Made by a program: the position numbers and the translations under genes. 64,000 nt of DNA from contig NZ_CP071444.1 of NCBI RefSeq assembly GCF_017352215.1, positions 2,232,001 to 2,296,000 of the forward strand, given 5' to 3'. Positions 1 to 64,000 of this stretch are shown here, piece by piece. The stretch comes from Alkalibacter rhizosphaerae (GTDB lineage Bacteria; Bacillota; Clostridia; Eubacteriales; Alkalibacteraceae). Position 1 is the first letter of the stretch. Every line of letters starts with the position of its first letter. The notes under the pieces are model-generated. The model was not told the DNA's origin. It made no database searches and saw nothing but the letters and a program-made list of their open reading frames with translations.

Positions 1-102
1 GATCTGCCAACGGATCAATATGATCTCCCTGTTGATTATGTAGTGACAAAAGATGAATTGATCGATACCAGAAAAGAGCGAGGGAGAATGGAACATGCAT
101 GA
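1..102 (+). CDS. 3' end of an unidentified CDS, truncated by the window start
   Basis: An open frame enters from the left edge and stops with TGA at 100-102, giving a 33-residue, charged C-terminal tail that ends in RMEHA. Its last 8 bases overlap the start of the corrinoid-protein gene at 95, so the two are probably translationally coupled in one operon. Genes immediately upstream of corrinoid proteins are often their methyltransferase partners, but this tail carries no motif that identifies a family. That role is only a guess from position. Confidence 0.6.
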   Translation, partial: DLPTDQYDLPVDYVVTKDELIDTRKERGRMEHA

Positions 103-733
103 AGCATTGGTAAAAGCCATAACCGAGTTGAATGAGGAAAAAGTGCTCAAGATCATCAAAGCGGAACTGGAAAAGGGAACGGACAGCAACGAATTGTTGT
201 CGGTCCTTCAGCAGGGAATGGACAATGTAGGCGCCTTGTATGAAAAAAGCGAGTACTTCATTGCTGACTTGATCATGTCCGGCATCATTTTTCGTGAAGT
301 GCTGGATTTGGAGGCCATGCGATTCCATAAGGATTACGTTGGGGAAAAACCCGTCGGAACCATTATCCTGGGAACGGTTCGGGGAGACCTACACGATATC
401 GGAAAAGATATCTTCAAAGACCTGGCCAACTCTGCCGGATTTCAAGTATATGATCTTGGGGTGGACGTGGACCCCAAAAAATTCGTGGACAAATATCTGG
501 AAACCAAAGCGGATATCGTCGGCATGAGCGGTGTACTCAGCCTTGCCATAACAGGAATGAAGGAAACGGTGGATCTTTTTGAAGAAGCCGGACTTCGAGA
601 CAAGGTGAAGATCATCGTTGGCGGCAATCTGATCAATAAGGACTCGGCGGCATTCATTGGCGCTGACGGGCATTCCAACAATGCCATGGAAGGGTTGAAG
701 ATTTGTAAATCCTGGATCAAAAATAAGGCATAG
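95..733 (+). CDS. Corrinoid protein of a methyltransferase system (MtbC/MtvC type)
   Basis: This 212-residue protein carries a cobamide that shuttles a methyl group between a substrate-specific methyltransferase and a second methyltransferase. An N-terminal helical cap (about 1-85) precedes a Rossmann-like B12-binding domain (about 88-210). The DLHDIG motif at residues 98-103 supplies the lower cobalt ligand, His100, and a VGMSGVL segment and a GG(N) loop follow. Length and architecture match stand-alone corrinoid proteins of methylamine- and aryl-O-demethylase systems. The methyl donor cannot be read from sequence. It overlaps the preceding gene by 8 nt and is followed after 12 nt by a GntR regulator. 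A paralogue of equal length lies at 45230-45868. Confidence 0.9.
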   Translation: MHEALVKAITELNEEKVLKIIKAELEKGTDSNELLSVLQQGMDNVGALYEKSEYFIADLIMSGIIFREVLDLEAMRFHKDYVGEKPVGTIILGTVRGDLHDIGKDIFKDLANSAGFQVYDLGVDVDPKKFVDKYLETKADIVGMSGVLSLAITGMKETVDLFEEAGLRDKVKIIVGGNLINKDSAAFIGADGHSNNAMEGLKICKSWIKNKA

Positions 734-745
734 GGAGGTGAATCC

Positions 746-1471
746 ATGGGATCACCCATCTATTTAAAAATCGTAGAAGACATAAAAAGTAAAATCAATT
801 CCGGGGAAATCAAACCTGGGGACATGATCAAATCAGAGAACATGTTGTGTGACGAATTCGATGTAAGCAGGATGACGGTCCGAAAATCTCTTACTGTTCT
901 GGCCAGCGAAGGCTACATTTATTCTGTTCCTGGAAAGGGCAATTTTGTCAACGAACCCAATCAGGACAAATACATTCTATATTTCAATGAGATGACCAGC
1001 CTGGAAGGCAGCGTGGAAGACACCCAGTTGCTTGATGTCAACATCATCAAACCCACCATGGAGATCATCTTTCATTTGCAGATCCCGGAAAACAAAAGGG
1101 TGGTGCTGATCCGAAGGGTATTTCTAAGCGATGACAATCCGGTGGCCTACGACGTGAAGTACATTCCGTATTATCGAGGGATGCCCATCGTTGAAAAGGA
1201 AATACACTACGCAACATTTCCAGAGATCGTGGCAAAAAAGAAATCTCTTTTTGCCATCCATAAAGAATTAAAAATAAAAGTGCAAAAGCCTGATGAAGAA
1301 ATTCAGGACATCTTGAACATTGATGTGACAGAACCGGTCATGGCCATCGAACAGCGGCTTTTGGATGAAGGCAACCGACCCATAGGGTGGGGTGTGACCT
1401 TCTTCAAGGGGGATTTTTTCCATCTGCAGGCCGTATCCACTTTTGTCGATCAAGGCAACAGTATTTATTGA
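746..1471 (+). CDS. GntR-family transcriptional regulator with UTRA domain (HutC subfamily)
   Basis: This is a 241-residue DNA-binding protein. Residues about 1-70 form a GntR winged helix-turn-helix, with the typical SPIYLKI start, a GDMIKSE loop, a DVSRMTVRKSL recognition helix and a PGKGNFV wing. The rest resembles a UTRA ligand-binding domain, which senses a small molecule. The start has a strong GGGAGGTGA site. It sits 12 nt behind the corrinoid-protein gene and about 65 nt before a palindrome (1537-1552) whose core, GTATATAC, matches the GTxTAxAC operator pattern of this subfamily. I infer that it represses the DUF1638 gene and the three other units carrying the same palindrome. The effector is unknown. 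Confidence 0.88.
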   Translation: MGSPIYLKIVEDIKSKINSGEIKPGDMIKSENMLCDEFDVSRMTVRKSLTVLASEGYIYSVPGKGNFVNEPNQDKYILYFNEMTSLEGSVEDTQLLDVNIIKPTMEIIFHLQIPENKRVVLIRRVFLSDDNPVAYDVKYIPYYRGMPIVEKEIHYATFPEIVAKKKSLFAIHKELKIKVQKPDEEIQDILNIDVTEPVMAIEQRLLDEGNRPIGWGVTFFKGDFFHLQAVSTFVDQGNSIY

Positions 1472-1498
1472 ATTTTTTCCATTTATTGACGTGAACGA

Positions 1499-1527
1499 TT
1501 GTCAAAAAAACAGCGATGTGTTACAAT
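1499..1527 (+). promoter_or_regulatory. Promoter of the DUF1638 gene
   Basis: A TTGTCA -35 box (1499-1504) and a TACAAT -10 box (1522-1527) are separated by 17 nt. The predicted start near 1534 places the palindrome at 1537-1552 directly over the initial transcribed region. Confidence 0.65.
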
Positions 1528-1536
1528 AATATCATA

Positions 1537-1552
1537 ACTTGTATATACATGT
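1537..1552. promoter_or_regulatory. Palindromic operator, copy 1 (candidate GntR site)
   Basis: ACTTGTATATACATGT differs at one base from the perfect palindrome ACTTGTATATACAAGT. It lies 9 bp downstream of the -10 box and just before the ribosome-binding site of the DUF1638 gene. Three more copies lie at 30977, 45199 and 51359, in the same position relative to a promoter. Confidence 0.7.
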
Positions 1553-1563
1553 GAGGGAAAGAC

Positions 1564-2247
1564 ATGGCAAATTTGATCATAGCTTGTGATACATTAAAAT
1601 ATGAAGTATTGTTGGCCCAGGCAAGGACCGGAAATAAAGATCCGATCCACTGGGTGGACGGCATGCTGCACATGGACCCGGATCGATTGCGAAGCGAGTT
1701 GCAAAATCTGCTAGATCAAGACGGCTCATGGGATCATGTCTTATTTGCCTACGGCAATTGTGGAAATGGACTTGTGGGATTGCATTCAAAGAAATATACC
1801 GTCGTAGTCCCAAAAACGGCAGATTGCATATCCATGCTTTTGCATAAACGGGAAGAAACCATTACCCGAGACACTTATTTTTTGACAAAGGGTTGGATCG
1901 AACTGGAAAAAAATATCATCAAAGAATACACCCACTGTCTGGAGAAATACGGGGAAGAAAAGACCCGGCAAATTTTCCAAGTGATGCTGCATAATTACAA
2001 TCACTTGATATTGATCGATTCCGGCGCTTATGACATTGAAGAGTATATGGATGTGTCGGAAGAACTTGCTCGAAAGATCCGTCTGGATTTCAGTGTCAAA
2101 CAAGGTGGAGTCGGATTTTTGGAGAAATTGTTTTCAGAAAACTGGGATGATGAGTTTTGTGTGGTGGAGAAGGGCAAGTCCATCGGAATGGACGATTTTG
2201 GATTGTCTGGATTTACTCAAATCAACACGGTGCCGGACTTCATGTAG
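1564..2247 (+). CDS. DUF1638 domain protein
   Basis: This 227-residue protein opens with an LIIACDTLKYEV segment and contains a YGNCGNG motif near residue 62 and a DC pair near residue 82. Conserved cysteines of this kind suggest a metal or cofactor site. There is no signal peptide or membrane segment. I recognise it as a DUF1638 protein, a family often found beside corrinoid proteins and methyltransferases in methanogens and acetogens but without a settled function. It is expressed as a single gene from a promoter with the shared palindrome, next to a GntR regulator and a corrinoid-protein gene. That supports a role in methyl-group metabolism or corrinoid handling. The start follows a GTGAGGGA site. 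Confidence 0.8.
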   Translation: MANLIIACDTLKYEVLLAQARTGNKDPIHWVDGMLHMDPDRLRSELQNLLDQDGSWDHVLFAYGNCGNGLVGLHSKKYTVVVPKTADCISMLLHKREETITRDTYFLTKGWIELEKNIIKEYTHCLEKYGEEKTRQIFQVMLHNYNHLILIDSGAYDIEEYMDVSEELARKIRLDFSVKQGGVGFLEKLFSENWDDEFCVVEKGKSIGMDDFGLSGFTQINTVPDFM

Positions 2248-2248
2248 T

Positions 2249-2292
2249 AAAAGCACTTTCCGAAAGTAAGGGGGGGCTTTTATTTTTTTTTG
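2249..2292 (+). terminator. Intrinsic terminator after the DUF1638 gene
   Basis: An AAAAGC / GCTTTT outer stem encloses a CTTTC / GAAAG inner hairpin and a G run, followed by a long T tract. Confidence 0.7.
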
Positions 2293-2318
2293 TACAAATT
2301 GTAGAAACCATGTAAAAT
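2290..2318 (+). promoter_or_regulatory. Promoter of the marR-like gene
   Basis: TTGTAC (2290-2295) and TAAAAT (2313-2318) are spaced by 17 nt. The boxes lie directly behind the preceding terminator and 75 nt before the chosen ATG. Confidence 0.5.
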
Positions 2319-2393
2319 TATCGTTTTATGTTGCTTTATTCCAAGAAATTCAGTACAATATATTTTGATAGTCAAAGTATTTGGAGGAGTCCT

Positions 2394-2837
2394 ATGAATG
2401 AAGTGAAAAACATTTTAAACGATACCCTGGTGCTGTTGTTCAACCTGGTCCTAAAAACCGAAGAAAAATTCCTGCATCAAGTCGGGTGCAAGGATCTGTC
2501 CATCAATGAGATCCACGTGATCGAGGCCATTGGCAAGAATGAGAATCCCACCATGGGACCTGTAGCAGCGGAACTGAGTGTTACTTTGAGGACATTGACC
2601 ACCTCGGTCAACAACCTGGAAAAAAAAGAATACGTATTGCGAAAAAGAGGCGTCAAGGATCGACGGATGGTATTTTTGTCGTTGACGGAAAAAGGCCAGA
2701 AGATCTATGATCTTCACCGGGAATTTCACGACGACATGATCAATCAAATCGTCAACAATTTGAATAAAAGCGAAGAACAAGCATTGATGAAAGGGTTGAG
2801 TAATTTGATCGACTATTTCATGACAAATTATAAATAA
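2394..2837 (+). CDS. MarR-family transcriptional regulator
   Basis: This is a 147-residue winged-helix regulator. A helical dimerisation N-terminus precedes the HTH (about residues 45-75, with SVTLRTLTTSVNNLEKK as recognition region) and the wing RKRGVKDRRMVFLSLTEKG, which has the typical DRR motif of MarR proteins. The frame is open further upstream to 2328, but ATG 2394 has a GGAGGAG site at good spacing and gives the usual family length. A degV-type gene follows after 11 nt, so the pair is probably co-transcribed. The arrangement suggests control of lipid uptake or membrane composition, but no ligand or operator can be assigned. Confidence 0.85.
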   Translation: MNEVKNILNDTLVLLFNLVLKTEEKFLHQVGCKDLSINEIHVIEAIGKNENPTMGPVAAELSVTLRTLTTSVNNLEKKEYVLRKRGVKDRRMVFLSLTEKGQKIYDLHREFHDDMINQIVNNLNKSEEQALMKGLSNLIDYFMTNYK

Positions 2838-2848
2838 GGGGTGTGAGC

Positions 2849-3700
2849 ATGGCTGTACGTTTGATAACAGATAGCGCCAGCGATTTGCCATTGGCGTTGG
2901 AAAAAGAATTTCAGGCAAAGATCGTACCATTGACGGTGAATTTTGGAGAAAATGAGCATTACAAAGACCGCTTCGAGATCACATCGGAAGAATTTTTCAA
3001 AAAACTGGCTGACGGTGACGTAACTCCCTTTACCTCCCAGGTAAACCCGGGGGAATTTGAAGTCGTATTCAAAGAAGTGCTGGAGAATGGTGATGACATC
3101 GTGGGTGTGTTTTTATCAGCAGAATTGAGCGGTACCTACAATTCGGCGGTTTTGGCAAGAGAAAGCCTGTCAGAGTACAGGGACCGGATCCACCTGGTCG
3201 ATTCCGAATCCGTCAGTTTGGGACTTTCTTTATTGATAAAGAATGCAGGACGATTGGTCCAAAAAGGATTGAATGCAAAAGAAGTGGCAGTCCGTTTGGA
3301 AAATATGAAAAGAAAAATGGAAACGATCATCGTGGTGGATACCCTGGAGTATTTGCGCAAAGGGGGAAGACTCTCTGCCGGAGCTGCATTTATAGGCAGC
3401 GTATTGAACCTGAAGCCTATTTTGACCATCAAAGACGGAAAACTTGTAGCAAAGGACAAGGTTCGCGGTCGGAAAAAAGCCATTAAATGGATCAAGGACT
3501 GGATCGACGAGAACAAATTTGTACTTGCAGACAAGACCGTGTTTTTGGTCCATGCAGCAGCAGCGGAGTATATGGAGGAACTGAAAATAGCCATTGAAAG
3601 TACATATCAACCGAAAGAGATCCTTTTCACACAGGTCGGAGGTGTGGTGGGGACCCACTCGGGCCCCGGCGCCATCGGTATATGTTTCATCAACGATTGA
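2849..3700 (+). CDS. DegV family protein (fatty-acid-binding)
   Basis: This 283-residue protein has the hallmarks of the DegV/EDD fold: ITDSASDLP at the N-terminus, FTSQVNPGEF near residue 65, LSAELSGTYNSA near residue 95 and LRKGGRLSAGAAFIGSVLNLKPIL around residues 168-190. Members bind a long-chain fatty acid between two domains, and some (FakB) present it to the fatty-acid kinase FakA. No fakA is visible here. An earlier in-frame GTG exists at 2843, but ATG 2849 is better placed behind AAGGGGTG. The 3' end overlaps the convergent hydrolase gene by 11 nt. Confidence 0.88.
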   Translation: MAVRLITDSASDLPLALEKEFQAKIVPLTVNFGENEHYKDRFEITSEEFFKKLADGDVTPFTSQVNPGEFEVVFKEVLENGDDIVGVFLSAELSGTYNSAVLARESLSEYRDRIHLVDSESVSLGLSLLIKNAGRLVQKGLNAKEVAVRLENMKRKMETIIVVDTLEYLRKGGRLSAGAAFIGSVLNLKPILTIKDGKLVAKDKVRGRKKAIKWIKDWIDENKFVLADKTVFLVHAAAAEYMEELKIAIESTYQPKEILFTQVGGVVGTHSGPGAIGICFIND

Positions 3701-4613
3701 GAAAGGCGACGATATCCTCGTATACCCGTTCCCGTCCGACTTCATTGAGGATCTCATGACGATATCCCGGATAGAGGATGGAAGCGCAATTCTCAGCCTC
3801 GTTATCGCCGCTGCAAAAGAAATCGGTCAGCCAGGCGATATCCTTACCCATGTTTCCAACAGGATCTTCACTTCCCGACAGGAAGAGGAGGTCCTGTTTC
3901 TTTTTCATTCGAGCCATGTTGACGAGATCGTTGCAATGGATCAATCCTTCCACCAGATCCAGATAAAATTGGCTGGAACAAACGAAACCGCACAGTGGAT
4001 CCTCCATGTATTCATCCACGATCCTTTCATCCCGGCTCAACCAGTCAAATGGTGTACGGGGATCGGGAACGGACTTGGCATAGGCGCCAAAAACCAGTTT
4101 GTCCATGAAGGGAGAAGGAGCCCAGGGTTTTTTTACAGAGCGAAGGGTTTTTGCCAGCAATCGGGCGCTTTTCATGACCAATGGAGCCAATCCCCGAGAT
4201 GAACCGGAGAGGATGACTTTGCTTCTTTCCTTGTCGTGGAACTCAATGCAGTAACTGCGCAGCAGCAAAGATCCCATGCTGTGTCCCAGCAGGATTGGTG
4301 GCCTGTCGTGTTCGGAAGTGATCATGTCAATAAATGTGCTGATGTCCTGTACGACGGCAAACCAGCCTTCCCGATCCGCAAAATGTCCAAGACGTCCATT
4401 TTGAACGCTTTGCCCGTGTCCACGCAGGTCCATGGCGTAGACGTGAAATCCCTGTTCGTTCAGATAGGTCGCAAAATGGTCGTATCTGCTGGCGTGCTCC
4501 GCCATGCCGTGGACGATAAGCAGTGGTTTTGCATTGGTGGTTTGGGACATCCATTTATACCAGAAAATTTGTTGTTGATCTGCCGTGGTAAAAGATCCAC
4601 CGGATCGCATCAT
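3690..4613 (-). CDS. Alpha/beta hydrolase, monoacylglycerol-lipase-like
   Basis: This is a 307-residue serine hydrolase of the serine aminopeptidase S33 / monoglyceride-lipase group. The oxyanion segment is IVHGMAEHASRY (about 33-44), the nucleophile lies in GHSMGS (Ser112), and the acid and base are probably the Asp in SGSEDPVG (near 250) and the His in GYRHEI (near 288). MDLRGHGQS (61-69) is typical of the group. There is no signal peptide, so it is cytoplasmic. The true substrate (acylglycerol, lysophospholipid or other ester) is not evident. It is a single gene, convergent with degV and divergent from the NAD-kinase-like gene. ATG at 4613 or 4610 follows a GGGGGCG site. Confidence 0.85.
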   Translation of the reverse strand: MMRSGGSFTTADQQQIFWYKWMSQTTNAKPLLIVHGMAEHASRYDHFATYLNEQGFHVYAMDLRGHGQSVQNGRLGHFADREGWFAVVQDISTFIDMITSEHDRPPILLGHSMGSLLLRSYCIEFHDKERSKVILSGSSRGLAPLVMKSARLLAKTLRSVKKPWAPSPFMDKLVFGAYAKSVPDPRTPFDWLSRDERIVDEYMEDPLCGFVCSSQFYLDLVEGLIHCNDLVNMARMKKKQDLLFLSGSEDPVGNMGKDIAWLTDFFCSGDNEAENCASILYPGYRHEILNEVGRERVYEDIVAFLNR

Positions 4614-4723
4614 TTGTTACGCCCCCTTTTTCTCTTATTATAGCACGTTGAAGAAGTGGTTTCCTGTGCTGTTTTTTGGGTAGATAAGAAGAGTCTATAG
4701 ATTTGGAACAGGAGTGAAAAAAT

Positions 4724-5716
4724 ATGAAAACGATCGGTATTATAGCAAACCCCAATTCCGGGAAAGATATTCGACGATTATTCTCCTATGCGTTGACGAT
4801 CGGCAACAATGAAAAAGCAAATATGGTGGAACGCATGATTTTGGGTGCCCAGGATTTGGGAGTGGAAAAGTTTCTGGTCATGCCGGACGCCTACAACATG
4901 GGTGCCAGCATCAAAAATACATTAGAGAACAACGATGATATGAAATCGGAATTGCATGTTCTGGATTTCCCACTCAAGAATTCATGGAAGGACACCGTAT
5001 TGGCTGCCGAGCAAATGGAAGAAGCGGGAGCGGACTGCATCATCGTTTTGGGCGGTGACGGAACCAGCCGGCTCCTTGGAAGAGTTCGTACTTCCGTTCC
5101 CATCATCAGTGTTTCTACGGGAACCAATAACGTATATCCGGAGTTTTTGGAAGGAACGGTGGCCGGAATGGCAGCAGCTGTCGTCACTGCTTTTGGTCCA
5201 AAGACGGAGTATGTGCATCGGGACAAGATGATGGAGATCTACCTCAACGGAGATCACGTGGATGTGGCATTGGTTGATGCAGTCGTCACCAGCAATTTTT
5301 TTGTTGGCAGCAGAGCCATTTGGGATCTGGATGAAATAAAGGAAGTCATGGTCACCCGAGCCCATCCATCGGCGATCGGATTTTCAGCAGTTATTGGTGT
5401 ACAAGCGGTCAGCTTGCCGGAAGATGACTTCGGATATCGGATCAAGCTTCACGAAGGCACAAAAAAAACCCTGGTACCTTTCAGTCCAGGGAAGATGACG
5501 GAAGTATCCACACAGGCTCCAGTGCGAATGGAGTTGGATCAAACCTACGTGGTCAAAACAGACTATGCCGGCACCCTGGCTTTGGACGGAGAGAGGACCG
5601 TCACATTCAAAGCAGGCGATACCCTTGGCTTTGTACTTCGACGCAAGGGCCCCAGCAGGGTGGACGTTTCAAAGGCATTGGAATTCGCAGTAGAGCATGA
5701 TTTTTTTGCGCGCTGA
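4724..5716 (+). CDS. ATP-NAD kinase family protein (AcoX-like)
   Basis: This 330-residue protein begins with IGIIANPNSGKDIRRL and has the GGDGTSR motif (about 110-116) that binds nucleotide in the NAD kinase / diacylglycerol kinase superfamily. A STGTNN segment follows near residue 130. The length and the NPNSGKD start match the AcoX-like ATP-NAD kinase branch rather than the housekeeping NAD kinase NadK. The acceptor is therefore uncertain, and NAD is only one possibility. It is monocistronic, starts behind an AGGAGTG site and converges with the LiaF-like gene. Confidence 0.8.
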   Translation: MKTIGIIANPNSGKDIRRLFSYALTIGNNEKANMVERMILGAQDLGVEKFLVMPDAYNMGASIKNTLENNDDMKSELHVLDFPLKNSWKDTVLAAEQMEEAGADCIIVLGGDGTSRLLGRVRTSVPIISVSTGTNNVYPEFLEGTVAGMAAAVVTAFGPKTEYVHRDKMMEIYLNGDHVDVALVDAVVTSNFFVGSRAIWDLDEIKEVMVTRAHPSAIGFSAVIGVQAVSLPEDDFGYRIKLHEGTKKTLVPFSPGKMTEVSTQAPVRMELDQTYVVKTDYAGTLALDGERTVTFKAGDTLGFVLRRKGPSRVDVSKALEFAVEHDFFAR

Positions 5717-5733
5717 ATCCAATCAAAACGCTG

Positions 5734-6666
5734 TCAATAGCGATGGAATTGAACTTCACCCAAGCCTACTTCCAAGTTGAGTTCAATAGTATTCGCGCCG
5801 TCTAAATGGTTTGTACTGGTGTAGGTATTTCCTTCTTTTGCAAGATTCAATCCGTCGATATTGGTGGAATTCAAGGCTCCGTTCATATGAATGACTAATG
5901 CGGCACTTTCAGGGATATAAATGTCGACCTGGGAAACCCCGCTTTTCATGTTGAAAACCGAATGCTCCAAGCTGTCCCCCAGCCGAACGGACATTTTACC
6001 TGCGCCCAGGGCCAGGTCCATTTTTGTCAATGATACATGAGAAAGATCCAATTCCGCATCCACAGCTCCGCTTTCCATGTCGATGGACCAGGGGATGTCT
6101 TCGTTGATTGTCAGATTCAACTCGTTGTCCGATGAATCACCGATGTTGACTACATTGCCCCTATTGTTGATGTCGATTTCAGCGACACCGTTGGTGACAT
6201 CATCCAGTTCCACGTACAAATCGTCGATGGTCGTGTTTAGGGACAACAGATCCTCCGATGAACCGGAGTCCAGCTGAAAACGAGTAGCGCCTATACGCAA
6301 TTGGAGTTCCCCTTCTGATATGGTTTCCGCCATAGGATAGGAATAATCGTCCTCAACCCGGTTTTCCTGGCCTGGGATCCCGTTGTTGCCATTGTTGTCG
6401 ATGTTGTTGGAAAAAGGATTTCCGACTTGAAGGAAGATGGAATAGCCAATGATGACAAGCAGAAAGACCACCCAGAGGATCCTTTCCACCGTTTTGTTTT
6501 GAACGATCAACCCTGCACCGACAAAAACGATGATCAAAGGCCATAGACGGGTGAATGCGGTAATAAGGTATCGCATGTTGTAATCAAAGATGTTCAGATT
6601 ATTTAAAAACCACAACAATCCCAAGATCACCAATACTGCACCTAAAAATATATTTCTATTTTTCAT
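5734..6666 (-). CDS. LiaF-like membrane protein, envelope stress type
   Basis: This is a 310-residue protein. Its N-terminal 90 residues hold three or four hydrophobic segments (FLGAVLVILGLLWFLNNL, LWPLIIVFVGAGLIV, ILWVVFLLVIIGYSIFL). After a charged linker comes a beta-rich extracytoplasmic domain (about 115-310) with repeated 'toastrack'-like strands, as in LiaF and DUF4097-type proteins. In Bacillus such proteins tune a two-component system that responds to cell-wall antibiotics. No histidine kinase or response regulator is adjacent here. The start overlaps the upstream pspC-type gene by 11 nt, so both form one operon. Confidence 0.78.
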   Translation of the reverse strand: MKNRNIFLGAVLVILGLLWFLNNLNIFDYNMRYLITAFTRLWPLIIVFVGAGLIVQNKTVERILWVVFLLVIIGYSIFLQVGNPFSNNIDNNGNNGIPGQENRVEDDYSYPMAETISEGELQLRIGATRFQLDSGSSEDLLSLNTTIDDLYVELDDVTNGVAEIDINNRGNVVNIGDSSDNELNLTINEDIPWSIDMESGAVDAELDLSHVSLTKMDLALGAGKMSVRLGDSLEHSVFNMKSGVSQVDIYIPESAALVIHMNGALNSTNIDGLNLAKEGNTYTSTNHLDGANTIELNLEVGLGEVQFHRY

Positions 6667-7078
6667 TTGTATCGTTCCTTCCTCTTAAGATCAAGTAAGC
6701 GCCTACTCCGATCAAGGCAGCGGGCCATAACAATTCATCAAAAAATATGAATCGAAAGTTTTTCATCAACAACACCAAGCCGGCAATGATCAAAATGGCG
6801 GCCAGGACCTTTCGCTGATCGTCGGAACGGTCGGTGCCTTCTGCAGGTGTGTCCGTTTCCGATGGTGCCTGCCAACCGGAGTCCCTCTGCAATTCGTCCT
6901 CATAAGGTAGTACAATAGCAGCTACCAAATACAATAAAAAACCTGTGCCATAGAACAGGGCGGTCGCCGCCCAAATGATTCGAATGATGGAAGCGTCGAT
7001 GTCAAAATACTTGGACAACCCCCCACATACTCCCAATATCATTTTATCTGATCTGGATTTATACAATCTACCTTTCAT
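6656..7078 (-). CDS. PspC domain membrane protein
   Basis: This 140-residue protein begins with a PspC domain: LYKSRSDKMILGVCGGLSKYF, then a membrane segment through TALFYGTGFLLYLVAAIVLP (about 35-60). A polar linker and two further hydrophobic stretches (VLAAILIIAGLVLLM and LLWPAALIGVGAYLIL) follow. PspC proteins sense or relay membrane stress. It is translationally coupled to the LiaF-like gene, which suggests a two-protein envelope-stress module. The start at 7078 is supported by a GGAGGG site. Confidence 0.85.
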   Translation of the reverse strand: MKGRLYKSRSDKMILGVCGGLSKYFDIDASIIRIIWAATALFYGTGFLLYLVAAIVLPYEDELQRDSGWQAPSETDTPAEGTDRSDDQRKVLAAILIIAGLVLLMKNFRFIFFDELLWPAALIGVGAYLILRGRNDTNEK

Positions 7079-7189
7079 GTAAATCCCTCCTCGGATATAA
7101 TACTAATAGACCAAGATTAGAGGAAGATTAAAACCCGATTATTTGAACATTATAACGCAATGAATTTTGAAGGGAGGGACGGCATACCG

Positions 7190-8371
7190 ATGAAACAGCT
7201 CAAAGTATATCACCAGTTGATGAAAGATCCGGGTGTGGAGTTGTACCGCACCTATATACTGGAAAAAAACAAAGATAAACAACGGGAAATTGCAGAGCGG
7301 ATGATTGTTTATCTGTTGGATCATGGACAGAAAAAAGATGGGATCTTCAGTTGGAAAGATTATATTGCCCAAAGGGTGTTGGCGGATGAAAATTTGTTCT
7401 CCATGGGAGCGGAACAAAGACGACCCATGGTCAGGCCGGTGTTGCAAATGACACTGTCGGATCTGTATAAAATCCAGCAAATGATGAAAACAACATGGAC
7501 GGCTTATGGCCATGCCGCTTTTGACTTGCTCAACGGCATTTTTCAAGAGAAGGATACAAATCCGTTTGTAAAACTAAGTACGGCAGATCTTTTCAAGTGG
7601 TTGAAAAAATTTCATGAACAAAACGGCACCGGGATCTTTACATCCTCGTATGTATTCAAGTTGACAACAGATGGAACGGTCATTGGGGTCGATCATTTTG
7701 AGAAGGTTTCTTTCCAGGACCTGATCGGGTATCAGCGGCAGATGGATTCCATTCGTGAAAACGTGGAAAGTTTTCTACATGGGAAAGGATTCAACAACAT
7801 GCTGCTGTACGGAGATCGGGGCACCGGAAAATCTTCATCCGTAAAGGCACTACTCCACGAATATAAAGAAGAGGGACTGGCGGTCATCGAGATGAAAAAA
7901 GACCAGTTCATCCATTTTTCAAATATCAGCAATACCTTGCGGGGACGGCGCCAGAAGTGCATGGTTTTTATCGATGATTTGTCCTTTGAACCCAGTGAAA
8001 CCAGTTATAAAGAATTAAAGGCCGTTTTGGAAGGCAGCTTCGAATCAAAACCGGAAAACATCATGATGGTCGTCACTTCCAATAGAAGACATTTGATCAA
8101 AGAATCTTTTGCCGACCGGGAAACGGATATCCATGTCCGGGAAACGATAGGAGAGCAGCTGTCCCTATTCGATCGGTTTGGATTGATCGTCTACTTTGAT
8201 CAACCCGGCGAGGCGCTTTTTCAAGAAATGGTTTTGGAAATGGCCAGTCGGGAAGGGATCGTTCATTCAGAAGAAGAACTTTTGGCGTTGGCGAACCGTT
8301 GGAAAGTGGAAAAGGGCACCAAATCGGGACGAAGCGTACGACAATTTATTGATTCCCTGAAAAGACAGTAA
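7190..8371 (+). CDS. DUF815 family AAA ATPase
   Basis: This 393-residue protein has an N-terminal helical region of about 170 residues and then an AAA module: Walker A GDRGTGKSS (about 208-216), Walker B MVFIDDLSFEP (about 256-266), and a sensor-like VVTSNRRHLI followed by a lid. I recognise the family as DUF815, P-loop ATPases related to ClpX/DnaA-type AAA proteins with no settled role. An in-frame ATG at 7160 lacks a Shine-Dalgarno site, whereas ATG 7190 follows AGGGAGG, so I prefer it. It is divergent from the pspC gene. Confidence 0.82.
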   Translation: MKQLKVYHQLMKDPGVELYRTYILEKNKDKQREIAERMIVYLLDHGQKKDGIFSWKDYIAQRVLADENLFSMGAEQRRPMVRPVLQMTLSDLYKIQQMMKTTWTAYGHAAFDLLNGIFQEKDTNPFVKLSTADLFKWLKKFHEQNGTGIFTSSYVFKLTTDGTVIGVDHFEKVSFQDLIGYQRQMDSIRENVESFLHGKGFNNMLLYGDRGTGKSSSVKALLHEYKEEGLAVIEMKKDQFIHFSNISNTLRGRRQKCMVFIDDLSFEPSETSYKELKAVLEGSFESKPENIMMVVTSNRRHLIKESFADRETDIHVRETIGEQLSLFDRFGLIVYFDQPGEALFQEMVLEMASREGIVHSEEELLALANRWKVEKGTKSGRSVRQFIDSLKRQ

Positions 8372-8441
8372 AAGAGGATGGAGTATTTTACACCTTTGAC
8401 GGGCTGTGTTAAAATGAAACAAAAACTTTAGGAGGTCACCC

Positions 8442-8822
8442 ATGAAATTTGAAATCGTACATACGTGCATTCGGATAAAGGATTTGGAAAAATCCCTTAA
8501 ATTTTATCAACACGCATTGGGAATGAAAGAAGTGAAGCGAAAGGACTTTCCGGAAGACGGATTCACCCTGGTGTTCCTGGGAGATGAAAACGGAAATCAT
8601 GAATTGGAGCTGACCTACAATTATGATCGGGATACAGCTTATGAGCTGGGGGATGGATACAGTCATTTAGCCATGGTGGTGGACGACCTGGAAGGGGCCC
8701 ACAGCTTTCATGAAGAAGCAGGCTACCCGGTAACTCCCATCAAAGGATTGTCGGATGGACCACCCAAAATTTATTTTATTACAGATCCCGACGGATATAA
8801 AATAGAGATCATCCGCAAGTAA
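8442..8822 (+). CDS. gloA: Lactoylglutathione lyase / glyoxalase I-like protein
   Basis: This 126-residue vicinal-oxygen-chelate protein isomerises the hemithioacetal of methylglyoxal and a thiol. Metal ligands fit the family: His in VHTCIRIKDL (near residue 5), Glu in HELELTYN (near 56), His in GYSHLAMVV (near 74) and Glu in GYKIEIIRK at the C-terminus. The HTCIRIKDLEKSLKFY start and the FITDPDGYKIE end are characteristic of GloA. Most Clostridia lack glutathione, so the in vivo thiol may differ. It starts behind TTAGGAGGT and appears monocistronic. Confidence 0.88.
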   Translation: MKFEIVHTCIRIKDLEKSLKFYQHALGMKEVKRKDFPEDGFTLVFLGDENGNHELELTYNYDRDTAYELGDGYSHLAMVVDDLEGAHSFHEEAGYPVTPIKGLSDGPPKIYFITDPDGYKIEIIRK

Positions 8823-8845
8823 ACAAAAGTGTTACAAAATCGTCA

Positions 8846-8873
8846 TTGCATTTGGATATCACTTTGTTATAAT
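8846..8873 (+). promoter_or_regulatory. Promoter of the aminotransferase gene
   Basis: TTGCAT (8846-8851) and a perfect TATAAT (8868-8873) are spaced by 16 nt, 34 nt before the chosen start codon. Confidence 0.5.
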
Positions 8874-8907
8874 TATTCAAAATATCAACTGGAAAAGAGT
8901 GAAAGCG

Positions 8908-10125
8908 ATGAATCAAGTTCACAAATCCAAAAAATTGGAAAATGTTTGTTATGATATCCGTGGTCCCGTCATGGAACAAAGCAAGATCATGGAAGCCAAC
9001 GGAGAAAATATCATAAAACTCAACATTGGAAATCCTGCTCCCTTTGATTTGTTTGCGCCAGATGAGATCATTCATGATGTCCGCATCAATTTAAAAGAAG
9101 CGGAAGGCTATTGCGATTCCAAAGGCATTTTCCCTGCTCGCAAAGCCATCATGCAGCACTATCAGAACAAGAATATCATGGATGTGACGCTGGAAGACGT
9201 ATACATCGGCAACGGCGTTAGTGAACTGATCACTACTTCCATGCAGGCCTTGTTGGATGCAGGAGACGAGATCCTGGTACCGGCACCGGATTATCCCTTG
9301 TGGACAGCATCGGTGAATTTGGCTGGTGGAAAGCCGGTTCATTACATTTGTGATGAAGAAGCGGACTGGAATCCGGATATCGAGGATATCAAGTCAAAGA
9401 TCACAGACCGAACCCGGGGGATCGTCATTATAAATCCCAATAATCCCACAGGTGCTGTCTATGAAAAGGAATTTTTGGTTCAGGTGGCCAAACTTGCAGA
9501 AGAAAATGGATTGATCGTCTTTTCCGACGAGATCTATGACAAAATCATTTACGATAACGTACCGCACTATTCCATGGCCAGTTTTGTTCATGATGTGCTC
9601 TGCATCACATTCAACGGATTGTCCAAATCCCATCGGATCGCCGGATTTCGGGTAGGCTGGATGGTGCTGACGGGCAACAAGGATGGTGCCAAGGATTACA
9701 TCGAAGGGTTGAACATGCTGACCAGCATGCGGTTGTGCTCCAATGTACCGGCCCAATATGCCATTCAAACCGCTTTGGGCGGCTACCAGAGCATCAATGA
9801 TCTGATCAAGCCAGGCGGCCGACTTTATATTCAACGGGACTATATATACCAACGATTGAACAGCATCGAAGGGGTCAGCTGCACCAAGCCGAAAGGTGCT
9901 TTCTATTCTTTTCCGAAGCTGGATGTGGAGCGTTTCAATATCACCAATGACATGAAATTTGCATTGGATCTGCTTCGCAGTAAAAAAGTGTTGATCGTTC
10001 AGGGTAGCGGGTTCAACTGGAAAAACCCGGATCATTTCCGTATCGTGTTTTTGCCGGTTATGGAAGAGTTGAGAGACGCCTTGGATCGCCTGGAAGATTT
10101 TTTAAAAGATTACAAGCAATCGTAA
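8908..10125 (+). CDS. Pyridoxal-phosphate aminotransferase, AlaA-like (glutamate-pyruvate)
   Basis: This 405-residue class I/II aminotransferase (fold type I) has the cofactor lysine in NGLSKSHRIAGFRVGWM (about 235-250), a NPNNPTGAVY motif near 173 and a DEIYDKIIYD motif near 208. The SNVPAQYAIQTALGGYQS segment and the lysine context closely match E. coli AlaA-type alanine-synthesising enzymes. Likely reaction: pyruvate plus glutamate gives alanine plus 2-oxoglutarate. A GTG lies in frame at 8899, but ATG 8908 matches the start expected for the family. The gene has its own promoter and terminator. Confidence 0.85.
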   Translation: MNQVHKSKKLENVCYDIRGPVMEQSKIMEANGENIIKLNIGNPAPFDLFAPDEIIHDVRINLKEAEGYCDSKGIFPARKAIMQHYQNKNIMDVTLEDVYIGNGVSELITTSMQALLDAGDEILVPAPDYPLWTASVNLAGGKPVHYICDEEADWNPDIEDIKSKITDRTRGIVIINPNNPTGAVYEKEFLVQVAKLAEENGLIVFSDEIYDKIIYDNVPHYSMASFVHDVLCITFNGLSKSHRIAGFRVGWMVLTGNKDGAKDYIEGLNMLTSMRLCSNVPAQYAIQTALGGYQSINDLIKPGGRLYIQRDYIYQRLNSIEGVSCTKPKGAFYSFPKLDVERFNITNDMKFALDLLRSKKVLIVQGSGFNWKNPDHFRIVFLPVMEELRDALDRLEDFLKDYKQS

Positions 10126-10130
10126 AAAAC

Positions 10131-10157
10131 AAAAAAATGGCCGAAAGGTCATTTTTT
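10131..10157 (+). terminator. Terminator after the aminotransferase gene
   Basis: The AAAAAATGGCC / GGTCATTTTTT stem has a GAAA tetraloop. Its A and T tracts on either side also allow function on the opposite strand. Confidence 0.8.
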
Positions 10158-10229
10158 GCAGGTAAAACATAAGAATATTCTAAATTAATAAAATAAACAA
10201 AAAAATACATCCAATATATGGTAAATCAT

Positions 10230-10257
10230 TTGACCTTTGCGAAAGAAGGAGTATAAT
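10230..10257 (+). promoter_or_regulatory. Promoter of the V-type ATPase operon
   Basis: TTGACC (10230-10235) and TATAAT (10252-10257) are spaced by 16 nt, 44 nt before the first ATPase gene. Confidence 0.65.
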
Positions 10258-10300
10258 GGATTATTAGATTGAAAACATGAACGAGGTGAGGGTGAAGAGC

Positions 10301-10624
10301 ATGAATGAACTAAACTATGTGTTGACTCGGATTTTGGATATGGACAGCCGAGCCGCCCAAGTAAAGGAAGATGCATTCAAGCAGTTGGATCAAATGGAAC
10401 AAGAAACGAAAGGGATCATTGCGGCCCTGGAAGAAACCATGGCGCAACAATTGGAAAAGGAATTAGAATCGTATCGACAGCGAGTGGTGATAAAAGCTCA
10501 GGAACAAAGCCGCAACATTTTGGAAAAAGCAAGAAAAGAAGGAGCGGCTATGGAAGAAGCGTATAGTAAAAACAAAGAATCGCTGGTCCAAAAGGCGATG
10601 CAGCGATTGACGGCAGGGAGTTGA
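10301..10624 (+). CDS. V-type ATPase peripheral-stalk subunit (G/H-like)
   Basis: This 107-residue, almost entirely helical protein is rich in Glu, Lys and Gln, with a heptad-like pattern expected of a coiled coil. Its position as first gene of the operon and its composition fit the small subunit (called G or H) that pairs with subunit E in the peripheral stalk. Sequence identity to any one family member is hard to judge because such coiled coils diverge quickly. ATG 10301 is preferred over ATG 10277 because AGGTGAGGGTG lies just upstream. Subunit C follows 6 nt later. Confidence 0.72.
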   Translation: MNELNYVLTRILDMDSRAAQVKEDAFKQLDQMEQETKGIIAALEETMAQQLEKELESYRQRVVIKAQEQSRNILEKARKEGAAMEEAYSKNKESLVQKAMQRLTAGS

Positions 10625-10630
10625 CGAGTA

Positions 10631-11689
10631 GTGTTGATCAATAACCAAACCGATGCGATTTTTGCAAAAACCAGTGGAATGAAGGCGAATCTTCTGGATG
10701 ACGAAGATTTCAACCAACTGATTCGAAGAGATACGGTTCGGGAGATCTATGACTATTTGCTGGAAAATTCCAATTATGGAGAAGCCTTGGCCAAATTGAA
10801 AGGCCAGAAGATCCACCGGGGTGATGTGGAATTGGCCTTGTACAAAACCAACATTCAATCCAATTTGAAGTTGCTCCACTACCTTGGTGGAGAATACAAG
10901 GTATTTTTAAAGACATTTCTGAGAAAATATGAGATCGAAGACGTGAAACTGGCCATCGAGTCGGTAACAGGTCGGACCAGGATCACGGACTTGGAAAACC
11001 ACATCTTGTCGGATGAAGCCTTTTCCGATTTGGATATGGAGGCCCTGTTCAAAAGGGATACGCTGGAACAGGTCATGGAGCAATTGAAAGGAACGGACTA
11101 TTATCGATTGTTGGAACCATACGCCAACCAAGTGGACTCCAAATTTAGTTTTTACGTGGAGATGATCTTGGATCGCTATTATTTCAGCAACTTGCTCAAA
11201 GCGATGAAAAAGTTGCCGGACAAGGATGCAGGTGAAGCAAGAGAATTGATGCAGCGAAACGTGGACTTATACAATCTGGAATGGATCTACAGGGCTAGAA
11301 AATTTTATGATATTTCTAAAGAAGAAGTGTTGAACTTCACACTGGACGGGGGGAAAAAATTCCCGTACCGGGAGTTGGAGTCGTTGATCTATGACCACAC
11401 ATTTGAAGGAATGATCGAAGTACTCCAGAAAAGTGAGTATGGATTCATGTTCAATCACGATCATGACGTGAATCTATACATGGAAAGAAGAATCGAAAGA
11501 TACATGTATTACAAGAGCAAGTCTTTATACCGGCGTTCCATCCTTGATTTCGGCAAGGTCGTTGCCTTTATTCTGCTCCATGAGTACGAAGTAAAAGACA
11601 TCACCTCCATCATCGAATGCAAAAGGTACAAACTTTCCTCGTCGGAAATCGCAAAATACTTAATACGAAACACGGAGGTGACGGAATAA
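10631..11689 (+). CDS. atpC: V-type ATPase subunit C (d/AC39 family)
   Basis: This 352-residue protein is the funnel-shaped socket that joins the central rotor stalk (subunits D and F) to the membrane ring of K subunits. It shows the family's repeated three-helix units, including LLEPYANQVDSKFSFYVEMILDRYYFSNLL near the middle and a C-terminal EVKDITSIIECKRYKLSSSEI element. Translation starts at GTG 10631, and the stop overlaps the ATG of subunit I by one base. In many bacterial V-ATPase operons subunit C lies after K and E, but here it precedes I. Confidence 0.88.
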   Translation: MLINNQTDAIFAKTSGMKANLLDDEDFNQLIRRDTVREIYDYLLENSNYGEALAKLKGQKIHRGDVELALYKTNIQSNLKLLHYLGGEYKVFLKTFLRKYEIEDVKLAIESVTGRTRITDLENHILSDEAFSDLDMEALFKRDTLEQVMEQLKGTDYYRLLEPYANQVDSKFSFYVEMILDRYYFSNLLKAMKKLPDKDAGEARELMQRNVDLYNLEWIYRARKFYDISKEEVLNFTLDGGKKFPYRELESLIYDHTFEGMIEVLQKSEYGFMFNHDHDVNLYMERRIERYMYYKSKSLYRRSILDFGKVVAFILLHEYEVKDITSIIECKRYKLSSSEIAKYLIRNTEVTE

Positions 11690-13638
11690 TGGCCATTGAA
11701 AAACTGGCAATGATGAACGTGGTTGGAGAAAACAGCTACGTCAACGAATTCATCAAAGAAATACTACTAATGGAAAATGTACAAGTCATCGATGCATACA
11801 CGGAGATCGACAGTTTTCGTTTCACCATCGATGTGACGGAGGAGAACATCAAGGAGATCCTGGGATTTTCTTTTCTGGAATCAGGCATCAATCTGGGACA
11901 GTCTGAGGATTTTACCAGACGGATCAATTTGATCCGAGACGCATATGAAGGCGAATTTACCGTGGATAAAACGGTACTTCAAGGGGACATCGACATGGAT
12001 CAGGTGGTCAACAATGTCTACGACATTTACAATTCCCTGCATAAGCGGCATAAGGTATTAAAACTGTTTCAAGAAGACATCCGCCTGATGGATCAAAGCA
12101 TTCGTGCGTATCGGTACTTAAAAGATGCCGGAGTGACCATGGAAGAAATCAACAACATGCGCTACTTCAACTGCAAGCTGGGAGCACTCAGCAAAGAGAG
12201 CGTACAACGGCTGAAAAGAAACTATGGCAACATCACCGCCGTAGTGGTCCATGTCGGCAGCGAAGAAGACAACGAAGTTTATTTGGTATTGTCTCCAAAA
12301 GATTTGGAAACAGAGACCAATCGACTTCTCAAATCCTTGAACTTCAAAGTAATCGAAGGACTGCGGGATGAGTATTCAAAATCTCCGGAGGAGATCATCC
12401 AGTGGTTGGAAACCAAACGGGCGTCTTTTGCAAAGAAAGCGGACCAACTGGAAAGAGAGATCAACGAAATAAAAGACACACACTGGAATGACAGCAATTA
12501 TGCCTATAACGTTTTTCACCTGTATACAAGAATCGAAGACGTCAAGAAGACCATGGCCTTCAGTGAAGAGAATTTTTATTTTTCCGGATGGATCCCAAAA
12601 AAAATGAAGCATGCCATCAAACAGAGATTGTCAAAGTTTGAAAACATCATCATTCTATTCAATGAGGATTATGGAGATGACCATAATATCAAGCCGCCGA
12701 CCAAGCTGCGAAACACCTGGATGTTCAAACCATTTGAGTTTATGATCAAAATGTACGGCATGCCAAACTACAAGGAGTTGGATCCGACGCCTTTTCTCAG
12801 TATTTCCTACCTGGTGTTTTTCGGATTCATGTTTGGGGACATAGGGCAAGGTTTTGTCCTGTTTCTTCTGGGTTTTATTGCAGGTCAAAAAAAGTTTGTT
12901 TTGGGACATATCATCCAGCGTCTTGGTATCAGTTCCATGATCTTTGGCGTGATCTACGGCAGTATTTTTGGTTTTGAAAACCTGTTGCCGGCATTATGGG
13001 TAAAACCCTTTCATCACATCAACACCATCTTGTTGACCGCCATTGTGGTGGGAGTGGCATTTTTGTTGGTCGCATATTTTTACGGGATGATCAACAGCCT
13101 CAAGGCAAAAAATTACTCTTCTTTTGCGTTGGGTAAGAATGGTGTGACCGGCTTTGTGTTGTATGTCACCCTTTTATTGGTAATACTGGCCGCTTTCACC
13201 GGGCAACGAACGTGGTCCATCATCTTGTTGGCCGTCATCGCCGTTTTGGCAGTGATCCTGCTATTCATGAAGGAGTCTGTATCAAAACTTTTGAACATGA
13301 AGGACGCCAGCGGAGAAGGGCATGAAGATGCCGGCGTGGTGGAACGTGTTTTTGAAATGTTTGAAATATTGCTCAGCATGGTCAGCAACACCCTTTCTTT
13401 TATTCGGGTCGGTGCTTTTGCCCTTAATCACGTTGGTCTGTTTCTTGCGTTTGAATCTCTGGCCAAGTTGGCAGGCAGCGGGGTCGGAAGTGCAATAGTC
13501 TATGTGGTAGGGAATATTTTCATCATAGGCCTGGAGGGTTTGATCGTTGGTATTCAGGTCATGCGGCTGGAATACTACGAATTGTTTGGAAAATATTTTG
13601 AGGGCGGCGGTATTGAATTCAAGCCGGCCAAATTATAA
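11689..13638 (+). CDS. atpI: V-type ATPase subunit I (membrane a-subunit homologue)
   Basis: This 649-residue stator subunit forms the ion half-channels. The N-terminal half (about 1-340) is cytoplasmic and includes a long coiled coil. The C-terminal half has seven or eight membrane spans from about residue 365. The essential arginine is probably Arg573 in LSFIRVGAFALNHVGL, the counterpart of the conserved Arg facing the K-ring carboxylate. ATG 11689 is chosen because it has a GGAGGTGACGG site and is coupled to the subunit C stop, although the frame is open from 11617. A proteolipid gene follows. Confidence 0.92.
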   Translation: MAIEKLAMMNVVGENSYVNEFIKEILLMENVQVIDAYTEIDSFRFTIDVTEENIKEILGFSFLESGINLGQSEDFTRRINLIRDAYEGEFTVDKTVLQGDIDMDQVVNNVYDIYNSLHKRHKVLKLFQEDIRLMDQSIRAYRYLKDAGVTMEEINNMRYFNCKLGALSKESVQRLKRNYGNITAVVVHVGSEEDNEVYLVLSPKDLETETNRLLKSLNFKVIEGLRDEYSKSPEEIIQWLETKRASFAKKADQLEREINEIKDTHWNDSNYAYNVFHLYTRIEDVKKTMAFSEENFYFSGWIPKKMKHAIKQRLSKFENIIILFNEDYGDDHNIKPPTKLRNTWMFKPFEFMIKMYGMPNYKELDPTPFLSISYLVFFGFMFGDIGQGFVLFLLGFIAGQKKFVLGHIIQRLGISSMIFGVIYGSIFGFENLLPALWVKPFHHINTILLTAIVVGVAFLLVAYFYGMINSLKAKNYSSFALGKNGVTGFVLYVTLLLVILAAFTGQRTWSIILLAVIAVLAVILLFMKESVSKLLNMKDASGEGHEDAGVVERVFEMFEILLSMVSNTLSFIRVGAFALNHVGLFLAFESLAKLAGSGVGSAIVYVVGNIFIIGLEGLIVGIQVMRLEYYELFGKYFEGGGIEFKPAKL

Positions 13639-13654
13639 TCAAGGAGGAAATAAA

Positions 13655-14074
13655 ATGTTGAACTTTATTTTGTACAGTGCCATTATCGTTGTATTTATGA
13701 CCATTTCTGCGGGAGTTTTCTATTTGAAGAAAGGCTATGAGCACAACAGCAAGATCCGAAAATTTTTGCACGCAAATCTGACCTTGTTCATTCCCATGAT
13801 GATGGGAGCCATCATCGTGATCATTCCTGGCATCGTACGTGCTGCGGATACCGCCTCGTCTGCTTCCGGACTGGGTTACATGGGTGCGGCACTTTCCACC
13901 GGACTAGCGTGTCTGGGTAGTGGAGTGGCCGTAGGAAACGTTGGATCGGCTGCATTGGGTGCAGTAAGCGAAGATGAAAAAATGTTGGGTAAAACGTTGA
14001 TCTACGTAGGATTGGCGGAAGGCATCGCCATCTACGGGCTGGTCATCTCCATCATGATTTTAGGCGCACTGTAG
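13655..14074 (+). CDS. atpK: V-type ATPase subunit K (proteolipid ring)
   Basis: This 139-residue membrane protein has four hydrophobic segments: about 3-23, 45-66, 73-98 and 108-136. The ion-binding carboxylate is Glu122 in the last one (GLAEGIAIYGLVIS). Aligned by eye with the Enterococcus hirae Na+ ring subunit, the SGIAQG glutamine is replaced by Val (SGVAVG), the Thr after the Glu is Gly, and no TQ pair is seen in segment 2. Canonical sodium ligands therefore appear absent. The start at 13655 follows AAGGAGGAA, and the upstream open frame to 13547 overlaps subunit I. Confidence 0.9.
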   Translation: MLNFILYSAIIVVFMTISAGVFYLKKGYEHNSKIRKFLHANLTLFIPMMMGAIIVIIPGIVRAADTASSASGLGYMGAALSTGLACLGSGVAVGNVGSAALGAVSEDEKMLGKTLIYVGLAEGIAIYGLVISIMILGAL

Positions 14075-14084
14075 GAGATCGGCG

Positions 14085-14381
14085 ATGAAATCCTACTTTA
14101 TCAGCGACAATCGGGATACCTATGTAGGGTTGCGATTAGCAGGAATGGCAGGAGAGTATCTGCAAAATTTGGAAGAGGCTGCCAGCGCATTCAAGCAGGC
14201 GGTAGAACAACCCTATGGAATGCTTTTTATCACGGAAAAAGTGTATAATAAAACGAAAAATCAAGTCATTGCCTATAAGGAACGACATGCACTGCCTCTG
14301 GTTACGGTCATACCGGACCGCCACGGGTATGAAGAGAAGGAAAGCATCACGGATTACATCAAGGATTCCATAGGCTTATGA
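14085..14381 (+). CDS. atpF: V-type ATPase subunit F
   Basis: This 98-residue protein of the central rotor stalk binds subunit D and modulates coupling. The MKSYFISDNRDTYVGLRLAGM start is typical of the family (a short strand, then a receiver-like fold), as is the LLF/MLFITEKVY strand near residue 47. Note that the V-type 'F' is unrelated to F-type AtpF. It starts 11 nt after the proteolipid gene and is followed 14 nt later by subunit E. Confidence 0.88.
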   Translation: MKSYFISDNRDTYVGLRLAGMAGEYLQNLEEAASAFKQAVEQPYGMLFITEKVYNKTKNQVIAYKERHALPLVTVIPDRHGYEEKESITDYIKDSIGL

Positions 14382-14394
14382 CAGGAGGAACGTC

Positions 14395-15012
14395 ATGATT
14401 ACAGTAGAAGACAAAATACGTACCTTTTCCAAGTACGTTTACGAAAAAGAAGTAAAGCAGAAAGATGAAGCGCTGCAAAAGGAAAAAGTGAAACAGGAAC
14501 AAATTCGTGAGGAAGCAAAGTCGCGGATCCTGGGAAAAAACGAGATCCAATTGGCGAAGCAAAAGAAGAAGCTGGATTTGGAAGCCCAGCGAATCATTTC
14601 CAGTGCCAAATCGGAAGCCCGCAACATCAACCATCAAATAAAGGCAGGGATCCAAAAGGACCTGAAAGACTCCATGGAGCAGGCAGTTGTGGCATACATC
14701 CAATCTGCGGAATATGAAGTGTGGATGAAAAAACAGTTGACGGAAGTACTTCTGGATTCCAAGGGTACGAAGGCTGTCGTTGCCTTGATCGCGGATGACA
14801 TTCCCCGTTTTCAATCTTTTTTGAAGGATGGATTCCCCTTGGTCGTAGTTGAGACACTGGATGCAGAGGCCTTGGGAGGCGCATTGGTAGAATTTCCAGA
14901 AGCAGGTACCAGAATGGATTTCACGTTGAAGAGCAAGCTGGAGGAAATGGAGAACGAATCGGGATTGGAATTGAACGAAGTGCTGGATGAGGCGGTGAAG
15001 GCAAATGATTGA
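14395..15012 (+). CDS. atpE: V-type ATPase subunit E (peripheral stalk)
   Basis: This 205-residue protein has a long N-terminal charged helix (about 1-105) and a smaller mixed C-terminal domain that anchors to the top of the catalytic hexamer. The family-typical LGGALVEFPEAGTRMDFTLKSKLEE segment lies near the C-terminus (about 158-182), where V-type E subunits usually read GG...D.T...RL. With the small subunit at 10301 it should form the stator. Its 3' end overlaps subunit A by 8 nt, which implies translational coupling. Confidence 0.85.
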   Translation: MITVEDKIRTFSKYVYEKEVKQKDEALQKEKVKQEQIREEAKSRILGKNEIQLAKQKKKLDLEAQRIISSAKSEARNINHQIKAGIQKDLKDSMEQAVVAYIQSAEYEVWMKKQLTEVLLDSKGTKAVVALIADDIPRFQSFLKDGFPLVVVETLDAEALGGALVEFPEAGTRMDFTLKSKLEEMENESGLELNEVLDEAVKAND

Positions 15013-16771
15013 GGCAGGCAAAATCACCATGATCAACGGACCCGTATTGCGGGGCGACAACATGTCCGGCTTTAAAATGCGGGAGATGGTCATGGTCGGG
15101 ACAAAACGTCTCATCGGTGAAGTCATCATTCTAGAAGGAGAGACCGGCGTCATTCAGGTTTACGAAGAGACGGAAGGACTGCGCCTGGGGGAAGAGATCA
15201 TATCCACTGGGAAGCCATTGTCGGTAAAACTGGGACCCGGCATGATCGGAAATATTTTTGACGGGATCCAACGGCCCTTGATGAAAATCGACGAAATCAA
15301 CAAGGATTTTATTGCGGAGGGGATCGGTTTGATCTCCCTGGATGAAGAAAAAAAATGGTCCACCAAAATTCTGGTAAAACCGGGAATGGAACTTAAGCCT
15401 GGAGACATCTTCGGCGAAGTGGAAGAATCCCAACTGATCACCCATCGGCTGATGGTTCCTCCGGGGATCCGCGGAGAAGTGGAAAGAGTGGAGGAAGACG
15501 GAGAATACACCATTGATGATATTTTGGTCGTGTTGAAAAATGGACCGGACCACCATCAACTCACCATGGTACAGGAATGGCCGGTTCGTACATCCCGCCC
15601 AGTTCAACAGCGTAAGGAGATCGAGACGCTTTTGACGACAGGGCAGCGGGTATTGGATCTGTTTTTCCCTTTGGCCAAGGGTGGAACTTGCGCCATACCC
15701 GGAGGATTCGGTACTGGGAAAACAATGACCCAGCATCAGTTGGCAAAATGGTGCGATGCCGATATCATCATCTACATCGGTTGCGGAGAACGAGGAAACG
15801 AGATGACGGAAGTTTTGGAGGATTTTCCGAAACTCATCGACCCCAAATCCAATCGTCCCTTGATGGAACGGACCGTTCTCATCGCAAACACCTCTAATAT
15901 GCCCGTAGCGGCCAGGGAAGCCAGCATATATACCGGCATCACCATGGCGGAGTACTATCGGGATATGGGCTATGACGTGGCCATTATGGCCGATTCTACC
16001 TCTCGTTGGGCGGAAGCGTTGCGGGAGATCTCCGGACGTCTGGAAGAAATGCCGGCGGAAGAAGGGTACCCAGCTTATTTATCGTCTCGGATCGCGGAAT
16101 TTTACGAGAGGGCCGGGTATGTGGAAACTTTGGGAAATCGGAAAGGTTCCGTTACCATTATCGGAGCGGTCTCTCCCGCAGGTGGAGATTTTAGTGAGCC
16201 AGTAACAGAGAATACGAAACGTTATGTCAACGTATTTTTGGGATTGGACAAGGAACTGGCATATGCAAGACATTATCCAGCCATCAACTGGTTGGAAAGC
16301 TATAGCGGTTACATCAAGGTCTTGGAGGGATGGTACGAAGAAAATTTGGCAGAAGACGCTATCCCATTGCGCAACCGCATGTTGGAATTGCTGTACAAAG
16401 AAAACAAATTGCTGGAGATCGTCATGCTGGTAGGCGAAGACGTTCTGCCTGACGATCAACGGATCATTCTGGAAATATCCAAGATCATCAAGGAAGGTTT
16501 TTTACAGCAGAATGCCTTTAATAAAGAGGACACTTATGTACCTTTGGTAAAACAATATCGGATGCTCAAAATCATGGAGTACTTGTACGAAAAATGCAAG
16601 GCGTCCCTGGCATTGAACATACCCATATCCAAAATCAAAAATCAGGAATTGTTTGATGAGTTGATCAAAATGAAGTACACCATACCCAATGCAGACATGT
16701 CCGGCATTGATGACATTCAAGGTCGAATCGACGCGTACTACGATCAGCTCAACGAAACATACATCAATTAG
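15005..16771 (+). CDS. atpA: V-type ATPase catalytic subunit A
   Basis: This 588-residue subunit hydrolyses or synthesises ATP at the A/B interfaces. The Walker A motif GGFGTGKT spans residues 233-240, with Lys239 and Thr240 contacting phosphate and magnesium. The catalytic Glu lies in GCGERGNEM (near 260). Other landmarks are MADSTSRWAEALREIS (near 328) and the non-homologous insert before the P-loop that sets A subunits apart from F-type beta. Length is normal for the family. Subunit B begins 9 nt downstream. Confidence 0.95.
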   Translation: MIEAGKITMINGPVLRGDNMSGFKMREMVMVGTKRLIGEVIILEGETGVIQVYEETEGLRLGEEIISTGKPLSVKLGPGMIGNIFDGIQRPLMKIDEINKDFIAEGIGLISLDEEKKWSTKILVKPGMELKPGDIFGEVEESQLITHRLMVPPGIRGEVERVEEDGEYTIDDILVVLKNGPDHHQLTMVQEWPVRTSRPVQQRKEIETLLTTGQRVLDLFFPLAKGGTCAIPGGFGTGKTMTQHQLAKWCDADIIIYIGCGERGNEMTEVLEDFPKLIDPKSNRPLMERTVLIANTSNMPVAAREASIYTGITMAEYYRDMGYDVAIMADSTSRWAEALREISGRLEEMPAEEGYPAYLSSRIAEFYERAGYVETLGNRKGSVTIIGAVSPAGGDFSEPVTENTKRYVNVFLGLDKELAYARHYPAINWLESYSGYIKVLEGWYEENLAEDAIPLRNRMLELLYKENKLLEIVMLVGEDVLPDDQRIILEISKIIKEGFLQQNAFNKEDTYVPLVKQYRMLKIMEYLYEKCKASLALNIPISKIKNQELFDELIKMKYTIPNADMSGIDDIQGRIDAYYDQLNETYIN

Positions 16772-16780
16772 GAGGGCGCC

Positions 16781-18166
16781 ATGAAAAAAGAATATTTAAA
16801 AATCGATAAAGTAGTGGGTCCTCTGGTCGAGATCTCCAATGTGGAGGATGTGGCCTACGGAGAAGTCGTGGACATCAAAACCAAAGACGGGGTCGTAAAA
16901 AAAGGAAAAGTCATTCGACTGGACCAGGAAAAGGCAACCATTCAAGTATTTGAAAACACATCCGGTCTTTCAACGGAAAATGCCAGTGTCAAATTTTTGG
17001 ATGAGGCTTTTGAGCTTCCCTTGTCCAAAGATATTCTGGGAAGAGTCTTTGACGGTCTGGGAAGGCCGGCAGACAAGGGAGGCCCCATTTACAGCAGAAA
17101 AAAATACAACATCAATGGACGTGCCATCAATCCGGTTGCGAGACAATACCCCAGGGACTTTATTCAAACCGGTGTTTCCAGCATCGATGGGTTGATGACA
17201 TTGATCCGGGGGCAAAAGCTTCCCATCTTTTCCGGGAACGGGATGACCCACAATGAGTTGGCCGCACAAATCGTACGCCAGGCCAAGCTTGGAGAGGGAT
17301 CCAATGAAGATTTTGCCGTGGTGTTTGCCGCTATCGGCGTCAAGCACGACGATGCGGATTTCTTTCGAAAAAGTTTTGTAGAAGCCAATGCCATGGATCG
17401 GGTGGTCATGTTTATTAACTATGCAGATGACCCGGTGGCGGAGCGGATCAATACGCCCCGATGTGCATTGACAGCTGCAGAGTACCTTGCCTTTGAGGAA
17501 GGCATGCAGATCCTTGTGGTCATGAGCGACATTACCAGTTATTGTGAAGCATTGCGGGAAGTGTCATCCGCCAGGGAAGAAGTACCAAGCAGAAAGGGAT
17601 TTCCGGGTTATCTGTATTCGGATCTGGCATCCCTTTACGAACGAGCTGGCATGTTGAAGGACAATCCGGGTTCCATCACTTTTTTGCCGATCTTGACCAT
17701 GCCCAATGACGATATCACCCATCCCATTCCCGACTTGACAGGGTTTATTACAGAAGGTCAGATCGTATTGGGACGGGACCTGTTTCAAAACAATGTTTAT
17801 CCGCCAGTCAACATATTGCCGTCGCTGTCTCGACTGATGAAAGACGGCATCGGAGAAGGGTACACCAGGGAAGACCATCCGGATTTAGCCAATCAACTCT
17901 TTGCATCCTATTCCAAAGTGCAGGAAGTACGTGCCCTGGCCCAGATCATCGGAGAAGACGACCTGACGGAAAGCGACCAGCAGTACATGAAATTCGGGAA
18001 AGAATTTGAAGAGGAATTCATCGCCCAAGGGTTTGAGGAGAATCGAAACATGGAAGAAACCTTGGATCTGGGATGGCGAATTCTACGATCCTTGCCGGAA
18101 AATGAATTGACCCGACTGGATCAAAAATGGATCGACACATATCTAAAACGAAACGATAGCAGGTGA
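16781..18166 (+). CDS. atpB: V-type ATPase regulatory subunit B
   Basis: This 461-residue subunit alternates with A in the head. In place of a Walker A motif it has the degenerate [19 protein letters not shown] sequence (about 146-164), which marks the non-catalytic subunit. It also contains [35 protein letters not shown], the usual B-subunit signature, and [17 protein letters not shown] near residue 312. A GTG-started subunit D follows with a 4-nt gap. Confidence 0.95.
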
Positions 18167-18170
18167 TCTT

Positions 18171-18785
18171 GTGGCGAACAGGATAACGCCGACAAAGGCA
18201 AACTTGATCAAAAGCAAGGGGACCCTTCAGTTTTCTCAAAAGGGTTTTGAATTGCTGGACAAAAAAAGAACGGTATTGATCCAAGAGATGATGACATTGA
18301 TCGATTCAGCCAAAGAGATCGAACACAAAATGGAACTGAGGTTTCAGGAAGCCTATGAAGCGATCCAGGATGCAAGCATCACCATGGGGGTGACCAACCT
18401 GGAAGAAGTTATTCTGGGTATGGAGAAGGAAAAGGATTATCAAATTCGATTTCGAAGCGTCATGGGAGTGGAGATCCCGGAGATCATATATGAGAGGGAA
18501 GAAAAGCTCAAACCTCAATATGGGTTTTATCGCAGCAATCCTTCTCTGGATGTGATGATCCACGCCATCAATGAAGTCAAATACCTGTCTTATGAATTGG
18601 CCAGAGTGGAAACGGCAGCCCATCGGCTGGCCATGGAAATTCGAAAGACGCAAAAGAGGGCCAATGCGCTGGAAAAAATCCATATTCCTCGCTTGAGAGT
18701 GGCGATCAAGTTTATCGAGGAAACGTTGGAAGAAAAAGAGCGGGAAGATTTTTTCCGTTTGAAGATCATAAAAAAGAAGAAGTAG
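18171..18785 (+). CDS. atpD: V-type ATPase central-stalk subunit D
   Basis: This 204-residue helical shaft protein rotates inside the A3B3 head. The start TPTKANLIKSKGTLQFSQKGFELLDKKR and the near-C-terminal RVNALE-type segment (here RANALEKIHIPRLRVAIKFIEETLEEKEREDFFRLK) are diagnostic of subunit D. The start is GTG at 18171 behind AGGTGATC. It is the last gene of the operon and is followed by a strong terminator. No gene for a further regulatory or transport partner follows. Confidence 0.93.
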   Translation: MANRITPTKANLIKSKGTLQFSQKGFELLDKKRTVLIQEMMTLIDSAKEIEHKMELRFQEAYEAIQDASITMGVTNLEEVILGMEKEKDYQIRFRSVMGVEIPEIIYEREEKLKPQYGFYRSNPSLDVMIHAINEVKYLSYELARVETAAHRLAMEIRKTQKRANALEKIHIPRLRVAIKFIEETLEEKEREDFFRLKIIKKKK

Positions 18786-18841
18786 CTTGAATAACGAAAC
18801 GACCTCTTTTATAATGTGATTGGCTGGAAACAGAAATTCGT

Positions 18842-18877
18842 GCCATGGAATGTGACATCCACCTTCCATGGCTTTTT
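18842..18877 (+). terminator. Terminator of the V-type ATPase operon
   Basis: The GCCATGGAA / TTCCATGGC stem (18842-18850 and 18864-18872) is followed by five T residues. Confidence 0.85.
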
Positions 18878-18943
18878 AAAAATTTTCTTTATTCACTGTT
18901 GAAATGCTGAATTCCATGGATCCGACAAGGGAGGCTAACGAAT

Positions 18944-19510
18944 ATGATCTTGGAGACACGTCGCATGAAACTCCATAGTCCCAGTATCATCTACACAAAA
19001 TTGGTACAGCAGTTTTACTGGAAAAATAGAAACTATTTGAAACCGTGGGAACCGACCCGTACAAATGAGTTTTACTCCTTTGAATACCAATTTCAGGATC
19101 TGTTGGAACAAAGCCGAGCATTTAGGAAAGGGGAAGAGTATCGATTTTGGCTGACCCCCAAAGATAAACCCAACATCATTATTGGTTCGGTGGTCATCAG
19201 TGGGATCTTTCGGGGAAATTTTCAGTCTTGCTTCATGGGCTACAAAATGGATAAAGACTGGACCGGTCAAGGGAGGATGACGGAAGCCTGCAGGAGAATG
19301 GTAGAGTTTGCTTTCAGCAGAGAAGGCGCGGATTTGCATCGTGTCGAGATCAACATCGTTCCCGAGAATACACCTTCTGTTCGAATCGCCCAAAAGCTTG
19401 ATTTTACGCAGGAAGGGTTTTCCAGGCAGTATCTGCAAATCGACGGCCAGTGGAAAGATCATTTGCGGTTTGCAAAAACCAGGGAGGAGCAGATCGATGA
19501 TTTCAAGTAA
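18944..19510 (+). CDS. GNAT acetyltransferase, RimJ/RimL-like
   Basis: This 188-residue protein starts with LETRRMKLHSPS and has the acetyl-CoA-binding segment GYKMDKDWTGQGRMTEACRRMVEFAF (about 95-120), where Q/RxxGxG/A is partly degenerate. LHRVEINIVPENTPSVRIAQKLDF (about 130-153) is the usual RimJ/L continuation. Such enzymes acetylate N-termini of ribosomal proteins or amino-group antibiotics, but the substrate here is unknown. It overlaps the histidinol-phosphatase gene by 14 nt, so they are probably coupled. Confidence 0.82.
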   Translation: MILETRRMKLHSPSIIYTKLVQQFYWKNRNYLKPWEPTRTNEFYSFEYQFQDLLEQSRAFRKGEEYRFWLTPKDKPNIIIGSVVISGIFRGNFQSCFMGYKMDKDWTGQGRMTEACRRMVEFAFSREGADLHRVEINIVPENTPSVRIAQKLDFTQEGFSRQYLQIDGQWKDHLRFAKTREEQIDDFK

Positions 19511-20339
19511 CTTTCACATACACAGTACATTTTGTGACGGGAAGAACTCTTTGGATGAAATGGCAAAAGCGGCCATAAGATCCAGATTAAAAGCCATCGC
19601 GTTCACATCCCACAATCCATTGGAGGGAGAAGAACACTGGACCCTTTCTCAAGATAAGGTAGAAACCTATCTAAAGGAGATCCAACATCTTCAAAAGGTG
19701 TATGAAAAGCAGATAGATATATATTCCGGCCTGGAAGTGGATTATTTATTTGATTCCGGCTTCAATCCTTTGGCGAAACCTTATTTGAAGCGATTGGATT
19801 GCTGGATCGGTTCGGTCCATGCTTTAGCAAGATGGGAGAACGGAAAGTACTGGTTTGTTGATGAAGATGAAAAGAATTTTCACGAAGGGATCCAACATTT
19901 TTTTAGCGGAGAAGCTCGAAAAGCGGTCCAACGCTATTACGAGATCCAAATGGAAATGGTGGAAGCAGGCGGACTTTCTTTTATCGGACATATGGATCTG
20001 ATCAAAAAAAACAATCGCAACCATCAGTATTTTTGTGAAACGGATCTTTGGTATCGAGACTTGGTGGAAGTTTTCTTGAAAACAGTGAAGAGGAAGGATG
20101 CCATTGTTGAGATCAATACCGGTGGCGTACGTCGATATGGGAAAGAGTGCTTTTATCCCAGCGTCTGGATCCTGGAGCGGATCCGCGATCTGGAAATCCG
20201 TTGGACCATCAATGGGGACAGCCACGATACAGGAGGCATTGCCTACTACTTCGAAGAAACGGAAGCATTGCTCCGAAATAAAGGGATGAACGGATATTGG
20301 AGCTTCGAAAGTGGAAAGTGGATACAAAAAAAGTTCTGA
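19497..20339 (+). CDS. PHP-family histidinol-phosphatase-like phosphoesterase
   Basis: This 280-residue metal-dependent phosphoesterase has the first PHP motif FHIHSTFCDGKNSLDEM (about 6-22), then AFTSHNPL (near 36), a SGLEVDYL motif (near 81), HMDLIKKNN (near 165) and SDH-like GDSHDTGG near the C-terminus. The family includes HisK/HisJ histidinol phosphatase, which gives histidinol in histidine synthesis. No other his genes are present, so a different phosphate ester cannot be excluded. ATG 19497 follows AGGGAGGAG inside the end of the GNAT gene. Confidence 0.82.
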   Translation: MISSNFHIHSTFCDGKNSLDEMAKAAIRSRLKAIAFTSHNPLEGEEHWTLSQDKVETYLKEIQHLQKVYEKQIDIYSGLEVDYLFDSGFNPLAKPYLKRLDCWIGSVHALARWENGKYWFVDEDEKNFHEGIQHFFSGEARKAVQRYYEIQMEMVEAGGLSFIGHMDLIKKNNRNHQYFCETDLWYRDLVEVFLKTVKRKDAIVEINTGGVRRYGKECFYPSVWILERIRDLEIRWTINGDSHDTGGIAYYFEETEALLRNKGMNGYWSFESGKWIQKKF

Positions 20340-20351
20340 AAATCAGAACTT
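20331..20351 (-). terminator. Terminator between the PHP and dacF-type genes
   Basis: The AAGTTCTGA / TCAGAACTT stem has a 3-nt loop and spans the stop codons of both convergent genes. The A run before it on the plus strand is the T tract for the minus-strand gene. Confidence 0.75.
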
Positions 20352-21587
20352 TGCGTATTCACTTCTTCTTTTTTTTGCCATTTTTCGCTTTCGGATCTTT
20401 TGATTGACACGATAAACATAAATGCGAAGGATCAAATATACAAGGACCAGCAAAGCCAATAGGACGATCGACCCATTCAGCAAAAACTTGCCTAAATGAA
20501 AAGGCGCTTCCACCGTTTCCGCAGCCAATAATCCGATCCGTCCAATTTCCGTATTTCCAAGCCGATAGACAATGTTGCCGATTTGTTCGCCTTCTTTTAC
20601 CGGCAGATCCAGCTCTTCGGGAACTTCCAGGATTTGTTCCACCTTGTTGGTTTCGGAAATTTGAAGAGTATAACGAAAGGGGTCAGCTGCCAACAAATCC
20701 AACGATCGGTCGCCGATGGGAATGGAATCCACCACCTGTTTTTCTTCCAACAGGACAAGAGGGGAGAAGGAATCGAATCCATATTCGAAAAGCTGATTGG
20801 TGCTTGCATAGGTCATGGGTCCAACGCACTGCATCACTGCGGTGATCAGCAACTGACCATCCCGACGTGCAGCACTGACTAGTGTATTGCCGGCTTGATT
20901 GGTGTAACCCGTCTTGCTTGCGATGACGTCCTCGTTGTAATAAGTGCCTGAAGTGGATTGAAAGAGTTTGTTTTTTGTCCACAAATATCGGATATCCTGG
21001 TGTTCTGTTTGGGGGATCACATAATGACGAGTGACCAGCGCATCCGTCAATTCCGGATGGGTCAAAACCTCTTTCATGATCGATGCCATATCTTTTGCCG
21101 TAGTTACATGATTCTCGTCATGAAGACCATGAGGATTGACAAAATTGCTGTTTACAGCTCCCAGTTCTTTCGCACGCCGGGTCATTTTTTCTGCAAAAGC
21201 CGGCACACTGCCGCTGATGTGTTCCGCAATAACGACGGCGGCATCGTTGGCCGATTCAACGAGGAGGGCATGGAGCAGCTGTTCTCCGGTAAGTTTTTCT
21301 CCCGGGATCAGATAGATCTGGCTACTCCCTTGTTCGATTTGATAAGGGACATCGTCCCCTACGACCAGGATCTCATCCAACGAAACATTTTCAATAAATA
21401 GCAGGGCAGTAAGCAACTTTGTGATGCTGGCGGGGTAGCATTGCTGGTCTGCGTTTTTTTCGTAAAGAACCTGTCCGGTATGACCGTCCATCAGAATGGC
21501 CGCCGGAGCTTCCACCAAAGGTTGGGCGGAAACGGTTGTCCATGACAGTATAAAAAACGTGAAAAACAAGAAAATTCTTCGTTTCAA
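20343..21587 (-). CDS. dacF: D-alanyl-D-alanine carboxypeptidase (PBP5/DacF type)
   Basis: This 414-residue serine peptidase trims the terminal D-Ala from peptidoglycan stem peptides. An N-terminal signal peptide (KRRIFLFFTFFILSWTTVSA) is followed by the S11 peptidase domain: SxxK in ASITKLLT (about 49-56), SxN in ESANDAAVV (about 108-116) and KTG in ASKTGYTNQAG (near 217). A beta-sandwich domain and a C-terminal membrane segment (near 375-395) complete it. I choose a TTG start at 21587 because GGAGG lies 8 nt upstream and the signal peptide begins there. The frame is open further upstream without a good site. Confidence 0.87.
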   Translation of the reverse strand: MKRRIFLFFTFFILSWTTVSAQPLVEAPAAILMDGHTGQVLYEKNADQQCYPASITKLLTALLFIENVSLDEILVVGDDVPYQIEQGSSQIYLIPGEKLTGEQLLHALLVESANDAAVVIAEHISGSVPAFAEKMTRRAKELGAVNSNFVNPHGLHDENHVTTAKDMASIMKEVLTHPELTDALVTRHYVIPQTEHQDIRYLWTKNKLFQSTSGTYYNEDVIASKTGYTNQAGNTLVSAARRDGQLLITAVMQCVGPMTYASTNQLFEYGFDSFSPLVLLEEKQVVDSIPIGDRSLDLLAADPFRYTLQISETNKVEQILEVPEELDLPVKEGEQIGNIVYRLGNTEIGRIGLLAAETVEAPFHLGKFLLNGSIVLLALLVLVYLILRIYVYRVNQKIRKRKMAKKRRSEYAKF

Positions 21588-21704
21588 TGGGCAAACCTCC
21601 AAATCGTTTATACATGGTATAGTATACAAAATAAATAAGAAGAAATCAAAGAAATCATGAAGGAGATGGGGGGGAAAAGTGGAATAAAAGGGTGGAGGGA
21701 TCAC

Positions 21705-22370
21705 ATGGATAAATTGTGGGAAAAACTTAAAACGCTGCCTGTAGTGTATCTGCCGCTGGTTTTGATCATTGCTTTGGGAATTTTTTTTCTGATTGGAAGA
21801 GATCGCGATCTTCCGGTGGTGTTGGAAGAACCGCCGTCAGAGCAGGTTTCGGAAAATTTGTTGGAAGATGAAGTCGCAGAGAATGAAGATGAGGAATTGG
21901 AGACGGAAATTCCTGAAGAAATTTTCGTGCACGTTTCCGGACAAGTCAACCGTCCGGGAGTCGTTTGCCTTCCCAGCGGGGCCAGGGTATATGAAGCGTT
22001 GGAAATGGCCGGTGGAATGAATGCCGATGGAGACTTGGAGAGCATTAATCTTGCAGCGGTATTGTTGGATCAGCAAAAGGTGGTGGTGGGGAGTTTGAAG
22101 CAGCGGCTGGCCCAGGGAGAAACGGTGCCGATTGGAGAAATCATGCCGGAAGAGCCCATAATGCCTGCAGATGATGGAAAGATCAACATAAATACGGCGA
22201 CGAAGGATCAACTGGAGTCGCTGCCGGGGATCGGTCCGGTCATTGCCGATCACATTGTTTCTTATCGGCAAGCCAACGGCGGGTTCAAAAACATTGAAGA
22301 AATAAAAAATGTTCATCGCATCGGGGAAGCCACCTTTGCCAATATCAAAGAGTTGATCGGGGTACGCTGA
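21705..22370 (+). CDS. comEA: ComEA-type DNA-binding competence protein
   Basis: This 221-residue protein has an N-terminal membrane anchor (about 9-29), an acidic spacer, a SLBB-like domain starting FVHVSGQVNRPGVVCLPSG (about 74-92), and a C-terminal helix-hairpin-helix pair (KININTATKDQLESLPGIGPVIADHIVSYR, about 158-188). In transformable bacteria ComEA binds double-stranded DNA outside the membrane and passes it to ComEC. It is directly followed by comEC. ATG 21705 is preferred to the in-frame ATG 21657 because of GGAGGGA upstream. Confidence 0.9.
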   Translation: MDKLWEKLKTLPVVYLPLVLIIALGIFFLIGRDRDLPVVLEEPPSEQVSENLLEDEVAENEDEELETEIPEEIFVHVSGQVNRPGVVCLPSGARVYEALEMAGGMNADGDLESINLAAVLLDQQKVVVGSLKQRLAQGETVPIGEIMPEEPIMPADDGKININTATKDQLESLPGIGPVIADHIVSYRQANGGFKNIEEIKNVHRIGEATFANIKELIGVR

Positions 22371-22371
22371 A

Positions 22372-24663
22372 GTGAACCGATTGTTTTTGCTGCTCTTTTT
22401 CCAAGGGATCTTGTTGTTTTCAGCAATGATGCAAAGAAATGCGATTTTGGGCTTGTTGTTCGTTTTAGTTTTGATATTTGGAGTATTCATCCATCGGACA
22501 CAAGAAAAGCGTTTTCTGATCATTTCCATGTTGTTTATTTCGGTGTTGATCCTGCAGGTCAAGTGGATCCCCAGGCAGGCGGTCCGAAGTTTTGAGAGCG
22601 ATGGAAAAGAAGTGACCGGAAAAATCATTTCCTTTGTACAAATTCGAGAAGATCAGGTCCAGTTTGTATTGGAGGATCAAAGCAACAACAACAGGTTCCA
22701 ATGTTTTTCAGATCCTGTCGATTGGGAAGAGAACCTGGATCTCGGAGATGTGATACGACTGACTGGGCGGTTGGAGAAGCCGGATGGGCTTCGAAATCCT
22801 GGAGGTTTCGATTACAGTAAGTTTCTGTTGGCCAAAAAGATCGGGTGGGTTTTTTATGGATCGGGACGACCAATACTGATTTCATCAGGAGGAAACAGAC
22901 CTATCATGCTACGGTTGGTGGAAATGCGGACCTTCTTTATGCAAACGCTGGAAAGAGAACTGAGCCCTCCCAATGGGGCATTTGCAAAAGGACTTCTTTT
23001 TGGTGAAAAGGGAATGGATGAATCCGAAGCGGATCTGTTTTCCAGAGTCGGGATCTCGCACGTGCTGGCCGTTTCCGGACTTCATATAGGGATCTTGTAT
23101 GCTTTTCTATCCGGTATGCTTCGCCGATTGTCCATGCCGGGTTTCTTGATGTTGCTTATTCTTGGAAGTTTTTTTCTGGTATATGGTTTTTGGTGCGGAT
23201 TCTCCGTTTCTGTGGTCCGAGCAGGCGGCATGGCCATGATCCATCTCTTGGCCCAGTGCCGGAAATACCATTACGATTCTTTGAACGCCATGGCAGTGGT
23301 TGGGTGTTTGTCCATGATGTACAATCCGTACACCGTTGCAACGGCTTCTTTTCAACTTTCGTATGCTGCAGTCTTCGCCATACAGTTGTTTCATGGATTT
23401 CTTGTCCGATTTTGGGAAAGACTCCACCCGCGACTGGCCAAATTGGCCAGTCCCTTCTTGCTTTCCGGCGCTGTGTTTTGTTTTTCTATTCCCATGGTGG
23501 TACAGTTGTTTCACCGGATCCCCATGCTCTCCGTATGGATCAACGTATTGGTGGTGCCTTTGGCTTCTCTGGTATTGATCCTTTTGCTATTAAGCTGTCT
23601 GGCTGGTTGGATCGGCATGGGGCCCGTTGCAGGCTGGGGCTTTGATGGAGCAGATCTTCTGATCCACTGGATCTTTCGGATCGTCGGCATTGTGGGAAAG
23701 ATGCCTTTTCACAGTTGGATGGCACCCTCCTTGCCGGTTTGGGGAATGCTCGTCTTTTATTTTTGGTTGTTTCTTCTTTGCGGATACTTTTATATCAGGT
23801 CTCGCTGGAAAAAAAGATTGGCCCTACTTCTGATTTTAATGGTGATATGGGTCCCGATCATGGAAGATTTTCTTGATCCTTCCATGCAGATCACATTTTT
23901 GGATGTTGGGCAGGGAGACAGCATCATCGCGGAACTTCCAGGTGGAAAAACGCTCCTGGTGGACGGGGGCGGTAGCTCATACCGAAAGGTAGGCGAAGAA
24001 GTGGTGCTGAAGGCATTGCTGCATTCAGGGATCGACAAGGTGGATGTGATGGTTTGCACCCATTCCCATTCGGATCATTCTTTGGGTCTTTGGGAATTGA
24101 TGGATGATGTGGAAGTATCCATGATCGTCATCAACAGCCTGGAGCCGGAATCTGCATACGGAGATCTAATTGCGGAGGCCCATCGGCAGAAGATTCCTGT
24201 TGTAAAAGTACACGGAGGGATGGAAATGGATCTTGGGAAAAAAGTCCGCATGAAATTTTTGCATCCTGTTGATGGACAGTCCTATACTGATCCAAACAAC
24301 AGTTCATTGGTTGCTCAGATCGTGTACGACAAAACTGCTTTTTTATTGACTGGCGACGTGGAAAGACTTGGGGAGGAAACCGTGCTGCGTAATGGAGAAG
24401 ATCTAAAAAGCCATGTGATGAAGATTGCCCATCATGGAAGCAATACTTCTTCCATTCCTCAATTCATCGAAAAGATAGATCCGGACTTTGCCGTGATCAG
24501 TGTTGGAAAAAACAACCAATACAGCCATCCCGGGGATAAAACACTTGAATTACTGGAGTCGAAAGGGGTACAATACTATCGGACAGACCACCACGGTGCG
24601 GTCGTATTCACCAGTGATGGAATAAGGATCCGGGGGAAATCCCTGGTAAAGGAGCAGGAATGA
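22372..24663 (+). CDS. comEC: DNA-internalisation channel protein ComEC/Rec2
   Basis: This 763-residue polytopic protein has an N-terminal membrane and OB-like region, the Competence domain with the diagnostic GVSHVLAVSGLHIGIL-type segment (about 225-245), and a C-terminal metallo-beta-lactamase-like domain starting ITFLDVGQGDSIIAELPGGKTLLVDGGG and bearing HSHSDHS (near 564). It forms the channel for single-stranded DNA uptake. The GTG start lies 1 nt after the comEA stop, and the stop overlaps holA by 4 nt. It is full length, so natural competence may be functional, although pilus genes are not in the window. Confidence 0.93.
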   Translation: MNRLFLLLFFQGILLFSAMMQRNAILGLLFVLVLIFGVFIHRTQEKRFLIISMLFISVLILQVKWIPRQAVRSFESDGKEVTGKIISFVQIREDQVQFVLEDQSNNNRFQCFSDPVDWEENLDLGDVIRLTGRLEKPDGLRNPGGFDYSKFLLAKKIGWVFYGSGRPILISSGGNRPIMLRLVEMRTFFMQTLERELSPPNGAFAKGLLFGEKGMDESEADLFSRVGISHVLAVSGLHIGILYAFLSGMLRRLSMPGFLMLLILGSFFLVYGFWCGFSVSVVRAGGMAMIHLLAQCRKYHYDSLNAMAVVGCLSMMYNPYTVATASFQLSYAAVFAIQLFHGFLVRFWERLHPRLAKLASPFLLSGAVFCFSIPMVVQLFHRIPMLSVWINVLVVPLASLVLILLLLSCLAGWIGMGPVAGWGFDGADLLIHWIFRIVGIVGKMPFHSWMAPSLPVWGMLVFYFWLFLLCGYFYIRSRWKKRLALLLILMVIWVPIMEDFLDPSMQITFLDVGQGDSIIAELPGGKTLLVDGGGSSYRKVGEEVVLKALLHSGIDKVDVMVCTHSHSDHSLGLWELMDDVEVSMIVINSLEPESAYGDLIAEAHRQKIPVVKVHGGMEMDLGKKVRMKFLHPVDGQSYTDPNNSSLVAQIVYDKTAFLLTGDVERLGEETVLRNGEDLKSHVMKIAHHGSNTSSIPQFIEKIDPDFAVISVGKNNQYSHPGDKTLELLESKGVQYYRTDHHGAVVFTSDGIRIRGKSLVKEQE

Positions 24664-25679
24664 AATATCAGGAACTGAATGCAAATATCAAAGAAAACAA
24701 GATCGCAAAGGTTTATCTGCTTTGCGGAGAGGAATACCAAATTTCTAAAATGATGGCCGGAAACTTGAAAACCCATTTGATCGATCCGGCCTTTGAACAG
24801 CTCAATTACATTCGCTTTGATGAAAAGACCCATACAGTGCAGGACATCGTTGCTTTTAGCGAGACCATGCCCTTTATGAGTGAAAAAAGAATGGTTCTGG
24901 TTGCAGAAGGCAACTTGCTTCACGGGTCCATCCCGGATCAAGATGCGGATACCCTGATCCAATACATAAAAACCCCCAATGATGCCACGTGCCTTGTTTT
25001 TCTTTCCAGAAAGATCGACAAGAAAAGAAAATTGACGAAAGCATTGCTGGAACATGGTGTCGTGGTGGAAACGAACCGAGTGGATCGGATCCAGTTGGAA
25101 AAGTGGATCGCCAAAAGAATCCGGGTTGCCGGAAAAAAAGTGGACCGACTTGCCATGAATGCATTGGTGGAAGGTTTGGAATACCTGGATAAAGACAGTA
25201 AGATGAACTTGGAGGACGTGGACAACGAACTGGAAAAGATCATTGCCTACGCTGGTGAACGGGTTCAAATTGAATCGGAGGATGTGGCAGTTGTTCTGTC
25301 TCGAGGAGTGGAACACAGCATATTCCGCATGGTCGATTTTCTTGGAACGGGAAAGGTAAAAGAAAGCCTGGAGATCCTCGACTATTTGTTTGAAGTGGGT
25401 GAACATCCGACAAAAATCTTGTTCATGATGGTCCGTCAACTGAGAATACTGTATCGAAGCAAGTTGTTGAAAGAACGCGGTTATACCACGGAGCATATCG
25501 CGTCCACAACGGGATTCCGCCCCTTCATGATCAACAACGCCCTACGCCAGGGGAGGAATTTTTCTCTGGAGAAACTCAAGAAAGCTTACGAACGCTGTGC
25601 TGATATCGACCGTTTGCTCAAGAGCACAAAGAATGATCCCAAAGTGCTTCTTGAAATGCTCATATTTGATCTGAGATGA
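24660..25679 (+). CDS. holA: DNA polymerase III delta subunit
   Basis: This 339-residue clamp-loader subunit opens the beta sliding clamp. The N-terminus KVYLLCGEEYQISKMM is typical, with the LCGEEYQ element standing in for a degenerate P-loop. Domain II covers about residues 140-210, and the C-terminal collar domain includes HSIFRMVDFLGTGKVKESLEILD and ILFMMVRQLRILYRSKLL. The ATG overlaps the comEC stop. The comEA-comEC-holA-rpsT arrangement, with rpsT convergent, is common in Firmicutes. Confidence 0.93.
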   Translation: MKYQELNANIKENKIAKVYLLCGEEYQISKMMAGNLKTHLIDPAFEQLNYIRFDEKTHTVQDIVAFSETMPFMSEKRMVLVAEGNLLHGSIPDQDADTLIQYIKTPNDATCLVFLSRKIDKKRKLTKALLEHGVVVETNRVDRIQLEKWIAKRIRVAGKKVDRLAMNALVEGLEYLDKDSKMNLEDVDNELEKIIAYAGERVQIESEDVAVVLSRGVEHSIFRMVDFLGTGKVKESLEILDYLFEVGEHPTKILFMMVRQLRILYRSKLLKERGYTTEHIASTTGFRPFMINNALRQGRNFSLEKLKKAYERCADIDRLLKSTKNDPKVLLEMLIFDLR

Positions 25680-25701
25680 AGCGGATTTTGGCAAAAAAAA
25701 T

Positions 25702-25725
25702 AGACTACGTGAGTAGTCTTTTTTT
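25702..25725. terminator. Terminator between holA and rpsT
   Basis: The AGACTAC / GTAGTCT stem with GTGA loop is followed by a T run on the plus strand and preceded by an A run, so it can serve both convergent genes. Confidence 0.85.
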
Positions 25726-25753
25726 AGACACGGTGTGGGAAATACGCGAGGGG

Positions 25754-26014
25754 TTACATTGCGTTCAATTTTCTTGCCAAGCTGCTTTTTTTTCTGGCTG
25801 CAGAGTTCTTGTGCAGAACACCTTTTGATACACCTTTGTCCAGCTTTTTGACAGCAGTTTTAAAAGCGTCCAATGCGACTTCTGGATCTTTGGATTCAAG
25901 AGCCACGTCGAATTTTTTGATACTGGTTTTGATTCCAGTCTTGACACTCTTGTTTCTCATTGTCCGAATTTCCGCAAGTTGCGCTCTTTTCATAGCGGAT
26001 TTAATATTTGCCAT
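25754..26014 (-). CDS. rpsT: 30S ribosomal protein S20
   Basis: This 86-residue, strongly basic protein binds 16S rRNA. The start MANIKSAMKRAQLAEIRTMRNKS and the end HKNSAARKKSSLARKLNAM are diagnostic of S20. ATG at 26014 is chosen over an upstream in-frame start because it gives the canonical MANIKS N-terminus behind GGGGTGGTG. Confidence 0.97.
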   Translation of the reverse strand: MANIKSAMKRAQLAEIRTMRNKSVKTGIKTSIKKFDVALESKDPEVALDAFKTAVKKLDKGVSKGVLHKNSAARKKSSLARKLNAM

Positions 26015-26095
26015 GTTTTCACCACCCCTCATTCTTTATAACATTAGACATTTTATCATTAGAAGAGAGGGAATACAAGGATTATTTTTTCATTT

Positions 26096-26926
26096 CTATA
26101 CTTCCAGGTTGTGAGCGACGTAGTTGCCCAATATTTTAAATTGAGGACTGTTCTTTTTTAACAGCTCAAGGACTCTGGCAACTGCCGGATCCTCCATGTT
26201 TCCTTCCACGTCGACAAAATACGAGTACGCCCAAGGAGTATTCTTCGCCGGGCGGCTGATCAGTTTTAAGAGATTGATATTTTCACGGGCAAAATACCCC
26301 AAAGCGGTGTACAATGCACCTGGCTTGTGTGGAGTGGTAAAAAACAAGCTCAGTTTATTGGCGTTTTCACTGGGCATCCGGGTTTTCGACAGTATGATGA
26401 ATTTGGTGATGTTGTTTGAATAATTGTTGATATTGTCGGATAAAATGTCCAATTCGTTGAGTTTTGCGGCGAGCAGGCTGCCTATGGATGCCAGACCGGG
26501 GTCTTGTTTTTCCCGCACCAGTTGTGCGCTGACCGCTGTATTGGTGGTTGGGATGGGTGTAATTTTGTGATCCCGGATAAATCGGCTGCATTGATCCAGG
26601 GCTTGTTGGTGAGAATAAACAGTATGGATCCGATCCAATGACGAGCCAGGGATGCACATCAAATGATGTTTTACTTCGATGCAACGTTCCCCAACGATAA
26701 ACAGATCTCGATTGGCGAGTAGATCGAATACTTCGTAAACGCCGCCTGTAGTAGAGTTCTCAAAAGGAAGAATGCCAAAATCTGATTCTCCGGATTCCAC
26801 CGATTCAAAAACGTCGGAAAACAACATGGTATTGATGCTGTTGATCTTATCGTCGAAATATTCGTTCATGGCTTGATAACTGTATGAACCTGGCACGCCT
26901 TGATATGCTACGGTAATGTTTGTCAT
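26096..26926 (-). CDS. pheA: Prephenate dehydratase
   Basis: This 276-residue enzyme converts prephenate to phenylpyruvate in phenylalanine synthesis. The catalytic domain covers about residues 1-185, beginning VAYQGVPGSYSYQA and including ILPFENSTTGGVYEVFDLL. The C-terminal ACT domain for phenylalanine feedback shows GALYTALGYFARENINLLKLISRP, the GAL and ISRP regulatory motifs. There is no chorismate-mutase domain. It is a monocistronic gene whose upstream region lies back to back with the 6S RNA promoter. Confidence 0.93.
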   Translation of the reverse strand: MTNITVAYQGVPGSYSYQAMNEYFDDKINSINTMLFSDVFESVESGESDFGILPFENSTTGGVYEVFDLLANRDLFIVGERCIEVKHHLMCIPGSSLDRIHTVYSHQQALDQCSRFIRDHKITPIPTTNTAVSAQLVREKQDPGLASIGSLLAAKLNELDILSDNINNYSNNITKFIILSKTRMPSENANKLSLFFTTPHKPGALYTALGYFARENINLLKLISRPAKNTPWAYSYFVDVEGNMEDPAVARVLELLKKNSPQFKILGNYVAHNLEV

Positions 26927-27050
26927 GAGATCGTCCTTTTCCTTTTCCCTTGATTATATAAAATGACGAACATTAAAGCAACCTTTGAAAAAACGAGGAA
27001 ATGGAAAATATTAACTTCCAATTAAAGACCTTTTAGTTTATAATGAAGTT

Positions 27051-27262
27051 AATAAAACAAGAAACAAAATTTCCTGAAATGCTCGAATCGACCTGGTATT
27101 TTGAACCTACAACATTGAACAGGGAGTTCGACGTTTTCAATAGGATGTCAAGCCTCCTTGAGAGGAAGACAGAGGATTGGAACAGGACACCCACCTAGAA
27201 TATTTCTAGGCGTCAAAATCCAGGCAACGACATTTCGGGAATAAGCACCTTTCGGTGCTTAT
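27051..27262 (+). ncRNA. ssrS: 6S RNA
   Basis: The 360-nt gap between pheA and the pseudouridine synthase gene holds a structured RNA. Its closing stem pairs TTCCTGAAATG (27071-27081) with CATTTCGGGAA (27231-27241). The CTGAAATGCTCG start and the ACATTTCGGGAA end resemble the terminal stem of E. coli 6S RNA, and the interior can fold as a long interrupted helix. A TATAAT box at 27039-27044 predicts a start near 27051, and a hairpin terminator follows. 6S RNA mimics an open promoter and sequesters the housekeeping RNA polymerase. The assignment rests on pattern and size, not on a covariance search. Confidence 0.72.
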
Positions 27263-27268
27263 TTTTTT
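27243..27268 (+). terminator. Terminator of the 6S RNA
   Basis: The AAGCACC / GGTGCTT stem with a TTTC loop is followed by seven T residues. Confidence 0.85.
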
Positions 27269-27285
27269 ATAAGAAAGGAACGACC

Positions 27286-28215
27286 GTGAAAGAAACGAAT
27301 AACGTCATGATCTTTAGCAACGAAGGATTCGACAAGCAAATCAAGGGTTACTTGCAAGAAGAAGGCGGGTTTTCCTCCCGTTTGCTTCGATTTGTCAAAA
27401 AAGAAGGAGCACTCTACATCAATGGAAAGCAAATGAGATTGGACCAGGTATTTCGTTCGGGGGAAGTTTTGGAGGTTCGAATGCCGGAGGAAGCGGTAGA
27501 TGTAGAAGGAGAAGACAAACCGCTGGATGTTTTGTACGAGGACCTTGATATTTTGGTGGTGAGCAAGGAACCAAACATGGTGACTCATCCGACAAAAGGA
27601 CATCCGGACAATAACTTGGCCAATCGTGTTGCTCACCATTTCATGAAGAGTGGGATCGCAGCAAAGATCCGTTTCGTCAACCGATTGGATCGGGATACTA
27701 CAGGGGTTGTGGTCATTGCCAAAAGCAAATTTGCCCATCAACATATCCAAAATCAAATGCAGGACAAAAAAGTGGAAAAAGTATATTATGCATTGGTGGA
27801 GAGAAGTGTTCAACCGTCCAACGGTGTAGTGGATCTTCCCATAGGAAGGCCGTCTGATGATTCCATCATTCGGACGGTTATGGAAACTGGCAAATCATCA
27901 ACGACCCACTATGAGACATTGTATGGAGATTCCAAGGCAACCCTGCTCCGATTGTACTTGGAAACGGGAAGGACTCATCAAATACGGGTCCATATGAAGG
28001 CCGTCGGTCACCCCTTGATCGGTGATACCCTTTATAATCCGGAAGGCACCACATTTGGCATGGATCGACAGGCTCTCCACGGTGGAGAAATTCGTTTGAT
28101 CCAGCCAAGAACAGGAAAACGTCTTGTGATTCGTGCTCCTTTGCCGGAGGATATGAAAGTCTGCATGGATCGGATGGGATGGCCGGATTTGATGGAAACA
28201 AGGAGGATCCTATGA
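27286..28215 (+). CDS. RluA-family 23S rRNA pseudouridine synthase
   Basis: This 309-residue enzyme has an N-terminal S4-like RNA-binding region (about 15-75) and a catalytic domain with NRLDRDTTGVVVIAK (near 135), in which the Asp after RL is the nucleophile. LYLETGRTHQIRVHMKAVGHPLIGDTLY (about 225-252) is also characteristic. It is RluD-like by length and domain order, but the modified uridine cannot be fixed from sequence. The GTG start is behind AAAGGAACG, and its stop overlaps the next start by 4 nt. Confidence 0.9.
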   Translation: MKETNNVMIFSNEGFDKQIKGYLQEEGGFSSRLLRFVKKEGALYINGKQMRLDQVFRSGEVLEVRMPEEAVDVEGEDKPLDVLYEDLDILVVSKEPNMVTHPTKGHPDNNLANRVAHHFMKSGIAAKIRFVNRLDRDTTGVVVIAKSKFAHQHIQNQMQDKKVEKVYYALVERSVQPSNGVVDLPIGRPSDDSIIRTVMETGKSSTTHYETLYGDSKATLLRLYLETGRTHQIRVHMKAVGHPLIGDTLYNPEGTTFGMDRQALHGGEIRLIQPRTGKRLVIRAPLPEDMKVCMDRMGWPDLMETRRIL

Positions 28216-30326
28216 AAAAAATTGGAATTGGACTGCTTGTTTTGTTTTTCATGGTCGCAATGACCGGAGCGGTGTACCTGTTGTCGGTAAAATCAGTGGA
28301 TTTGTCGGATTTCGTATATCGACCGGATCAAAAGACCCTGGTTTATTCGGAGGATGGGGAGCTTATTGGTGAACTGTATTCGGAAAACAGGACCTATGTC
28401 ACATTGGACCAAATGCCGGATCATTTGAAAGAGGCTGTAGTCGCTGTCGAAGACGGCCGCTTTTATAACCACCATGGGTACGATGTCCTCGGCATTGTTC
28501 GGGCAACCATCACCAATATAAAAAACGGGGAAATAGTAGAAGGAGCAAGTACCATTACCCAACAGTTGGTCCGAAATCTATTCGACGAAATATCGACGGA
28601 ACAGACCTTGACCAGAAAAATCATGGAGGCAAAAACTGCTGCAGAATTGGAAAAGCGATACAGTAAAGAACAGATCCTTGAAATGTATCTCAATGAAATT
28701 TATCTGGGCGATGGTATTTATGGCGTTCAGGAAGCCAGCCGGAAGTATTTTGGCAAGGATGTGGGCGAGCTGTCGCTGGCCCAGTCTGCCTTGTTGGCCG
28801 GTCTGCCTCAAGCACCAAGTGCTTATCAACCCAATCGATACGAGGAAAAGGCAAGATCCAGACAGGAGAAAGTACTTCGCAGGATGGTTGCGGAGAATCT
28901 TATCTCTTTGGAAGAAGCGGCAGATGCAATAGCGGAGGAGTGGAGCGTTTTACCGGAAGAAACGACGGATAGCGTGGGACGTATTCGCCAGGGTTATCAT
29001 CCAGTGGTGGAGCAAATGATTTTGGAGTACGGAAGTACTTTAGGGTTTTCCGGTCCAGAAGCACTGGAGTATTTAAAGCGGGCTGGATTGGTGTTGTACG
29101 GTTCCGTGAATTCACAGTTGCAGGAAGTGGCATTTAAATCCATGGAAAGTCAATTGAAGGCATCCGGATTGCCGGAGGCGGATGGTGTATTGGTATCGGT
29201 CCATGGAAAAACCGGGGATGTTCTGGCGTATTGTGGGGGAGACTCTCCAGTGGACATGGCCAGTCAGCCGAGGCAACCTGGTTCCACATTGAAACCGTTT
29301 ATTTATGCGGCAGCAATGGATCAGTCGGTTTTGACCGTCGATTCCTTGTTATTGGATGAAAAGACCCGTTTTGGCGATTATCAACCCTCCAACGTCGATG
29401 GATTATATCGAGGCTATGTTACCCCGAGAGAGGCAATCTTGCAGTCCTTGAATGTACCCGCGGTACAGGTGATGGACAAACTGGGCGTGGAATCCACGAT
29501 GACTTATCTTCAAGGAGGCGGGTTTTCACATCTCACCAAGGAAGATTATGGACTTGCAACGGCATTGGGTGGGCTGACTTATGGGGTGACGCCTTTGGAA
29601 CTTTCGATTGCCTACAGCAGTTTTGTCAATGAAGGAATGCGAACGGGTCCTTATTTCGTCCAGCGGGTTGAAAATCGAAGGGGAGAAGTACTGTACGAAA
29701 AGGGCAATGCAAAACCAACGTCCTGGTTGTTCGCGGATACGGCGAACTACATGAGGGATATATTGATCCATAATGTGGTGTCGGGAACGGGAAGCAAAGC
29801 GTCAAACCCCTTGGAAACTGGAGGCAAGACCGGAACCAGTTCTCAAAACAGGGATCTGTGGTTCAGCGGTTTTACTGGAGATCTGGTAACGACGGTATGG
29901 ATCGGACGAGAAGATGCAAAGCCTGTAAACGGTCGAAGCAGCGTTGCGGCAGCCGTCTATGGCACCTATGTCACTATAGGAGAAAAGGCGGGTCTAATGG
30001 AAGATCTGCATGGATCGCCGACCCACGGATATGAAGAGGAGACCATTGTCGTAGCGACGGATGCTGGATGGGATCATTTGTTGGAAAATGGTTTTGTTTT
30101 AGAAAACATGATTACCGAGATCCAAGTAACACCGGAGGAAAGATCTCTTTTTGAACAACGCATGATGGTCGGCGTGTATGTAGATGAGGAAAGCGGCAAG
30201 GTTTTTGTAGAAGGTTGGTGTGATCCTCAGTATAAAACTTTGCGCTTTTATCGGGAGGATCAGGTACCGGAATCGTGCATGGATCATCCCTGGTTTGACT
30301 TTTTATATCGATATTTTACATCGTAA
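28212..30326 (+). CDS. Class A penicillin-binding protein (transglycosylase/transpeptidase)
   Basis: This 704-residue bifunctional enzyme polymerises glycan strands and cross-links peptides. A single N-terminal membrane anchor (about 5-24) precedes the GT51 domain with VVAVEDGRFYNHHGYD (catalytic Glu near 80) and GASTITQQLVRNLF. The transpeptidase domain has PGSTLKPFIYA (Ser about 358), SLN (about 412-414) and KTGTSSQNRDLWFSGFTGDL (Lys about 539). All key residues are present. ATG 28212 follows AGGAGG and couples it to the pseudouridine synthase gene. Confidence 0.92.
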   Translation: MKKIGIGLLVLFFMVAMTGAVYLLSVKSVDLSDFVYRPDQKTLVYSEDGELIGELYSENRTYVTLDQMPDHLKEAVVAVEDGRFYNHHGYDVLGIVRATITNIKNGEIVEGASTITQQLVRNLFDEISTEQTLTRKIMEAKTAAELEKRYSKEQILEMYLNEIYLGDGIYGVQEASRKYFGKDVGELSLAQSALLAGLPQAPSAYQPNRYEEKARSRQEKVLRRMVAENLISLEEAADAIAEEWSVLPEETTDSVGRIRQGYHPVVEQMILEYGSTLGFSGPEALEYLKRAGLVLYGSVNSQLQEVAFKSMESQLKASGLPEADGVLVSVHGKTGDVLAYCGGDSPVDMASQPRQPGSTLKPFIYAAAMDQSVLTVDSLLLDEKTRFGDYQPSNVDGLYRGYVTPREAILQSLNVPAVQVMDKLGVESTMTYLQGGGFSHLTKEDYGLATALGGLTYGVTPLELSIAYSSFVNEGMRTGPYFVQRVENRRGEVLYEKGNAKPTSWLFADTANYMRDILIHNVVSGTGSKASNPLETGGKTGTSSQNRDLWFSGFTGDLVTTVWIGREDAKPVNGRSSVAAAVYGTYVTIGEKAGLMEDLHGSPTHGYEEETIVVATDAGWDHLLENGFVLENMITEIQVTPEERSLFEQRMMVGVYVDEESGKVFVEGWCDPQYKTLRFYREDQVPESCMDHPWFDFLYRYFTS

Positions 30327-30368
30327 ATGAGCAAACTCGACCGGATTAATGAGATATTAAACGCGAAT

Positions 30369-30409
30369 AAGACACACTATATCCTATTTTTTAAGATATA
30401 GTGTGTCTT
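30369..30409. repeat. Perfect 15-bp inverted repeat after the PBP gene
   Basis: AAGACACACTATATC (30369-30383) and its exact complement (30395-30409) flank an 11-nt loop. The hairpin is strong, but only short T and A stretches follow it, so it is not a textbook terminator. It may end transcription of both convergent genes. Confidence 0.7.
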
Positions 30410-30471
30410 ATATATTGACGTAAATTTAACGAAAAAATGGTCTATTTTTCAATTTTTTTAGATATATCAAA

Positions 30472-30855
30472 TTACCAGGTTTTCATGTAATCGATTTTAT
30501 GAAAGTCTTCTTGAATGACATTATCAAAGAATCGAAGGTGTTTATAAGTGCCGTAAAAGTATGGTTCGCCGTCTTTGATCCTTCCCTTGATGGAATCCAT
30601 TTTTACCACAGCCAACTCGTCTTTTAAGGCCGGCATGATCTTGAATGCATTCACATGATCACTGAAATCCAGTGGTTTTTCAGTGATATGAAGGCTTTGG
30701 CTTATTGCCTTCCCACAGCTTGGGCAGGTGACGCTATAACTTAAAAGGTATCCATCCTTCTCTTTTTTTGCAAGGATCTCTTTTAGAGGAACCTGCATGG
30801 TGCAAGCGCATTTTTCATAAAGCTGGTACGGGTTTTCGAATTTGATGTGACTCAT
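30472..30855 (-). CDS. Uncharacterised four-cysteine (putative zinc) protein divergent from cooS
   Basis: I do not recognise this 127-residue protein. It has a CxC pair (Cys16, Cys18) and a CPSCG pair (Cys44, Cys47), a spacing that fits a zinc ribbon. The C-terminal half is mixed alpha/beta with several aromatic residues and no membrane segment or signal peptide. A strong AAGGAGGG site supports the start at 30855, so it is probably a real gene. It is divergent from the CODH operon and shares its 190-nt upstream region, which includes the palindromic operator. Confidence 0.7.
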   Translation of the reverse strand: MSHIKFENPYQLYEKCACTMQVPLKEILAKKEKDGYLLSYSVTCPSCGKAISQSLHITEKPLDFSDHVNAFKIMPALKDELAVVKMDSIKGRIKDGEPYFYGTYKHLRFFDNVIQEDFHKIDYMKTW

Positions 30856-30929
30856 TTGTAATCCCTCCTTTATTTATAATATTATGATACCACATTATCA
30901 AAAAAATATCAATTTCATTTCAAATTATA

Positions 30930-30958
30930 TTGACAAATAGTTCTACTCGTTTTACACT
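30930..30958 (+). promoter_or_regulatory. Promoter of the cooS (CODH/ACS) operon
   Basis: TTGACA (30930-30935) and TACACT (30953-30958) are spaced by 17 nt, giving a predicted start near 30965, just upstream of the palindrome. Confidence 0.65.
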
Positions 30959-30976
30959 ATAACTAATCATACATTA

Positions 30977-30992
30977 AGTTGTATATACAAGT
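30977..30992. promoter_or_regulatory. Palindromic operator, copy 2, before cooS
   Basis: AGTTGTATATACAAGT has one mismatch in its outer positions and contains the GTATATAC core. It starts 18 bp past the -10 box, where a bound repressor would block early elongation of the CODH/ACS transcript. Confidence 0.72.
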
Positions 30993-31044
30993 TTCATTTG
31001 ATTGGTTGTCAAAATAAGCTTGAATGTTAAAGGGAGGTAAAAAA

Positions 31045-32937
31045 ATGAGTCATGAAGTCTTGGAATTCGACGTGGTAAGCGCGAGCTTGACGGAAAAAGC
31101 AAAAACAGATGGAGCAGAACTGATTTGGGACAGACAGCAGGCCATGAAGGCCAAATGTGGTTTTGGAGACAAGGGGTTATGCTGCAGGATCTGTGCCATG
31201 GGACCATGCCGTATCAGTCCGGTGGAAGGTAAAGGCGCCCAAAGAGGTCTTTGTGGAGCGACTGCCGATGTCATCGTATCCAGAAACTTTGCAAGAATGG
31301 TAGCAGCAGGAACCTCTGCCCACTCCGATCATGCAAGAGAGATCGCCACCGTCATGCACATGTCCAACAAAGATGGAAACTACAAGGTAAAAGATGTAGG
31401 CAAACTGTTGAACCTGGCAAAAGAATGGGGAGTAGAAACAGAAGGTCGCGAAAACGACGATATCGCCCATGAAGTGGCAGAAATTGCACTCAATGAATTC
31501 GGAAAGCCTTTTGGGACCCAACGGTTCATCACAAGAGCTCCTGAACCCAGACAAAAGTTGTGGAAAGAAAAGAACTTCGAGCCGAGAGCCATTGACCGGG
31601 AAGTAGTTACTTTGATGCACTCCACTCACATTGGCTGTACCGGTGATGCGGACAGCATGCTGGAAATGTCCATGAGAACATCCTTGGCAGACGGCTGGGG
31701 CGGATCCATGATCGGAACGGAACTTAGTGACATCATGTTTGGAACTCCCACAGCAAGAGGAACGGAAGCGAATCTTGGCGTTATCGAAGAAAACATGGTA
31801 AATATATTGCTACACGGTCACAACCCCAGTTTTTCTGAAATGGTCGTGTTGGCGGCAGAAGAACCGGAAATGATCGCTATGGCGAAAGAAGTCGGAGCAG
31901 ATGGCATCAATCTGGTCGGCATGTGCTGTACCGGTAACGAAGTGACCATGCGACACGGTGTAAAAATTGCAGGAAACTTCTATCAGCAGGAACTGGCAGT
32001 GTTGACTGGCGCCATGGAAGCCGTCATTGTAGATGTTCAGTGCATCTTCCCGGCATTGGCAAGATTGTCCGACTGCTATCACACCAAGTTTATCACCACT
32101 TCACCTAAAGCAAAAATCACAGGCAGTACTTACATAGAATTCAGCGAAGAACATGCTTTGGAATCCACAAAAACCATCGTGCGGGAAGCGATCATGAACT
32201 ACGCGAACAGAGATCGATCCAAAGTGTTGATCCCCCAAGCGAAGAGCAAGGCATTGGTAGGCTACAGCGTAGAAACGGTCATTCAGCATCTGGACAAGGT
32301 CGTAAACAGTCATACTGATGTATTCAATACTGTAAAACCTTTGTCGGATGTTATCTGGGCCGGCGTACTTCGTGGAGCTGCAGGGATCGTTGGCTGCAAC
32401 AATCCGCAAGTCAAGCACGACAAGAGCCATGTCACCATCATGAAAGAACTGATCAAAAACGACGTCATCGTTGTTACGACAGGATGTGCCGCCCAGGCAG
32501 CTGCCAAAGCAGGCCTGATGACCATGGAAGCAAAAGAACTTTGCGGACGAGGACTCAAGGAAGTTTGCGAACGTGTCGGCATTCCGCCGGTGCTTCACAT
32601 GGGATCTTGTGTAGACATCTCCAGAATCTTGGATATCGTAGGACGTGTAGCGATAGAGAGAGGCTTGGACAATTCGGATCTGCCGGTCGTTGGTGTAGCA
32701 CCGGAGTGGATGAGTGAAAAAGCCGTAGCCATTGGAACTTATGTTGTTACTTCCGGTATCGACACCTACTTGGGAGTTACGCCGCAAGTTTTGGGTTCCG
32801 AACATTTTACGGACATGTTGACCAACACCATCGAAGAAAAAGTCGGCGCGAGATTTACGTTTGAAGAAGATCCTGTCGTATGTGCACAATTGATTTTGGA
32901 TCGTATGGAAGAAAAAAGAGACAGATTGGGAATATAG
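31045..32937 (+). CDS. cooS: Carbon monoxide dehydrogenase catalytic subunit
   Basis: This 630-residue Ni-Fe-S enzyme interconverts CO2 and CO for acetyl-CoA synthesis. The N-terminal cysteines Cys38, Cys46, Cys47, Cys50 and Cys55 (CGFGDKGLCCRICAMGPC) supply the D and B iron-sulfur clusters. Downstream His and Cys residues (for example HNPSFSEM, GMCCTGNE, NNPQVKHD, TTGCAAQ and HMGSCVD) fit the C-cluster environment. Length matches CooS-type subunits and is somewhat shorter than the Moorella AcsA I recall. ATG 31045 follows AGGGAGG, with an in-frame ATG at 31024 lacking a site. It is first in an operon headed by the palindromic operator. Confidence 0.96.
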   Translation: MSHEVLEFDVVSASLTEKAKTDGAELIWDRQQAMKAKCGFGDKGLCCRICAMGPCRISPVEGKGAQRGLCGATADVIVSRNFARMVAAGTSAHSDHAREIATVMHMSNKDGNYKVKDVGKLLNLAKEWGVETEGRENDDIAHEVAEIALNEFGKPFGTQRFITRAPEPRQKLWKEKNFEPRAIDREVVTLMHSTHIGCTGDADSMLEMSMRTSLADGWGGSMIGTELSDIMFGTPTARGTEANLGVIEENMVNILLHGHNPSFSEMVVLAAEEPEMIAMAKEVGADGINLVGMCCTGNEVTMRHGVKIAGNFYQQELAVLTGAMEAVIVDVQCIFPALARLSDCYHTKFITTSPKAKITGSTYIEFSEEHALESTKTIVREAIMNYANRDRSKVLIPQAKSKALVGYSVETVIQHLDKVVNSHTDVFNTVKPLSDVIWAGVLRGAAGIVGCNNPQVKHDKSHVTIMKELIKNDVIVVTTGCAAQAAAKAGLMTMEAKELCGRGLKEVCERVGIPPVLHMGSCVDISRILDIVGRVAIERGLDNSDLPVVGVAPEWMSEKAVAIGTYVVTSGIDTYLGVTPQVLGSEHFTDMLTNTIEEKVGARFTFEEDPVVCAQLILDRMEEKRDRLGI

Positions 32938-32945
32938 GTGTAAAA

Positions 32946-33734
32946 ATGAAAATTGCGATCACTGGAAAAGGCGGCGTGGGGAAATCGACGATCTCGGCAG
33001 CACTTTCAAGGTATTTTGCAGAGAACGGCTACCGGGTCCTGGCAGTAGATGCCGATCCGGATGCCAATCTGGCACTTGCTTTGGGAATGGACGTCAAGCT
33101 GGCGGAGAAGATCATCCCCATATCGGAAATGAATGGCTTGGTGGAGGAACGGACGGGAGCAAAACCGGGGACTTTTGGGACAACATTTAAAATGAATCCA
33201 AAAGTGGACGATATCCCCGAGCGTTACGCACATGATTTTGAAGGCATCAAAGTCCTGGTCATGGGCAGCGTAGACGTCGGTGGTTCCGGATGTGTTTGTG
33301 CAGAACATGTATTGCTTCGGCGGCTGACATCCCACTTGATCCTACGGGAGAAGGATGTAGTGATCATGGACATGGAGGCCGGCATCGAACATTTGGGACG
33401 AGGGACTGCAGATTCAGTAGACGCATTCATCACCGTAGTAGAACCGGGCGAACGGAGCGTTCAAACGTTCAAGACGGTAAAGAAACTATCCGCAGATTTG
33501 GGCGTGAAAAACGTCATGGTGATCGGCAACAAGTTGAATGACAAGGAAGATGAAGATTTCATCAAACGTCAGGTTGGAGAAGAAAATTGCTTGGGATTTA
33601 TCTACTATGATAAAACCATCAGCGTTTCCGACCGGGAAAACACGTCATCTTATCTGGCCAGTGAAAGCTTGAAAAAGAACATCGAAGAAATTGCGGAAAA
33701 ACTGATCGGAAATGTTAAAAATAAGGAAAAGTAG
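32946..33734 (+). CDS. cooC: CODH nickel-insertion accessory ATPase CooC
   Basis: This 262-residue MinD-type ATPase supports nickel insertion into the CODH C-cluster. It has the deviant Walker A GKGGVGKST (residues 7-15), a VDADPDANLALALGM motif (about 38-52) and the nickel-binding CxC pair Cys116/Cys118 (GSGCVCAEH), the hallmark of CooC. MDMEAGIEHLGRG is the Walker B region. It starts 8 nt after cooS, so the two are co-transcribed. A related but distinct ATPase lies at 36090. Confidence 0.93.
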   Translation: MKIAITGKGGVGKSTISAALSRYFAENGYRVLAVDADPDANLALALGMDVKLAEKIIPISEMNGLVEERTGAKPGTFGTTFKMNPKVDDIPERYAHDFEGIKVLVMGSVDVGGSGCVCAEHVLLRRLTSHLILREKDVVIMDMEAGIEHLGRGTADSVDAFITVVEPGERSVQTFKTVKKLSADLGVKNVMVIGNKLNDKEDEDFIKRQVGEENCLGFIYYDKTISVSDRENTSSYLASESLKKNIEEIAEKLIGNVKNKEK

Positions 33735-33751
33735 AATAGGAGGAAAGCAGA

Positions 33752-35878
33752 ATGAATCTGTTTAAGATTATCTACTCCGGTAAGGATCAATACCTGGACT
33801 TGGCGGAAAACATGGTAAAGAAGGTCATTGAGGAAAAAGGGAAAGATGCACCGGTGAAATTCCCATCCACTGCATATGCGCTTCCTGTGATTTACGCCAT
33901 AACAGGGGAGAAAATAACGACTACAGGCGAATTGGAAAAGGCTTTGGACCTGGCCAAGGGATTTATTCATGAGGGGAACAGACTTCAAAATGCATTGGAT
34001 GCAGGAACTGCATCAGCCATGTTGGCGGAAATCATCGAGGCAGTAAAATATACGCTGGATGATGAACCTTACAAGGCACCATTGCAGGGACATTTGACCG
34101 ATGCACAGATCCGAGCATTTGGTGTACCGTTGGTAACTCAGGACATTCCAGGTGTTGCCGTTATTATCGGTAAATGCAAAGACTCTAAAACAGCGGCTGA
34201 CATCATTAAAGAGTATCAGGAAAAAGGGCTGTTGACTTTCCTGGTAGGTGAAGTCATCGATCAGGCGATCGAAGAAAATGTAAAAATGGGCATCGACCTT
34301 CGAGTCATTTCCCTGGGATATGAGATCGAGTCGGTCATTCACGTAGTTTCAGTAGCAATCAGAGCCAGTTTGATTTTTGGGGCTGTGGAACCGGGCGATT
34401 TCGAAGCTCACAAAGCATACACAAAAAATCGTGTGAAAGCATTCGTCAATGTATTTGATGATTGGGACGATAAGATCATTGCAGCTGGAGCAGCAGCCAT
34501 TGAACTGGGATTCCCGGCAGTTACAGAAACCTTTATTAATGAAGTGCCGACCCTGTTGTTGCATCAACCGGACAACAGCAAGGTGATCGAAACATCCTTG
34601 GAAGTACGCAACATCAAGATCAAAGTAACCAAGATCGACATTCCTGTTGGTGTAGCCTCTGCCTTCGAGGGTGAACGAATTCGCAAGAACGACATGTATG
34701 CTGAATTTGGCGGAAGTAAAACCAAAGCTTGGGAATTGGTTCGCATGAAAGATATGGCCAGCATCGAAGATGGCAAAATCGAGTTGGTCGGACCGGATAT
34801 CGATACCGCAGACAAGGTACCGTATAATCTACCATTTGCTGTCGTGGTCGATGTGGCCGGTAAAAGCATGGAAGAAGACTTTGAACCAGTTTTGGAGAGA
34901 AGATTGCACTACTTCATGAACTACATTGAAGGCGTTATGCATATTGGACAGCGCAACATTGCCTGGATCCGTGTAGGCAAGGAATCTTTTGAACGAGGTC
35001 TGCGACTGAAGGATATCGGAAAAGTTATTTATGCAAAGATGAAGGCGGAATTTGATACAGTAGTAGACAAGTGTCAAGTGACCATTTATACAGATAAGGC
35101 TCAAGTCGAACAACTGGAGCAAGAGTTGGCGTTCCCGAAATATCGGGCCAGAGACGAGAGATTGGCAACCCTTATTGACGAAAATGTAGATACTTTCTAT
35201 TCTTGTACACTTTGCCAGTCCTTTGCACCGGCTCACGTGTGCATCGTAACTCCGGAGAGACTTGGTCTTTGTGGTGCGGTCAGCTGGCTGGATGCAAAAG
35301 CCACCAAAGAATTGGATCCTACGGGAGCTTGTCAACCAGTACCCAAAGACGGCGTGGAAGACGAAGAAAAAGGAATCTGGACGGAAGTCAGCAAGGCAGT
35401 AGATGTTGCTTCTCAGGGAGCAGTATCCAGAGTGTCCTTGTACAGCATCATGGAAGATCCAATGACTTCATGCGGATGCTTCGAGTGTATCTGCGGAATC
35501 ATGCCGGAAGCAAACGGAGTGGTTATCGTCAACCGTGAGTTTGGGGATATCACACCAGTTGGAATGACTTTCGGAGATCTGGCTTCCATGACAGGCGGTG
35601 GAGTCCAAACTCCTGGTTTCATGGGTCACGGAAGACACTTTATTGGATCGAAAAAATTCATGAGTGCAGAAGGCGGCTTGGCCAGAATCGTATGGATGCC
35701 TAAAGAATTGAAGGACGATGTTCGAGACCGATTGGATGCAGCTGCAAAAGAGATGTATGGCATCGATGGATTCACCGATATGATCTGTGATGAGACCATT
35801 GCCAGCGAATCGGAAACCGTGTTGGAATTCCTGGAATCCAAAGGACATCCGGCATTGACCTTAGATCCAATCATGTAA
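33752..35878 (+). CDS. acsB: Acetyl-CoA synthase (CO-methylating), copy 1
   Basis: This 708-residue enzyme joins CO, a methyl group from the corrinoid protein and CoA at the A-cluster. Cys485, Cys488, Cys497 and Cys507 should hold the [4Fe-4S] cubane, and Cys574-Gly575-Cys576 (SCGCFEC) the distal nickel. These are exactly 21 positions earlier than the Moorella residues 506/509/518/528 and 595-597, so the protein lacks only about 21 N-terminal residues relative to that homologue. Conserved flanks include PERLGLCGAVSWLDAKA and GFMGHGRHF. It is third in the operon behind cooC. A second copy of equal length lies at 40162. Confidence 0.96.
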   Translation: MNLFKIIYSGKDQYLDLAENMVKKVIEEKGKDAPVKFPSTAYALPVIYAITGEKITTTGELEKALDLAKGFIHEGNRLQNALDAGTASAMLAEIIEAVKYTLDDEPYKAPLQGHLTDAQIRAFGVPLVTQDIPGVAVIIGKCKDSKTAADIIKEYQEKGLLTFLVGEVIDQAIEENVKMGIDLRVISLGYEIESVIHVVSVAIRASLIFGAVEPGDFEAHKAYTKNRVKAFVNVFDDWDDKIIAAGAAAIELGFPAVTETFINEVPTLLLHQPDNSKVIETSLEVRNIKIKVTKIDIPVGVASAFEGERIRKNDMYAEFGGSKTKAWELVRMKDMASIEDGKIELVGPDIDTADKVPYNLPFAVVVDVAGKSMEEDFEPVLERRLHYFMNYIEGVMHIGQRNIAWIRVGKESFERGLRLKDIGKVIYAKMKAEFDTVVDKCQVTIYTDKAQVEQLEQELAFPKYRARDERLATLIDENVDTFYSCTLCQSFAPAHVCIVTPERLGLCGAVSWLDAKATKELDPTGACQPVPKDGVEDEEKGIWTEVSKAVDVASQGAVSRVSLYSIMEDPMTSCGCFECICGIMPEANGVVIVNREFGDITPVGMTFGDLASMTGGGVQTPGFMGHGRHFIGSKKFMSAEGGLARIVWMPKELKDDVRDRLDAAAKEMYGIDGFTDMICDETIASESETVLEFLESKGHPALTLDPIM

Positions 35879-35890
35879 TAACGTATTATT

Positions 35891-35916
35891 GGGGCCGGTG
35901 CGATCGCACCGTCCCC
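35891..35916 (+). promoter_or_regulatory. GC-rich hairpin between acsB and acsF
   Basis: GGGGCCGGTGC and GCACCGTCCCC pair around a GATC loop. There is no T tract, so it is more likely an mRNA 3'-end stabiliser or pause than a terminator. The rest of the 211-nt gap is AT-rich, and a TAAAAT at 36050 may be a weak internal -10 box. Confidence 0.6.
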
Positions 35917-36089
35917 ATAATCAATTCATTATCTGAGTAAATCATAGATCCACTGGTTAATCACCTGGCTCAGAATGGCTTGAAATACAAAAAATCTTTC
36001 ATGGAGTAACAATTCGCCATAAAATTTTCTAATATGAGACAAAAGATGATAAAATGTAATTGTTACGACATGATCGAGGAGGTAGAAAA

Positions 36090-36863
36090 ATGAGCTATAG
36101 AAGAATTGCTGTTGCAGGCAAAGGAGGAACCGGTAAAACCAGTTTGACCGGTATGCTGATCGATTTTCTCATACAAGCTGGCAAAGGTCCCGTATTGGCT
36201 GTAGATGCAGATCCCAATTCCAATTTGAACGAAGTGTTGGGAATGGAAGCAGACGAGACCATTGGCGACGTTCGGGAGCAGGTGAACTGGGCGGAACGGG
36301 AAGGCAACGTGATCCCCGGCGGTATGTCCAAAACGGATTTTTTCAAGTTGCGCCTCAACCAGGCGGTCTTGGAAGGGGACGGATACGACATGTTGGTCAT
36401 GGGGAGAAGTCAGGGAGAAGGATGCTATTGCTATGTCAATGGTATTCTCAAAAATCAACTGGAGATCCTCAGCGACAATTATAACCATGTAATCATCGAC
36501 AACGAAGCTGGATTAGAACATTTGAGTAGAGGATCCATGGGAAAAATCGACTTGCTGCTGTTGATCAGCGATTATTCCCATCGAAGCATCCAGGCGGCAG
36601 GACGGGTAAAAGTCTTGGCAGAAGAATTGAAAATGAACATTCCCAAAATGGGGCTGATCGTCAACAAGGCACCGGAAGGCAAGCTGACGGAATCCATACT
36701 GGAAGAGATCCAACGACAGGAGTTGGAATTGATCGGCGTGATCCCATTGGACTCCAATGTATTTGATTATGATTCGACAGGCAAACCATTAGTGCAATTA
36801 CCGGAGGACAGCCCGGCGAAAGTTGCGTTGAAGGATATTATGAAAAAACTACAAATTATTTAA
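36090..36863 (+). CDS. acsF: AcsF-type ATPase for acetyl-CoA synthase maturation
   Basis: This 257-residue MinD/CooC-superfamily ATPase has Walker A GKGGTGKTS (residues 10-18), VDADPNSNLNEVLGM (about 41-55) and a CYC pair, Cys112 and Cys114, in EGCYCYVNG. AcsF proteins are implicated in nickel activation of ACS, as CooC is for CODH. Its place between acsB and acsD supports AcsF over a second CooC, though the two are close relatives. ATG 36090 follows GAGGAGGTAG. A TTG-started acsD follows 13 nt later. Confidence 0.85.
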   Translation: MSYRRIAVAGKGGTGKTSLTGMLIDFLIQAGKGPVLAVDADPNSNLNEVLGMEADETIGDVREQVNWAEREGNVIPGGMSKTDFFKLRLNQAVLEGDGYDMLVMGRSQGEGCYCYVNGILKNQLEILSDNYNHVIIDNEAGLEHLSRGSMGKIDLLLLISDYSHRSIQAAGRVKVLAEELKMNIPKMGLIVNKAPEGKLTESILEEIQRQELELIGVIPLDSNVFDYDSTGKPLVQLPEDSPAKVALKDIMKKLQII

Positions 36864-36876
36864 GGAGGGACTACTC

Positions 36877-37821
36877 TTGGGTTACAAGAAAACGAGCAAG
36901 AAGTACAACGGAACCATCAAGAAAGTATCACTTGGAACTGGTGACAAAGCATTTGAAGTTGGTGGTAGAAACGCCATGCCTTTCTACAAGTTTGATGGGG
37001 ACATTGGTGAAAAACCAAAAGTCGGTATCGAGATCATGGATGAGGCACCAGCAACTTGGTCCCAAGCTTTTGCAGAATTATATAAGGAAGCGGGAGATGA
37101 TACTGCTGCCTGGGCAAAACTTGTAGAAGAGAAATATGCTCCCGATTTCATTTGTTTGCGTTTTGAAGGCGCCGATCCCAATGGTAAAAACAAAAGCACG
37201 GACGAATGTGTTGAAATCGCCAAGAAAGTGGCAGAAGCCATTACCGTACCCCTGGTTGTTGCCGGTTCGAAAAATGACGAAAAAGATGCAGAGTTGTTCC
37301 AAAAGGTATCAGAAGGACTGGAAGGCAAAAACATTCTGTTGCTTTCCGCAAAAGAAGAAAACTATAAAACGGTTGGTGCCGCAGGCGCGTTGGCTTACAA
37401 TCAAAAGGTTGGAGCTGAATCTTCCGTAGACATCAACCTGGCAAAACAGTTGAACATTCTCATGGGCCAACTTGGTGTAAAAAAAGAATCGACCATTATG
37501 GATGTGGGTTGCGCTGCTGCCGGATATGGATATGAATATGTTTCCTCCACCATGGATCGTATTTTGCTGGCTTCTTTGGGTCAAAACGATGAAACCCTTC
37601 AAATGCCGATCATCACACCGGTTGCATTCGATGTATGGGCCGTAAAAGAAGCTGTTGCATCGGAAGAAGATGAACCGACTTGGGGAGACGTGACGGAACG
37701 TGGTATTCACATGGAGGTGTCTACTGCAACTGCATGTTTGGTTTCCGGATCAGACATGGTGATCGTGCGACATCCGAAATCTTTGGAGACGGTGAAAAAC
37801 TTCATCAACGCATTGGCGTAA
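36877..37821 (+). CDS. acsD: Corrinoid iron-sulfur protein, small subunit
   Basis: This 314-residue TIM-barrel subunit pairs with AcsC and shapes the corrinoid pocket. Typical segments are VSLGTGDKAFEVGGRNAMPFYKFDG near the N-terminus, DFICLRFEGADPNGKNKS near 90 and MDVGCAAAGYGYEYVSSTMDRI near 210. The start is TTG at 36877 with a strong AAGGAGGGA site 6 nt upstream. It is co-transcribed with acsF and acsC. No Fe-S motif is expected in this subunit and none is seen. Confidence 0.95.
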   Translation: MGYKKTSKKYNGTIKKVSLGTGDKAFEVGGRNAMPFYKFDGDIGEKPKVGIEIMDEAPATWSQAFAELYKEAGDDTAAWAKLVEEKYAPDFICLRFEGADPNGKNKSTDECVEIAKKVAEAITVPLVVAGSKNDEKDAELFQKVSEGLEGKNILLLSAKEENYKTVGAAGALAYNQKVGAESSVDINLAKQLNILMGQLGVKKESTIMDVGCAAAGYGYEYVSSTMDRILLASLGQNDETLQMPIITPVAFDVWAVKEAVASEEDEPTWGDVTERGIHMEVSTATACLVSGSDMVIVRHPKSLETVKNFINALA

Positions 37822-37851
37822 AAACAATAATAAAACGGAGGTTGATATAAA

Positions 37852-39192
37852 ATGGGTTTGACCGGACTGGAAATTTTTAAACTTACACCTAGAACAAATT
37901 GCAAGGAATGCGGATTCCCTACTTGCATGGCTTTCAGCATGAAAGTGGCATCTGGCGCTGTCGAAATAGAAAAATGTCCGTACATTTCAGACGAAGCAAA
38001 AGAAAAATTGTCGGATGCAACAGCTCCGCCGATGAAAACTTTTGTCATAGGCAAAGGAGAAGCAGAAAGAAAAATCGGAGGGGAAACCGTTTTGTATCGC
38101 CATGAAAAAACATTGGTGAACAAGCCGGTTGTTGCAATTGGATTTGATGATACCATGGACGATGCTGTTGTCGATGGAAAAATTGCAAATATCAAAAAAG
38201 TGGATTATGAGCGCATCGGCGAGCAAATGAATGCAGAAGCGGTCCTGGTAAAATGCGTTGAGAACAAGGAAGCTTTTTTGGCCTTGATCGACAAGTTGTC
38301 GCCCTTGAACAAGGTCGTGTTGATCCAAACAAAGGATGCAGATATAGCCAAGGAAGCTTTGGAAAAAGTAAAAGACACCAACCCGGTCCTTTTAGGGGCG
38401 AACAAGGACAACATTGACGGTTTTGTCGAATTGGCAAAAGCATATAAGATCGCATTGGGTCTGGAAGCAGACACACTGGAAAACTTGTACGACTTGGTCC
38501 AAGTAGCTGAAAAAGCGGGTCACAAGGAATTGATCCTCAACACGACAGGGAAAAACGCTGGGGAAGCTTTTGAATCTACCGTGGAAGTACGACGTGCTGC
38601 GATAACCGGAGGCGACCGAACTTTTGGATATCCATCCATCGTCATGGTCAACGAGATCGCAGGTGGAGATGCTTATATGGAAACGGCACTGGCTTCTGCG
38701 TTTGTTCTAAGGTATGGTTCCATTATCGTTCTTAGCGATCTTGAATACAGCAAAGCTTTGCCGCTGTTTGGGTTGCGCCAGAACATCTATACGGATCCGC
38801 AAAAACCGATGCGTGTAGAACCAAAAGTATACAATTTCGGATCACCAAAAGAAGATTCTCCAGTATTGTTGACAGTAGACTTTGCTTTGACATACTTCGT
38901 AGTATCCGGTGAGATCGATCGTTCAAAAGCTCCGGCATATCTTTTGATCCCTGATGCAGGCGGGTACTCAGTTCTGACATCCTGGGCAGCAGGCAAATTG
39001 GGTGGAAGCGTCATCCGCAATGCCGTCAAAGAAAGTGGCTTGGAAGAAAAATTGACCAAAAAACGTTTAGTGCTCCCTGGCAAGGTAGCTGTACTTAAAG
39101 GGGATGTGGAAGAAGAGCTTCCAGGTTGGGAAATCATCGTCGGACCGGACGAAGCAATGCAAATTCCCAAGTTTTTGAAAGAATTGGCATAA
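37852..39192 (+). CDS. acsC: Corrinoid iron-sulfur protein, large subunit
   Basis: This 446-residue subunit binds the cobamide that carries the methyl group from AcsE to AcsB. The N-terminal [4Fe-4S] motif uses Cys17, Cys20, Cys25 and Cys42 (TNCKECGFPTC...EKCPY), the same numbering as in characterised homologues. A TIM-barrel domain and a C-terminal B12-binding domain follow (including DAGGYSVLTSWAAGKLGG near 365). The cluster reduces the inactive Co(II) form. It lies 30 nt behind acsD and is separated from acsE by a 102-nt gap with a stable hairpin. Confidence 0.96.
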   Translation: MGLTGLEIFKLTPRTNCKECGFPTCMAFSMKVASGAVEIEKCPYISDEAKEKLSDATAPPMKTFVIGKGEAERKIGGETVLYRHEKTLVNKPVVAIGFDDTMDDAVVDGKIANIKKVDYERIGEQMNAEAVLVKCVENKEAFLALIDKLSPLNKVVLIQTKDADIAKEALEKVKDTNPVLLGANKDNIDGFVELAKAYKIALGLEADTLENLYDLVQVAEKAGHKELILNTTGKNAGEAFESTVEVRRAAITGGDRTFGYPSIVMVNEIAGGDAYMETALASAFVLRYGSIIVLSDLEYSKALPLFGLRQNIYTDPQKPMRVEPKVYNFGSPKEDSPVLLTVDFALTYFVVSGEIDRSKAPAYLLIPDAGGYSVLTSWAAGKLGGSVIRNAVKESGLEEKLTKKRLVLPGKVAVLKGDVEEELPGWEIIVGPDEAMQIPKFLKELA

Positions 39193-39226
39193 GACATACA
39201 ACCAGCTGTATTTGAATGCAAAACAA

Positions 39227-39259
39227 CCGGCGCAACAAACCAGAGGATTGTTGCGCCGG
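39227..39259 (+). promoter_or_regulatory. Stable hairpin between acsC and acsE
   Basis: The CCGGCGCAACAA / TTGTTGCGCCGG arms form a perfect 12-bp stem with a 9-nt loop. GGTATG, not a T run, follows. It could protect the upstream mRNA from 3' exonucleases or act as a partial terminator. Confidence 0.65.
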
Positions 39260-39294
39260 GGTATGTACAAAATAAAAGAAACGGGGTTAAAATC

Positions 39295-40080
39295 ATGGAT
39301 AAATTTATGGTAATCGGAGAAAGAATCCACTGTATCTCACCAGCAATTCGAAATGCGATCGCAGATCGGGACTTGGAGCCCATTTTCAAAAGAGCGAAAG
39401 AACAACTGGATGCAGGTGCCCATTATCTTGATGTCAATATTGGACCGGCAGAAAAAGATGGAGAAGAAGTTATGCAGTGGATCGTGCAAGCTATCCAAAG
39501 TGAATTCGACAACGTACCATTGGTTTTGGATACGGCAAATAAGAAAGCCATCGAAGCAGGAATAAAAGTATACGATCGATCCAAAGGCAAGCCCATTGTC
39601 AACTCTGCAGATGCAGGAGACAGAATCGACAACATCAACTTGGCAGCTGCAAATGATGCCATGACCATTGCACTTTGTGCGAAAGATGGAATCCCTAGAG
39701 ACAACGACGAGCGGATGATGTTTTGCCAAGAAATGCTGGAAAGAGGAATGGAAGCTGGAATGGATCCGGAAGACATGTTGTTCGATCCATTGTTCCTTGT
39801 AATCAAAGGAATGCAGGAGAAGCAAGTGGAAGTGCTGGAAGCCATCCAAATGATTTCCGAGATGGGATTAAAATCCACAGGTGGATTGAGCAATGTATCC
39901 AACGGAGCACCAAAAGCGCTTCGACCGACCATGGATTCTGTTATGGTGGCCATGTCCATTCAATGTGGTCTGACTTCCGCCATCGTAAACCCATGTGACA
40001 AAATCTTGATGGATACCATTAAAACTTGCGACATCATCCTGGGTAAAACCCTGTATGCCGATTCCTATTTAGAGCTGTAA
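39295..40080 (+). CDS. acsE: Methyltetrahydrofolate:corrinoid/iron-sulfur protein methyltransferase
   Basis: This 261-residue TIM-barrel enzyme of the dihydropteroate-synthase-like superfamily moves the methyl group from methyl-THF to the cobamide of AcsCD. Family features: VIGERIHCISPAIRNAI at the start, AHYLDVNIGPAEKDGEE (about 42-58), IVNSADAGDRIDNINLAA (near 100) and GGLSNVSNGAPKALRPTMD (near 198), with Asn199 in the region that contacts the pterin. It is the link between the methyl and carbonyl branches. The gene is followed by a possible -10 box (TATAAT 40112-40117) before the second acsB. Confidence 0.95.
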   Translation: MDKFMVIGERIHCISPAIRNAIADRDLEPIFKRAKEQLDAGAHYLDVNIGPAEKDGEEVMQWIVQAIQSEFDNVPLVLDTANKKAIEAGIKVYDRSKGKPIVNSADAGDRIDNINLAAANDAMTIALCAKDGIPRDNDERMMFCQEMLERGMEAGMDPEDMLFDPLFLVIKGMQEKQVEVLEAIQMISEMGLKSTGGLSNVSNGAPKALRPTMDSVMVAMSIQCGLTSAIVNPCDKILMDTIKTCDIILGKTLYADSYLEL

Positions 40081-40161
40081 AAAAGATTGTGCATGAGCTC
40101 CTGTTTAGCGTTATAATATAGGTAAGATAATATTATAACATTTCCATGAAGGAGGATAATG

Positions 40162-42288
40162 ATGAGTTTGTTTGATTTGATTTACGCTGGATCCAACGCA
40201 GCATGGGGGTTGGCGGAACAAACGGTGGCAGATGCGATCCAACAAAAGGGAAAAGATCAAAAGGTAGCATTTCCTTCCACGGCTTATTCTTTACCGGTGA
40301 TCTATTCAGCAACTGGAATGAAAATCAACACATTGGGCGATTTGGAAACTGCATTGGGCGTGGCAAAAAGTCTGATCGTAGAAGAGGAAGATCTGGGCAA
40401 AGCATTGAATGCCGGATTGTCTACTGCTGTTTCTGCAGAGATCATTGAAAGTGTAAAGTATGCACTGCAGGAAGATCCTTATGAGGATGAACCGGGTATT
40501 GGATTTGTACCGGATCCAGTCATCCGTTCCCTGGGAGTTCCCCTGGTTACAGGAGATATCCCGGGTATTGCTGTCCTTTTAGGGGAAAGCGAAAGCCCGG
40601 AAGAACTTGCTGCCATCGTTAAGGACTATCAATCCAAAGGATTGCTTACATTTCTCGTAGGCAAAACCATTGACCAGGCCATGGAGCAAGACGTGAAACT
40701 TGGTTTGGAAATGAGGGTCATACCGATCGGTTATGATGTGACGTCGGTCATTCACGTTGTTTCAGTGGCAGTTCGTGCTGCACTGATTTTCGGCGCGTTG
40801 AAACCTGGAGATCTTGCCGGTTTGTTGGAATATACAAAACAACGTGTTCCGGCTTTTGTCAACACATTTGGTCCCCTCAACGAAGTGGTCGTTTCTGCAG
40901 GAGCTGGAGCCATAGCATTGGGATTCCCTGTTATTGCGGATATTGATGTACCGGAAGTTCCAGGTGCTTTATTGACACAAAAAGATCGAAGCTTGACGGT
41001 AAAAACATCCCTGGAAACTCGGGAAATCAAGATAAAAGTAAAAGAGATCGATATCCCTGTAGCATTTGCTGCAGCTTTTGAAGGGGAGAGGATCCGTAAA
41101 GATGCTGTCTATGCGGAGTTCGGCAGCAAGCGAAGCAAGGCGTGGGAGCTGGTCGTCATGAAGACGCCGGATGAAATCGAGGATCATCAAATCACCTTGA
41201 CCGGACCGGACATTGACGAGACGGACCCACCGGTTTATCTGCCGCTGGGCATCGTTGTAGAAGTTGCAGGAAAAAATATGGAGGAAGACTTTGAGCCGGT
41301 ATTGGAACGAAGACTTCATTACTTCATCAACTACATCGAAGGGATCATGCATATAGGACAGCGAAACATCGCTTGGATCCGAATCAGCAAGGATGCTTTC
41401 GAAAAAGGATTTCGCCTGAAGCATTTTGGAGAAGTTTTATATGCCATGATGCACGAAGAATTTGGTACAGTCGTTGATAAATGTGCTGTACATATCTACA
41501 CGGACTTGTCCAAGGTAGAGGAGTTGGAGGAGTCTCTGGCTTTTCCAAGATATCGAAAAAGAGATGAACGTCTTGCTTCCTTGACGGATGAAAGCGTGGA
41601 TACCTTCTACACCTGTTTGCTTTGCCAGTCCTTTGCACCTGCCCATGTATGTGTTGTAACCCCGGAAAGACTGGGACTTTGTGGAGCAGTGAGCTGGCTG
41701 GATGCAAAGGCAACGAAGGAATTGGATCCAACAGGTGCTTGCCAGCCGGTATCGAAAGAAGGCTTGGAAGACGAAACGAAGGGTATTTGGAGTGAAGTCA
41801 ACAAAGCTGTAGATACGGCTTCACAGGGCTCTGTATCCAGGGTTTCCCTGTATAGTATTTTGGAAGATCCAATGACCTCTTGTGGCTGTTTTGAATGCAT
41901 CTGCGGTATTGTACCGGAAGCCAACGGCGTTGTCATCGTAAATCGTGAGTTTGGCGCCACTACTCCAGTCGGAATGACTTTTGGAGAACTGGCATCCATG
42001 ACCGGTGGAGGGGTACAAACTCCAGGTTTCATGGGACACGGACGACACTTTATAGCTTCCAAGAAATTTATGGCTGCTGAAGGCGGGATCGGACGAATCA
42101 TCTGGATGCCAAAAGAGCTGAAAGACGACGTTCGAGATCGTTTGAACAAAACGGCAAAAGAATTGTATGATATCGACAACTTTACAGACATGATATGCGA
42201 TGAGACCATTGCGACAGACGTAGAGGATGTGATCCAATTCTTAAGCGAAGTTGGACATCCGGCTTTGGATCAAGATCCAATAATGTAG
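40162..42288 (+). CDS. acsB: Acetyl-CoA synthase, copy 2
   Basis: This second acetyl-CoA synthase has 708 residues if ATG 40162 is used. An adjacent ATG at 40159 is only 3 nt from the GGAGG site, and 40162 gives the same length and MxLF start as copy 1. A-cluster residues occur at identical positions: Cys485, Cys488, Cys497, Cys507 and Cys574-Gly-Cys576. The last 230 residues differ from copy 1 at few positions, whereas the first 300, the domain that contacts CODH in the Moorella complex, differ much more. It is therefore active-looking and not a pseudogene. A TATAAT at 40112 suggests possible independent transcription. Confidence 0.95.
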   Translation: MSLFDLIYAGSNAAWGLAEQTVADAIQQKGKDQKVAFPSTAYSLPVIYSATGMKINTLGDLETALGVAKSLIVEEEDLGKALNAGLSTAVSAEIIESVKYALQEDPYEDEPGIGFVPDPVIRSLGVPLVTGDIPGIAVLLGESESPEELAAIVKDYQSKGLLTFLVGKTIDQAMEQDVKLGLEMRVIPIGYDVTSVIHVVSVAVRAALIFGALKPGDLAGLLEYTKQRVPAFVNTFGPLNEVVVSAGAGAIALGFPVIADIDVPEVPGALLTQKDRSLTVKTSLETREIKIKVKEIDIPVAFAAAFEGERIRKDAVYAEFGSKRSKAWELVVMKTPDEIEDHQITLTGPDIDETDPPVYLPLGIVVEVAGKNMEEDFEPVLERRLHYFINYIEGIMHIGQRNIAWIRISKDAFEKGFRLKHFGEVLYAMMHEEFGTVVDKCAVHIYTDLSKVEELEESLAFPRYRKRDERLASLTDESVDTFYTCLLCQSFAPAHVCVVTPERLGLCGAVSWLDAKATKELDPTGACQPVSKEGLEDETKGIWSEVNKAVDTASQGSVSRVSLYSILEDPMTSCGCFECICGIVPEANGVVIVNREFGATTPVGMTFGELASMTGGGVQTPGFMGHGRHFIASKKFMAAEGGIGRIIWMPKELKDDVRDRLNKTAKELYDIDNFTDMICDETIATDVEDVIQFLSEVGHPALDQDPIM

Positions 42289-42310
42289 AGTAGACGTTTA
42301 AATGTTGAGC

Positions 42311-42353
42311 AAAGGGTGGTCCCCGAGGATTTTTGTGCGGTGGACCATCCTTT
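42311..42353 (+). promoter_or_regulatory. Hairpin between acsB copy 2 and acsV
   Basis: AAAGGGTGGTCC and GGACCATCCTTT pair around a 19-nt loop. Without a T tract it resembles the two other spacer hairpins of this operon. Confidence 0.55.
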
Positions 42354-42377
42354 ACTAACATTATAAGGAGAATTGTT

Positions 42378-44306
42378 ATGTTGAACATCACTGTGATATT
42401 AGAAAACGGAGATACCAAAACCATTCAAGGGACTTTCGGCGACAATTTGTTGGATGTTTTGCGAGACAATGGGATTGGAGTGTATGCACCATGTAATGGC
42501 AATGGTACTTGTGGGAAGTGCATCGTTCAAGTAAAAGAAGGATCCTTGCGAAAAGAAACCATGGGTGAATTGTCGAAAGAACGGCAGGATAAAGGATTTG
42601 TTCTTTCATGCATGTCCTATTTGATGGAAGACATCACTATTGCCATTCCAGATTCAAGCTTGGTAGGTGCTGCAAAAATCAAAACGGCAGAAAGAAACAA
42701 AAAAAATCGGGAGAAATATGAAAAACTCCGGTCCCGATTTGCAGCCCTTCATGGAGAGGTGGCTCACATTCACAAACTCACCATTCAACTGCCGGAAGCA
42801 ACGTTGGATGACAATGTATCGGATCATGATCGACTGAAACGGGAAATTCGGGTTCAACTGGGTTATACAAAAGTAAAAATGAGTCTGAATCTATTAAAAA
42901 AACTTCCCTTTGCATTAAGAAAAAATCATTTTAAAATTACATTGTTTTATACCGTCACCAATGAGAGAAGCATACGAATTCGACATATCACCTGGGACGA
43001 AAATGAGAAAGCCTACGGAGTAGCTTTTGATATCGGGACCACATCGGTTGCAGCATGTCTGGTCGAGTTGGAAACGGGAAGGATCCTTCGTGAAATCAGT
43101 AGTGCCAATGCTCAATTAAAATATGGGGCCGATGTGATCAATCGGATCATCTATGCCACAAAAGGGGATGGCTTGAAAAAACTTCGGGATGCCATCATAT
43201 ATGAAAGCATCAACCCTTTGATCAATGAATTGATCGGAAAGGCAAAAATCGAGTCGGAAAGAATTTTGATCATGAGCGTGTCGGCCAATACAACCATGAC
43301 CCATCTTTTTCTGGGCATTTATCCGGATTACCTGCGTAGAGAACCATATATTCCAGTTATTACCGATACCAGGCAGGTAACGGTATTCCCATGGGAAATG
43401 GAATTGATGGTAAATCAAAATGCCGTGGTGATCATAAGCCCCAGTGTGGCCAGCTATGTCGGAGGAGATATTTCTGCTGGCGTCATTGCTGCAGAAATGC
43501 GGGATTCGGATACCCTGACAGCGCTGATCGATCTTGGCACCAATGGTGAGATCGTTTTTGGCAACAATGAATTTTTAATGACCTGCGCCTGTTCCGCAGG
43601 ACCCGCTTTTGAAGGTGGAGAAATAAGTTGCGGCATGCGCGCCTCCTTGGGGGCGATCGAAGGTGTGGAAATCGAAGACGAAACCTTCCAGCCGATCTTG
43701 CGGGTCATTGACACACATCGACCGTACGGTATATGCGGCTCCGGGATCATCGATTTGATCTCCGAACTAAAACGAACGAATCTGATCAATGCAAAAGGCA
43801 AATTCAACCGGGATGAACCATGCGAGAGAGTGCTTTATGACGAGTATGATATCGGACGCTATGTTTTGGCAAAAGAAGGGGAGTTCGACAACGACGAAGA
43901 AGTTGCGGTGACGGAGATCGACATCGATAATTTCATTCGCGCCAAAGGTGCCATTTATTCTGCACTGCATACTCTGCTGGAAAGTTTGGGTTTTGCACCG
44001 GACGATCTGGAAAAAATTAAGATTTCCGGTGGGATCGGAAGCCACATCGGGATCGAGAATGCCATCAACATCGGAATATTTCCGGATATTCCTTTGGAGA
44101 AATACGAGTTTATCGGAAATAGCTCCTTGTCCGGAAGTTATTTGAGTCTGGTCAATAAAAAAGCGGCAGAGTATATCGACAACTCTGCTTACAACATGAC
44201 GTACGTGGAGTTGAGCGTTTATTCGGGATATATGGATGAGTTTATCTCCGCCTGTTTTATACCTCATACAGACTTGAACCGATTTCCAAATCATGGAAAA
44301 AGGTAA
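42378..44306 (+). CDS. acsV: Corrinoid-protein reductive activator (RACo), ASKHA family
   Basis: This 642-residue protein reduces inactive Co(II) in the corrinoid iron-sulfur protein using ATP. A plant-type [2Fe-2S] domain at the N-terminus has Cys39, Cys45, Cys48 and Cys78 (APCNGNGTCGKC...LSCMS). A linker of about 110 residues precedes the ASKHA nucleotide-binding core (DUF4445) with AFDIGTTSVAACLVELETG (near 215) and LIDLGTNGEIVFGN (near 390). Its place as last gene of the acs operon identifies AcsCD as partner. ATG 42378 follows AAGGAGAA, with an upstream in-frame ATG lacking support. A second, shorter ASKHA protein lies at 49444. Confidence 0.93.
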   Translation: MLNITVILENGDTKTIQGTFGDNLLDVLRDNGIGVYAPCNGNGTCGKCIVQVKEGSLRKETMGELSKERQDKGFVLSCMSYLMEDITIAIPDSSLVGAAKIKTAERNKKNREKYEKLRSRFAALHGEVAHIHKLTIQLPEATLDDNVSDHDRLKREIRVQLGYTKVKMSLNLLKKLPFALRKNHFKITLFYTVTNERSIRIRHITWDENEKAYGVAFDIGTTSVAACLVELETGRILREISSANAQLKYGADVINRIIYATKGDGLKKLRDAIIYESINPLINELIGKAKIESERILIMSVSANTTMTHLFLGIYPDYLRREPYIPVITDTRQVTVFPWEMELMVNQNAVVIISPSVASYVGGDISAGVIAAEMRDSDTLTALIDLGTNGEIVFGNNEFLMTCACSAGPAFEGGEISCGMRASLGAIEGVEIEDETFQPILRVIDTHRPYGICGSGIIDLISELKRTNLINAKGKFNRDEPCERVLYDEYDIGRYVLAKEGEFDNDEEVAVTEIDIDNFIRAKGAIYSALHTLLESLGFAPDDLEKIKISGGIGSHIGIENAINIGIFPDIPLEKYEFIGNSSLSGSYLSLVNKKAAEYIDNSAYNMTYVELSVYSGYMDEFISACFIPHTDLNRFPNHGKR

Positions 44307-44308
44307 TA

Positions 44309-44340
44309 AAAAAACACAACAGATGCCTGTTGTGTTTTTT
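44309..44340. terminator. Terminator of the CODH/ACS operon
   Basis: A perfect 14-bp AAAAAACACAACAG / CTGTTGTGTTTTTT stem has an ATGC loop. Its A and T tracts allow function for acsV and for the convergent DUF3786 gene. Confidence 0.9.
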
Positions 44341-44343
44341 TAT

Positions 44344-44982
44344 TTACACTTTGGTTTTGCTGAGAAGGAATTGAAGGACGTAATCATTGAGGGTGTCCCC
44401 GACAAAAGCCAGGTCTTCTGCTGTGAAATAGTATTGCACATTGTCACTGAACAAGATCTGGGTTGCAGGGGGGAATTCATCGTCACCACGCCAGTAGAGC
44501 ACATATAGATTGACATTGTTTATGAAAGGTACTTCATATGAAATGTCGGCTTTGTCTATGGAGATGCCGCCAATGGATTCCAAAGCCGAAGCCAGTAGAT
44601 CTGGATCTTTTTTAAAGGTTTTTGCCAGGCGTAGCAGGCATCTGCCATAAAAGTTTGAATAATAGATATTACCATCTGGAACATCCCGATAGTGGATCAT
44701 CCTTCCGGAAGGTTTTGTACCTTGAGCATGGATCAAATAGCGCAATAAAAGTGTTTTCAACGCATATTTCGTGTTGGGGGTAGGACCTGTCACCTCACCG
44801 TCCGGATAAGCAACTTCGTAGTAATCTGTAAGAAGCTTGATGTTGAAAACATTTTTTTCTTTATCAAAAGAAATTCCAGTGTTTTCTTCAATAGACGCTA
44901 TCGATTGTTTTGAAAATTCTTTTTTATAGTACTCATAAGGAATTTTATCTTTTCTTTTTTCGACGACTGCTTCTGGTTTCAT
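44344..44982 (-). CDS. DUF3786 domain protein
   Basis: This 212-residue soluble protein is one I assign to DUF3786, a family of unknown function found in anaerobes with corrinoid or Wood-Ljungdahl genes. Visible features are a long N-terminal helix (EYYKKEFSKQSIASIEENTG), a central ALKTLLLRYLIHAQGTKPSGRMIHYRDVP segment (near 78-105), and a C-terminal LYVLYWRGDDEFPPATQILFSDNVQYYFTAEDL region (near 160-192). No metal-binding cysteine cluster is seen. It is convergent with acsV and starts behind GAGGTG. Its upstream region abuts that of the second corrinoid-protein gene. Confidence 0.72.
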   Translation of the reverse strand: MKPEAVVEKRKDKIPYEYYKKEFSKQSIASIEENTGISFDKEKNVFNIKLLTDYYEVAYPDGEVTGPTPNTKYALKTLLLRYLIHAQGTKPSGRMIHYRDVPDGNIYYSNFYGRCLLRLAKTFKKDPDLLASALESIGGISIDKADISYEVPFINNVNLYVLYWRGDDEFPPATQILFSDNVQYYFTAEDLAFVGDTLNDYVLQFLLSKTKV

Positions 44983-45148
44983 CAGTGCACCTCACTCGTT
45001 GGTTTGTTATTATTATAACATAATAGTAGCAAAATTTCTCAAAAAACTACCATTAGATTAATTATTTTTTTGTTTTATGAAATAAATTCTTAATTATAAT
45101 ATTCATATTTGCTGCGTTGAAAAAATATCGATATTTTGTAAAAGGGGA

Positions 45149-45177
45149 TTGACATATAATAATAAAGCATGTAACAT
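45149..45177 (+). promoter_or_regulatory. Promoter of the second corrinoid-protein gene
   Basis: A consensus TTGACA (45149-45154) and TAACAT (45172-45177) are spaced by 17 nt, giving a predicted start near 45184. Confidence 0.7.
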
Positions 45178-45198
45178 AGAAACAAGCAGGTAATCTAT

Positions 45199-45214
45199 AC
45201 TTGTATATACAATC
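45199..45214. promoter_or_regulatory. Palindromic operator, copy 3
   Basis: ACTTGTATATACAATC keeps the GTATATAC core and a perfect left arm, with two mismatches at the right end. It begins 21 bp after the -10 box and ends just before the GAGGAGG ribosome-binding site. Confidence 0.68.
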
Positions 45215-45229
45215 TGAGGAGGTAATAAA

Positions 45230-45868
45230 ATGATCGATTTGAAAGCAGTAACCACGGCAATTGGTGAATTGGAAGAAGAAAAAGTATTGGAAATGCTGAA
45301 TGATTTCGTCGCAAGTGAACCATCTGAAGAAGAAGCCCAAAAGGTAGTTCAAGCATGCCAAGAAGGAATGGCCATGGTTGGAGATCTCTTTGAGAGTGGC
45401 GAATACTTTGTAGGTGATTTGATTTTTGCCGGAGAATTGTTGACGGAAGCAATCGATGTATTGAAACCTGTAATCGGATCAGGAACAACGACAAAAGTTG
45501 GATCCATTATTGTGGGAACGGTTCATGGAGATTTGCATGATATTGGTAAAAATATATTCAAAAGCATGGCAGAAGCTGCAGGATTTGAAGTTTATGATCT
45601 AGGCATCGACCAGCCTGTTCAAGCATTTGTTGACAAAGTAAAAGAAGTAAAACCGAACATCGTTGGGATGAGCGGCGTTTTGACGTTGGCATTGGAATCC
45701 ATGAAAGATACCGTAGATGCCCTGAAAGAAGCAGGCGTTCGTGACTCCGTCAAAATCATTATTGGTGGAAACCCTGTAACCAAAGAAGCTTGCGAGCACA
45801 TTGGAGCAGATGCTTTCACAACAAATGCGGCGGAAGGTGTAAAAACCATCCAGGCATGGGTCAAATAA
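45230..45868 (+). CDS. Corrinoid protein of a methyltransferase system, copy 2
   Basis: This 212-residue protein has the same layout as the one at 95-733: a helical cap (about 1-85) and a B12-binding domain with DLHDIG at residues 101-106 (cobalt ligand His103), VGMSGVLTLAL near 144 and IIGGNPVT near 178. It stands alone between its own operator-bearing promoter and a strong terminator. The partner methyltransferases must therefore be encoded elsewhere. The DHPS-like enzyme at 51449, which shares the operator, is a candidate for the folate side. The methyl donor is unknown. Confidence 0.9.
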   Translation: MIDLKAVTTAIGELEEEKVLEMLNDFVASEPSEEEAQKVVQACQEGMAMVGDLFESGEYFVGDLIFAGELLTEAIDVLKPVIGSGTTTKVGSIIVGTVHGDLHDIGKNIFKSMAEAAGFEVYDLGIDQPVQAFVDKVKEVKPNIVGMSGVLTLALESMKDTVDALKEAGVRDSVKIIIGGNPVTKEACEHIGADAFTTNAAEGVKTIQAWVK

Positions 45869-45890
45869 TCGAATCATACGATAGAACAGA

Positions 45891-45929
45891 AAAGCTCAGG
45901 AGGGAGGTTATTCCTCTCTCCTGAGCTTT
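45891..45929. terminator. Bidirectional terminator, corrinoid protein / GNAT genes
   Basis: AAAGCTCAGGAGGGAGG pairs with CCTCTCTCCTGAGCTTT (one G-T wobble) around a 5-nt loop. The loop contains the stop codon of the convergent GNAT gene. Confidence 0.88.
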
Positions 45930-47035
45930 TTTATATAGCATCTTCTTCTACGGTTCTGCTTGACTGTGTAGTTTTTCCATTGGGACTGAACCGGTGTGTT
46001 GTTTTCCAGTTGAGGATTCAAATCGGCTTTTTGGATCTTCATGGGGTTGTCCAAAACGATTTGATTTAGGAGAATGGCGTTGACCCCTTTGCCTTGGTAA
46101 GCCGGGTCCACCCCGATCAAAAGCAGCTCAGCCCGATCGTTTTTCCGCAAAGCACCCAGGATGGATAAAAAACCAATTGGAAACAATCGCCCCCTGTTCT
46201 TCTGCATGGCTTTGGACAAGGAAGGCAACGCCAACCCAAAAGCGACCAGGTCATCGTTCTCATTGAGGATCAATTTTACGAAGTCCACGGAAAATAATGC
46301 AATGTACTGTTTTGTGAAATATTCGATCTGTTTTTTTGACAATTCTGTAACAGCGTACAGGTGGTCGTAACTTCGATTGATCAAATCAAAGATAGCAGGA
46401 ATGTATGGTATGAGATCTTTTTTGCGATTGATGTCTGGAATATATAACCGATATTTTTTCATAGCCCACTGTGCCAGTTTCTTTACAGTGGGAGGTACTT
46501 CTTTTGGTACTGTCAACTCATATTCCAACCAATCCACATCTTTCACGTAGCCAAGGTTCTTCATGAATTCTGGGTAGTATGGGTGATTGTACGTGGTCGT
46601 GAATGTTGAAATTTGACCGAATCCTTCCACCAACATGCCTTCCGGGTCCAAATCACAAAAACCAAGAGGACCGTGGATGTGAGACATTCCATTTGCCAAC
46701 AGCCAGGATTCAGCAGTTTGAAACAAAGCTTGGGCGACAGATCCATCGTCGATAAAATCCACATAACCGAATCGACCGTACGGGCGTTTCCATTTCTCAA
46801 TATAAGATTTATTGATGATGGCAGCGATTCGACCTACGATGCGATCGTCCTTGTATGCCAGCCAGTATTTTGCGTCGCAATGATCAAATGCCGGATTGAT
46901 GTCTTCGCGCAAAGTGTGATATTCATCGATAAAAAGTTTTGGAACATAGTACGGATCCTTTGCGTATAAATAAACGGGAAATCGTACAAATTTTTTTAGT
47001 AGAGAGCGATTCGAGACTTCTACGATCGTAATCAT
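45908..47035 (-). CDS. GNAT-fold N-acetyltransferase-like protein
   Basis: This 375-residue protein begins ITIVEVSNRSLLKKFVRFPVYLYAKDPYYVPKL, the typical start of a long GNAT-like family found in many bacteria. An AYKDDRIVGRIAAIINKSY strand (near 60-78) and, in the C-terminal half, LLIGVDPAYQGKGVNAILLNQIV (near 310-332) carry the acetyl-CoA-binding signature QGKGVN. The substrate is unknown. I choose ATG 47035 with a GAGGTAG site. The frame is open to 47161, but that would run into the divergent ilvB promoter. Confidence 0.78.
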   Translation of the reverse strand: MITIVEVSNRSLLKKFVRFPVYLYAKDPYYVPKLFIDEYHTLREDINPAFDHCDAKYWLAYKDDRIVGRIAAIINKSYIEKWKRPYGRFGYVDFIDDGSVAQALFQTAESWLLANGMSHIHGPLGFCDLDPEGMLVEGFGQISTFTTTYNHPYYPEFMKNLGYVKDVDWLEYELTVPKEVPPTVKKLAQWAMKKYRLYIPDINRKKDLIPYIPAIFDLINRSYDHLYAVTELSKKQIEYFTKQYIALFSVDFVKLILNENDDLVAFGLALPSLSKAMQKNRGRLFPIGFLSILGALRKNDRAELLLIGVDPAYQGKGVNAILLNQIVLDNPMKIQKADLNPQLENNTPVQSQWKNYTVKQNRRRRCYIKKLRREE

Positions 47036-47142
47036 GGCTACCTCACAAGTTGTTTTAACGTCGACCTTTTTATTATATACAAATATTTTTAATATATCAA
47101 TATAAGACAAACAATACAAGCGTACTAAAAGGTCGAAAAAGA

Positions 47143-47171
47143 TTGACTTTAAAACTGCCATCTATTATTAT
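47143..47171 (+). promoter_or_regulatory. Promoter of ilvBN
   Basis: TTGACT (47143-47148) and TATTAT (47166-47171) are spaced by 17 nt, with a predicted start only about 25 nt from the start codon. There is no room for a leader-peptide attenuator or T-box. Confidence 0.65.
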
Positions 47172-47202
47172 AGTTAGAAATACCTAAAAGGAGATGATGG
47201 GG

Positions 47203-48831
47203 ATGAAGGCTTCTGATGCCATCGTAAAATGTCTTGAAATGGAAGGAACAGATGTGATTTTCGGATATCCGGGCGCAGCTGTTATCGACATTTATGAATC
47301 GCTTCAAGTTTCTCCCATTAAGCACGTACTGGTACGAAATGAACAATCAGTAGTACACTACGCTAGCGGATATGCAAGAGAAACCGGAAAAGTCGGTGTC
47401 TGCATCGTCACTTCGGGTCCGGGAGCAACAAACACCATCACAGGAATTGCAACTGCATACATGGACTCCATACCGGTCGTGGTCATAACAGGTCAGGTAA
47501 ACACAAACCTCATTGGAACAGACGCTTTTCAAGAGGCGGACATGAAAGGAGCGACGCAACCTTTTACAAAACACAATTATCTGGTGCAGGATGCGACCCA
47601 ACTCCCTAAAATACTGAAAGAAGCATTTTTTATAGCAAATACAGGCAGAAAAGGGCCTGTGCTTGTTGATATACCAAAAGACATGCAGGAACAAAAAATA
47701 GCATTTGATTATAAAGACAAGGTGGATATCATCGGCTACAAACCGACTGTCAAAGGGCATGCAGGCCAAATCAAGCGCGCCATTCAGCGGATCAAGGCCG
47801 CCAAGCGACCAGTGATATATGCAGGAGGCGGGATACTTTCTTCGGGAGCAAAAGAGGGAATTTTGATATTTGCGGAGAAGACGGGTATCCCGGTCATCAA
47901 CTCTCTTATGGGTGTCGGTGGATTTCCGCAGGATCATCCATTGTATGCTGGTATCGTAGGCAGCCACGGTTATGCATATTCAAATGAAATCATTGGTAAA
48001 ACAGATCTTCTAATTACTATAGGTGCTAGAATGTCCAATCGTTCCACAACTGGTTTTTATAAACTCAATCCGGAAATCGAGTTCATTCACGTCGATATCG
48101 ATCCGGCGGAAATCGGGAAAAATCGGGGATACACGTTACCGATCGTTGGGGATGCAAAGGTCGTGTTACGATCACTTATAGAGAAAGCGGAACAAATGGA
48201 TTTCACAGCATGGATCGATGAGATCCAAGAACTAAAGGATCACCATGCGCCTGCCTCCCAAGAAAGTGCACCTAATGGTTACATACATCCTGTGGACATT
48301 ATTCGTTATCTCTCTGACAATACAGAAGAGGATGCATGTCTCGTGGCAGATGTGGGGCAAAATCAAATTTGGTCTGCATTGAATTACCAGTTGCGAAAAG
48401 ACCGCAAATTTTTGACATCCGGCGGATTGGGTACCATGGCATATAGCCTGCCTGCCGCCATAGGTGTAAAGATCGCCAATCCAGACCGGCAAGTCATCTG
48501 TGTTATAGGTGATGGCGGGATCCAAATGTGTATTGGAGAATTGGCAGTTGCACGAGAACAAAATGCAGGTGTTAAGATCATACTGCTGAACAACGGAAAG
48601 TTGGGATTGGTTCGGGAAATGCAGCAGGACATTTTCGGGAAAGGCCACACTGCAGCCATCGACTTGAATTATCAGGTACAGTTCCCGAAAATTGCAGAAG
48701 CATACAGCATGAATGGATTCGAAGTGTCCAGTTTCGATGAGTTTCAAAAAGTATTGGACCAGGTTCTGAAAAATGACGAACCGTGCTTGATCCAATGCAA
48801 CATTCATCCAGACACCAGAACATTGCCGTGA
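47203..48831 (+). CDS. ilvB: Acetolactate synthase large subunit
   Basis: This 542-residue thiamine-diphosphate enzyme condenses two pyruvates to acetolactate, the first step to valine and leucine. It has FGYPGAAVIDIYESL near the start, the catalytic Glu in RNEQSVVHYASGYAR (near 50) and, in the C-terminal domain, CVIGDGGIQMCIGELAVAREQNAGVKIILLNN, the GDG...NN cofactor motif. Three in-frame ATGs occur (47194, 47197, 47203), and 47203 is best spaced from AAAGGAG. The regulatory subunit follows 40 nt later. It interrupts the one-carbon region functionally but draws on the same pyruvate pool. Confidence 0.93.
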   Translation: MKASDAIVKCLEMEGTDVIFGYPGAAVIDIYESLQVSPIKHVLVRNEQSVVHYASGYARETGKVGVCIVTSGPGATNTITGIATAYMDSIPVVVITGQVNTNLIGTDAFQEADMKGATQPFTKHNYLVQDATQLPKILKEAFFIANTGRKGPVLVDIPKDMQEQKIAFDYKDKVDIIGYKPTVKGHAGQIKRAIQRIKAAKRPVIYAGGGILSSGAKEGILIFAEKTGIPVINSLMGVGGFPQDHPLYAGIVGSHGYAYSNEIIGKTDLLITIGARMSNRSTTGFYKLNPEIEFIHVDIDPAEIGKNRGYTLPIVGDAKVVLRSLIEKAEQMDFTAWIDEIQELKDHHAPASQESAPNGYIHPVDIIRYLSDNTEEDACLVADVGQNQIWSALNYQLRKDRKFLTSGGLGTMAYSLPAAIGVKIANPDRQVICVIGDGGIQMCIGELAVAREQNAGVKIILLNNGKLGLVREMQQDIFGKGHTAAIDLNYQVQFPKIAEAYSMNGFEVSSFDEFQKVLDQVLKNDEPCLIQCNIHPDTRTLP

Positions 48832-48871
48832 TCGCTGAAGAAACTCAATATAAATCAGAGGGGGTAGCGTA

Positions 48872-49369
48872 TTGAAAAAACATGTATTGTCTCTATTAGT
48901 AGAAAATAATTCTGGAGTATTAAGCAGGATCGCCGGATTATTCAGCAGAAGGTGCTTTAACATCGATAGTTTGACGGTTGGAACAACAGAAGATGAAGCT
49001 CTTTCCCGAATGACGATCGTCGTAACAGGAGACGAACAGACCTTGGAACAAATCAAAAAACAACTCAACAAGCTGGTGGAAGTTATTAAGGTAGTGGAGC
49101 TGGAACCTATTGAATCCATCAGTCGGGAATTGGTGTTTATCAAAGTGAAAGCAGACAACGCCACCCGATCCAATGTCATTGAAATCTCCAATATTTTTCG
49201 AGCCAATATCGTTGATGTGGCGAAGGAAAGCTTGATATTGGAATTGACCGGTGACGGTGTAAAAATCGAAGCGTTTATGGAATTGATGGAACCTTATGGT
49301 GTCTTGGAATTCATTCGTTCCGGTGCTACGGGATTACAACGTGGAAGTGTTGTACTAAAAGAAAAGTAA
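48872..49369 (+). CDS. ilvN: Acetolactate synthase small (regulatory) subunit
   Basis: This 165-residue protein has an N-terminal ACT domain (HVLSLLVENNSGVLSRIAGLFSRRCFNIDSLTVG, about 3-36) and the ALS small-subunit C-terminal domain (about 80-160). It confers valine feedback on the large subunit and raises its activity. The start is TTG at 48872, 7 nt behind GAGGGGGT. A terminator follows directly. Length is normal for the bacterial family. Confidence 0.93.
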   Translation: MKKHVLSLLVENNSGVLSRIAGLFSRRCFNIDSLTVGTTEDEALSRMTIVVTGDEQTLEQIKKQLNKLVEVIKVVELEPIESISRELVFIKVKADNATRSNVIEISNIFRANIVDVAKESLILELTGDGVKIEAFMELMEPYGVLEFIRSGATGLQRGSVVLKEK

Positions 49370-49385
49370 CACAAGTTTCATATAC

Positions 49386-49422
49386 AAAAAGAAGTGTAAG
49401 CATTTGCCTTCACTTCTTTTTT
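49386..49422. terminator. Terminator between ilvN and the ASKHA gene
   Basis: The AAAAAGAAGTG / CACTTCTTTTT arms are separated by 14 nt and end in a T run. The inverted A run can serve the convergent gene. Confidence 0.8.
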
Positions 49423-49443
49423 CTGTTCTTCTATATGTATGGC

Positions 49444-51225
49444 TTAGTCTTCGATCAAGTTTTGGAAATAGGTATTCCTCATGTACTGTTTGGCAAATGT
49501 AGGATCATTGGCCAACTCGACAAAGATCGCCTGCTTTTCGATGTCGATGCACTCCAATTGTTTTTCTTTGGAAATCAAGTGCATCTGGCTGCCTGTTCCA
49601 GCGGCATTGCCGATGGATCGAACGGCGACATCCTTGTACCATGGCAACATGCCAATGGATTGTGCATTGAAGATGTCGATGTAGTTGCCAAAAGCGCCGG
49701 CCAGTACGATTTCAAACAAGTCTTCTCCTTTTATACCATAAGAATCCATCAACATGACGCAACCAGTATAGATGGCTCCTTTTGCCAGTTGTACCTGTCG
49801 TATGTCATCCTGGGAGAAGTAGATGTCTTCGCCAAGCTCAGACTCTGAAGCATAAGCTACCACAAATACCTTTGCATTGTTCCGAAGTTGAACGCGTGCT
49901 CCCAACTTCTTTTTTTCGATCAATTCAGGGCTCACCAAAGCACCTCTTTTGTTGACGACTCCTTCCCGGTAAAGAACGGCCATCAAATCGATGACGCCAG
50001 AACCACAGATCCCCCGTGGCCTGATGTTGCCGATCACTTTATATTCGATGTCATCATCTGTCACATCCACCCGTTCAATGGCGCCGCGGGTCCCGCGCAT
50101 TCCATATTTGATACCGGCTCCCTCCAGTGCAGGTCCACAAGCGGTGGAGGAGACTTTGTATTTTTTGTTTCGACCAACGGCAATTTCTCCATTGGTACCA
50201 AGGTCGATCATCAATCGGACATTTCCATCGTTGGGAAGAGACAAAAGAACGGCTGTAGTGTCTGCGCCAACAAAGCCTCCAAGTAAAGGCAAAAATGACA
50301 CGATCCCCCTGGGATTGATCTTCAAGTTCACCCGATCTGCTTTTGTTACCACTCCTTTGTGGGTCGTACTGCTGAAAGGCACCTTTCCTAAATGTTCCGG
50401 ATATAGTCCCAGGAAAAGGTGCTGCATGGTACTGTTTCCGCTAACACTTGCGAAGTAGATGTCATCTGTATTGATGCTATATTCTTTGCAAATGCCGGTT
50501 ATGATTTCATTGACGGAATCCATCACCAGTTTTTGCAGTCTTGGCAGTTTGTTGATATCGCCGATGACATGGTCGATACGGCTGATAACATCTCCTCCAA
50601 GTTCGGTTTGCTTGTTCAAGGTGGATTCGATTCCGACAAGCAGCTGTTCATCCATGTCGTATAGATACCCTACGACAGAAGTGGTACCGATGTCAAAAGC
50701 AATGCCATAGATCGCTTTCTTATGATCACCAGGCAATACGTCCAATATGCTGCTGTTGTTCAAAACGACCTTGATCCCATCCTTGTGGTGATAATGGAGA
50801 GACATTTGCTGGAGGACCTCCAGGTCAGGTTCCTGTATATCGGACCCGATGTTTTCTTTTAATACATCCCAGTCGTTTTCGCCGATTGACACCTTCAACT
50901 TATCAGCCGGGATTTGTATCACACGGAGACTGGGTTCAAATTCGATGGCATCCAATGTAGCGGAAGTAAGGATCTGCGCCTTTTGTTCTTCTTCCTTCAG
51001 AAGGATTTTCATGCCGTCGTAAACGGTCGTTTGGCAAGATAAGATGATTTTTGGTTGACCGTTTTCCTCGATCTCAACGGCACATTTCTTGCAAGTACCC
51101 TTTCCTCCGCATACCAAGTTCAATGGATATCCGGCTTGGGCGCAGGCATCCGACACTTTTGTTCCTTCCGGCACTTCAATACTTCGATTTAACAAAGGAA
51201 ATTCAACTTTCGCGTTTTGACTCAT
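49444..51225 (-). CDS. Second corrinoid-activating ASKHA protein (RamA/RACo-like, [2Fe-2S])
   Basis: This 593-residue protein has an N-terminal [2Fe-2S] domain with Cys39, Cys45, Cys48 and Cys64 (LVCGGKGTCKKC...LSC). A short linker leads to an ASKHA nucleotide-binding domain with AFDIGTTSVVGYLYDMDEQ (near 175) and LMIDLGTNGEIAVGRNKK (near 340). It is about 50 residues shorter than AcsV, as in activators of O-demethylase and methylamine corrinoid proteins. I infer that it re-reduces the stand-alone corrinoid proteins of this window. It is divergent from the methyltransferase gene at 51449, and the operator lies between them. Confidence 0.87.
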   Translation of the reverse strand: MSQNAKVEFPLLNRSIEVPEGTKVSDACAQAGYPLNLVCGGKGTCKKCAVEIEENGQPKIILSCQTTVYDGMKILLKEEEQKAQILTSATLDAIEFEPSLRVIQIPADKLKVSIGENDWDVLKENIGSDIQEPDLEVLQQMSLHYHHKDGIKVVLNNSSILDVLPGDHKKAIYGIAFDIGTTSVVGYLYDMDEQLLVGIESTLNKQTELGGDVISRIDHVIGDINKLPRLQKLVMDSVNEIITGICKEYSINTDDIYFASVSGNSTMQHLFLGLYPEHLGKVPFSSTTHKGVVTKADRVNLKINPRGIVSFLPLLGGFVGADTTAVLLSLPNDGNVRLMIDLGTNGEIAVGRNKKYKVSSTACGPALEGAGIKYGMRGTRGAIERVDVTDDDIEYKVIGNIRPRGICGSGVIDLMAVLYREGVVNKRGALVSPELIEKKKLGARVQLRNNAKVFVVAYASESELGEDIYFSQDDIRQVQLAKGAIYTGCVMLMDSYGIKGEDLFEIVLAGAFGNYIDIFNAQSIGMLPWYKDVAVRSIGNAAGTGSQMHLISKEKQLECIDIEKQAIFVELANDPTFAKQYMRNTYFQNLIED

Positions 51226-51314
51226 CTATACGTCTCCTTTTTGTGATATAATTTACCTTGTAATTAATACAATTTTAACCCAGTTGTCTTGGATAGACAA
51301 GTTTAAATAATATA

Positions 51315-51343
51315 TTGACAAAGAGAATCCACTTTGATAAGAT
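51315..51343 (+). promoter_or_regulatory. Promoter of the methyltransferase gene
   Basis: TTGACA (51315-51320) and TAAGAT (51338-51343) are spaced by 17 nt, with a predicted start near 51350. Confidence 0.65.
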
Positions 51344-51358
51344 AAAACTAGTAAAGGA

Positions 51359-51374
51359 GCTTGTATATACAAGT
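51359..51374. promoter_or_regulatory. Palindromic operator, copy 4
   Basis: GCTTGTATATACAAGT is palindromic over its inner 14 bases, the best copy in the window. It lies 16 bp downstream of the -10 box and about 75 nt before the start codon. Confidence 0.74.
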
Positions 51375-51448
51375 GAGGTTACATTTTTTATGACCAGGGT
51401 GAAATCGATATCAACAATTATTTAACAAACTATCGAGGAGGGAACGCA

Positions 51449-52261
51449 TTGATCATTATTGGAGAAAAAATCAATGGAGCAATACCCGTGGTAAAGGAAG
51501 CCATCAAGAACAAGGATGAAGCTTTTATCCGTGAACGTGCCATCAAACAGGCAGAAGCGGGGGCTGACTTTATCGACGTTTGTGCGTCCACGGCACCGGA
51601 AGTGGAAGTGGAGACGTTAAAATGGTTGATCGACATCGTTCAAGATGCAGTAGATGTCCCCATATGCATCGACAGCCCAAACCCATATTTCATCAAAGAA
51701 GTAATGCCTATGGTGAACAAGCCAGGTTTGATCAACTCTGTCAATCTGGAGAGGATCGAAGGAACAGACCTGGACAAGTGTGACGTATTGTTTCCACTGA
51801 TCGAAGGAACAGAATGGGAAGTCATCGCATTGACTTGCGACAGTGAAAATGGAACACCCAGGGATGTAGAAACCAGAGTTGTCATATCCAAAAAAATCAT
51901 TGATAAGGCAGCAACCTTCGGCATTACACCGGAAAAGATCCATATTGACCCTTTGGTCATGGCATTGTCCACAGACAATAATTCCCTGTTGAATTTTGTC
52001 GAGTCCATGCGACAGGTCAAAGCCATTTATCCGACGGTCAAGTTTACTTCCGGACTGAGCAATATTTCTTTCGGGATGCCAAAACGAAAGATCATCAATC
52101 AAAACTTTATGACATTAGCTATTTATGAAGGCATGGATTCTGCCATCATGGACCCGTTGAACAAGGAGATCATGGGATCCATCTTTGCAACAGAAGCCTT
52201 GCTTGGAAGAGACAAACATACTAGAAAATACAATACGGCCGTGCGAAAAGACCGAATTTAG
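51449..52261 (+). CDS. Methyltetrahydrofolate-dependent corrinoid methyltransferase (MtgA/AcsE-like)
   Basis: This 270-residue protein has the dihydropteroate-synthase-like TIM barrel: IIIGEKINGAIPVVKEAI at the start, AGADFIDVCASTAPEVEVETLKWLI (about 33-57), CIDSPNP (near 72) and FTSGLSNISFGMPKRKIINQNF (near 195), the pterin-binding strand with Asn. It resembles AcsE and MtgA-type enzymes that pass a methyl group between a free-standing corrinoid protein and THF. The start is TTG at 51449 with GAGGAGGGAA upstream. Control by the shared palindrome links it to the two corrinoid proteins. Direction in vivo is probably methyl-Co to THF. Confidence 0.87.
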   Translation: MIIIGEKINGAIPVVKEAIKNKDEAFIRERAIKQAEAGADFIDVCASTAPEVEVETLKWLIDIVQDAVDVPICIDSPNPYFIKEVMPMVNKPGLINSVNLERIEGTDLDKCDVLFPLIEGTEWEVIALTCDSENGTPRDVETRVVISKKIIDKAATFGITPEKIHIDPLVMALSTDNNSLLNFVESMRQVKAIYPTVKFTSGLSNISFGMPKRKIINQNFMTLAIYEGMDSAIMDPLNKEIMGSIFATEALLGRDKHTRKYNTAVRKDRI

Positions 52262-52263
52262 TA

Positions 52264-52269
52264 TATAAT
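52264..52269 (+). promoter_or_regulatory. -10 box upstream of the THF riboswitch
   Basis: A perfect TATAAT lies 22 nt before the riboswitch, at the very end of the methyltransferase gene. No convincing -35 box was found at 16-18 nt. Confidence 0.4.
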
Positions 52270-52290
52270 CTAGTTTGTAAATAAATAATG

Positions 52291-52380
52291 CAGAGTAGAC
52301 AAGATGCGTTAAGTGTTAAGGGATGGGATGTTGCCCTTAAACGAAGGATGAAAGTCCACGATCTCTTGTCGCTTCCGCTG
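52291..52380 (+). promoter_or_regulatory. Tetrahydrofolate (THF) riboswitch
   Basis: The leader matches the THF riboswitch pattern: GAGTAGA at the 5' side, GCGTTAAGTGTTAAGGG, ATGGGATGTTGCCC, ACGAA, a variable GGATGAAAGTCC hairpin, and a closing CGCTTCCGCTG. It senses reduced folates and should lower expression of the downstream folate-uptake and fhs genes when folate is plentiful. A later segment (52381-52425) probably contains the expression platform near the ribosome-binding site, since I see no clear terminator. Confidence 0.85.
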
Positions 52381-52439
52381 TTTGATCAAGCTCTTGTTTG
52401 ATTGGATGAGGAGGCGCTCTGACAATCAAGGAGAGAATA

Positions 52440-53213
52440 ATGAAAACAACTGCAATCAAGAAAACAAGATTCACCACCAAAACCGTTGTCAACATTGGAT
52501 TGTTTACTGCGATCAGCGTTGTGCTGAAGCTTTTATTCGAAGTGTACATTCCACTAGCGGGATTTTCTTCCCTGAGAATCAATTTTACAACGGTGCCTAT
52601 CGTCATGTCCGGCATGTTTTTCGGACCATTGGCTGGAGCTGTGACGGGAACCATTTCCGATATCCTTTGTTACATCATCAAGCCAGCTGGGCCATATTTT
52701 CCTGGATTCACCATATCCAGTGCTTTAACTGGATGGATCCCAGGCGTCATATTCTTGATCGCCAAAAAATATGATAAAAAAGAAATTCGCTACAACCTAT
52801 TGAACATTGTCAGTGTATTTGCTTTGGCTTTTCTGGTTTTGGGAGTTTTGGTTTTTAAAAATAACCTGGGGTTGGAAAATGGGAAAGTGATGCTTCTGGG
52901 AACGGAATTGTCCATGTTCTTCGTCGCTTTGTACGTCTTGATCGTTTTAGGATTTGCAGCGATCCCGTTGCTGTATAGTAAGTTCCAAAGTGACAATCCA
53001 TCCGGAAACTTTGGTTTGGACAAGGTGTTCTTTACAGTGACACTGACACAGATCATTACTTCGCTAATATTGAACACTTGGTTTTTGTCAATGATGTTTG
53101 ATCAAGGCTTTATTGTTTTCCTGCCTGGAAGACTGATCACCAACTTTGTCTTGATCCCATTGTTTTCGCTAATCATTTTCAGTGTTCAAAAATATATTAA
53201 AATATTTCATTAA
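52440..53213 (+). CDS. folT: ECF transporter S component, FolT-like (folate)
   Basis: This 257-residue integral membrane protein has about six hydrophobic spans, beginning [20 protein letters not shown] and [25 protein letters not shown]. The FGPLxGAxxGxxxDxL pattern is typical of FolT/PanT-type S components that deliver a vitamin to a shared ECF energising module, whose genes are not in this window. The THF riboswitch directly upstream supports folate as substrate. fhs starts 14 nt downstream, so uptake of the cofactor and its main user are co-expressed. Confidence 0.85.
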
Positions 53214-53227
53214 GAGGAGGATTATGC

Positions 53228-54901
53228 ATGAGTTTTAAAAGTGATATTGAAATCGCACAAGAAGCTACGCCGCAAGACATCCGAGAGATCGCATCGAAGC
53301 TGGGTTTGACAGAAGACGACTTGGACCTTTATGGTAAGCACAAGGCAAAGGTGGACATCAACCTGCTGAAAAAACCTTCTGGTAGAAAAGCCAAGTTGAT
53401 CTTGACAACTGCCATCAACCCGACACCGGCTGGTGAGGGAAAAACCACAACGACTATTGGGGCAGCAGACGCATTGGCAAAATTGGGTAAAAACGTTATG
53501 GTTGCATTACGAGAGCCATCCTTGGGACCAGTATTTGGAGTTAAAGGTGGAGCTGCTGGTGGAGGATACGCACAAGTCGTACCGATGGAAGACATCAACC
53601 TGCACTTTACGGGAGATTTCCATGCTATTGGCGCCGCAAACAATTTGATCGCCGCCATGCTGGACAACCACGTATACCAAGGAAACACGCTGGACATCGA
53701 TACCAGAAGAGTTGTTTGGAGAAGAGCAGTCGACATGAACGACCGTCAACTTCGAAACATCGTCAATGGTTTGGGTGGTAAAGCACAGGGTGTACCTAGA
53801 GAAGATGGATTCGATATCACAGTAGCAAGCGAAATCATGGCAATCTTCTGCTTGTCCAATGACATCATCGACTTGAAAGAAAGAGTAAAAAGAATCGTTG
53901 TCGCTTATAATAGAAAAGGCGAGCCGGTCACTGCTGGAGACTTGAAAGCAGAAGGCGCAGTTGCTGCATTGTTGAAGGATGCATTGAAGCCAAACTTGGT
54001 TCAAACGCTGGAAGGAACTCCTGCATTCATCCATGGTGGACCATTCGCAAACATCGCACATGGTTGCAACTCTGTATTGGCAACAAAATTTGCCATGAAT
54101 TATGCAGACTATGTTGTTACAGAAGCTGGATTCGGTGCCGACCTTGGTGCTGAGAAATTTATTGACATCAAATGCCGAATGGCAGACATCAAACCGGATG
54201 CTGTTATTATCGTTGCTACAGTTAAAGCATTGAAATACAATGGTGGCGTTCCAAAAGCGGATCTGGGTCCGGAGAACTTGGAAGCATTGGAAGCAGGTCT
54301 TCCGAACTTGCTCAAGCATGTGGAAAACATCACCAAAGTATTCAAATTACCGGCTGTTGTAGCCATCAACAAATTCCCAACCGATACCGATGCTGAATTG
54401 AAATTGGTAGAAGACAAGTGTCGTGAATTGGGCGTAAACGTAGCATTGTCCGAAGTATGGGGCAAAGGTGGCGTTGGTGGAGAAGCACTGGCAAAAGAAT
54501 TGATCCGCTTGACAGAAACAGAAAACAACATGGAATATGCATATGACGTAGAAGATTCCATTAAAGAAAAAATCACGAAGATCGCTACAAAAATCTACGG
54601 TGCAGATGGCGTAAACTTTACTGCAAAAGCAGAAAAAGAAATGGCCAACTTTACAAAACTTGGATTCGACAAATTCCCGGTTTGCATGGCCAAGACCCAG
54701 TATTCCTTGACAGACGATCAAACCAAATTGGGTCGACCGACCGGATTTGAAATAACAGTTCGTGACTTGACAGTGTCTGCCGGTGCAGGATTCATTGTAG
54801 TTCTGACTGGTGATGTCATGAAAATGCCTGGTTTGCCAAAAGTTCCTTCTGCAGAGAAAATCGATGTAGATGCTGACGGCGTGATTGCAGGATTGTTCTA
54901 A
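53228..54901 (+). CDS. fhs: Formate-tetrahydrofolate ligase
   Basis: This 557-residue enzyme activates formate with ATP to 10-formyl-THF, the ATP-consuming step of the methyl branch. It has the P-loop [13 protein letters not shown] (about 65-77), [22 protein letters not shown] (about 95-116) and the THF-site segment [21 protein letters not shown]. All are canonical and the length is normal for the family. It is the second gene behind the THF riboswitch. A hairpin with T run follows, so fchA and folD may be reached by partial readthrough. Confidence 0.97.
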
Positions 54902-54938
54902 ATCCAAAGACTGTAGAAAAAGCAAAAGATAAATAAAT

Positions 54939-54992
54939 GGCTTACACCAATCGTATACGCCTTAGTGTACTTCCTATGGTGTAAGCCTTTTT
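54939..54992 (+). terminator. Terminator or attenuator between fhs and fchA
   Basis: GGCTTACACC (54939-54948) and GGTGTAAGCC (54978-54987) form a 10-bp stem with a 29-nt loop, followed by five T residues. No strong promoter is visible between it and fchA, so it is probably leaky. Confidence 0.7.
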
Positions 54993-55014
54993 AAATGGTA
55001 AGGAGAGTGATCCC

Positions 55015-55647
55015 GTGAAAATGGTAGAAGGTTCTTGTACAGATTTTGCAGTGCGTCTCGCATCCAAGGATGCCGTACCAGGTGGCGGCGGTGCCGCAGC
55101 ATTGGTAGGAGCCATTGGTACTGCATTGGCCAGCATGGTTGTGAATTTGACGTTGGGCAAGAAAAAGTATGCGGAGTATGAGGAAATCAACAAGGAGATC
55201 ATGGCCAAAGCACAAAAACTGCAGGACGACTTGTTGGCGATGGTAGATCTGGATGCAGAAAATTTCCTGCCACTGTCTAAAGCCTACGGCTTGCCAAAAG
55301 AGACAGAAGAGCAGCAGAAAATCAAGGAAGAAACCTTGGAAAAATGCTTGATTCAAGCATGTCAAGTTCCCGTAGATATCGTAAAAAAATCTTACGAAGC
55401 CATTTTGCTGCACCAGGAATTGGTGGATAAAGGATCGAAACTGGCAATTAGTGATGTGGGCGTTGGAGTTCAATGTCTGCGTGCAGCACTGATCAGTGGT
55501 TGGATCAACGTGGTCATCAACATCAACATGATCAAAAGTGAAGACTACGTCAAACAAATCAATGAAGAAGTAAAACCTTTGGTCGGGAAAGGAACAGCCA
55601 TCGCCGACGAAGTATATGCACAAGTGGAAGCGATGCTTTCTAAATAA
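55015..55647 (+). CDS. fchA: Methenyltetrahydrofolate cyclohydrolase (FchA type)
   Basis: This 210-residue protein of the formiminotransferase-cyclodeaminase family converts 10-formyl-THF to methenyl-THF. The N-terminal motif RLASKDAVPGGGGAAALVGAIGTALASMV (about 12-40), with the PGGGG loop that binds the cofactor, is diagnostic. Helices continue to a C-terminal KPLVGKGTAIADEVYAQVE. The start is GTG at 55015 behind AAGGAGAGTGAT. folD follows 30 nt later. A bifunctional FolD could also supply cyclohydrolase activity, so the two genes may overlap in function. Confidence 0.92.
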   Translation: MKMVEGSCTDFAVRLASKDAVPGGGGAAALVGAIGTALASMVVNLTLGKKKYAEYEEINKEIMAKAQKLQDDLLAMVDLDAENFLPLSKAYGLPKETEEQQKIKEETLEKCLIQACQVPVDIVKKSYEAILLHQELVDKGSKLAISDVGVGVQCLRAALISGWINVVININMIKSEDYVKQINEEVKPLVGKGTAIADEVYAQVEAMLSK

Positions 55648-55677
55648 ATTATAGAAACGAAAAATAGGAGGATTAGA

Positions 55678-56532
55678 ATGGGACAATTATTAGACGGTAA
55701 ACTGGTAGCAGCAAGCTTGAAAGAGGAAACATTACAGCAAGCGAACGAATTAAGAGAAAAAGGCATTGTGCCAAAACTGACCATTGTACGTGTTGGTGCG
55801 CAACCTAGTGACTTAGCGTATGAACGTGGAGCATTGAAGAGAATGGCAGCATGCAATATCGACGTGGAAGTAAAAGAATTGGATGCAGAGATCACTCAAG
55901 AAGATTTCGTAAAAGAATTGAAAGCAGTAAATGAAGATCCCGCGACCCACGGTATTCTGATCTTCAGACCCTTACCGAAACAATTAGATGAGAATGCCAT
56001 TCAATATGTCATCGCACCGGAGAAAGATGTTGACTGCTTCAGCCCCATCAACGTGGCAAAGATGAATGTTGGAGACAAAACCGGTTTGACACCTTGTACT
56101 CCCACGGCAGTAATGGAAATCCTTCGGCATTATGAGATCAATCCCACAGGGAAAGACTGCGTCGTCATTGGAGCTTCCAATGTTGTTGGACGACCGGTAT
56201 TTGAATTGTTGTTGAATGAAATGGCAACAGTGACTATTTGCCACATCGAAACAAAAGACTCTTCAAAATGGGCAAGACAAGCAGAGATCCTTGTTGTTGG
56301 AGTAGGCGTTCCGAGACTGGTTAAAGAAAACTGGGTATCGGAAGGAACCATTGTAGTGGATGTTGGAATCAACGTAGACAAAGAAGGAAAAATGTGTGGA
56401 GACGTAGATTTTGACAACATCGTGGATAAAGCATCCATGATCACTCCAGTACCAGGAGGAGTAGGTTCTGTTACCACTTCCGTTTTAGCAAAGCATGTAG
56501 TTAAAGCTTGTAAACAACAAAACGGACTATAA
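55678..56532 (+). CDS. folD: Methylenetetrahydrofolate dehydrogenase / cyclohydrolase
   Basis: This 284-residue enzyme reduces methenyl-THF to methylene-THF. Family features include IRTVRVG-like LTIVRVGAQPSDLAYERGALKRM (about 37-59), in which the usual YxxxK appears as YERGALK, ILIFRPLPKQLDENAI (about 95-110) and the nucleotide-binding VVIGASNVVGRPV (near 163). PTPGGVG is present as PVPGGVGSVTT near 260. The active-site Lys is shifted or missing relative to the YVRNK motif I expect, which could impair the cyclohydrolase step and explain the separate fchA. Confidence 0.93.
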   Translation: MGQLLDGKLVAASLKEETLQQANELREKGIVPKLTIVRVGAQPSDLAYERGALKRMAACNIDVEVKELDAEITQEDFVKELKAVNEDPATHGILIFRPLPKQLDENAIQYVIAPEKDVDCFSPINVAKMNVGDKTGLTPCTPTAVMEILRHYEINPTGKDCVVIGASNVVGRPVFELLLNEMATVTICHIETKDSSKWARQAEILVVGVGVPRLVKENWVSEGTIVVDVGINVDKEGKMCGDVDFDNIVDKASMITPVPGGVGSVTTSVLAKHVVKACKQQNGL

Positions 56533-56610
56533 GAACGATCGATCACAGGAAGCAAGCTGCAAGAATGATGTAAAGAAAAGGACCTGCATTCTGTGAGGTC
56601 GATGAAACTA

Positions 56611-56640
56611 AAAGCTTCCTAACAGTAGGAAGCTTTTTTT
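56611..56640 (+). terminator. Terminator after folD
   Basis: The AAAGCTTCCTA / TAGGAAGCTTT stem with ACAG loop ends in a T run. A smaller GACCT / AGGTC hairpin lies just upstream (56581-56600). Confidence 0.88.
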
Positions 56641-56648
56641 AAGATAGG

Positions 56649-57581
56649 ATGATGACAGTGTTTATCGATGCTCATGTACATATTTCTTTAAACGGAGACG
56701 ACGCAAAAAATTATCGTGAAAAACTACTGGAAGACTATTCTGTGGCAAGATCTCTGGTTCAAAAGACTTTTAGAGCCTACCGTGAGCGGGGGATCCTGGC
56801 GGTAAGAGACGGCGGCGACTGCATTGGACTTTATGAGTTGGCCAGATCTGTTGCCAGGGATGAGGGGATCATCTATAAAACGCCTGTTTATGGACTCTAC
56901 AAAAAAGGGTATTACGGTAAGCTGATCGGGCAACCGGTACAGGACAAGGGAGATATCCGTTGGTGCATGGAAGACCTTTTGGAAAAGAAAGCAGACTTTA
57001 TTAAGGTTGCGCTAAGTGGAATGATGTCTTTTGATGAGTATGGAGTTGCTGGAGATATCGGTTTTAGCAGGGAAGAGTTTCAATACTTGATGGATCTGGC
57101 CCATCATTACGGTTTAAAAGTCATGGTCCATGTCAATACGGCGCAAGGAGTGGACATGGCATTGGACTGCGGAGCCGACACCATCGAACACGGATACTAT
57201 TTGTCGGCGGAAGCTCTTCATCGCATGAAAGAGACCAACACCATATGGGTACCAACCTTGGCGCCCTTGGGCAATTTAGTGTATACCATGGATGAACGTT
57301 ACAAAACGGAGCGGAAAGTCATCCGGAAAATTTTTGAAAACCAATGCGAAAAAGTATATGAAGCTCATCATATGGGTGTGAAAATTGCTGTAGGGAGTGA
57401 TGCAGGAGCATATAAAGTGTATCATGGGTCCGGATTTTTTGATGAGCTGATATACCTGAATAAAGCTGGGATCCGAAAAAGAGATTTGATGAAACTGGCA
57501 TACGACAATGGTCTGGAAGCCTTGGGTATCAAACCAGAAGAGGCTTTATCGGCGGAAGCGCTGGTAGTGGAAGAAAGTTAG
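56649..57581 (+). CDS. Amidohydrolase-superfamily protein
   Basis: This 310-residue protein has the metal-dependent hydrolase barrel: HxH in DAHVHISL (His9/His11 from the first ATG), a candidate carboxylated Lys in ADFIKVALSG (near 118), His in VMVHVNTAQG (near 162) and IEHGYYL (near 183), and Asp in AVGSDAGAYK (near 255). It resembles imidazolonepropionase- and prolidase-like members, but the amide or cyclic substrate is unknown. Adjacent ATGs at 56649 and 56652 both lack a strong ribosome-binding site. The gene is followed 11 nt later by a TIM-barrel protein gene and is probably in its operon. Confidence 0.82.
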   Translation: MMTVFIDAHVHISLNGDDAKNYREKLLEDYSVARSLVQKTFRAYRERGILAVRDGGDCIGLYELARSVARDEGIIYKTPVYGLYKKGYYGKLIGQPVQDKGDIRWCMEDLLEKKADFIKVALSGMMSFDEYGVAGDIGFSREEFQYLMDLAHHYGLKVMVHVNTAQGVDMALDCGADTIEHGYYLSAEALHRMKETNTIWVPTLAPLGNLVYTMDERYKTERKVIRKIFENQCEKVYEAHHMGVKIAVGSDAGAYKVYHGSGFFDELIYLNKAGIRKRDLMKLAYDNGLEALGIKPEEALSAEALVVEES

Positions 57582-57592
57582 GTGGACATATA

Positions 57593-58372
57593 ATGAAAAA
57601 CAGCATATTTTCCTGGTATGGGTTTGTTCAGCCATTGAAAGAACGATTGGAATCCATTCGACGTGCCGGGTTTGATGGAGTGTCTCTATGGTGGGAAGAT
57701 GAAACATACCCTAAGATCATTAAGAAGGAAAAGATGCCTCAAATGGTCCGATCGGAAGGCCTTTATTTTGAAAACATCCATACACCATATCAAGACGTCA
57801 ATGATCTTTGGTCGGAAGAAAAGACCGTCCGAAACAAAACGATAGCAAGGTATATGGGATATTTGGATCAATGCAGTCAATTCAAGATCCCGGTCATGGT
57901 CATGCATGTTACTGATGTTGACGGTCCTAAGGAACTTCTTTCACAGGGTCTTGATTCATTTATGCAACTTCGGGAATACGGAACAAAATTGGGCGTTCGC
58001 ATTGCGGTGGAAAACACCAGGGATGCAGATCTGGTCGATGGTTTATTGACGCAACTCCAATCGGATCATTTCGGTCTTTGCTATGATTCGTCCCATGATT
58101 GGCTCGCCGGTCAAACGAAGGGGATGCTGCTGGAAAATTGGAGCCATCGGTTGTTCACTACCCATCTTTCGGATAATGACATGGAGAAGGATCGCCACTG
58201 GATTCCAGGTGATGGAGAAGTTGATTGGGATAAGTTGAAAATTTTACTCAAAAAAACCGATTTGGAGTATGCCTCCATGGAATTGGTGGGTAGCATCAAA
58301 TCAATGGAAGACCCGGATGAATTTTTAAAGAAAGCATATGAACAAATGAGAAAATTGGTGACGGGCCAATGA
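57593..58372 (+). CDS. TIM-barrel sugar-phosphate isomerase/epimerase-like protein
   Basis: This 259-residue protein belongs to the AP endonuclease 2 / xylose-isomerase-like superfamily. Metal ligands appear retained: His in ENIHTPY (near 62), Glu in VAVEN (near 141), Asp and His in CYDSSHDWL (near 163), His in THLSDND (near 196), HWIPGDGEVDW (near 205) and Glu in SMEL (near 228). These features fit an epimerase, isomerase or phosphodiesterase. It overlaps the next gene by 4 nt (ATGA), and both encode the same fold. Confidence 0.82.
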   Translation: MKNSIFSWYGFVQPLKERLESIRRAGFDGVSLWWEDETYPKIIKKEKMPQMVRSEGLYFENIHTPYQDVNDLWSEEKTVRNKTIARYMGYLDQCSQFKIPVMVMHVTDVDGPKELLSQGLDSFMQLREYGTKLGVRIAVENTRDADLVDGLLTQLQSDHFGLCYDSSHDWLAGQTKGMLLENWSHRLFTTHLSDNDMEKDRHWIPGDGEVDWDKLKILLKKTDLEYASMELVGSIKSMEDPDEFLKKAYEQMRKLVTGQ

Positions 58373-59352
58373 AAATTCTCATGAACATGGTGAATCACGA
58401 AAGTAAATTAAATTGGTTTCACAACGATTGGCATCAACTTGCTACTTATTTGAAAGACATGAAATTGGATGGGACGGAATTGATTTTTCATCAAGACTAT
58501 AATGTTGACAATATTCCCCAGGAACTGGCCGTAGGGATCCACATGACTTATTGGCCCACGTGGCTTGATTTTTGGCGGGGCAACAAAGAAGCATTGAAAA
58601 AACAATTTCTGAATATGGAGAATGTGGCATTTTATTATGGTGATTTCGATCCGACTGTGTTGATCAAAAAATACCAACAGGAATTAAAAACGGCATTGGA
58701 ATTGAAGATGGAGTATGCGGTCGTTCATGTGTCCCATGTGGAAGTGGAGGACACATATACATGGGATTTCAAGTATTCCGACGAGGAAGTGCTTGACGCA
58801 ACCGCAGAGTTCATCAATGCAACCATGGAAGGAATGGATCCTGCCATTGCTTTGCTCTTCGAGAACTTATGGTGGCCTGGGTTGAATTTTAAAGATCCGG
58901 AAGCAACAGCAGCATTTTTTGAAAAGATCCATTATCCAAACAAAGGATTCATGCTGGATATCGGACACTTGATGATAACCAATCCCTTATTGCGGGATCT
59001 GGAAGAAGCGGGAGCTTATATTTTGGAAGTATTGAAACAGAACCAGTCAATGATCCCATATATTCGAGGCATCCATTTGAATCAGGCCTTGACGGGGCAG
59101 TATGTTTCGCAAGATCATGGAAAACGATTGGAAGAAATGCGCTGCTGCGATGATTATTGGGATATGTTGGGTCATGCCAGAGAGCATATAGGCAACATCG
59201 ACCAACATACTCCCTTTGGACATGGATCCATAAGGGATATTATAGCATTGATCCAACCGGACTTTCTGGTGTATGAATTTTTGCCGGAAGATCGAGATTC
59301 TTTGACAAAAATGATCTTGTTTCAACATCAAGTACTTGGAATTTCTTTATAA
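58369..59352 (+). CDS. TIM-barrel AP-endonuclease-2-superfamily protein, candidate cobamide-remodelling enzyme
   Basis: This 327-residue barrel has probable metal ligands in GIHMTYWPTW (near 58), VVHVSHVEVED (near 115), LLFENLWWPG (near 163), LDIGHLM (near 196), GIHLNQAL (near 230) and YEFLPED (near 303). It is longer than its neighbour and not a DNA-repair endonuclease IV by motif. CbiR, which hydrolyses the nucleotide loop of cobamides, belongs to this superfamily and is often near cobamide genes. The cobalamin riboswitch and cobT lie directly downstream here. That role is an inference from context only. Confidence 0.75.
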   Translation: MKILMNMVNHESKLNWFHNDWHQLATYLKDMKLDGTELIFHQDYNVDNIPQELAVGIHMTYWPTWLDFWRGNKEALKKQFLNMENVAFYYGDFDPTVLIKKYQQELKTALELKMEYAVVHVSHVEVEDTYTWDFKYSDEEVLDATAEFINATMEGMDPAIALLFENLWWPGLNFKDPEATAAFFEKIHYPNKGFMLDIGHLMITNPLLRDLEEAGAYILEVLKQNQSMIPYIRGIHLNQALTGQYVSQDHGKRLEEMRCCDDYWDMLGHAREHIGNIDQHTPFGHGSIRDIIALIQPDFLVYEFLPEDRDSLTKMILFQHQVLGISL

Positions 59353-59364
59353 ATTTGATATAAT
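59336..59364 (+). promoter_or_regulatory. Promoter of the cobT operon
   Basis: TTGGAA (59336-59341) and a perfect TATAAT (59359-59364) are spaced by 17 nt. The -35 box lies inside the end of the upstream gene. Confidence 0.6.
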
Positions 59365-59382
59365 GTCATTAATTCAATATAA

Positions 59383-59533
59383 GAGTACAGGTGCCCGCTA
59401 GGGAGAATAGGGAACCGGATGAAAATTCCGGACGGACCCGCCACTGTAAGGTTGAGTAGATGTCGATCCACCGGAAACGGGAAGGGACATTGGAGCGATG
59501 AAACCGAGTCAGGAGACCTGCCTGTGTTCTGTC
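59383..59533 (+). promoter_or_regulatory. Cobalamin riboswitch
   Basis: The leader shows the conserved elements in order: GTGCCC start, GGGAA, CCGGATGAAAATTCCGG, ACCCGCCACTGTAAGG, and the B12 box region GAGTCAGGAGACCTGCC (about 59506-59522). It should shut off cobT and the downstream transporter gene when adenosylcobamide is sufficient. Confidence 0.95.
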
Positions 59534-59548
59534 AGCGTAAATGATGGC

Positions 59549-59590
59549 AAAGTTTACGGTCTTATTTTTATGAGATCGTGAACTTTTTTT
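59549..59590 (+). terminator. Riboswitch-controlled terminator before cobT
   Basis: AAAGTTTACGGTCTTAT and ATGAGATCGTGAACTTT pair with a few wobbles and are followed by a T run. This hairpin directly after the cobalamin riboswitch suggests control by premature termination. Confidence 0.8.
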
Positions 59591-59650
59591 ATTGCCGTCC
59601 ATTGGAGCTGACCCCAGTGGTTCGAAAACACAATAACGGGAGGTAAGAAA

Positions 59651-60700
59651 ATGAAAATCATGGAAAAGGTACTGAAAAACATCGAAAAGGTGGACGAAAG
59701 TCAAAAAGCCCAGATGCAGGAGTATGTAGATGGTTTGCTCAAACCTATGGGAAGCCTGGGTGTGCTGGAGGGCATTGCCGTGCAAGTGGCTGGAATCGAT
59801 CCGGAACTGTTTAACAAGCCGACAAAAAAGGCGGTGCTGGTGTTCGCAGGGGATCATGGGATCTGTGAAGAAGGCATCACCAGTGCACCACAACCGGTAA
59901 CGGCATTGATGACCAATTTTATAGCGAATGGGAAAAGCGGTGTTGGTGCCATATCTCGACAAGCCGGTGCCGACGTGATCGTTACGGACGTGGGAGTCAA
60001 TGCGACTTTGGATAACCCCAACGTGCGCAACAAAAAGGTTCGATTTGGAACGGGAAACATGGTCAAGGAAACAGCCATGACCAGGGAAGAGGCCGTTCAA
60101 GCATTGGAGATCGGAATGGAAACGGCTTTGGAGATGATCGACAAGGGATATAACGTTTTGGCAACCGGAGAAATGGGCATTGGAAACACAACTCCAAGCT
60201 CCGCTATTTTCAGTGTATTTGGGAATATCGATCCCCAGGAGGTCACCGGCATTGGCGCCAATTTGAGTTCTGATCTTTTGGATAAAAAATCGGAAGTGAT
60301 CCGACGAGCCATTGAAAAGCACCAACCAGACCCGCAAGACCCAATAGATGTATTGTATAAAGTTGGAGGATTGGAGATTGCGGCAATGGCAGGAGCCATG
60401 CTTGCCGGAGCCAGTAAAAAAGTACCGGTGCTGATCGACGGTTTTATTTCCAGTGCCGCCGCGGCTATTGCCGTTAAAATGGATCCCTGCGTCAATGATT
60501 ATTTGATTTGTTCTCATGCTTCCGCAGAAAAAGGTGCACAAAAGGGACTGGAGCTTATTGGATTCAAGCCTTACCTTTACATGGACATGCGACTGGGAGA
60601 AGGCAGCGGTGCTGCATTGGCCTTCAACGTCGTCGATGCAGCCATATCCATGGTCAACAATATGGGAACATATGCTGAAGCCGGCATTGATGTGGTTTGA
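59651..60700 (+). CDS. cobT: Nicotinate-nucleotide-dimethylbenzimidazole phosphoribosyltransferase
   Basis: This 349-residue enzyme activates the lower-ligand base (dimethylbenzimidazole or another) to its alpha-riboside phosphate for the cobamide nucleotide loop. Typical segments are LKPMGSLGVLEGIAVQVAG (about 29-47), VFAGDHGICEEGITSAPQ (about 64-81), GEMGIGNTTPSSAI (about 173-186, with catalytic Glu174 nearby) and AGASKKVPVLIDGFISSAAA (near 255). Length is normal. It lies behind the cobalamin riboswitch and is translationally close to an ECF transporter gene. It supports the many corrinoid proteins of this window. Confidence 0.96.
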   Translation: MKIMEKVLKNIEKVDESQKAQMQEYVDGLLKPMGSLGVLEGIAVQVAGIDPELFNKPTKKAVLVFAGDHGICEEGITSAPQPVTALMTNFIANGKSGVGAISRQAGADVIVTDVGVNATLDNPNVRNKKVRFGTGNMVKETAMTREEAVQALEIGMETALEMIDKGYNVLATGEMGIGNTTPSSAIFSVFGNIDPQEVTGIGANLSSDLLDKKSEVIRRAIEKHQPDPQDPIDVLYKVGGLEIAAMAGAMLAGASKKVPVLIDGFISSAAAAIAVKMDPCVNDYLICSHASAEKGAQKGLELIGFKPYLYMDMRLGEGSGAALAFNVVDAAISMVNNMGTYAEAGIDVV

Positions 60701-60711
60701 GGGTGACTGGG

Positions 60712-61215
60712 ATGAATACGAAAAAAATGGTATTGATCGCATTATTTGTTGCCATGTCCTTTGTAGGAGCGCAGATCAAACTGGTATATTCCATTGCGCT
60801 GGATGCATTGCCCGCATTTTTGGCAGCTGCAGTGCTGGGTCCCATACCAGGTGCATTGGTTGGATTCCTTGGTCATATGCTGACAGCATTGACTTCAGGA
60901 TTCCCGTTCACTATGATCATCCATTTGGTCATTGCAGTGACCATGGCTGTTATTTGCTGGACATTTGGAAAAGGATACGGAAAACTTCCCTGGATCGGAA
61001 ATGTTGGGTTGGCAGTTTTTCTAAACGGCATTGTTGCAACATTGTTGTCGGTGGTTGCCATGGAATGGGCAGGCATCGTACCCCAGTGGCAAGCCATGTT
61101 TCTGGCGCTGATAGGACCGCTTACTTTAGCTAGCGCAGTAAACGTCGGTTTGGCCGGAATACTGGCATTGGCCTTGGAAAAAAGAGGAGTATTAAAAGAA
61201 GTTAAGCTTAAGTAA
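60712..61215 (+). CDS. ECF transporter S component, probably for a corrinoid or lower-ligand precursor
   Basis: This 167-residue membrane protein has five or six hydrophobic spans. The start KMVLIALFVAMSFVGAQIKL and FLAAAVLGPIPGALVGFLGHMLTAL show the G-rich pattern of ECF S components. Control by the cobalamin riboswitch through cobT points to a corrinoid, alpha-ribazole or benzimidazole as substrate (CbrT- or CblT-like), but the sequence alone does not decide. ATG 60712 follows GAGGGTG 6 nt upstream, and a TTG at 60697 is less likely. Confidence 0.78.
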   Translation: MNTKKMVLIALFVAMSFVGAQIKLVYSIALDALPAFLAAAVLGPIPGALVGFLGHMLTALTSGFPFTMIIHLVIAVTMAVICWTFGKGYGKLPWIGNVGLAVFLNGIVATLLSVVAMEWAGIVPQWQAMFLALIGPLTLASAVNVGLAGILALALEKRGVLKEVKLK

Positions 61216-61259
61216 TACTTTAGTGTTCCCTTCATTTACAAAAAAACAATGAAATACCT

Positions 61260-61279
61260 ATAGAATTTTTAAATTCTAT
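61260..61279. promoter_or_regulatory. 20-bp palindrome upstream of the tetR-type gene
   Basis: ATAGAATTT and AAATTCTAT form perfect 9-bp arms around TT. It lies just before a TAAAAT box (61282-61287) and 78 bp before the regulator start, a typical place for an autoregulatory operator. Confidence 0.5.
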
Positions 61280-61357
61280 GTTAAAATGTTTATTAAGCAA
61301 AAAAAAAGGTAAATATGTTTGTGTATAAAGAAAACGTAAAATGAAAGGAACGGATCA

Positions 61358-62005
61358 ATGAGATATAAAAAAGGATTTGAAACAAAAGAAAACATCATCC
61401 GGGTAGCTAAGGAGATGTTCTATGAGATGGGGTACACCAAGTCTACTGTACAAAAGATCGCTGACAATGCCAGCATCCCTTTGGGGTTGATTCCATATTA
61501 CTTCAAAACAAAAGACAATATCGTTCTGGAGATCAATTCCAAGTTCTACTTGCTGATCCACGAGTTTGTCAATAATCGCTTGAACGTCAAAAAAAATTCG
61601 TACTTGAAATTGTACATCGTGACGGCAATCTATTACGAAATCATATTGACGGATACCCACAACCGTAAATTCTTTTACGAAGTGCTTCGGAACAAGTCCA
61701 ACTTCCGATCGTTGAGTTTCAGCGTGGAGAGGATCTACAAAATGATCGCCAAGGAGTTTGAGTTGGAATTCGATCAAACGGATATCGACTGCCTGATGAT
61801 CTCGGAGTTTGGTGCGAGAAGAGAATTGTTGCTCAACTACTGTGAGGGTCATTTGGATGTGGATCTGGACTACCTGCTGAAGAAACTTTCTTCATTGACT
61901 GGACGCCTATTTGGGATCCCTTCGGAAACCATAGCAGATTACCACCGACAATACCAAGAGTTTAAAGAAGCGTACGATTACAGTGCCATCAAATTTTTGG
62001 TGTAA
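61358..62005 (+). CDS. TetR-family transcriptional regulator
   Basis: This is a 215-residue regulator. The N-terminal HTH (about 8-55) reads ETKENIIRVAKEMFYEMGYTKSTVQKIADNASIPLGLIPYYFKTKDNI, the standard TetR layout with YYF at the end of the recognition region. The C-terminal ligand-binding domain (about 60-215) has no recognisable family signature. It is monocistronic and its target is not evident, because the neighbours face the other way or belong to the cobT operon. It is preceded by a perfect 20-bp palindrome. Confidence 0.87.
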   Translation: MRYKKGFETKENIIRVAKEMFYEMGYTKSTVQKIADNASIPLGLIPYYFKTKDNIVLEINSKFYLLIHEFVNNRLNVKKNSYLKLYIVTAIYYEIILTDTHNRKFFYEVLRNKSNFRSLSFSVERIYKMIAKEFELEFDQTDIDCLMISEFGARRELLLNYCEGHLDVDLDYLLKKLSSLTGRLFGIPSETIADYHRQYQEFKEAYDYSAIKFLV

Positions 62006-62022
62006 ATAAAAAGGATAAAGCA

Positions 62023-62058
62023 AGCCACTTCACAGATCCTGCGAAGTGGCTGTTTTTT
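62023..62058. terminator. Terminator between tetR-type gene and folC
   Basis: The AGCCACTTC / GAAGTGGCT stem (62023-62031, 62043-62051) has an 11-nt loop and is followed by a T run. The A-rich 5' side allows bidirectional use. Confidence 0.85.
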
Positions 62059-63358
62059 ATGCCAGTAAACTTTTTAATGCGGTTCTCGCTTCCCCGATCA
62101 TGTACAGGGACCCGACAAACAGGGTGGCCTCCTCTTTTGGGGCAGACAAGGCAAGTTTTGCTCCTTCCATGGCATCGGCCAAAGGGAGAGCTGGAGCACT
62201 TAATTCCGTTTCTATGTAGCTGGCCAGCGCCTCTGCGGATAAAGCCCGATCGCTGTCCGGTGTGACTGTATAGAATTTCTCCACATAAGGGAGGATGGTC
62301 CGCAACATGGTGTCATAGTCCTTGTCTCCCAATATTCCGATGACCACATTCAGTTTTCGATTCAAATACTTGTCCAATGTTTTTGCCAATGCCTCAAATC
62401 CATTAACGTTGTGAGCACCATCGATGATCACCAGGGGATCCTCTGAAATCTTTTCGAAGCGTCCGGTGAATTTCAAGGTGTCCATTCCTCTTTGGACGGC
62501 ATCTGTCGTTATGGCAAATCCTTTTTCCTTTAAAACTTCCAAAGCGGACAAGGCTACTGTACTGTTGTAGATCTGATGATCCCCAAGCAAAGGAAGTTTG
62601 AATTCCATGGAATGCCACGGACTCTTTTCGTTGGAATAGCGAAGAAGTTGTCCGGACAAGTCAGAACGGATGGATGTGACATAACCAAAATCAGGGATAC
62701 GATAGGGTGCCTGTTTCTTTTCGCACTCCTGGATCAATACGTCCATAACACTTTGTTCCTGAGGATAGATGACAACAGGACAGCCATCCTTGATAATACC
62801 CGCCTTTTCAAAGGCGATTTTTTCTACGGTATCCCCCAAGTAATCCGTGTGGTCCATGCCTATAGTGGTGATAATGGATACTTCAGGTGCTTTGATCACG
62901 TTGGTTGCATCGAGACGACCGCCCATTCCAACCTCAAGCACAACGATCTCCACATTTTCTTCATAAAAATATTGGAAACCGATGGCTGTGACCACTTCAA
63001 ATTCCGATGGAGACGGATGACCGTTTTTCATCATGCGGCCTACGGCATCCTTGATAGTGGAAGTCACTTCACCCAAGCGGTCCTTGTCGATTTTTACACC
63101 GTCGATTTGGATCCGTTCTGTAAACTCTTCCAAAAATGGCGAGATGAATAAACCAGTCTTGTATCCGCTTTCTTTCAAGGTATAATGGATCATGTGGGCA
63201 GTAGATCCTTTTCCGTTTGTACCGGCTACGTGGACGTACTTCATTTTGTCTTGCGGATCGCCAAGTTCATTTAGTAGGATACGAATGTTTTCCAGTCCTA
63301 ATTTGACACCGAATTTATAGGTTTCAGAGATATAGTCTAATGCTTCTTGATAGTTCAT
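62057..63358 (-). CDS. folC: Folylpolyglutamate synthase / dihydrofolate synthase
   Basis: This 433-residue ligase adds glutamates to folates so that they are retained and bound by C1 enzymes. The P-loop is HVAGTNGKGSTAHMI (about 43-57). EVGMGGRLDATNVI (about 144-157) and ITTIGMDHTDYLGDT (about 165-179) are characteristic, and IIDGAHNVNGFEAL (near 310) opens the C-terminal domain. The start at 63358 follows AAAGGAG. It lies 20 nt behind an EamA transporter gene on the same strand. In this gene neighbourhood it would serve the folate-dependent methyl branch. Confidence 0.93.
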   Translation of the reverse strand: MNYQEALDYISETYKFGVKLGLENIRILLNELGDPQDKMKYVHVAGTNGKGSTAHMIHYTLKESGYKTGLFISPFLEEFTERIQIDGVKIDKDRLGEVTSTIKDAVGRMMKNGHPSPSEFEVVTAIGFQYFYEENVEIVVLEVGMGGRLDATNVIKAPEVSIITTIGMDHTDYLGDTVEKIAFEKAGIIKDGCPVVIYPQEQSVMDVLIQECEKKQAPYRIPDFGYVTSIRSDLSGQLLRYSNEKSPWHSMEFKLPLLGDHQIYNSTVALSALEVLKEKGFAITTDAVQRGMDTLKFTGRFEKISEDPLVIIDGAHNVNGFEALAKTLDKYLNRKLNVVIGILGDKDYDTMLRTILPYVEKFYTVTPDSDRALSAEALASYIETELSAPALPLADAMEGAKLALSAPKEEATLFVGSLYMIGEARTALKSLLA

Positions 63359-63378
63359 GGGAGACTCCTTTCATTTGT

Positions 63379-64000
63379 CTATTCCAGACTTTCACCCAGT
63401 CTGCGACTAGGGAGAAAGTTCCATTTCGTTTCAGCAGTAATGATGGCTGCAAATATGATGATGGAACCCAAAACCATCTTTGGTGAAAAAACATCTCCAA
63501 GCAACAGTATGCTCAAAATGCTGCCGAAAAACGATTCCAAAGAAAGCAATACCGCGGCATGGGTGGAAGTAGTGTGTTTTTGGGCCACGTTTTGCAGTAA
63601 AAAAGCAAGAAAAGTACTGAAGATCCCCAAAAACAGCACATCTCCCCAATATTGGGTGGGAATACGGAACATTCCTTCTCCCGTAAAAATCCGCCAAATG
63701 CCGGAGAGCAAAAAAGTAGTGGCAAACTGGACAAAGGTCAGTTTGATAGGGTCATAAGTTTTTGTAAAAAAACCGATGGACAGAATGTGGCAGGCAAAGA
63801 AAAATGCGCAGATCAGCGTAAGTCCGTCCCCTTTGTTCAAATAGAGATTATTCGTGAAATCCAAAGTCAAAAACGCGATGCCGGCAAACATCATCAGTGC
63901 TGCGGTCAGATTGAAAAGATCCGGCTTTTCTTTTTTTATAAACCAAAACAAAAAAGGTACCATAATAACATTGGTTCCAGTCAAGAAAGCTTGTTTTCCT
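63379..64000 (-). CDS. EamA/DMT-family transporter, 5' end outside the window
   Basis: The visible 207 residues are the C-terminal two thirds of a drug/metabolite transporter. The frame stays open to the window edge (GKQAFLTGTNVIMVPFLFWFI is continuous), so the gene starts beyond 64000. About six membrane spans are visible, including ILSIGFFTKTYDPIKLTFVQFATTFLLSGI and the second EamA repeat ending VLGSIIIFAAIITAE. The substrate is unknown. It is upstream of folC in the same direction and probably shares its transcript. Confidence 0.85.
   Translation of the reverse strand, partial: GKQAFLTGTNVIMVPFLFWFIKKEKPDLFNLTAALMMFAGIAFLTLDFTNNLYLNKGDGLTLICAFFFACHILSIGFFTKTYDPIKLTFVQFATTFLLSGIWRIFTGEGMFRIPTQYWGDVLFLGIFSTFLAFLLQNVAQKHTTSTHAAVLLSLESFFGSILSILLLGDVFSPKMVLGSIIIFAAIITAETKWNFLPSRRLGESLE

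Follow-up and report, generated by a model that had tools for sequence, protein, structure and literature searches.

Two acetyl-CoA synthases with a similar catalytic part and divergent N-terminal domains in one operon of Alkalibacter rhizosphaerae

Acetyl-CoA synthase (ACS) catalyses the step that defines the Wood-Ljungdahl pathway, and the contribution of its N-terminal domain beyond docking (CO retention, CO inhibition and CoFeSP handover) is under active study. The class 1 enzymes of Moorella and Carboxydothermus (1oao, 7zkj and 1ru3) have their A-cluster ligands, CO alcove and two tunnel alanines in common with the two AcsB proteins described here, whereas K150, M151 and W154 of the class 1 gating helix are P, L and Q/G in our proteins. 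Their CODH also carries terminal extensions and another interface, unlike the CODH encoded at our locus (PMC11474084, available text). The class 2 C. autoethanogenum CODH/ACS (6ytt, 6yua and 9fzy-9g03) is the best match for both AcsB proteins and for CooS, and its ACS has the same three-domain layout.

Duplication of acsB is already published. In Acetobacterium bakii (L041), which has the same pair of N-domain types (types 1 and 2 below) as our locus, and in strains ES2 and ES3, where it lies in or near the cluster, the additional acsB is described in the available text as an extra copy alone (PMC6239172; PMC10625859). The Haloacetibacter carboxydivorans MD4 operon has the gene order of our locus, including a pair of ACS genes that are both transcribed on CO, and the available text of its description passes over the two copies without comment (PMC12835891). 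Lachnospiraceae TWA4 (L099; PMC4275979) has one acsB after cooS-cooC and the other after acsE, as here, but the rest of the protein has diverged too (59%), with no homogenisation. In the Acetobacterium loci examined, unlike at ours, the type 2 gene is not placed behind acsE but sits downstream of acsB1 or alone at a remote site, and the two copies have a homogenised catalytic part. The remote type 2 gene of Acetobacterium woodii lies next to an activator of the V4R/sigma-54 kind. Within the literature searched, no report of domain-restricted divergence of acsB copies was found.

The operon and its two ACS genes

The window is the whole 64,000-nucleotide stretch of A. rhizosphaerae DNA that was analysed. 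The features discussed are as follows.

31024..32937, + strand: cooS/acsA, CODH catalytic subunit (TIGR01702, 668 bits; closest PDB chain C. autoethanogenum CODH 6ytt_B, 895 bits)
32946..33734, + strand: cooC-type ATPase between cooS and acsB1 (ORF; start inferred at MKIAITGKGG)
33752..35878, + strand: acsB1, acetyl-CoA synthase with type 1 N-domain, 708 aa (ORF, domain profiles, N-part tree)
33752..34636, + strand: AcsB1 residues 1-295, type 1 docking/gating domain (54.2% identity to AcsB2)
36090..36863, + strand: second cooC/acsF-type ATPase (ORF; longer TTG start at 36060)
36877..37821, + strand: acsD, CoFeSP small subunit (ORF, neighbourhoods)
37852..39192, + strand: acsC, CoFeSP large subunit (ORF, neighbourhoods)
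39295..40080, + strand: acsE, methyl-THF:CoFeSP methyltransferase (ORF, neighbourhoods)
40162..42288, + strand: acsB2, acetyl-CoA synthase with type 2 N-domain, 708 aa (ORF, domain profiles, N-part tree)
40162..41049, + strand: AcsB2 residues 1-296, type 2 N-domain, nearer the single-copy Clostridium enzymes (invariant residues, 6yua match)
42378..44306, + strand: acsV, corrinoid activation protein (ORF, neighbourhoods)

The mechanical ORF of acsB2 starts one ATG upstream, at 40159, and the CooS structure-match query began at 31048, 8 residues inside the ORF start. The ATPase at 32946..33734 we take to be cooC-type from its P-loop sequence and position; that at 36090..36863 is presumably cooC/acsF-type, and acsD, acsC, acsE and acsV carry the names that we assume from position and family knowledge. 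The position of the second ATPase is kept in many of the gene neighbourhoods compared. In these comparisons the ATPase following cooS was recognised via the cooC2 query, and the AcsB results are independent of cooC1. The acsB1 gene lies within a cooS-cooC-acsB1 module and acsB2 lies downstream of acsD-acsC-acsE. The cooS gene is the sole full-length copy found in the genome, the other TIGR01702 match being a partial, sub-cut-off one of 27 bits in a 555-aa frame. Scanning of the operon gave 25 promoter-like sites versus a shuffle mean of 22.8, which is near chance, and 18 terminator-like sites versus a mean of 12.7 (sd 3.9), with no + strand terminator-like site between acsB1 and the next gene.

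Domain-wise divergence of AcsB1 and AcsB2

As the initial annotation had stated, both proteins have 708 residues, and the ORFs and their alignment place C485, C488, C497, C507 and C574-G-C576, which we take to be A-cluster ligands, at identical positions in the two copies. Relative to AcsB1, AcsB2 has an extra residue near position 110 that is offset by a deletion near 355, and the CODH_A_N, CdhC and ACS_CODH_B_C profiles all scored over cut-off in both copies. The two proteins are 67% identical overall, and calculation by domain showed that this identity is not uniform: 54.2% for residues 1-295, 68.3% for 296-479 and 83.4% for 480-708. The far greater divergence that had been assigned to the N-terminal 300 residues was thus borne out, and the C-terminal domain is indeed the most alike part, although at 83.4% the earlier wording, nearly the same, was a little strong.

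As a baseline we used 486 within-type ortholog pairs of AcsB, and in none of these did N-domain identity fall to 56% or below. Eighty-six ortholog pairs lie within 2 points of the window pair over residues 296-708; none of them has an equally low N-domain value, the minimum being 62.2%. The N-domain divergence of AcsB1 and AcsB2 is not an ordinary rate gradient. Synonymous sites of the window pair are saturated (pS 0.70-0.90) and hence its dN/dS is uninformative; the identity step along the gene is gradual (345-487).

The AcsB1 N-domain evolved fast and that of AcsB2 is the more ordinary one. The AcsB2 N-domain keeps 116 of the 126 residues that are invariant in 12 single-copy genomes and the AcsB1 N-domain keeps 105. 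The latter is 58.4% identical to the single-copy genomes, which are 74.6% identical among themselves; the window AcsC is likewise divergent (59.1%, versus 71.9%). The CO alcove, formed in Moorella by G145, I146, V149, F229 and F512 (PMC11321310), is kept as G124, V125 (I to V), V128, F209 and F491 in AcsB1, with identical letters in AcsB2. Single-chain structure models of the two copies gave mean pLDDT values of 76 and 77, with good N-domains; as the A-cluster domain was poorly modelled, they were used for fold and domain boundary alone. Superposition of the predicted N-domains on 6yua_A gave 0.9 and 0.8 Å.

N-domain types and homogenisation in related families

Two N-domain types are present across Alkalibacteraceae and Eubacteriaceae, and the remainder of AcsB follows a different tree. 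In the N-part tree, type 1 and type 2 each form a single clade (100/100 and 100/99), whereas in the rest-of-protein tree supported branches force each of five type changes. Over this remainder, AU tests rejected monophyly of type 1 (dlnL 267, p 8e-46) and of type 2 (dlnL 276, p 2.6e-6). For the N part, they rejected the Eubacteriaceae types as one clade (dlnL 149, p 4e-5) and, weakly, a single origin for the two types inside these families (p 0.044). With L115 (G004) left out, 22 of the 295 N-part residues are type-fixed (at least 85% of each type), as against none of the remaining 413; over all rows with it included the counts are 24 and 0, and the family type-fixed counts are 15 / 4 / 1 with L115 and 37 / 4 / 1 without it. 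In the gating region (117-135) type-fixed residues showed no significant enrichment in any of three groups (p 0.2, 0.21 and 1). The type tracks gene position, type 1 following cooS-cooC and type 2 following acsE or, in Acetobacterium, following acsB1 or standing alone. Type 2 is missing in 9 of the 27 type 1 genomes of the two families, and among the 50 genomes of the order searched no genome of these families had type 2 without type 1.

The rest of AcsB has a separate history and was repeatedly homogenised between copies in sister lineages, and both types are conserved. Acetobacterium paralogs have been homogenised over residues ~300-708 with their N-domains kept apart, and so, separately, have the paralogs of three Lachnospiraceae-like tandem pairs. 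In both, the part trees are discordant and the identity break includes synonymous sites, as partial gene conversion would give. The break falls at residues 279-305 in 11 of the 13 non-window pairs fitted (28 listed) and coincides with the domain boundary (6yua ends at 309 and 3git begins at 288), where homogenisation mostly halts. Recent gene conversion in the window pair was rejected because third positions are diverged gene-wide and the tree of the rest of the protein keeps the two Alkalibacteraceae copies as distinct groups; conversion is not required to account for this pair.

A second copy might merely add ACS, the N-domain difference being drift in a tolerant domain, which would suit the nine genomes in which type 1 alone suffices and the suggestion that acsB duplication is an adaptive trait in related strains (PMC10625859, available text). 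We consider this unlikely: in the 12 single-copy genomes (all 12 checked, including Clostridium ragsdalei, have a single AcsB) the N-domain is conserved to much the same degree as the remainder (74.6% versus 73.8 and 79.1%), within-type dN/dS of the N-domain is 0.01-0.05 in the four Acetobacterium comparisons, and both the 22 type-fixed residues and the usual end of homogenisation at the domain boundary speak against drift. The disagreement of the two trees would also be expected had one N-domain been acquired from outside by recombination, the duplicate being a transferred chimera and not a diverged copy. Transfer does occur, since Parasporobacterium (L036) has one type 1 copy beside another that groups with Lachnospiraceae. 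Such an origin nevertheless seems very improbable, for G004 at the base of type 1 has an intermediate N-domain (70% to window type 1 and 62% to window type 2), as stepwise divergence would give, and no outside donor nearer type 1 was present among the 128 matches listed.

Natural pairs with a shared catalytic part and different N-domains are ready-made N-domain exchange experiments, and as the same pattern occurs in relatives, the role of the domain is testable. To gas-fermentation engineers such pairs show which part evolution varies, and full-length acsB trees, which mix two histories, should be used with caution as acetogen markers.

The CODH partner and possible roles of the two isoforms

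The window CODH is C. autoethanogenum-like (895 bits, versus 496 bits to Moorella). Query residues 7-629 match positions 8-631 of C. autoethanogenum CODH (631 aa), with no Moorella-type terminal extensions, and the ORF extends the query by 8 N-terminal residues; in the 674-aa Moorella chain the match spans 36-658. Since the C. autoethanogenum-type interface differs from that of Moorella (PMC11474084, available text), the Moorella contact surface, which the initial annotation had taken as guide, is inapplicable. The C. autoethanogenum N-domain, solved on its CODH (6yua), matches AcsB2 at 423 bits (66% identity) and AcsB1 at 369 bits (58%).

A difference in partner between the copies, as had been proposed, agrees with the concentration of divergence in the CODH-docking/CO-channel domain, the conservation of each type and module position. 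It agrees also with MD4 transcript counts on CO, which pair CODH with AcsB1 (250 and 260) and AcsB2 with AcsC (79 and 80), these being raw and noisy counts (SD 160 and 30) from a different genus (PMC12835891, Table 2, available text). That partner need not be CODH, because the N-domain also gates CO and has been modelled touching CoFeSP (PMC12289521, available text). The narrower proposal, one copy in a CODH complex and the other on free CO, fared less well. AcsB1 could be CODH-bound and AcsB2 CODH-free, acting on dissolved CO or mainly with CoFeSP, in the manner of the monomeric Carboxydothermus ACS. One CooS over cut-off accompanies two AcsB proteins in the window genome, G003, G016, G007 and G018, acsB2 is grouped with acsDCE and equals acsC in MD4 transcripts, and ACS can take CO from solution (PMC12289521, available text). 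Monomeric ACS exists (1ru3), and as the solved Carboxydothermus ACS structures include the monomer as well as the complex (titles of 1ru3, 7nyp and 7zkj), sequence cannot decide between the two states. We regard this division of labour as rather doubtful: both alcoves are kept and the single CODH is of the kind to whose docked N-domain AcsB2 is nearer, AcsB2 keeps more of the single-copy-invariant residues, and the pattern recurs in Lachnospiraceae-like pairs whose two copies both lie immediately downstream of cooS-cooC. Moreover, the occurrence of type 2 does not match the ability to grow on CO: the genomes of two CO-growers, Alkalibacter mobilis and Eubacterium callanderi, lack it, and Acetobacterium woodii, for which CO alone does not support growth, has it.

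On balance, we think it slightly more likely than not that AcsB1 and AcsB2 are isoforms that can both work with CODH and diverge in how they dock or gate CO, with AcsB1 the main one. One type of catalytic module (~296-708, with the A-cluster) and one CODH would then serve two separate N-terminal docking/CO-gating domains, and selection would preserve equal chemistry but unlike CO-delivery domains. AcsB1 would be the CODH-stoichiometric form; in A. woodii, acsA and the cluster acsB are translated at similar levels (PMC8407422, available text). AcsB2 may be an auxiliary form that can likewise dock to this CODH, in complexes of its own or in mixed ones, and whose gating, CO retention or CoFeSP handover differs so as to fit other conditions. 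More speculatively, and with little confidence, the ACS N-domain could be an exchangeable module, in an arrangement that arose at least twice and in which selection holds two docking/gating versions separate and gene conversion keeps the catalytic module shared; the isoforms might even share a CODH homodimer, one side using CODH-made CO and the other solution CO or serving methyl handover.

A tie of type 2 to a second CODH was rejected, as a single CooS over cut-off accompanies the two types in G000, G003 and G016. With acsE or acsC taken into account, CooS distances in 10 genomes correlated weakly and alike with the N-domains of both types (partial r 0.10-0.24) and more strongly with the rest of AcsB (0.38-0.64).

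The two acsB genes against an ortholog baseline

The genome is a single contig of 2.45 Mb, of which the window is one stretch, and the whole of it carries two AcsB genes versus one full CODH catalytic gene. The operon order is cooS - cooC - acsB1 - cooC - acsD - acsC - acsE - acsB2 - acsV with every gene on the + strand, and the acetyl-CoA synthase (ACS) genes are:

33752-35878, + strand, AcsB1
40162-42288, + strand, AcsB2

As the initial annotation had stated, the proteins are of equal length (each 708 aa), and their cluster ligands all fall at the same aligned positions. The residues that PMC11321310 and PMC12289521 assign to the alcove are identical letters in both, and window AcsB1 is 94% identical to AcsB1 of Alkalibacter mobilis (G002, same genus). 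The further claim that the N-terminal part is far more divergent than the A-cluster domain was borne out, identity between the two being 54.2% over residues 1-295 (the N-domain), 68.3% over 296-479 (middle) and 83.4% over 480-708 (A-cluster domain). This comparison requires as its control the divergence of N-domain versus rest among ordinary orthologs. In a single-copy reference of 12 genomes (one AcsB match in 12/12) mean identities over the same segments were 74.6%, 73.8% and 79.1%, and thus the N-domain is not inherently fast. None of 486 within-type ortholog pairs matched the N-domain divergence of the window pair, and the lowest N-domain identity among 86 ortholog pairs of matched rest-of-protein identity was 62.2%. 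Relative to the single-copy genomes, the fast-evolving N-domain is that of AcsB1 (58.4% identity, versus 67.5% for the AcsB2 N-domain and 66.3% for CooS); window AcsC (59.1%) and AcsD (60.1%) are rather divergent too.

Two N-domain types and the history of the rest of the protein

Separate trees for the N part and the rest were built from at least 149 full-length AcsB proteins in loci (127 distinct) plus one outgroup. The first trees (128-row and 49-row sets) were cut at residue 310 and the 35-row trees and AU tests at residue 295; the 35-row set omits, among others, loci L115 (genome G004) and L036 (Parasporobacterium), both of which are in the 49-row tree. In the 35-row N-part tree one clade (type 1, 100/100) unites the Alkalibacteraceae and Eubacteriaceae copies that follow cooS-cooC, and a second (type 2, 100/99) unites the remaining copies, found after acsE or, in Acetobacterium, after acsB1 or alone. 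In the 35-row rest tree, well-supported branches force five changes per type label, and a single origin of a type was seen in 0 of 200 bootstrap trees. By AU test, keeping type 1 or type 2 as a single clade in the rest costs 267 or 276 log units, respectively, and the penalty for uniting the Eubacteriaceae types in the N part is 149. In the rest tree the two Alkalibacteraceae copies remain apart as distinct groups.

Type-fixed residues, defined as present in at least 85% of the rows of each type (19 and 15 rows), number 22 among the 295 N-part positions versus 0 among the 413 of the rest (24 versus 0 with L115); as the types were defined on the N part, the count of 22 is partly by construction, whereas the count of 0 is not. 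The strict count is 25 versus 1 within Eubacteriaceae, and in Alkalibacteraceae the strictly copy-fixed residues of the N, middle and C segments number 37, 4 and 1 (15, 4 and 1 counting L115).

Relatives of the window genome show gene conversion. The 12 within-genome Acetobacterium pairs are 51-54% identical in the N-domain versus 82-96% in the rest, and in genome G049 the synonymous difference (pS) falls from 0.71 in the N part to 0.36 and 0.29 in the other parts. A two-part fit, obtained for 13 of 28 non-window pairs that are mutually non-independent, placed the break between residues 279 and 305 for 11 of them and at 366 and 362 for the others. Residues 279-305 are the linker from the N-terminal to the middle domain (the solved N-domain 6yua spans 1-309 and the truncated enzyme 3git starts at 288). 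In the window pair the break is blurred (345-487), showing that this pair has had no recent exchange. The parsimonious scenario would have one duplication in the ancestor of Alkalibacteraceae and Eubacteriaceae; the type 1 N-domain would have diverged fast, type 1 sequence would have replaced the rest of type 2 in Eubacteriaceae, and additional local exchanges would have taken place. By the N-part data, an older N-domain split is weakly favoured (p 0.044).

The single acsB of L115 (9109-11232; G004, same family as the window) lies after cooS, and its N-domain is intermediate between the two types, at the base of type 1, possibly a relic of early divergence. In L036 (1506-3629 and 10001-12124; Parasporobacterium paucivorans) a type 1 acsB close to those of Alkalibacteraceae accompanies a second acsB of the Lachnospiraceae kind; neighbourhoods and tree suggest that the cooS-cooC-acsB1 module was likely acquired by horizontal transfer.

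Distribution, growth on CO and isoform function

An order-wide search covered 50 genomes at least 90% complete and gave an N-domain match in 34, type 1 being assigned at >=59% to AcsB1 (G004 included) and type 2 at >=66% to AcsB2. In Alkalibacteraceae and Eubacteriaceae, type 1 is present in 27 genomes, 18 with type 2 also and 9 without, and in the same search no genome of these families had type 2 alone. Class-wide, ACS was found in 26 of 393 genomes, with two or more full copies in 11 of the 26.

A. mobilis and the Eubacterium group are among the genomes that have type 1 without type 2, and hence type 1 must be functional with CODH. Growth on CO is reported for A. mobilis (PMC12835891) and E. 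callanderi KIST612 (PMC10625859; the genome searched here is strain FD, G033, whose coordinates agree with L047), whereas A. woodii is reported not to grow with CO as sole substrate (PMC10625859). The A. woodii genome is G008, its acsB1 starting at 1245585 in agreement with Table A2 of PMC6925170. As these CO-growers have type 1 only and A. woodii has type 2, the occurrence of type 2 does not match the ability to grow on CO. In Haloacetibacter carboxydivorans MD4 on CO, reported transcript counts (x1000) are 250 +/- 130 for CODH and 260 +/- 160 for AcsB1, and 79 +/- 30 for AcsB2 and 80 +/- 30 for AcsC (PMC12835891); by counts AcsB1 pairs with CODH and AcsB2 with the corrinoid protein, and both are well transcribed.

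The ACS N-domain is described as remaining CODH-bound during swings of the other two domains, as containing a helix that opens and closes the CO tunnel and, in a model, as lying against the CoFeSP beta subunit; ACS lacking it is reportedly free of CO inhibition (PMC12289521). C. autoethanogenum CODH holds the N-domain by another surface than does Moorella CODH (PMC11474084), and the window CODH is of the C. autoethanogenum kind, not the Moorella kind. Two N-domains on a shared catalytic module would accordingly be expected to differ in docking, in how CO is retained or gated, or in methyl handover rather than in chemistry. It is possible, as the initial annotation proposed, that one copy works on free CO. 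Most likely, AcsB1 and AcsB2 are two isoforms that would both be CODH-competent, since the AcsB2 N-domain is the more standard and type 1 serves alone elsewhere.

Other acsB pairs, published duplications and neighbouring features

In the Lachnospiraceae-like loci L091, L103 and L132, tandem acsB genes follow cooS-cooC, with identities of 58-65% in the N-domain and 88-90% beyond it. In the rest tree the two L103 copies pair with each other (100/100), as do those of L132 (100/99), with the L091 pair lacking resolved placement. In the N tree each L091 copy joins its counterpart from L103 (99/97 and 98/94), and one L132 copy lies beside the second of these groups (88/97), the other being unplaced. 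These pairs are a second, separate case of a diverged N-domain with a homogenised rest. Two-copy L081, L083, L085, L092, L099, G007 and G018 gave no trace of homogenisation, their paralogs having diverged to 59-64% in the rest, and the pattern among acsB pairs is frequent, not universal. The copies of genome G038 (L122:8772-10916 and L121:4737-6857) resemble each other only in the final segment (87% in C, against 47-50% in N and middle), exchange apparently being confined to the A-cluster domain.

Type-fixed residues cluster at 234-268 (13/37 in Alkalibacteraceae and 8/25 in Eubacteriaceae, the data from which the region was picked), and the Lachnospiraceae-like pairs have 4/8 within it (p 0.008). 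Ala268 of C. hydrogenoformans ACS presumably lines the tunnel. Its aligned position is included in the region, and it is the target of a solved variant (8cjb, by title).

Duplication of acsB is already known, having been reported in TWA4 in 2014 (PMC4275979), in A. bakii in 2018 (PMC6239172) and in ES strains in 2023, there termed not previously reported (PMC10625859), and two acsB of MD4 are entered in Table 2 of a 2026 paper (PMC12835891). Among the matches listed in the open-licence PMC literature on acsB paralogs, duplication, gene conversion, concerted evolution or domain swap, none reports the domain-restricted pattern by title or abstract.

A remote type 2 acsB adjoins a V4R-domain sigma-54 activator gene in Acetobacterium, A. 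woodii (G008) included (L079:7855-9789 and L126:8438-10384), which suggests that a ligand induces it, perhaps a phenolic compound or a methoxylated aromatic. Other features of the window, ORF names being from reading and RNAs from Rfam, are:

45230-45868, corrinoid-protein-like ORF, downstream of the operon
49444-51225, second AcsV-like ORF, downstream of the operon
51449-52261, methyltransferase-like ORF, downstream of the operon
52289-52382, THF riboswitch, downstream of the operon
59372-59539, Cobalamin riboswitch
27068-27245, 6S RNA

The ORFs and THF riboswitch of 45230-52382 are probably a methyl-group utilisation locus.
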